DNA of 22,500 nucleotides, from the IMG/VR virus record IMGVR_UViG_3300044730_000295, positions 1-22,500 of that record; one strand, written 5' to 3'. Origin of the DNA: a virus. Below the pieces are notes generated by a model. That model was not told the DNA's origin. It made no database searches and saw nothing but the letters and a program-made list of their open reading frames with translations. Each line of letters starts with the position of its first letter. Position 1 is the stretch's first letter. Positions 1 to 22,500 of the stretch are shown here, one piece after another. Made by a program: the position numbers and the translations under genes.

Positions 1-1
1 A

Positions 2-343
2 GTAAATGTAAATGGTGACTTGTATGGCTTTATGGTATCAAAAGTTATTCCATCTATGCGTAAAGCATTATTTGATAATGGATGGAAAGACTCTTCCGAT
101 ACTAAAGATGATAGTGGCATAGATGTCATTATCGCAATCAAAGGACAACTGTTCTCAATTGCTTCTGACTTTACAGTATTACGTGATGAGAACGGATTCT
201 ACGGAGCAGGTAGTGGTGGCAATTACGCCGTAGGTGCACTCGAAGCGGGTGCAGATGTAGAAACCGCTGTACAAATAGCAATAAGGTACGACATCAACAG
301 TGGTGGCGTAGTTCAAATAGTAAAACAATCTGCAAGGAGATAA
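2..343 (+). CDS. HslV/proteasome-like Ntn-hydrolase peptidase, C-terminal part
   Basis: This reading frame is open to the left edge, so the N-terminus, including the expected catalytic threonine, is missing. About 113 residues are visible. The stretch GAGSGGNYAVGALEAG (near positions 203-250) closely matches the conserved GSGGNYA segment of bacterial HslV and the GSGS segment of 20S proteasome beta subunits, which helps form the active site. It is followed by a helix (ADVETAVQIAIRYD) and a final strand (GGVVQIVK), as at the end of the Ntn-hydrolase fold. The preceding part (IAIKGQLFSIASDFTVLR) fits the two strands before that motif. HslV normally works with the HslU unfoldase; no unfoldase is visible here. 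Placed at the head of a virion gene block, it might be a capsid maturation protease, but that is inference. An in-frame TTG at 20 is probably not the true start. The family call is fairly sure; the role is not. Confidence 0.72.
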   Translation, partial: VNVNGDLYGFMVSKVIPSMRKALFDNGWKDSSDTKDDSGIDVIIAIKGQLFSIASDFTVLRDENGFYGAGSGGNYAVGALEAGADVETAVQIAIRYDINSGGVVQIVKQSARR

Positions 344-345
344 TA

Positions 346-672
346 ATGGCAATGCCAATTAGAAATACAAAAAAAATTAAAAAAGACCCAATGACATCTA
401 CGAGTGAGGCAAAGCGCGAACGTACAGCCCAAGACCGTAGTACTGGTAAAAAGATTGGACCAAAAGCCTATGCTCAAAGAGTCATGGCTAAGCGTGCTGG
501 TAAGACAACCAAGAAACAAGAACTTGCTGCTTCTCGTCGCGGTGGAACTAAATCCGCAGACGTAAAGGGTAAAGGTTACGAGTCTAAAAAATATACACCT
601 AGTGTTGGTATAACAGTTGCTAACAAGAAGAAAACAACAAGAATTAACATGAATCCAAAAGGAAAAAAATAA
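346..672 (+). CDS. small lysine-rich basic protein, unknown function
   Basis: A 108-residue, very basic protein with lysine and arginine spread throughout, few hydrophobic residues and no membrane segment, so probably largely disordered or nucleic-acid binding. It starts at an ATG two bases after the peptidase stop and has a good ribosome binding site, AGGAGA at 335-340. Its stop overlaps the start of the next gene in a TAATG junction. I do not recognise a domain. It is one of three consecutive basic proteins before the large virion genes. Such proteins can be packaged with phage DNA or act on host nucleoid DNA; neither is shown here. A long antisense frame covers the same DNA but has no support. 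Confidence 0.75.
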   Translation: MAMPIRNTKKIKKDPMTSTSEAKRERTAQDRSTGKKIGPKAYAQRVMAKRAGKTTKKQELAASRRGGTKSADVKGKGYESKKYTPSVGITVANKKKTTRINMNPKGKK

Positions 673-773
673 TGCCAAAAGTAGGAAAGAAAGAATTCCC
701 ATACACAGCAAAAGGCAAGAAAGATGCCAAAGCCATGAAAATGAAAATGAAAAAGATGGGCAAGAAAAAATAA
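672..773 (+). CDS. 33-residue lysine-rich mini-protein
   Basis: A 33-codon gene that starts on the last base of the preceding stop (TAATG) and ends with TAA at 771-773. The product begins MPKVGKKEFPYTAKGKKDAK and ends in a run of Lys and Met. From memory, small proteins with the motif KVGKKxFPYTxKGxxxAK recur next to virion genes in many tailed phages, which is the main reason for calling something this short. Nearly half the residues are lysine, so it is strongly cationic. No function is known to me. Coupling to the flanking basic genes suggests they are made together. Confidence 0.65.
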   Translation: MPKVGKKEFPYTAKGKKDAKAMKMKMKKMGKKK

Positions 774-775
774 TT

Positions 776-1075
776 ATGCCAAAGTCGGAAAAAGATAAAA
801 AGAAAAAATCTAGACTTTCTATCATAGCACGTGAGGTTCGTGATATTCCCACTGCTCTGGGGACTGTTATTAAAGTTAAAAAGATTAGCAACAAAAAGAG
901 CAACACAATAGCAAAGAATGATTTAAAACGTCAAGTCCGCCAAGTAGGTAATGCAATTACAAAGGGCAAGTCTGGAACGAGTGCTGCTAAAGCAGTACCA
1001 ACAGGTAAGCGTAGAATGTCCGACGGGTACTCATTGGCTGTGCAAAAGACTCAGATGGGAAAGAAGCGTAAATAA
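776..1075 (+). CDS. small basic protein, unknown function
   Basis: A 99-residue basic protein with a lysine-rich head (SEKDKKKKSR), a short more hydrophobic region (LSIIAREVRDIPTALGTVIKV, about residues 14-34), and a basic tail ending MGKKRK. It starts two bases after the 33-residue gene and its TAA overlaps the next ATG at 1075. No Shine-Dalgarno is evident, so translation probably depends on coupling. I recognise no family. The composition matches the two genes before it, and the three form a cationic cluster; DNA binding is plausible but unproven. Confidence 0.7.
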   Translation: MPKSEKDKKKKSRLSIIAREVRDIPTALGTVIKVKKISNKKSNTIAKNDLKRQVRQVGNAITKGKSGTSAAKAVPTGKRRMSDGYSLAVQKTQMGKKRK

Positions 1076-1500
1076 TGTCAGAACAAGGCGGATTACGCAG
1101 ACCTGCTAAACCCGCCCCAGTTTCTGGACCAGGTGCACTATCTAAAAGAACTGATGGTGGACCAACTCAAGGTGCTCGCTACATGCGAGGCGGTCAATAC
1201 GGCGAGGGTCAAGAAATGATGGGGCTGCAACAGGGTGCCCCTATGGCAGCACAACCAAAGCAACGTATGGCTGCACCAAGAAACGTTGCACCTGTACCAA
1301 TTACGCCATTAATGGCACCAACGGAACGGCCAGATGAACCATTAACAACTGGTAATCCATTTGGTGCTGGTCCTGGCCCAGATATTTTATCTACCCCACA
1401 ACCTAAAAGGTTGTCAGAAGTATTCGCTCAAATTGCAGCGAACGACCCAACCAATGAAGCAAATCTAATTTATCAGTATTTACAACAACGAGGATTCTAG
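1075..1500 (+). CDS. proline/glycine-rich phage protein, probably virion-associated
   Basis: A 141-residue protein, mostly low-complexity Pro/Gly/Gln with a short ordered C-terminus (LSEVFAQIAANDPTNEANLI, about residues 111-130). The N-terminal motif PVSGPGALSKRTDGGPTQ followed by YMRGGQYGEGQEMM resembles, from memory, a recurrent hypothetical family encoded beside virion genes in many environmental phages. It has no enzyme motif or membrane segment. It overlaps its neighbours at both ends: ATG inside the upstream TAA, and its TAG inside the GTG of the 1636-residue gene. Co-translation with that large protein suggests an accessory or chaperone role, which is inference. Confidence 0.7.
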   Translation: MSEQGGLRRPAKPAPVSGPGALSKRTDGGPTQGARYMRGGQYGEGQEMMGLQQGAPMAAQPKQRMAAPRNVAPVPITPLMAPTERPDEPLTTGNPFGAGPGPDILSTPQPKRLSEVFAQIAANDPTNEANLIYQYLQQRGF

Positions 1501-4500
1501 TGGCCGAAGGCAGCAAATTAAGTAGTATTGTTTTTGATACAATGCCATCTGCGTATGTTGCTGCCAAGCAAACATATTTAACTAAAGAAGATGCAAATGA
1601 AATTAACAAATTTGCATGGTTTGCTAAAAAACATAACGACTTACTAAAGTTAAATCCTAAAGATGCTTCTGACCAATTTACTAGATTACATCCAGACATT
1701 CAAACAGCAATGAATGAATTGTTTGATACAAATTATGCAGAAGGTAAAGAACAAAACTCAACGTTTTTAAATACTGTTGGAAAGATTGTTACTCGTCCTG
1801 TTGGTGCGTTATTTGAAGGTTTACGTGATTATACTGAAACTGTAATCAGTAATCCATTTCGTCAGGCTGATGCAGCCCTTCGCCAAACTGGTGATAGTTG
1901 GGATGAAACCTACAATGGCGAAGCATACTTTGACCGTGAACGCGCAGCAAAAATAGAAAACTTTTATGGTGCTACTGTAGGTAAAATTTCTAGAATGATT
2001 GCAGCAGGCAAACGTCCTGGTGAAATTTTATTAGAGTTAAACACTGAAGAAGAGTTTGCAGCATTCGAAAGAATGATGGATGGCGATGAAGAGTTTGACC
2101 GTGCTGTAAAAGAATTTGATGATGCAAAGGTTTCTTTTGGTCGCAGGATGTTTAACTGGTTACAGCCAGGTGCTGGCACACATGGTGCACAACGTTGGAT
2201 TTATGACCGTGCGTCTGGTGTTGCTGATTTAGGTTATCAGATTTTTGCTGACCCATTAACTTATGCTACCCTTGGTGTAGGTACTGGCGTTCGTCTATTT
2301 GGTAAAACTGTTATTGAAGGTAGCCGTAGTTTAAAGGCTTTGCTTGAAGCATCTGATGAGCCAAATGCTTATACTACTAAATTAGAAAAAATATTTCGTT
2401 CACGTGGTGTTAATGAATATTGGGATAAAGTTGGTACTTTAATTAATGATTTAAATAGCAAAGATAAAGTAACTCGAGTTGCTGCTGCTAATAAAATTAA
2501 AGAAACTTTTCCAGAAGTTAGCGATGAATTTAAAGAAGTTCTTCGTAGTGCTAAAGTTGTTAATGCTGAATCTGCTAAAGGTTTCTTTATGGAAGCCGAT
2601 AATGTCCATAACTTAATGAATGGTATGGGCTTAGCCAAAGTTAATAAGGCTGTAATGCCTGCTTGGAAAGTTAGCAGAAGTATTAAAAGTAAATTACGTT
2701 CTGCTACCTTGGCTGCTATCCGAGGCGAAAATGATGAATTAGAAACAATTGGTACTATTGATAATATTGTTGCTAACGCTGAGCAACTAGCAAAATTAGA
2801 AACACGTGACTATGATTTATTGCAAGGCGGAGCAGACGTAATAAAAGAAACTAAAAAGCGTCGCGGTGTTATTGGTAAAGTAGAAAGACTTGCTTCTCGC
2901 TACCCAATATTTCCAACAGTTAACATTGGTGATGACTACGCACAGTCTAGTGAACTTGTTTTCCAAATGGTTCGCACTTATTTACCACGTTGGCATGCCA
3001 ATGGTGTCCGTGACCAATGGGAGAAGACTGACCCATACGGCCGTTTCTTAATGCTTAAAGGTATTTATATTCAGATGGCTCAGAGTATGGGTTTAACTGA
3101 TACCCGTGAAGGCCGTGAGTTTTTAGCGAAACAATTAGAAGTTCAATTTGGTGGACAGTATGCTCCTAAAATTCGATATAAAGAAGAAACTTTAGTTCCT
3201 ATTGCTAATACTTTATCTGAAAGTTTAGATAAAATTAAACAAAATGGTGGATTTTACCGCCCAGGTGAACGTGCTGGTGCATCATTTGCACCGCAATGGT
3301 TTCAGAATAAACCAGTTATTGCTAATGTTGACTTGGCTGAATGGGACCGCACTGCTAAAAACTTTAATTCTAAGTTACCATTTGTACCAAACGGCACTGC
3401 TGTTGGAAACGCACTAGACCAAGCCAACAATCATTGGGGTTTCTTTACATTATTCCCACGTAACGGTATGCGTTCAGCCCTTGAAGAACTATTATTCTTT
3501 GGACTTGAGGGAAGTGTACGGGAATTCTTTAATTACTTTAGAGCACGTGGTATTTCTCGCGCCCGTCGTCGTACAATTGCACCAGATGAGCAAACTCTTA
3601 CTGCTAAAGTCGGTTATAGAGTAGGGCAATGGAGTGGAAAATACTCTGAACAAGAATGGCAAACCGCAATTGCAGATAAGACTGGCGCTAAGTTAGCAAA
3701 ACTGCAGATTAAAAATGCAGTTAATGAAATTAAACGTTCTCCTGCAGGTAGAGTAGCATCTTTATTTAACATTAGTAAATTAACTCCAGAACAAGAAGCC
3801 CAATACATTCGTGATATGTACCGTTTTGGTCATATTAAAGATATGTCTGCAGAACTTACAACTACTAGTATTCAGGCTGGGCAGGCTATTGTTAGAGGCG
3901 GTACACTTACACCAGCCAATTCTATGCAAAGCAACTTTGGTTTACCAGAGGCTGTAAGATATAATATTGATTTATTAACTCAATCACAATTGGGTGTTAA
4001 GCCTAAACAAGGTATTAAAAAGGGCGATAAGTACGTCATGGCTAAAACAGCCAGACCAATGAATATTGATTTAGGTTCCCCAGAAGATATCTTTGGTATT
4101 CGTCCAGGTGTAGCATCTTGGTATGGTGCTTTAATTAGTCAAATTCAATCTGATTTAATTGGCTCTAAAATTATTCTTGACAACATTGATGACCCTGCTA
4201 AAGCAGTTGATGAACTTGTTAAGTACATAGGTAAAAATGAAAGAATTAAAAGAACATTAACAGGTTCAGTTTACTTTAATGAAAGCGCAAAAAGTAATGG
4301 TGAGCAAACAGCCCTAACACAAGTTGCAGGTGCTCAATATTTAATTCTTCGTGGTTTAGTTACAGATACTAAAGATGATGTAATTGAAGAACTATTACAA
4401 AAAATCTTTATTCGTAATGCTGATGGTACAGAAAAAGCATTTCAAAATCTAAATGGATTTTACCCAGAAGATTTACTTAACATAACAGTGAGCACTAAAC

Positions 4501-6410
4501 GTGCCCCATCTCAGGTGCAAGGATATCAGTACATACTGGCAACCGAAGACCCAGATAACGTAGCCAGCAAACTAGCAATGCTAGAAGAAAAAGGTTACAA
4601 TTTCATGCAGCGTCAAGTAGATATGACTGCTCGTGAACCTATCTTTATTGCTAGATACTTGGCTAATCGTAAAGAATTAGATAAAGCAGAGAAGGCTAGT
4701 ATCAATGCTATGGTTAATAATGGCTGGGAAGTGGCTCTTGCAAAGTCTGTTGCAGCAGAAAAATTCTCTAATCTAGCATATAAAAATGCCATGGAACGTA
4801 CTATTGCATACATGGATAACCCGCGTGTACGTAGTACTCTAGCATTTAATGCGCGTAACTTTGCTCGTTTCTACAGAGCAACAGAGGATTTTTATCGTCG
4901 TGCTGCACGTTTAGGTACTAAAGCACCTCAGTCTTTAATTCGTTTAAGACTAGGACTTGTAGGTTTAGACGCTAGTGGTTTTATTCATCAAGATGAAGAA
5001 GGCGAAGATTACTTTATTTATCCTGCCGATGATATTATCTATCAGGCAGTAAATACTTTCTCTACTATTCTTGGTCGTCAACCTGCATTAGAAGTTATGC
5101 CTGTAGAATTTACAAGCAAAATTTCTATGTTTACTCCATCATTAGACCCAGACTCAGCACTGCCATCATTCAATGGTCCAGTTGCAGCACTGCCAATATC
5201 TGCTATTCGTTACATGATGGGTAGAACAGATATGATTTCTGGTGAGTTAGAGGCTGGATTTAACCGTTACACAATGGGTGTCTATTCTGAGAACTCTAAT
5301 TTATTAGACATGTTAATACCTACAACAGTACGTAAGACTCTGAATTTAATTAGTGCTGCAAATCAAGATGAGGGTAACAAACAAATTCAGTCTGCAGCCA
5401 TGGCCGCTGCCGCTTACAATTCGGCTGCTGGTTTAGCACCTAGCGAAACTGATGACTTTGATACCTTAAAAAAGAAACAAGCACAGTTTCTTGTGACTGC
5501 TTCTAACATTATTACTATTCGTAATTTACTTGGTTTCTTTGCTCCTGCTTCTATTCAAATGGAAGAAATCAAAGACATACCAGATTATGTATTAGAAACT
5601 GGTACCACTAGATTAAGTTCTGAATATTATACGATTGTAAATGGATTGGCTGACAAAGGCTCAGCAGACCCATGGGGAGAAGCACTGGCTATTTTTACTC
5701 GTAAGAATCCAGGAAGGCTAGCCTATACAATTCCAAGGTCTGAGAACACTGGTTTAATTAAACTTAATAAGACTAAAGAAGCCGCAAATTGGGTACGAGA
5801 AAACGGTAACTTTATTAAGAAGTATGGCACAACTGGTGTATTATTTGCACCACAAATTGGTGAGTTTGATATCAATGCTTACACATTCTTAAAGTTACAA
5901 GGCTTTACTCAGAATCGTCCAATTGAAGACTTCGTAATGGAAATGGAAACCAAGAAGGCTCGCACTGAGTATGATGCTGTTAAGGCTAAGTGGCAAGAAA
6001 AAATTAATTCTACTCCTATAGAAACTGTTAAGTCTGCTTATCGCGCTCAATCAACAGAAGCATTGCGTGCTTTAAAGAATGCTAATCCATTACTAGCAGA
6101 ACAGTTAGCAGCGTATGAATTCAACACCTTTGAGCAACAAACTGGTGTTGATGAACTGCGGACTATGCTTGCTGCAGGAGATGCACCTAATCCTAAGATG
6201 GCAGAGAAACTATCTTTAATGTTAAAAGTATATGATAGTGCTCGTTCTATCTGGGCTATTGGTATGGGTGGAGAACAACTAACACCTGAACAAGTGCGAA
6301 ATATTCGCCAAGATTCAGTCGCTCAACTAGAGCGAATTGCTGGTAATGACCCAGCATTAAACCTAGCAATTGATAAACTATTTGCACCAGTACTTGAAAG
6401 GTCTCGCTAA
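1500..6410 (+). CDS. very large (1636 aa) putative internal virion / DNA-ejection protein
   Basis: The largest gene in the window. It uses a GTG start inside the TAGTG junction, and its TAA overlaps the ATG of the next gene. The product is mostly alpha-helical and rich in charged residues, with a few hydrophobic stretches, for example VADLGYQIFADPLTYATLGV near residue 240 and the aromatic-rich segment HWGFFTLFPR followed by ALEELLFFG near residues 644-667. There is no signal peptide and I see no catalytic motif. Length, composition and position beside three other virion-like genes including a lysozyme fit the ejection proteins of short-tailed phages, such as the T7 gp16 type, but I see no sequence identity to them. 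A tape-measure protein is the main alternative. That seems less likely because it lies upstream of the capsid genes with no tail-tube genes nearby. Confidence 0.6.
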   Translation: MAEGSKLSSIVFDTMPSAYVAAKQTYLTKEDANEINKFAWFAKKHNDLLKLNPKDASDQFTRLHPDIQTAMNELFDTNYAEGKEQNSTFLNTVGKIVTRPVGALFEGLRDYTETVISNPFRQADAALRQTGDSWDETYNGEAYFDRERAAKIENFYGATVGKISRMIAAGKRPGEILLELNTEEEFAAFERMMDGDEEFDRAVKEFDDAKVSFGRRMFNWLQPGAGTHGAQRWIYDRASGVADLGYQIFADPLTYATLGVGTGVRLFGKTVIEGSRSLKALLEASDEPNAYTTKLEKIFRSRGVNEYWDKVGTLINDLNSKDKVTRVAAANKIKETFPEVSDEFKEVLRSAKVVNAESAKGFFMEADNVHNLMNGMGLAKVNKAVMPAWKVSRSIKSKLRSATLAAIRGENDELETIGTIDNIVANAEQLAKLETRDYDLLQGGADVIKETKKRRGVIGKVERLASRYPIFPTVNIGDDYAQSSELVFQMVRTYLPRWHANGVRDQWEKTDPYGRFLMLKGIYIQMAQSMGLTDTREGREFLAKQLEVQFGGQYAPKIRYKEETLVPIANTLSESLDKIKQNGGFYRPGERAGASFAPQWFQNKPVIANVDLAEWDRTAKNFNSKLPFVPNGTAVGNALDQANNHWGFFTLFPRNGMRSALEELLFFGLEGSVREFFNYFRARGISRARRRTIAPDEQTLTAKVGYRVGQWSGKYSEQEWQTAIADKTGAKLAKLQIKNAVNEIKRSPAGRVASLFNISKLTPEQEAQYIRDMYRFGHIKDMSAELTTTSIQAGQAIVRGGTLTPANSMQSNFGLPEAVRYNIDLLTQSQLGVKPKQGIKKGDKYVMAKTARPMNIDLGSPEDIFGIRPGVASWYGALISQIQSDLIGSKIILDNIDDPAKAVDELVKYIGKNERIKRTLTGSVYFNESAKSNGEQTALTQVAGAQYLILRGLVTDTKDDVIEELLQKIFIRNADGTEKAFQNLNGFYPEDLLNITVSTKRAPSQVQGYQYILATEDPDNVASKLAMLEEKGYNFMQRQVDMTAREPIFIARYLANRKELDKAEKASINAMVNNGWEVALAKSVAAEKFSNLAYKNAMERTIAYMDNPRVRSTLAFNARNFARFYRATEDFYRRAARLGTKAPQSLIRLRLGLVGLDASGFIHQDEEGEDYFIYPADDIIYQAVNTFSTILGRQPALEVMPVEFTSKISMFTPSLDPDSALPSFNGPVAALPISAIRYMMGRTDMISGELEAGFNRYTMGVYSENSNLLDMLIPTTVRKTLNLISAANQDEGNKQIQSAAMAAAAYNSAAGLAPSETDDFDTLKKKQAQFLVTASNIITIRNLLGFFAPASIQMEEIKDIPDYVLETGTTRLSSEYYTIVNGLADKGSADPWGEALAIFTRKNPGRLAYTIPRSENTGLIKLNKTKEAANWVRENGNFIKKYGTTGVLFAPQIGEFDINAYTFLKLQGFTQNRPIEDFVMEMETKKARTEYDAVKAKWQEKINSTPIETVKSAYRAQSTEALRALKNANPLLAEQLAAYEFNTFEQQTGVDELRTMLAAGDAPNPKMAEKLSLMLKVYDSARSIWAIGMGGEQLTPEQVRNIRQDSVAQLERIAGNDPALNLAIDKLFAPVLERSR

Positions 6411-7531
6411 TGGCATTAACTGATGAGCAGTTATTAAAAACTGCTCTTGTTGATTTAAATACTTTTGAGAAGCGTAGACTACAAACTTTACTACGTGCAG
6501 AACTTAATAAAGTAAATGCTCAAATTAAAAAGCAATCAGAAAAAAGTACTAAGGGTAAAGAATTTGTAACTACAGGTACTAGTATTCAGCCTTCAGTTGA
6601 TTTAACTAAAGGCCCTCTTGCACCTGTAAAGCAAGATAACTTACAAGAACAACAAGATGAATTACTACGTAAACTTGATAGGATAGAATCATCACTTTCG
6701 GTTAATGAAAGATTAAATCAAACTGTTGGGTTTGGTACTGCTCAAGGTTCAGCAGTTGGTGGATTAAAATATGTTCTTTTGAATGAAGATGAAGAACAAG
6801 GACTTGTACAAATATTTAATCCTGAAGATGAAGAAGAAGACATTAACACTGGTTTTTTAATTTATCAAGAAGAAGATAGGGCTAAACCTAAAGTACCTGG
6901 TGCTCGTCGTACCATTTCTTCTACTAAAGTTATACCTGTTGAGCAGTACAATCAAAAAATATTTAATGAATATTTTAGTAACCCAGAAGCAGTTATTCAA
7001 GAAAAGAAAAGATTAATTGAGGCTGGAGAATTACCACGTAGTACCGTTGTAGATGGCGAAGTTGATTCTGCATTTCGTAATGCAATGACTAATATTGCAC
7101 GTAAAGTTAGCACCGAAAACTATCGCCGTTTTCAACTTAATCCAAAAAGTAAACTATTTACTTTAGATGAAGGTTTGGATTACTTTATCCAAAGAGGTGG
7201 TGCTGACAAAACCACCACAACTGAAACTACAATTAGTACAAAGGACGAGGCATATAGTACACTTAATAATGCCTTGCGTGAGTACTTAGGAAGGGAAGCA
7301 ACGCAGGACGAACTCAGCCAGTTCACCGCTCAGTTAAATGCTTTTGAGCGTAAGAACCCTGTAGTTCGAACCACGACTGGAACTAGTGCAACTGTCTCTG
7401 GAGGGACAGGTGGTGCTGGCGGAAGGATGGCGACTGAATTTGCTCGCTCCCAAGAAGGTAGTGCTGCTTTTAGGGCTGGCACTTATTACTACGATGCTCT
7501 ATTGGATGCCATCGACAATCCATTATTCTAG
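6410..7531 (+). CDS. 373 aa putative internal virion protein
   Basis: Begins with ATG inside the stop of the giant gene (TAATG at 6408-6412) and ends with TAG at 7529-7531. The N-terminal region (residues 1-45 and about 82-102) looks coiled-coil, with regularly spaced Leu, Glu and Lys. An acidic stretch (EDEEEDIN) lies near residue 140. The C-terminal third holds a segment ALREYLGREATQDELSQFTA followed by NAFERKNP, a pattern I associate with internal proteins of actinobacteriophages, then a Gly/Ser/Thr-rich linker and a final YYYDALLDAIDNPLF. No enzyme motif is visible. It most likely partners the neighbouring large proteins in the capsid interior or ejection machinery; this comes from context. 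Confidence 0.6.
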   Translation: MALTDEQLLKTALVDLNTFEKRRLQTLLRAELNKVNAQIKKQSEKSTKGKEFVTTGTSIQPSVDLTKGPLAPVKQDNLQEQQDELLRKLDRIESSLSVNERLNQTVGFGTAQGSAVGGLKYVLLNEDEEQGLVQIFNPEDEEEDINTGFLIYQEEDRAKPKVPGARRTISSTKVIPVEQYNQKIFNEYFSNPEAVIQEKKRLIEAGELPRSTVVDGEVDSAFRNAMTNIARKVSTENYRRFQLNPKSKLFTLDEGLDYFIQRGGADKTTTTETTISTKDEAYSTLNNALREYLGREATQDELSQFTAQLNAFERKNPVVRTTTGTSATVSGGTGGAGGRMATEFARSQEGSAAFRAGTYYYDALLDAIDNPLF

Positions 7532-7541
7532 GGCTGTTGAA

Positions 7542-9065
7542 ATGGCAAAATCAATCTCAATAGAAAAAATAGATAAAATAGAAAATCTTAATACAGTTGA
7601 AGGTCGCATTAAATATGCTATGGATTTCTTTACCAAAAGAGGTTATAGTGAAGCGGCTGCTGCTGGTATTTTAGGTAATCTAATTGGAGAAGGTAGAAAC
7701 CTAAAGCCAACTCAAGAGCAAATTGGTGGTGGTCCTGGCAGAGGTATTCTACAGTGGACTGAGGATGCTCGTTGGTCTGCATTAGAGAAGTGGGCCAAAG
7801 GACGTAAACTTAACCCATTGGATTTTAAAACTCAAATTGCATACATTGACCATGAATTAAAGGCTTATTCATCTCGCGGTGAAATTGATTTGAAAGCCTA
7901 TAAGGAATCTAATAATGTAGACCAAGCAACAGAGATATTAATGTCTAGTTATGTTAAACCTGGTAAACCAAGATTAGATACACGTGTAGAGGGTGCTAGA
8001 AGTGCCCTACGTATCATAGGTTCTGATATGGCTAACACTGAAACAATAAAACTATCAAGCGGAGATACAGTGGCAGAAGATAAAATAACGCCTAAAGATG
8101 ATTACCAGAAAATCAGCGATAAATTAAACGCTGCTAATGGTGACATAGGCGCATTAACTGAACAAGAAAAGCGTATCTTTGCTGAGCGTTATGCCTATGC
8201 TTATGGTTTATTTGTTAACAACAAAGAGTTGATGAAGGTACTTACAACTGCCATTAAAGAAAACTGGACTGATGTAAAATTTAAATCTGCTATTCAAGCC
8301 AGTAAGTGGTATAGTAAAAATACTGAAAACCAACGTCTTGCTCAGGCAGCAGAGGCTTCTGATACTGCTAGTTATGGTAAGACTATTAATGATATTACTA
8401 GAGAATTATCAAACCGAATTGCTATATTTACTGGCAAAAGGATTTCAAGTTCTGACCCAAAGTTAGTTGAGCGGGCTAAAAAATTATACCGTGATAATTA
8501 TAACAATTGGAAAAGTGAAGTTGATAACACAGTTAAGGCAGAGTTTTTAACTTTAGAAAAAAATCCAGATACTATCTTTGATTTAGGTGGTACTCTAGGA
8601 ACTTACCAAGATGATTTTATGGCGCAGGCTCGTAACTATGGCCAGCGTCTCAGTGAAGATATGGCTGCTACTTATGCTATGCAAGTAGCAAAGGGTGATG
8701 TAACTCAAGACGATATCATTGATAAGATTCGTCGTAATGCTGCCAACCTATACCCTGGATATAAAGATTTAATTATGCAAGGCGTTACTGTAAAAGAAAT
8801 TGGAGATACTTATAGTAGTTGGGCTTCTCAGTTACTAGAAGTAGATGAGAGCGAAATTGATATTACTAATCCTGTCGGTATTGGTAAGTATGTCTCAGAC
8901 GCTTTAACTTACAAAGATGATAAAGGCAACTATTCCTCTATGCCTTTAGGAGCATTTAAACAAAAATTACGTAGTGACCCACGTTGGCAAACAACTGAAA
9001 ATGCTAGGGATACGTATTTAGATTTTGGTAGAAAACTCGTAAACAAAATAACTGGATTGGGTTAG
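7542..9065 (+). CDS. virion protein with N-terminal phage-lysozyme-like domain (cell-wall-degrading)
   Basis: Residues about 20-155 resemble the phage tail lysozyme family (Phage_lysozyme2 type): a helix ending FFTKRGYSEAAAAGILGNLI, then GEG with E50 as the probable catalytic glutamate, then GGGPGRGILQWT (62-73), then a helical part ending AYIDHELKAY. It would cut peptidoglycan, most likely as a packaged enzyme that helps DNA cross the wall. The remaining 350 or so residues are helical and unrecognised, and end with a conserved-looking KLVNKITGLG. I chose the ATG at 7542 because an AGGG lies at 7530-7533 and the domain begins soon after. The open frame extends to 7386, but that part overlaps the end of the 373 aa gene and reads as nonsense. 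Total 507 residues. A lysozyme domain inside a long virion protein parallels T7 gp16. The domain call is good; catalysis is unproven. Confidence 0.75.
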   Translation: MAKSISIEKIDKIENLNTVEGRIKYAMDFFTKRGYSEAAAAGILGNLIGEGRNLKPTQEQIGGGPGRGILQWTEDARWSALEKWAKGRKLNPLDFKTQIAYIDHELKAYSSRGEIDLKAYKESNNVDQATEILMSSYVKPGKPRLDTRVEGARSALRIIGSDMANTETIKLSSGDTVAEDKITPKDDYQKISDKLNAANGDIGALTEQEKRIFAERYAYAYGLFVNNKELMKVLTTAIKENWTDVKFKSAIQASKWYSKNTENQRLAQAAEASDTASYGKTINDITRELSNRIAIFTGKRISSSDPKLVERAKKLYRDNYNNWKSEVDNTVKAEFLTLEKNPDTIFDLGGTLGTYQDDFMAQARNYGQRLSEDMAATYAMQVAKGDVTQDDIIDKIRRNAANLYPGYKDLIMQGVTVKEIGDTYSSWASQLLEVDESEIDITNPVGIGKYVSDALTYKDDKGNYSSMPLGAFKQKLRSDPRWQTTENARDTYLDFGRKLVNKITGLG

Positions 9066-9067
9066 TA

Positions 9068-10522
9068 ATGACAATTGATTATTCACAAATGAATATAGAT
9101 GGTGGTGGTTCTTTTAATGTACCAACACCTTCATCTGCTGCCTTAGACAAATTAATAAAGAATCAAACAGCAGATGAATTGCGTATTCAAAAAACCAAAC
9201 CAGGTTCTCCTGAATTTAAAAAAATTGAAGATAGAATAAATGAACGTCAAGCATTAATTGATGAAACAGAAAGTAAGTTGGTAACAAAGTTACCCGGATT
9301 TCCAAAAGAAACTACTACTGGTGATACCTTAGTATTCGGTGGTCAAAACTATAGCGTTGCTGATTTAATAAAATCAATAGAAAGCAATATTGGTTCAAAA
9401 AATTTTGATTATTCTGTTAATAGTCCTGGTTATGCATTAGGTATTTTACAAGCAACTCGTCCTGATTTAGCAGCAAAGTATGTAAGCCGTTCTATACCTG
9501 GACCTGGAGGTAAAGGTGTACCAGGTTACGGCGTCATAATTTATAAAGCAGGTGAGGAACCACCAGAGGAGCAAGATGCTGGCTCGAAAATTATTCCTGG
9601 TGCTGCTGTTACTGTGGGTCAAAGTCTTGCAGAAATACAAAAAGATTTAAAGAAAACAGAAACGGCTAATACTGCTAGTGCACAACTAAAAGTATTTTTA
9701 AAGTCTTTATTCTTTGACCAGGAAGATGCTTTCATTGACGAGATTGTTAAGTCGGCCTATCCAGACTTTATAAGTGGATTAGACTCTGATACTATTATTC
9801 TTAAAATGCAAGACTACACCAATCCTAATAGTGTATTTTCTAGGCGTTTTTCTGGCAACGTAGATTTAGTTAAAAAAGGTATCGAACCTCTTAATGCTGA
9901 AACTTATCTTGCACAAGAAAGAGCATACAGAGAAGCATTAGTAACTAGAGGATTAGGTGAACTTGCTAATCGTTCTACCTTTGGTCAACTAGTTGGAAAT
10001 CAAGTATCTCCTTTTGAGTTAGAAGATAGAGTTACAAAAGTATTTGACATTTATGACAGTGCTGATACTGGATTAAAGTCTGAGTTACAAACAACTCTTA
10101 AACTTGACCCATTGTCTACACGCACCTCAGTGGCCAAAGCATTGCTTCTTGGTGACAAGGGAGCAACTGAATTACAACGACAAATACGAACTGCTGAAGT
10201 TGGAACCGAGGCTAGGTCTCGTGGACTTGATGTTAGTGCTGCTTCTGAGTTAGCAGGTATGGGTGTAACCCGTGAACAAGCCCGTGCTGGATTTGAGCAA
10301 ATTGCCTTGACTCAACCACGTTTAACACAACTATCAGAGATGTACACAAGTACAACTCCAGATGCTTCTGGATTGCAACGAGAGTTAGAACGAGAGCAGT
10401 TCCAAGGAATGCAATCTCAACGTCGCCGTCGTCTTGCTGAGCAAGAGCAATCAGCGTTCATGGGACAGTCAGGTACTGCTGGAAGTACAAGCCTAGGTCG
10501 TAGACGAACAGGCTCATATTAG
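9068..10522 (+). CDS. 484 aa putative internal virion protein
   Basis: Starts two bases after the lysozyme gene and is the last gene before the capsid block. It has a mixed N-terminal part with Gly/Pro-rich linkers, a helical middle, and a distinctive C-terminus: GVTREQARAGFEQIA near residues 399-413, then an Arg/Gln-rich region (QSQRRRRLAEQEQSAFMGQS) and a Ser/Gly/Arg tail ending RTGSY. That C-terminal layout matches, from memory, a family of virion proteins in phages of Actinobacteria. No catalytic motif is visible. With the three genes upstream it probably forms the internal or ejection set. A portal or protease function is not supported by anything I can see. Confidence 0.6.
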   Translation: MTIDYSQMNIDGGGSFNVPTPSSAALDKLIKNQTADELRIQKTKPGSPEFKKIEDRINERQALIDETESKLVTKLPGFPKETTTGDTLVFGGQNYSVADLIKSIESNIGSKNFDYSVNSPGYALGILQATRPDLAAKYVSRSIPGPGGKGVPGYGVIIYKAGEEPPEEQDAGSKIIPGAAVTVGQSLAEIQKDLKKTETANTASAQLKVFLKSLFFDQEDAFIDEIVKSAYPDFISGLDSDTIILKMQDYTNPNSVFSRRFSGNVDLVKKGIEPLNAETYLAQERAYREALVTRGLGELANRSTFGQLVGNQVSPFELEDRVTKVFDIYDSADTGLKSELQTTLKLDPLSTRTSVAKALLLGDKGATELQRQIRTAEVGTEARSRGLDVSAASELAGMGVTREQARAGFEQIALTQPRLTQLSEMYTSTTPDASGLQRELEREQFQGMQSQRRRRLAEQEQSAFMGQSGTAGSTSLGRRRTGSY

Positions 10523-10526
10523 AATC

Positions 10527-10551
10527 TAAGTGAATCGGTCGGCCTCACTTA
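10527..10551 (+). other. inverted repeat in the intergenic region before the scaffold gene
   Basis: TAAGTGA at 10527-10533 pairs with TCACTTA at 10545-10551, giving a perfect 7-bp stem around an 11-base loop (ATCGGTCGGCC). It lies just after the stop of the 484 aa gene, in the longest non-coding stretch of the window (10523-10638, 116 bases). There is no T-run after it, so it is a weak terminator at best; an operator or RNA processing site is also possible. The rest of the gap shows no convincing -10/-35 pair and no open frame with support, only the scaffold ribosome binding site at its right end. Confidence 0.4.
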
Positions 10552-10621
10552 TGTAAAAGTCCGATAGTAGCATCCGATGTAATTACCCCGATTGCATTGT
10601 GCGCTGCGAATAACAACAAAG

Positions 10622-10630
10622 AAAGGGAGA
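10622..10630 (+). promoter_or_regulatory. strong ribosome binding site of the scaffold gene
   Basis: AAAGGGAGA lies eight bases before the ATG at 10639. It decides the start: the open frame reaches back to 10597, but the earlier candidate lacks such a site. Confidence 0.7.
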
Positions 10631-10638
10631 TAGTTGCT

Positions 10639-11103
10639 ATGAGCAACAATCAAGAATGGTATGACGACGATGATGACTACGGTATTGAGGATGACTCAAC
10701 CGATTTAGTCAAGAAGTTGCGCCGTGCCGCACGTGCTAATGAAAAGCGTGCAAAGGAACTGGAAGCAGAACTGCAATCACTCCGTACGGAGCAACGCAAG
10801 TCAACTGTCAAATCCGTTCTAGAGTCCATGGGTGTTCGCACATCAATTGCTAAATACATCCCATCCGACATCGATGCATCTGCAGAGGCTATCGAGGAAT
10901 GGGTATTTGAAAATGGCGAAGACTTTGGAATTGTCGTTCAAAACGACGGGCCTAAACAAGAAAGAACACTTGCTCAAATGAGACAAATGGATGCCATCAC
11001 TACTGATGCCGTATCACCTTTTGGCTTAGATGACATGATGTTACGCCTTGACCAAGCCCAATCTGCTGAGGAAATAGAAAATCTAATCTTTGGCAGTAAT
11101 TAG
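10639..11103 (+). CDS. capsid scaffolding protein
   Basis: A 154-residue acidic protein directly upstream of the major capsid gene, the classic place for a scaffold. The N-terminus is very acidic (EWYDDDDDYGIEDD, residues 6-19), followed by a charged coiled-coil-like helix (about 23-58, ending SLRTEQRKS). Next comes a segment STVKSVLESMGV ... IAKYIPSDIDASAEAIEEWV, which matches my memory of scaffold proteins of actinobacteriophages. Its role is to guide capsid subunits into a prohead and then leave. The start at 10639 follows a strong Shine-Dalgarno sequence. The gene is richer in C-ending codons than the large genes before it, like the capsid gene, which fits high expression. Confidence 0.75.
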   Translation: MSNNQEWYDDDDDYGIEDDSTDLVKKLRRAARANEKRAKELEAELQSLRTEQRKSTVKSVLESMGVRTSIAKYIPSDIDASAEAIEEWVFENGEDFGIVVQNDGPKQERTLAQMRQMDAITTDAVSPFGLDDMMLRLDQAQSAEEIENLIFGSN

Positions 11104-11120
11104 TAACTACTAAACTACAA

Positions 11121-11127
11121 AAGGAAA
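11121..11127 (+). promoter_or_regulatory. ribosome binding site of the major capsid gene
   Basis: AAGGAAA four bases before the ATG at 11132, inside a 28-base spacer after the scaffold stop. It gives the capsid gene its own initiation instead of the overlap coupling used by most neighbours, in keeping with the need for many copies. Confidence 0.6.
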
Positions 11128-11131
11128 CTAA

Positions 11132-12142
11132 ATGTCAACTGTTTATACTGCCCTCTCGGGCGGCGCACAGTCAACAAATGGTGGCCTTGGTGGCGGTCAG
11201 TATAACTCTGCTTCTAACGCAGGTACCTTCACACCATCCAATGGTGCAGGTCTCGTTCAGAAAGCATACGACCGTCTTGTTGAGTTCGCACTACGCTCTC
11301 AGCCACTACTTCGTAGTGTTGCTGACAAGCGTCCAGCGCAACAAGCAATGCCAGGTTCATCAGTTGTTCTACAAATCTACACAGATTTGTCACAGGCTAC
11401 AACTGCTCTATCAGAGCAAGTTGACCCTAACTCAGTAGCACTAGGTACACCTTCACAGGTTACCGTTACACTAGCCGAATACGGAAATGCTGCACTTGTA
11501 ACACGCAAGTTGCAACTATTCAGCCTAGCCGATGTTGACCCAGCAATTGCTGACATCATCGCATTCAACATGGCTGACAGCGTTGACGAAGTTGCTCAGA
11601 CCACACTACGTGCTGGCGACAACGTATTCTATGGTGGTGCTGCAACCTCTACAGGAACCGTCACATCAGGTATGGGATTGACTTCTGCTCTTGTTCGCAA
11701 GACAGTAGCCAAACTACGTGCAGGTAAAGCCGTTCCTCGTAAGGGTTCAATGTACTGGGCTGCAGTGCACCCAGAAGTTTCACATGACCTACGCGCCGAG
11801 ACAGGTGCTGGCGGTTGGAGACTTCCACATGAGTATCAGTCAAATGATAACATCTGGGCTGGAGAGATTGGTGAGTACGAAGGTGCTTACTTTATCGAGT
11901 CCGCCCGTCTATACAACGCTACAGATGGTGCTACCTCTGCACGTGTATTCCGCTCATACTTCGCTGGAAAGCAAGCATTGGCAGAAGCCGTATCAGAAGA
12001 GCCACACGTAGTGATTGGTCCTGTTACAGACAAGTTAATGCGTTTCCGTCCAATCGGATGGTACGGAGTACTTGGCTTTGCAATCTACCGTCAGGCAGCA
12101 TTGTATCGCATTGAAACAGGCTCAAGCATTAACGCAACCTGA
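11132..12142 (+). CDS. major capsid protein (N4 gp56 / P22-like coat family likely)
   Basis: A 336-residue protein right after the scaffold. A Gly/Ser/Asn-rich N-terminus of about 35 residues is followed by a helix (LVQKAYDRLVEFALRSQPLL), then MPGSSVVLQIYTDLSQ, LSEQVDPNSVALG, TVTLAEYGNAALVTRKLQLF and AFNMADSVDEVAQTTL. This order is typical of the N4 gp56-type coat family, which has the HK97 fold. The C-terminal half includes a DHALYR-like element, here HPEVSHDLRAE, and RPIGWYGVLGFAIYR. It forms the icosahedral shell. Codon use is shifted to C-ending codons and the gene is followed by a strong hairpin, both suiting a highly expressed product. No protease cleavage site is evident from sequence alone. 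Confidence 0.85.
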   Translation: MSTVYTALSGGAQSTNGGLGGGQYNSASNAGTFTPSNGAGLVQKAYDRLVEFALRSQPLLRSVADKRPAQQAMPGSSVVLQIYTDLSQATTALSEQVDPNSVALGTPSQVTVTLAEYGNAALVTRKLQLFSLADVDPAIADIIAFNMADSVDEVAQTTLRAGDNVFYGGAATSTGTVTSGMGLTSALVRKTVAKLRAGKAVPRKGSMYWAAVHPEVSHDLRAETGAGGWRLPHEYQSNDNIWAGEIGEYEGAYFIESARLYNATDGATSARVFRSYFAGKQALAEAVSEEPHVVIGPVTDKLMRFRPIGWYGVLGFAIYRQAALYRIETGSSINAT

Positions 12143-12158
12143 TTCGTTGTTTTAAGTT

Positions 12159-12182
12159 TGGTAAGGGCTTCGGCCCTTACCA
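12159..12182 (+). terminator. UUCG-loop hairpin after the major capsid gene
   Basis: A perfect 10-bp stem (12159-12168 with 12173-12182: TGGTAAGGGC and its complement) closed by a TTCG tetraloop, beginning 17 bases after the capsid stop. The RNA C(UUCG)G loop is exceptionally stable. Only a short TTCTT follows rather than a long T-run, so it may be a partial terminator or a barrier that protects the 3' end of capsid mRNA, letting some transcription pass into the genes downstream. Confidence 0.75.
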
Positions 12183-12206
12183 TTCTTAGGTTCACGAAAG
12201 GAACTA

Positions 12207-12458
12207 ATGGGATACGTATTAATTCCACCTACCATTGAAGAAGGACCAATAGGTGGACATCGCTTATTCTACTTTTATAAGATGTTAAGAAGTATTAGCG
12301 TATTAAAGATAGATGGTCAGTATGTAGAATACCGTGACCCTTCTCAAGATGACATAGCCTTAGCAACAGAGGTTTACATTGGTGGTCACGAATATCCAGT
12401 ATCAGATGCGATTGCTGCAGAACTAATTGCTGCAGGGTATGAGGTAATAACAGTATGA
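12207..12458 (+). CDS. 83 aa conserved phage protein, head-completion region
   Basis: The first gene after the capsid hairpin, with its own ribosome binding site (GAAAGGA at 12196-12202). It begins MGYVLIPPTIEEGPIGGHRL, continues with a short beta-rich part (VLKIDGQYVEYRDPSQDD) and ends IGGHEYPVSDAIAAELIAAG. That pattern resembles, from memory, small proteins found just after capsid genes in phages of Actinobacteria. No function is known to me; a head decoration or completion role is suggested only by position. Its TGA overlaps the next ATG in an ATGA junction. Confidence 0.7.
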   Translation: MGYVLIPPTIEEGPIGGHRLFYFYKMLRSISVLKIDGQYVEYRDPSQDDIALATEVYIGGHEYPVSDAIAAELIAAGYEVITV

Positions 12459-12784
12459 GTAATTGTAGAACTGGATGTCCTACACAAGACCACGCTAACT
12501 GGGGTGAGTGTTTACGAGCATCTAATATCCAGATGAACACTGGTGATGCTAACGGAAACAAGATGGCCAGCAAGAAGAAGTGGGAAGCAGAACTTAATGC
12601 TTATTCCGCTGCACGTGCACAAGGCATACAGCCTGATGGCACATCAATGAAAAAAATTCAGGCTGCTGTAAAGGCATCCGAGAATATGGGCAAGGCTTAT
12701 GATGGCGGTACCGCTGTTGCTTCTGCTCAGAAGTTACAAGATAAGAAAATCGTTAAGTCCCTCAATGAAGTAGGAGTTATATAA
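12455..12784 (+). CDS. 109 aa protein with N-terminal Cys/His motif
   Basis: Begins with the motif CRTGCPTQDHANWGECLRAS, with Cys at 4, 8 and 19 and His at 13, which could bind a metal. The remainder is helical and charged (KKKWEAELNAYSAARAQGIQ near residues 40-59). I recall the CxxGCPTQDHxxWGxCLR signature from small proteins in virion gene clusters of actinobacteriophages, with no known function. It is coupled to the gene before by ATGA and to the gene after by TAATG. It sits beside a second small protein with an N-terminal Cys motif, so the two might act together; that is speculation. Confidence 0.7.
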   Translation: MSNCRTGCPTQDHANWGECLRASNIQMNTGDANGNKMASKKKWEAELNAYSAARAQGIQPDGTSMKKIQAAVKASENMGKAYDGGTAVASAQKLQDKKIVKSLNEVGVI

Positions 12785-12930
12785 TGTGTGCAACTTGTGG
12801 ATGTAAGCATATTAATTACAAGCACCGTGCAGGTGAAATGATTGCTGACCCAACTGGCAACCAACCATTTACTAGCGGTGGATACAAGGTTCCTCCAATG
12901 CCTAGGACAACTAAGAATGGCAAGCAGTAA
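12784..12930 (+). CDS. 48 aa Cys-motif mini-protein
   Basis: Starts with ATG inside the TAATG junction at 12782-12786, with AGGAG at 12772-12776 as ribosome binding site. The product begins MCATCGCKHINYKH, giving Cys at 2, 5 and 7 and His at 9 and 14, a compact cluster that could hold zinc or iron. A Pro/Gly/Lys-rich tail follows. Its end overlaps the next gene by 14 bases. The support is the tight junctions on both sides, the good ribosome binding site and the unusual Cys-rich head. Function unknown. Confidence 0.65.
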   Translation: MCATCGCKHINYKHRAGEMIADPTGNQPFTSGGYKVPPMPRTTKNGKQ

Positions 12931-13207
12931 AGACTCACGCCTAGCCAGAGCAGGCGTATCAGGTTACAACAAACCAAAGCGTACTCCTACCCATCCTAAG
13001 AAGTCACACATTGTAGTGGCTAAAGAAGGTAGTCAAGTTAAGACTATTCGATTTGGTGAGCAAGGCGCAAAGACTGCGGGCAAACCAAAGGCTGGCGAAG
13101 GTGAACGCATGAGAAACAAGCGTGCCTCGTTTAAGGCTCGTCACGGTAGTAACATTGCTAAGGGCAAGATGTCAGCAGCATACTGGGCAGATAAGGTTAA
13201 GTGGTAA
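12917..13207 (+). CDS. 96 aa basic protein of a widespread phage family
   Basis: I place the start at ATG 12917, with AGGA at 12904-12907 upstream. The open frame reaches back to 12842, but that part overlaps the Cys mini-protein and looks unrelated. The product has the recognisable sequence RTPTHPKKSHIVVAKEGSQV, then KTIRFGEQGAKTAGK, and near the end SFKARHGSNIAKGKMSAAYW followed by ADKVKW. From memory, small proteins with exactly this KxxTIRFGxQG ... SFKARH ... KGKMSAAYWAxKVKW layout are common in marine and other environmental phages, in virion gene blocks. It is strongly basic with a short conserved core, consistent with nucleic-acid or capsid binding, but no role is established to my knowledge. 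Confidence 0.75.
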   Translation: MASSKDSRLARAGVSGYNKPKRTPTHPKKSHIVVAKEGSQVKTIRFGEQGAKTAGKPKAGEGERMRNKRASFKARHGSNIAKGKMSAAYWADKVKW

Positions 13208-13902
13208 TGAAAGACGCAAAGGTTGACCAGTACGGCAACGTTATGGTTTACGAAAATGGTAAATGGGTTCGAGATACATCTATTACTAATCGTATTAAAC
13301 TTGCTATAAAGCGTGATAAAGTTAAAGACTTATTAGGTACTGTTAACAACAACGTTAAAATTACTCAAGAAATAATTAATAAAGTAAATCAAAAATTAAT
13401 GATAGCCGAAAAGGGACGAGGAGTTACTGGGTCTTTAACACAAGAAACTGGTCCTAAAAATAAACCTTTATATAAAGATAAACCACCTCGTACAGAACCT
13501 AAAGCCCCACCTAAAGATACAACAGCCAAGGCTAGGGAAGCAATTGATACTAAACAGACTGCTAAAGAAGCACAAAAATTAAAAACTCCTGAGTTTGAAA
13601 TCTTTAAAAAAGTAACTGATGGCAAGCCTGAAGTAAAAGTTCTTTACAAGGGTGAAGAAGATGCTTCTTTAAAGAAAGCCATGTGGAAAATTGTACAAAA
13701 TCCAAATGCATTAAAAGGTAAAGAGTCTATTAGAATTGGTAACAAAAGTGTACCAATTTCAATCTTAAGACAATTTTGGAAGGCTATGCCTAAAGAAGTT
13801 TCTAAATCAATCGTTACTAAAAAACCAACACCTAAAGGCGGAGTCATGAGAGGTGGAGTCATGCTCACTGGTGGTGGCGGTTTAATAGAACAAATAAAGT
13901 AA
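13207..13902 (+). CDS. 231 aa lysine-rich protein, unknown function
   Basis: Starts at ATG 13207 in a TAATG overlap; an in-frame GTG six bases earlier is less likely. The N-terminus MKDAKVDQYGNVMVYENGKW looks like a small beta unit. The centre (residues about 80-130) is Lys/Pro/Thr-rich and probably disordered. A more ordered region follows (FEIFKKVTDGKPEVKVLYKG ... MWKIVQNPNALKGKESIRIG). The tail is Gly-rich. Base composition is clearly more AT-rich than the capsid gene, like the large ejection-type genes. I recognise no family. Its location suggests a virion or assembly role. Confidence 0.65.
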   Translation: MKDAKVDQYGNVMVYENGKWVRDTSITNRIKLAIKRDKVKDLLGTVNNNVKITQEIINKVNQKLMIAEKGRGVTGSLTQETGPKNKPLYKDKPPRTEPKAPPKDTTAKAREAIDTKQTAKEAQKLKTPEFEIFKKVTDGKPEVKVLYKGEEDASLKKAMWKIVQNPNALKGKESIRIGNKSVPISILRQFWKAMPKEVSKSIVTKKPTPKGGVMRGGVMLTGGGGLIEQIK

Positions 13903-13915
13903 AGAAGAAATAATA

Positions 13916-14107
13916 ATGGCAACTAAAAAACCTAAACCTAAATCTAAAGTAAATGCTGCAGGTAACTATACCAAACCTGGTATGCGTAAGGCGTTGTTTA
14001 ATAAGATTAAGGCTGGCTCTAAAGGCGGAGACCCTGGTGAGTGGTCTGCTCGTAAGGCTCAACTACTTGCTGTGCAGTACAAGAAGGCTGGCGGAGGTTA
14101 CAAGTAA
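13916..14107 (+). CDS. 63 aa basic protein with WSARKAQLLA motif
   Basis: A 63-residue protein: a lysine/proline-rich head, then GNYTKPGMRKALFNKIKAGS and KGGDPGEWSARKAQLLAVQY ending GGGYK. The motif GGxPGxWSARKxQLLAxxYxxxGGGY is a recurrent small domain that I remember from many bacteriophages and also from giant DNA viruses of protists (possibly the family labelled DUF5872; to be confirmed). The role is unknown. The conserved Trp-Ser-Ala-Arg-Lys suggests binding to a nucleic acid or protein surface. Its stop overlaps the next ATG. Confidence 0.75.
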   Translation: MATKKPKPKSKVNAAGNYTKPGMRKALFNKIKAGSKGGDPGEWSARKAQLLAVQYKKAGGGYK

Positions 14108-14343
14108 TGGCACTGGCTAAGTCTCAACAGTCTTTAAAGAATTGGTCTAAGCAAAAGTGGAGAACCTCTGATGGTACTCCATCTAAGGGTAAGAAAAGAT
14201 ATCTACCTGATGCAGCATGGTCTGCGTTAAGTCCTGCCGAGAAAGCAGCCACTAACAAAGCCAAGGCTCAGGGTAATAAAAAAGGTAAACAATTTGTTAA
14301 GCAACCTAAAGGGATTGCTAAGAAGACAGCAGGGTACAGATAA
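14107..14343 (+). CDS. 78 aa basic protein with KWRTSDGTPS ... RYLP motif
   Basis: Contains SLKNWSKQKWRTSDGTPSKG, then KRYLPDAAWSALSPAEKAAT, then KKGKQFVKQPKGIAKKTAGY. This whole layout (QKWRTxxGxPS, RYLPxxA, SPAExAATxxAK, KGKQFVxQPxxIAxKT) is one I recall from small proteins in phages and in large eukaryotic DNA viruses, with no assigned function. It lies directly after the WSARK protein with a TAATG overlap, and the two families often look like companions. Very basic, soluble, no membrane segment. Nucleic-acid binding is plausible but unshown. Confidence 0.75.
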   Translation: MALAKSQQSLKNWSKQKWRTSDGTPSKGKKRYLPDAAWSALSPAEKAATNKAKAQGNKKGKQFVKQPKGIAKKTAGYR

Positions 14344-14609
14344 TGGCAACAGGTGTAGCAGGTAGTACATTAGTAGGCGAGTTAAATCGTCTTGCTGGTA
14401 TCACTGATATTAAACAATTTAAAGATGCACAAGGTGCTGCAAACGTATGGGCTGGCACAACTGGTCGTGCTCTACTTGGTGCTCTTAATGAGAAGGCTTC
14501 TGCTGGTAGAAGCCCTAAAGATTTCAAAGGACTTAATGCAGTCTGTAATGAGATTGCAGGTACAACAGGACTAGAGGCTATTCCTGCACTTAGGAGCATA
14601 AACGTATGA
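14343..14609 (+). CDS. 88 aa small phage protein, possible tail/head joining region
   Basis: An 88-residue, mostly helical protein: MATGVAGSTLVGELNRLAGI, a middle QGAANVWAGTTGRALLGALN and an end GLNAVCNEIAGTTGLEAIPA. The segments NVWAGTTGRALLGALNEKA and NEIAGTTGLEAIPALRSI look like two copies of the same short unit, so the protein may be an internal duplication. Similar small proteins just upstream of adaptor genes are familiar to me from actinobacteriophages, without known function. It overlaps the basic gene before it (TAATG) and the adaptor gene after it (ATGA). Confidence 0.7.
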   Translation: MATGVAGSTLVGELNRLAGITDIKQFKDAQGAANVWAGTTGRALLGALNEKASAGRSPKDFKGLNAVCNEIAGTTGLEAIPALRSINV

Positions 14610-15502
14610 CAACTTTTAATGATATGGTTGATGAGGTTCTATTGAACCTTGCTGGCTATACAATGCGACAAGATAGACTAACCTATCTAACAGCAGCACT
14701 AACCAGCACAAGTGCTGTATCTGCAACCATTGCTTCTGTAGATAACGTAGCACGTGGTCTTATTGAAATTGACGAAGAGTTACTCTTTATTGATTCTGTA
14801 AACAGACCAGCAAGCAGTTTAGTAATTGCTCCATTTGGTCGTGGCTACCAAGGTACCACTCCTGCTACTCACGCTCTAAATGCTAAAGTAACAATTGCTC
14901 CTACCTTCCCAAGAGTTGCAGTTAAGAGAGCAATCAACGATACAGTTAAAGCAGTCTATCCACAATTGTGGGGTATTGGAAGTACTACTTTTACTTTTTC
15001 TCCAGCCCAAAGCACGTATGCACTTCCTGCTGAGGCTGAGGGTATTATAGCAGTATCATTTTCAACTACTGGACCAACTAAAGAGTGGTTGCCAATTAAG
15101 GCTTGGCGTCATGACCCAATGGCTAACACAGGTTCATTTACAAGCGGTAACACAATTTCACTTTATTCAGGAGTAGAGCCAGGACGTACTGTACAAGTAA
15201 CTTACAGTAAAGAGGCTACTGCTATGTCTAACAATAGCGATGTCTTTACTACAGTAACTGGTCTACCATTATCTACCAAAGATGTAATTATCTACGGTGC
15301 AGCATATAGACTTATCTCCTTCATTGACCCATCTCGTCTTACATACACATCTGCAGAAGCAGATGAAGCAGACCGCACTAAACCAATCGGTTCTGGTTCC
15401 AATGCTGCTCGTTTCATATTCTCGCTTTATCAGCAACGTTTGCAAGAAGAAGCAGGACGTTTGCTTGGCAAGTACCCTGTTCGAATCCACTACACACGAT
15501 AG
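14606..15502 (+). CDS. putative head-tail adaptor (tail tubular A / gp11-like)
   Basis: A 298-residue protein. It starts TTFNDMVDEVLLNLAGYTM, a helix typical of adaptor proteins that bind the portal. Residues about 29-99 are an inserted beta-rich unit (IEIDEELLFIDSV ... FGRGYQGTTPATHALNAKVT). Then PRVAVKRAINDTVKAVYPQL resumes the helical part. A beta region follows, and a final helix (FIFSLYQQRLQEEAGRLLGK) ends the protein. Helix-bundle adaptors with such beta insertions connect the portal to the short tail in podoviruses; I think this belongs to that group (phage adaptor family). AGGAG at 14592-14596 supports the start. Fibre genes follow immediately, with no tail-tube genes, which argues for a short tail. 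Confidence 0.6.
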   Translation: MTTFNDMVDEVLLNLAGYTMRQDRLTYLTAALTSTSAVSATIASVDNVARGLIEIDEELLFIDSVNRPASSLVIAPFGRGYQGTTPATHALNAKVTIAPTFPRVAVKRAINDTVKAVYPQLWGIGSTTFTFSPAQSTYALPAEAEGIIAVSFSTTGPTKEWLPIKAWRHDPMANTGSFTSGNTISLYSGVEPGRTVQVTYSKEATAMSNNSDVFTTVTGLPLSTKDVIIYGAAYRLISFIDPSRLTYTSAEADEADRTKPIGSGSNAARFIFSLYQQRLQEEAGRLLGKYPVRIHYTR

Positions 15503-15509
15503 GCAATAA

Positions 15510-17441
15510 ATGGCACGTCAATATTCCAGTATCTCGCAAGAGACAACACTTACCGCAGACTTAACTGCAAGCACCAGTTCTTTAACGGTTAACGTACAGT
15601 CTGCTGCTAACCTTATGGGTGGTGTTACCCTTTCATCTGGTGATACTTTTACCCTAGTTGTAGACCCAGATACAGCCAACGAGGAAATCGTTTCAGCAAC
15701 CTCAGTTGCTGGTAATGCGATAACCATTACCCGTGCTCAGGACTCTACAACAATTAAGGCACATTCTACTGGTGCCAAGATTCGCCATATGGCTATCGGT
15801 CAGGACTTTCGCCTAGCGGAAGAACACCGCAACGCAAGTAGTGGGGTTCACGGTGTATCTACTAGCAGTGTCGTAGTGGGCACCACAGATACCCAAACCC
15901 TAACCAACAAGACCCTAACCTCTCCAACCCTTACCGCACCAGTGCTGGGTACACCAGCCTCTGGTACCCTCACAAACGCCACAGGATTGCCTGTAACGTC
16001 AGGAATCAGTGGTTTGGGTAGTGGAGTAGCAACCTTCCTTGCAACGCCTTCTAGTGCCAATCTAGCCTCTGCATTGACCGATGAGACAGGAACGGGTGCC
16101 AACGTATTCGCTGGCTCTCCTACCCTTACAGGTACAGTCGCAGCGGTTAACATCAATGCTAGTGGCACAGTAACCTCAGCAGCCTTTGTCGGTCCTATAA
16201 CTGGCAACGTGACTGGTAATGCTGCTACTGCTACCTTGGCATCTTCTGCTACAGCACTAGCCACAGGCAGGACCATCTCCCTTACAGGAGATGTAAGCGG
16301 TACCTCTGGCTCCTTTGATGGAACTGCTAATGCTTCTATTACTGCAGCCATCGCTGCTAATACTATTGTTAACGATGATATCAATGCTTCTGCTGCTATT
16401 GCTTTAAGTAAGTTGGCAACTGACCCATTGGCTAGGGCTAACCACACTGGTACCCAAACTGCCTCTACTATCTCAGACTTTGATACACAGGTACGTACAT
16501 CTCGCCTAGACCAGATGACTGCTCCTAACACTTCTCTATCTATCAATAGCCAGAAGTTAGTAAACGTAGCAGACCCAACTGCTAACCAGGATGCTGTTAC
16601 TCTCAAGTATCTAAATGACCAGAAGGGTGCAGTTAGTGGTATAGCCTCACTTGATGGTTCAGGGTTAATCCCTAACTCTCAGTTGCCACCTCTTGCAATT
16701 ACTAAAACTGATGTGGTAACATCTCAAGTTGCTATGCTTGCGCTAACCGCAGAGGCTGGAGATGTGGCAGTTAGAACAGACCTTAACAAGACGTTCATTT
16801 TAACTGCTAGTCCTGCCTCTACCTTAGGTAACTGGCAAGAGTTATTAACTCCAACAGATACCGTACTGTCAGTAGATGGTGCAACTGGTGCAGTTAGTTT
16901 AAGTGGTTCTTATTTAGCACTAGGTGGTGGCACCCTAACAGGTGCCTTGGCTATGAGCACTAACAAGATTACAGGTATGGGTAACCCAACCTCTAATCAA
17001 GATGCTGCAACTAAGTACTATGTGGATAACGTAGTAGTTGCTCCTAGCAATTTAACTGGTCCAATTACATCTGTAGGTTCTGCTACTGCTGTTGCTTCTC
17101 AGACAGGTACAGGTTCTACATTTGTAATGAATACTAGCCCAACCTTGGTAACTCCAGATATTGGAGTAGCCACGGCTACAAGTGTTAATGGAACTACCAT
17201 ACCTTCCAGTAAGACTTTGGTTGCTACAGATTCGATACAATATGTAGTACCAAGTCAGACTGGTAACAATGGCAAGTATCTAACTACAGACGGCACAACA
17301 TCTAGTTGGGGTGTGGTAGATGCTCTACCTTCTCAGACTGGTAACGCAGGTAAATACCTAACCACGAACGGAACATCCGCTTCGTGGGATACAATTACGA
17401 CAGACCCAACCGCAACAGCCCTACTATTTGGCGGAATGTAA
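15510..17441 (+). CDS. tail fibre protein (643 aa)
   Basis: The N-terminal domain (about 1-95) is beta-rich, with [20 protein letters not shown] and [10 protein letters not shown], followed by [10 protein letters not shown]. From residue about 120 the protein is made of low-complexity, Ala/Thr/Ser/Gly-rich repeats typical of trimeric phage fibres: [80 protein letters not shown]. Shaft elements of the type [20 protein letters not shown] and [20 protein letters not shown] are also present; these are well-known fibre shaft repeats. The C-terminus holds a tandem 26-residue repeat ending SSW/ASW. It should attach to the tail by its N-terminus and contact the host through the distal end. There is no clear intramolecular chaperone domain. 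The opposite-strand open frame of 252 codons is a composition artefact. Confidence 0.85.
17250..17387 (+). repeat. tandem imperfect repeat in the fibre gene (78-bp period)
   Basis: The units at 17250-17309 and 17328-17387 encode [20 protein letters not shown] and [20 protein letters not shown], 16 of 20 residues identical, offset by 26 codons. The DNA differs at many third positions, so the duplication is old or held by selection on protein. The SQTGNxGKYLTTxGTxxSW pattern is a common shaft repeat near fibre tips. Confidence 0.8.
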
Positions 17442-17452
17442 AGGAAGAATAA

Positions 17453-17779
17453 ATGGCAACAACATATAAAGTATTAGGACAATTGGCTAGCACAACCTCA
17501 GCCGTTGCACTATACACCTGTCCATCAGCAACACAGACAATCGTATCTACATTAGTAGTATGTAACCGTGCTGCTGCTGCAAAGACATATAAAATTATTT
17601 TAAGACCAGATGATGAAGCACTAGCAGACAAGCACTACATTGCTTTTGATACTCCCTTAGCAGCAAACGATTCAGTAGCCCTAACACTAGGTATTACGAT
17701 GAACGCTTCTGATAAGTTGTATGTGCTAGGTTCAGATACCAACTTGTCATTTAGCCTATTCGGCTCAGAGATTGCGTAA
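17453..17779 (+). CDS. 108 aa beta-rich fibre-associated virion protein
   Basis: A small protein with MATTYKVLGQLASTTSAVAL, then TIVSTLVVCNRAAAAKTYKI, LADKHYIAFDTPLAANDSVA and LSFSLFGSEIA at the end. This is a compact all-beta pattern. Proteins with the same motif set (YKVLGQ, STxxVCNR, HYIAxDTxxxANDxVALTLG, LSFxLFG) are familiar from phage structural modules, where they sit beside fibres or act as decoration. The ribosome binding site AAGGAAG lies just upstream. It falls between the fibre and the glycine-rich genes, so a baseplate or fibre-attachment role is suggested by context. Confidence 0.7.
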   Translation: MATTYKVLGQLASTTSAVALYTCPSATQTIVSTLVVCNRAAAAKTYKIILRPDDEALADKHYIAFDTPLAANDSVALTLGITMNASDKLYVLGSDTNLSFSLFGSEIA

Positions 17780-17781
17780 CT

Positions 17782-18681
17782 ATGACTGTTTCTCGATTAA
17801 AGGGAAATAAAGGTAAGTTCTGGGACCAAGTTACTGTACTTCCATTAACTGTTGATTACTTAGTAGTTGCAGGTGGTGGTGGCTCTGGTGGCGGACAATA
17901 CCTTAACGGTGGTGGTGGCGCAGGTGGACTTCGTTCAACAGTCACTGCGACTGGTGGCGGTGGAACATTAGAAAGTACACTTACCCTGACTACTTCAACT
18001 AACTATACAGTTACAGTAGGTGCAGGTGGTGTGCAAGATGTTGTTGGCAATAACTCTGTATTTTCAACTATTACATCAACTGGTGGTGGTAGAGGTGCAG
18101 GCTTCGGTGTTTATACTGCTACATCTGGTGGCTCTGGTGGTGGCGGATGTGAAACCGTAGCAACAAGAGGTACAGGTGGTGCTGGAACAGCCAACCAAGG
18201 ACGTGCTGGTGGTAATTATACAGATAACGCACATCCTATCCAAGGTGGTGGTGGTGGAGCAGGTACTGCAGGTGGAAATTCTGGAACTACTACTGCTGCT
18301 GGTAATGGTGGTAATGGTGTTGCTGTATCAATAACTGGTTCGTCAGTAACTTACGCTGGTGGTGGTGGTGGAAGTGGTTGGAGTAGTGGAAGTGGAACCA
18401 TTCCAGGCGGAACTGGCGGTGGAGGTAATGGTTTTTGGTCTGCTAGTGGTTCTGCTACAGGTGGCAGTGGAACTGCAAACTTAGGCGGAGGCGGAGGTGG
18501 AGGTTATGGTGTTTCAGCAATTGCAGGTTCTGGTGGTTCTGGAGTAGTAATCCTTCGTTATCCATCTAGATATACTATCACAGTAGGTGCAGGATTAACT
18601 GCAGATGCTACTGGTACCGATGGTTCTTATTCATACAAAAAATTTACAGCAGGTACTGGAAATGTGAGTTGGTCATTATGA
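17782..18681 (+). CDS. glycine-rich (polyglycine) putative receptor-binding protein, copy 1
   Basis: A 299-residue protein in which glycine dominates. The conserved head has MTVSRLKGNKGKFWDQVTVL, then VDYLVVAGGGGSGGG, GGLRSTVTATGGGGTLESTL and STNYTVTVGAGG. Many GGGGG runs follow, then SSVTYAGGGGGSG and GSGVVILRYPSRYTITVGAG, and a tail ending KKFTAGTGNVSW. It matches the glycine-rich domain seen in phage tail-tip proteins. In the known gp38 adhesin of phage S16, such runs form a polyglycine-II sandwich and the loops between bind the host surface; structural likeness here is inference. Its stop overlaps the start of copy 2 in an ATGA junction. The long glycine tracts also create spurious open frames on both strands. 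Confidence 0.75.
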   Translation: MTVSRLKGNKGKFWDQVTVLPLTVDYLVVAGGGGSGGGQYLNGGGGAGGLRSTVTATGGGGTLESTLTLTTSTNYTVTVGAGGVQDVVGNNSVFSTITSTGGGRGAGFGVYTATSGGSGGGGCETVATRGTGGAGTANQGRAGGNYTDNAHPIQGGGGGAGTAGGNSGTTTAAGNGGNGVAVSITGSSVTYAGGGGGSGWSSGSGTIPGGTGGGGNGFWSASGSATGGSGTANLGGGGGGGYGVSAIAGSGGSGVVILRYPSRYTITVGAGLTADATGTDGSYSYKKFTAGTGNVSWSL

Positions 18682-19586
18682 CAGTGAATAGACTAAGAGA
18701 TGCTGGTGTTAGGTTTAATAGTAATAACACTGTACTTCCATTTAATGTTGATTACTTAGTAGTTGCTGGTGGTGGTGCTGGTGGTAGATATGAAAATTCA
18801 GGTGGCGGTGGTGGTGGTGGTTTGCGTTCAACAGTTACTGCAACTGGCGGTGGGGGTTCTTTAGAAACTGCTTTAGGGCTTACTAAATCTACTAATTACA
18901 CAGTCACAGTTGGTGCTGGTGGTGCTGGTGGTGTCATAATTGGTGGTAACGGTCAAGATAATTCAGGTTCTAATTCTGTTTTTGCAACTATCACTTCAAC
19001 TGGTGGTGGTGGCGCTGGTGGTGATTCAAGTGCTGGTCGCACAGGCGGTTCAGGTGGTGGTAATGGTTATGTAAATACTACTACTCCAAATAACGGCACA
19101 GCAAACCAAGGATTTACTGGTGGAATTGGCGCTGGCGTTACTTCTCCTGCTTACGGAGGAGGAGGTGGCGGTGGTGCTGGCGGTGGCGGTGGCGCTGGAA
19201 CTGGCTCAGCAGGTGGCGCAGGCGGTGTTGGTGTGAGTGTTTCAATTACTGGCAGTTCACTTGCTTATGCTGGCGGTGGCGGTGGTGCTGCCAATGGCTC
19301 ACCTACTCCTGCTCCTGGTGGCTCAAGTGTTGGTGGTAATGGCGCGACTAACCCTGTTGACGCTACAAGTGGAGTTGCAAACAGAGGTGGTGGCGGTGGT
19401 GGAACTGGTAGTGATGCTGGTGGCTCGTCAGGTTCTGGTGGCTCAGGCGTAGTGATTGTTAGATGGCTTACTTCTGAAGGCACAATTACAGTAGGTGCTG
19501 GTCTAACAGCAGATGCCACTGGCACTGACGGTTCATACTCATACAAGAAATTTACTGCTGGCACTGGTAATGTCAGTTTTGCATAA
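18678..19586 (+). CDS. glycine-rich (polyglycine) putative receptor-binding protein, copy 2
   Basis: A 302-residue paralogue of the gene before it. I start it at the ATG at 18678, which overlaps the previous stop (ATGA); a TTG nine bases earlier is in frame but less likely. The same head appears (MTVNRLRDAGVRFNSNNTVL, VDYLVVAGGGAGG, GGLRSTVTATGGGGSLETAL, STNYTVTVGAGGAGG). The same tail is nearly identical to copy 1 (TITVGAGLTADATGTDGSYS ... KKFTAGTGNVSF). The middle differs in length and in the residues between glycine runs, which would be the exposed loops. It probably sits at the tail or fibre tip, as suggested for copy 1. Confidence 0.75.
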   Translation: MTVNRLRDAGVRFNSNNTVLPFNVDYLVVAGGGAGGRYENSGGGGGGGLRSTVTATGGGGSLETALGLTKSTNYTVTVGAGGAGGVIIGGNGQDNSGSNSVFATITSTGGGGAGGDSSAGRTGGSGGGNGYVNTTTPNNGTANQGFTGGIGAGVTSPAYGGGGGGGAGGGGGAGTGSAGGAGGVGVSVSITGSSLAYAGGGGGAANGSPTPAPGGSSVGGNGATNPVDATSGVANRGGGGGGTGSDAGGSSGSGGSGVVIVRWLTSEGTITVGAGLTADATGTDGSYSYKKFTAGTGNVSFA

Positions 19587-19598
19587 CAAGGAGAATAA

Positions 19599-19973
19599 AT
19601 GGCACACTACGCGTTTTTAGACGGAAACAACATAGTCACTGAAGTAATAGTGGGTGTTGATGAATACATTACTCAGACAGACCTAGACGGCACAGATGTC
19701 GGTGGGTCATCTGAGGCTTGGGAAACTTGGTATGGCAACTTCAGAGGACAACTCTGTAAGCGTACTAGTTACAATGGCAACTATCGCAAGAACTATGCTG
19801 GCATTGGTTACACCTTTGACAGTGTAAGAGATGCTTTTATTCCTCCTAAGCCATACCCATCTTGGATACTAAATGAAGATACTTGCCTATGGGATTCACC
19901 AGTGCCAAGACCAGAAGGTGAAGGTCTATGGGATTGGGATGAGGATTCACTGAACTGGATTGAGCGAGTCTAG
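19599..19973 (+). CDS. 124 aa conserved phage protein of the tail-fibre region
   Basis: A compact protein with MAHYAFLDGNNIVTEVIVGV, then WYGNFRGQLCKRTSYNGNYR, KNYAGIGYTFDSVRDAFIPP, KPYPSWILNEDTCLWDSPVP and LWDWDEDSLNWIERV. From memory this family (H/YAFLDxNNIVTxVIVG ... KRTSYNGNxRKNYAGIGYTYD ... KPYPSWxLNEDTxxWxxPVPxP) occurs in very different phages, including marine cyanophages and pelagiphages, near fibre and tail genes. Function unknown; a fibre or baseplate attachment role is possible. It has the best ribosome binding site here, AAGGAGA at 19588-19594, and lies between glycine-rich copies 2 and 3. Its TAG overlaps the GTG of copy 3. Confidence 0.8.
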   Translation: MAHYAFLDGNNIVTEVIVGVDEYITQTDLDGTDVGGSSEAWETWYGNFRGQLCKRTSYNGNYRKNYAGIGYTFDSVRDAFIPPKPYPSWILNEDTCLWDSPVPRPEGEGLWDWDEDSLNWIERV

Positions 19974-20884
19974 TGACTATTAGAAGTTTTAAGGACTCAG
20001 ATAAATTTTGGGATGGTGTCACTTCATCTTCAGTCACCGTTAATTATTTAGTAGTTGCAGGTGGCGCAGGTGGTTCTGGATATTACGGTGGTGGTGGGGG
20101 TGCTGGAGGACTTCGTTCTACTGTAACTGCTACTGGTGGTGGAGGTTCTTTAGAAACTGCTTTAAGTTTAAGTGTATCTACTAACTACACAGTCACAGTA
20201 GGTGGCGGTGGTGCAGGTGGGCCTGCTTCTGAGGCTTTATCTACTAATGGTAGTAACTCTGTATTTAGCACAATTACTTCTACTGGCGGTGGTGGTGCTG
20301 GTTATTACCAAGCAATCGCTGGTGCTACTGGTGGTAGTGGTGGAGGCGGGGGAGTTGGCGAAAGTGCAGGTGGTGCAGGTGGAGCAGGTACTGCTAACCA
20401 AGGCTATGCAGGCGGTGGCAGTATTGCTCGCAGTAGTGGGGATTACCCAACTTCTGGTGGCGGAGGCGGTGCTGGTGCAGTAGGTCAAGTAGGTGCAAAA
20501 AGTGCAGACTCTGCAGATGGTGGTGCTGGTGTTGCGGTAAGTATTTCAGGAAGTTCAGTTACTTACGCTGGAGGAGGCGGAGGCTGGATTAGCAGTAAGC
20601 CTTGGACTGGAGCAGGAATTGGTGGAGCAGGTGGTGGAGGTAATGGGGCTAATACATCTACAGCAGGTTCAGGTACAGTCAACACTGGTGGTGGAGGCGG
20701 TGGCGCAAGCGGAGCAGCAGGTGGAGTTTCAGGTGCTGGTGGCTCAGGAGTAGTGATTCTTAAATACCCTGATAATTTCACTATCACTATCGGTGCAGGT
20801 TTAACAGGAACAACTCCCAGTCCTAGTGGTGGATTCAAAGTAACTACATTTACTGCTGGTACAGGAAATGTAAGTTTTGGTTAA
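19973..20884 (+). CDS. glycine-rich (polyglycine) putative receptor-binding protein, copy 3
   Basis: A 303-residue third paralogue with a GTG start inside the TAGTG junction. The head is more divergent (MTIRSFKDSDKFWDGVTSSS, VNYLVVAGGAGGSG), but GGLRSTVTATGGGGSLETAL, STNYTVTVGGGGAGG and FSTITSTGGGGAG are kept. The tail keeps TITIGAGLT and the last residues FTAGTGNVSF, but between them has PSPSGGFKVTT in place of the ADATGTDGSYSYKK of copies 1 and 2. Copies 1 and 2 are therefore closer to each other at the end. Glycine runs fill the middle. A host-recognition role at the tail tip is inferred from the family. Confidence 0.75.
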   Translation: MTIRSFKDSDKFWDGVTSSSVTVNYLVVAGGAGGSGYYGGGGGAGGLRSTVTATGGGGSLETALSLSVSTNYTVTVGGGGAGGPASEALSTNGSNSVFSTITSTGGGGAGYYQAIAGATGGSGGGGGVGESAGGAGGAGTANQGYAGGGSIARSSGDYPTSGGGGGAGAVGQVGAKSADSADGGAGVAVSISGSSVTYAGGGGGWISSKPWTGAGIGGAGGGGNGANTSTAGSGTVNTGGGGGGASGAAGGVSGAGGSGVVILKYPDNFTITIGAGLTGTTPSPSGGFKVTTFTAGTGNVSFG

Positions 20885-20997
20885 TGTTAGAATGTTGGAA
20901 TTGCGAACAGGAATTTAATCCTGTTAGTACAAGGTGGCTTTGCCCTTTCTGCAAAGCAAAATCAAATTGTTGTGATGGACAACCATTAGGAGTGTAA
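20884..20997 (+). CDS. 37 aa zinc-ribbon mini-protein
   Basis: A 37-codon gene exactly filling the space between copy 3 and the next tail gene. Its ATG lies in a TAATG overlap and its TAA directly abuts the following GTG. The product has MLECWNCEQEF and RWLCPFCKAKSNCC, so two CxxC pairs (Cys 4/7 and 20/23) spaced like a zinc ribbon, plus Cys 29 and 30. The four-Cys arrangement, and the presence of AGGAG for the next gene within its end, make this a real gene and not chance. The role could be structural metal binding in the tail or regulation; nothing in the sequence decides. Confidence 0.7.
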   Translation: MLECWNCEQEFNPVSTRWLCPFCKAKSNCCDGQPLGV

Positions 20998-22500
20998 GTG
21001 GCTGGTAGAGATATAACCGATGATATACCGTTAAACGTAGGCCAGCCTACTTTACCTTCTAACATCTGGTTTAACACAGACACAGCATACGATGTTGCTA
21101 TTGGTGGACAACCATTCATCTATGCAACAAGTGAAGAGCGACCATACGAAAGAGCAACTGCTCCGTATCGTAAGCAACAGTTTGATAACAGCCAACAGCC
21201 AGGTGAGCAGTCGCTCACTGGTTGGTGGATTCGTTCTCAATCATCCTTTCATCGTGGTGCTGGACTAAAGTTCTATGACCCATCAGCAGGTGAGGAAGTA
21301 GAACATCGCTATGAAACCAGCAAAGGTGTAGATGTATGGACTCCAGGAGAAGTAACTTTACTTCGTGAGGTAGTACAAAGCCACGAAACTACTGGCGATA
21401 TTGCTGACAATGGTGTAACCCAACAACACTTACGTTCTATTGAGTGGACTACTGCTAGTACAACTAGCATTAGCAACACCTATCAAGGTGCCTTGATGCT
21501 GGACGAATACGATGTAGATAAAATCTTTCCTAAGATTACTGCATCTATTAATAACAAAGCCTTAACATCTAACGTAGCAACCCTTACCACAACTGCCGTT
21601 CACGGCCTATGTGTGGGTATGGAAGTTGTAGTAACTGGTGTAGATGCTACCTTTAATGGTACTTATACTATTACTACAGTGCCAACTACTACAACATTTA
21701 CCTATGCTAAGACAGCATCAAACGTAGTATCTACTGCCGTATCCCCTGTAGGTACAGCAACCAGTGAAATTATCCACTTTGTTGATTACAATAGTGGTTC
21801 AGACTTTCCTGTTTTTGCTATATGTGATGACGGAACAAATGGTTTTTGGGTAACTAACGTTACTAGTGGTGGCTCAAATAAGATTACAGTTTACAAGAAG
21901 TTACTAAGCCTTGACGCTTCTACATCTGGAACACAGATGTTTGATAGCAACTTTGAAATTACTAACGCTGTTATGGAGTACGTAAAGAATCGTATTGTAA
22001 TGGCTGCTGATAATAAAGTGTATGAGTTCTCTGCTGCTGCAACTTCATTACCTACCGCAGTGTACAGTAATCCTTCTGCTGGTCACGTGTACACCAGCAT
22101 TACAGCGTCTGGTACTGCTATCTACTTGGCTGGCTACAACGGTATCCAATCAACCATTGAGAAGTTTGTACTATCTTCCACTGGTACTATGCCTACCATA
22201 TCATCTGCAATTACTGCAGCCGAGTTACCAACTGGTGAAATAGTGCAAGCAATACACTACTACCTAGGCTATATGCTAATTGGTACTAGCAAGGGTGTGC
22301 GTGTAGCACAAGTAGCAGATGATGGCTCACTAACTTATGGTCCAATAATTGTAGAGACTACTCAACCAGTGTACGCATTTGCAACTAGAGATAGATTTGC
22401 TTGGGCTACCACTGGTGTATCAGGTGAGCCTGGCCTTATCCGCATTGACCTATCAGAACAGATTAGTCCGTTGGTGTTTGCTTACGCAAACGATGTGTAT
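20998..22500 (+). CDS. large tail protein, beta-propeller-like, N-terminal 501 residues (runs off the window)
   Basis: A GTG start at 20998, with AGGAG at 20988-20992; the frame is open to the last base. The N-terminal region (ITDDIPLNVGQPTLPSNIWF ... RKQQFDNSQQPGEQSLTGWW, then IRSQSSFHRGAGLKFYD and SKGVDVWTPGEVTLLREV, residues about 1-125) resembles, from memory, minor tail proteins of actinobacteriophages. Residues about 182-251 form a beta module often inserted in tail proteins (AVHGLCVGMEVVVTGVDATF, NGTYTITTVPTTTTFTYA). After it come repeated strands (VFAICDDGTNGFWV, MEYVKNRIVMAADNKVYEF, VYTSITASGTAIYLAGYNGI, IHYYLGYMLIGTSKGVRV) that look like propeller blades. It may be the tail nozzle or tip protein of a short tail, comparable in place to tail tubular protein B, without clear identity. 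Confidence 0.65.
   Translation, partial: MAGRDITDDIPLNVGQPTLPSNIWFNTDTAYDVAIGGQPFIYATSEERPYERATAPYRKQQFDNSQQPGEQSLTGWWIRSQSSFHRGAGLKFYDPSAGEEVEHRYETSKGVDVWTPGEVTLLREVVQSHETTGDIADNGVTQQHLRSIEWTTASTTSISNTYQGALMLDEYDVDKIFPKITASINNKALTSNVATLTTTAVHGLCVGMEVVVTGVDATFNGTYTITTVPTTTTFTYAKTASNVVSTAVSPVGTATSEIIHFVDYNSGSDFPVFAICDDGTNGFWVTNVTSGGSNKITVYKKLLSLDASTSGTQMFDSNFEITNAVMEYVKNRIVMAADNKVYEFSAAATSLPTAVYSNPSAGHVYTSITASGTAIYLAGYNGIQSTIEKFVLSSTGTMPTISSAITAAELPTGEIVQAIHYYLGYMLIGTSKGVRVAQVADDGSLTYGPIIVETTQPVYAFATRDRFAWATTGVSGEPGLIRIDLSEQISPLVFAYANDVY

Follow-up and report, generated by a model that had tools for sequence, protein, structure and literature searches.

A proteasome-like Ntn hydrolase encoded behind the portal gene of actinobacterial phages: probably an accessory enzyme

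The virus record analyzed in this study, which comprises 22,500 bases in its entirety and is referred to as the window, encodes at its left edge a protein that is well supported as a complete Ntn hydrolase with an N-terminal threonine, belonging to the HslV/BPH group and having intact catalytic residues. The accessory status of its gene is likewise well supported, and the encoded enzyme is best explained, with fair probability, as an accessory Ntn hydrolase of Actinomycetota phages that trims or degrades restricted unstructured proteins and is dispensable for capsid maturation. Phage-borne relatives are already known, namely PHROG 1040 and AAH/PPH (Fuchs 2021, PMC8665760); new here are this actinophage lineage and the polymorphic slot behind its portal gene. 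The following features of the window are considered:

2..343, plus strand: C-terminal portion (residues 65-177, 113 aa) of the 177-aa Ntn hydrolase of proteasome-like HslV/BPH type, recognized from the open reading frame, profile matches and the overlap with contig L001
74..121, plus strand: predicted pore loop (protease residues 89-104), located by the structure model and net acidic in each of the 41 homologues
209..229, plus strand: GSGGNYA motif of the protease, from the sequence and the homologue alignment
346..1075, plus strand: small Lys/Arg-rich genes (108, 33 and 99 aa) in the variable slot between the protease and phrog_8200
1075..1500, plus strand: phrog_8200 gene, the right border of the variable slot
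10639..11103, plus strand: scaffold-like protein (phrog_7813), a marker for head-module conservation
11132..12142, plus strand: major capsid protein (MCP), N4-gp56 family

The open reading frame at positions 2-343 (plus strand) runs open into the left window edge, and residues 1-64 fall outside. Since the window represents the whole record, the 5' portion of the gene beyond the edge was viewed in relatives. Contig L001 (IMGVR_UViG_3300031951_012814), showing 99.8% nucleotide identity to window positions 1-447, carries the complete 177-aa protease gene at 4098-4631, and the gene was also found in L002 (96%) and L003 (86%), resulting in three related contigs with the full gene. The N-terminus of the L001 protein, MTTIVGVQHKTGCVLAADSQTTWGERPF, opens with Met-Thr-Thr; thus, the leftward extension proposed in the original prediction revealed a Thr directly after the initiator Met, and the conserved Lys is present as well. 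The GSGGNYA signature named there is indeed located at nucleotides 209-229. Values of 0.094 for dN and 0.99 for dS were obtained for L001 versus L003, and the protease gene is under purifying selection. A pseudogene or chance open reading frame was excluded by the dN/dS ratio near 0.1 together with the invariant catalytic residues.

Although no match was obtained in a Pfam scan of the fragment 2-343 alone, this fragment matched phrog_1040 ('peptidase HslV family', E=1.1e-17) and the solved BPH (1.3e-5). The full 177-aa protein passed the Pfam PF00227 cut-off (28.7 bits versus 22.4) and matched phrog_1040 over its whole length (2e-31), and a profile built from 41 viral homologues matched BPH (4e-13) and HslV (5e-11). 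The equivalents of Thr1, Lys33 and Gly47 (T2, K35 and G48) were invariant in all 117 aligned homologues, and that of Asp17 (D18) was kept in 114 of them. The AlphaFold model (pLDDT 91.7, pTM 0.88) features helices at residues 50-59, 71-89, 137-145 and 150-160 plus a terminal strand and adopts the four-layer Ntn fold; in a Foldseek search, Thiobacillus BPH ranked on top (TM 0.78), followed by 20S beta subunits and HslV. The assignment to HslV-type Ntn hydrolases was therefore borne out by PF00227, phrog_1040, the BPH and HslV profile matches and the predicted proteasome-like structure, and neither a lack of Ntn hydrolase matches in the profile search against HslV and the 20S beta subunit nor an upstream sequence devoid of the N-terminal Thr and core strands was encountered. 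The full protein reached only 22.7 of the 157.75 bits required for the NCBIfam HslV equivalog and missed the 20S equivalog cut-off by a wide margin. A cellular origin was rejected, as a genome scan yielded only five loci, all from proteobacterial or related metagenome-assembled genomes, at 24-36% identity.

Among solved structures, BPH (PDB 5ovs, 5ovt and 5ovu) represents the best match by both profile and fold. Both proteins share the Thr1/Asp/Lys/Gly active site, a longer acidic pore loop and the lack of an unfoldase partner. Their sequence identity amounts to approximately 24%, and they differ in that the protein described here is phage-borne; BPH forms a tetradecameric double ring, whereas the ring of the phage protein is predicted. 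With HslV, the phage protein has the fold, the catalytic residues and the GSGG motif in common; however, the HslV loop is short, and the acidic loop of the phage protein resembles that of BPH instead (PMC5777263, PMC8665760). It further differs from HslV in scoring far below the equivalog cut-off and in that no HslU-type AAA_2 gene was found. The searches for S78, ClpP and AAA_2 covered 15 related records, among them G001 as a close relative, and excluded the window record; no AAA_2 unfoldase was detected in these, in agreement with the original prediction, according to which no unfoldase partner is visible in the window. A Pfam scan of ten window proteins revealed no protease. An HslVU system was rejected in view of the missing AAA_2 gene and the low equivalog score.

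AAH and PPH are group I proteasome homologues known from phages (Fuchs 2021, PMC8665760), and the protein of this study resembles both in residing on tailed phages, lacking a propeptide and having a compact subunit. PPH comprises approximately 140 aa without helix H2, whereas the phage protein has 177 aa and includes helix H2 (50-59 and 71-89 both being present); PPH membership was ruled out by length and helix content. The protein is compatible with AAH (reference example WP_035979212, PMC8665760). No phage of actinobacteria was found to carry AAH by Fuchs et al. (PMC8665760); the group I proteasome homologues of the present lineage would fill this gap if they belong to AAH.

In this lineage, terminase and portal come first in the late block. 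The protease follows, then a group of small basic genes and phrog_8200; next are a gene for a 1636-aa protein, three genes of which one encodes a tail lysozyme domain, the scaffold-like gene and the N4-gp56-type capsid gene. In L001, the protease ATG lies one base past the portal stop, and the gene is the third of the block, behind terminase and portal, and does not head it as had originally been assumed. Where present in this lineage, the protease was nearly always located immediately behind the portal gene (100 loci, spacing of -3 to 19 bp). The set of genes between the protease and phrog_8200 varies among L001, L002 and L003. Small Lys/Arg-rich proteins (21-42% K+R) occur in the late operon of the window at 346-1075 and 12842-14343.

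To describe the slot behind the portal, 80 viral contigs were picked by portal similarity alone. The protease occupied this slot in 29 of them (plus), whereas portal was followed by phrog_8200 without the protease in 42 contigs (minus), mostly fragments; the remaining nine were left unassigned. On the portal tree, which like the protease tree is a quick tree calculated without bootstrap, the plus label required eight changes, at least seven of them being forced by well supported branches. One plus contig, L017, is nested in a minus clade having an 82-aa acidic gene in place of the protease. Its protease clusters with that of L041, whose portal is placed elsewhere in the portal tree, suggesting that L017 gained the gene horizontally. 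Small acidic proteins (79-84 aa) that look similar by eye occur either together with the protease in this slot or instead of it; they are sited directly behind the portal in L014, L015, L016 and L018, and further examples were seen in L091 (557-796, past the portal end) and L007 (8033-8287).

The gene was also encountered at other sites. In the phage represented by L067, the protease gene lies in a neighbourhood of primase- and nuclease-like genes and is read in the opposite orientation to the head genes, and the L048 phage carries a divergent copy (E=4e-12) in its replication region. Homologues in DSL-LC01, Hum25 and DSS3P8 are embedded among non-structural or unknown genes. Of the three minus contigs near 39-40 kb, L015 carries no copy and the other two have a copy elsewhere, so counting occupied slots may underestimate how often the protease activity is retained. 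In L005, L096, L097 and L101, a protease outside the portal slot was observed at most approximately 1.2 kb from a WhiB-like gene (regular-expression match).

The original prediction had considered an N-terminal-threonine-class capsid (prohead) maturation protease, which would process the scaffold, portal or capsid protein while the head is being assembled. This role is consistent with the location of the gene between portal and scaffold/capsid genes at a near-fixed spacing behind the portal, which resembles the genomic place of serine prohead proteases (S78, ClpP-like), and with the finding that no S78 or ClpP-type protease was detected in the 15 related records. The fold and nucleophile of serine prohead proteases are unrelated to those of the phage protein, and, unlike their genes, the present gene is absent or relocated while the capsid is unchanged. 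The MCP of the window shares 72-79% identity with the MCPs of the slot-minus L032, L051, L067, L046 and L048, and at most approximately 72% (long alignments) with those of slot-plus phages. The length of the short MCP N-terminal extension, sought as support for a cleaved propeptide, showed no link to the protease gene: it follows the capsid lineage, and the same length classes occur in plus and minus phages. The Streptomyces phages FlowerPower and WRightOn, both complete, possess homologues of the portal, phrog_8200, scaffold and capsid genes in this order and lack any protease copy. Furthermore, protease copies reside among replication genes, and LeeroyJenkins encodes a homologue in addition to a separate annotated capsid maturation protease. 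Hence, the gene is no constant partner of the capsid, given the occupied (29) and empty (42) slots among 80 contigs and the slot-minus state of the closest capsids. Since closely related viruses assemble the same capsid although the gene is absent from them or sits elsewhere, the protease is most likely a dispensable helper. A capsid maturation role was rejected as the leading reading on the polymorphic slot with unchanged capsid, and is regarded as quite unlikely; the putative role in host protein turnover, also raised originally, fits better. As a caution, a protease encoded between portal and capsid genes is not always a prohead protease.

According to the preferred explanation, that of an accessory hydrolase, removal of the initiator Met would expose Thr1 without a propeptide, as in the family, and the conserved Asp17, Lys33 and Gly47 equivalents would complete the active site. 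The subunits probably form a closed, BPH-like ring with an acidic pore loop, in which hydrolysis would proceed ATP-independently and with narrow specificity, no AAA+ unfoldase being involved, as the AAA_2 search suggests. The gene appears to be swapped into and out of the slot between portal and phrog_8200 and to sit also among replication genes; in infected cells, its product most likely trims or degrades a limited range of unstructured proteins of host or phage origin, and capsid maturation would not require it. Three points weigh against this explanation: the near-constant place directly behind the portal would also be expected from a role in head assembly; the slot pattern may overstate how dispensable the activity is, considering copies elsewhere and the fragmentary state of most minus contigs; and BPH, the nearest solved relative, was inert on standard substrates, which renders proteolysis here putative (PMC5777263). 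Anbu had likewise displayed no in vitro activity (PMC5777263).

A more specific proposal, that the ATP-independent phage proteasome-like ring is a counter-defence or host-reprogramming protease which spread horizontally among actinophages and repeatedly settled behind the portal, is judged rather unlikely. Packaging of the protease together with the portal and large virion-block proteins, for action on host proteins at entry, would agree with the position of the gene in the late operon, next to the portal and preceding the gene of the 1636-aa virion-block protein, but protease copies outside the structural block make such a virion or ejected protein very unlikely. 20S proteasomes are present in many actinobacteria, and the phage protein shares its superfamily with HslV and the 20S beta subunits of the host; it might therefore co-assemble or compete with a host particle of proteasome or HslV type and thereby alter host protein turnover. 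This interference is of very low probability, however, with an identity to 20S beta subunits of only approximately 20% (structural alignment) and an intact active site, which an inhibitor would not need. The least probable alternative is a non-proteolytic Ntn enzyme using the same Thr1 chemistry, e.g., a connectase-like protein ligase. Connectase is a proteasome homologue acting as a ligase (PMC8665760), and the missing in vitro protease activity of BPH (PMC5777263) would fit in; yet the model lacks the insertion characteristic of connectase between strands 3 and 4.

All 15 related records searched contained WhiB, which marks actinobacteria as well as their phages (PMC10202952), and among 14 control genomes only Corynebacterium matched. 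The ct2KA10 record OX376640 features the same gene order, and OX376641 also carries the protease gene; these records represent the cultured Planktophila phages LanE43AprE7 (E7) and F5, which infect 'Ca. Planktophila' (PMC10202952). The window is accordingly assigned to a virus of freshwater actinobacteria. As PHROG 1040 and AAH/PPH illustrate, phage proteasome-like proteases are widespread; a literature search found no study on the function of phage HslV-like proteins and no paper on the role of these groups in phages. The interest of the present lineage lies mainly in the two cultured lytic phages E7 and F5, whose host is an abundant freshwater bacterium, and in the natural plus and minus relatives, which together make the function testable.

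Additional observations concern other genes of the lineage. Three tandem paralogous Gly-rich, collagen-like tail-region proteins of approximately 300 aa each are encoded at window positions 17782-20884. The L003 homologue of the 1636-aa protein (5310-7880) contains an inserted segment, GGAVGADTAWAKSGERYGFETIAHSF...KLGKPVYVFD, that appears SLOG/YspA-like by eye. In the close relative L175, an open reading frame at 10444-11262, with MCxLCF near its start and NNSDGFGFAI, resembles class II glutamine amidotransferases by eye and is possibly a second Ntn hydrolase.
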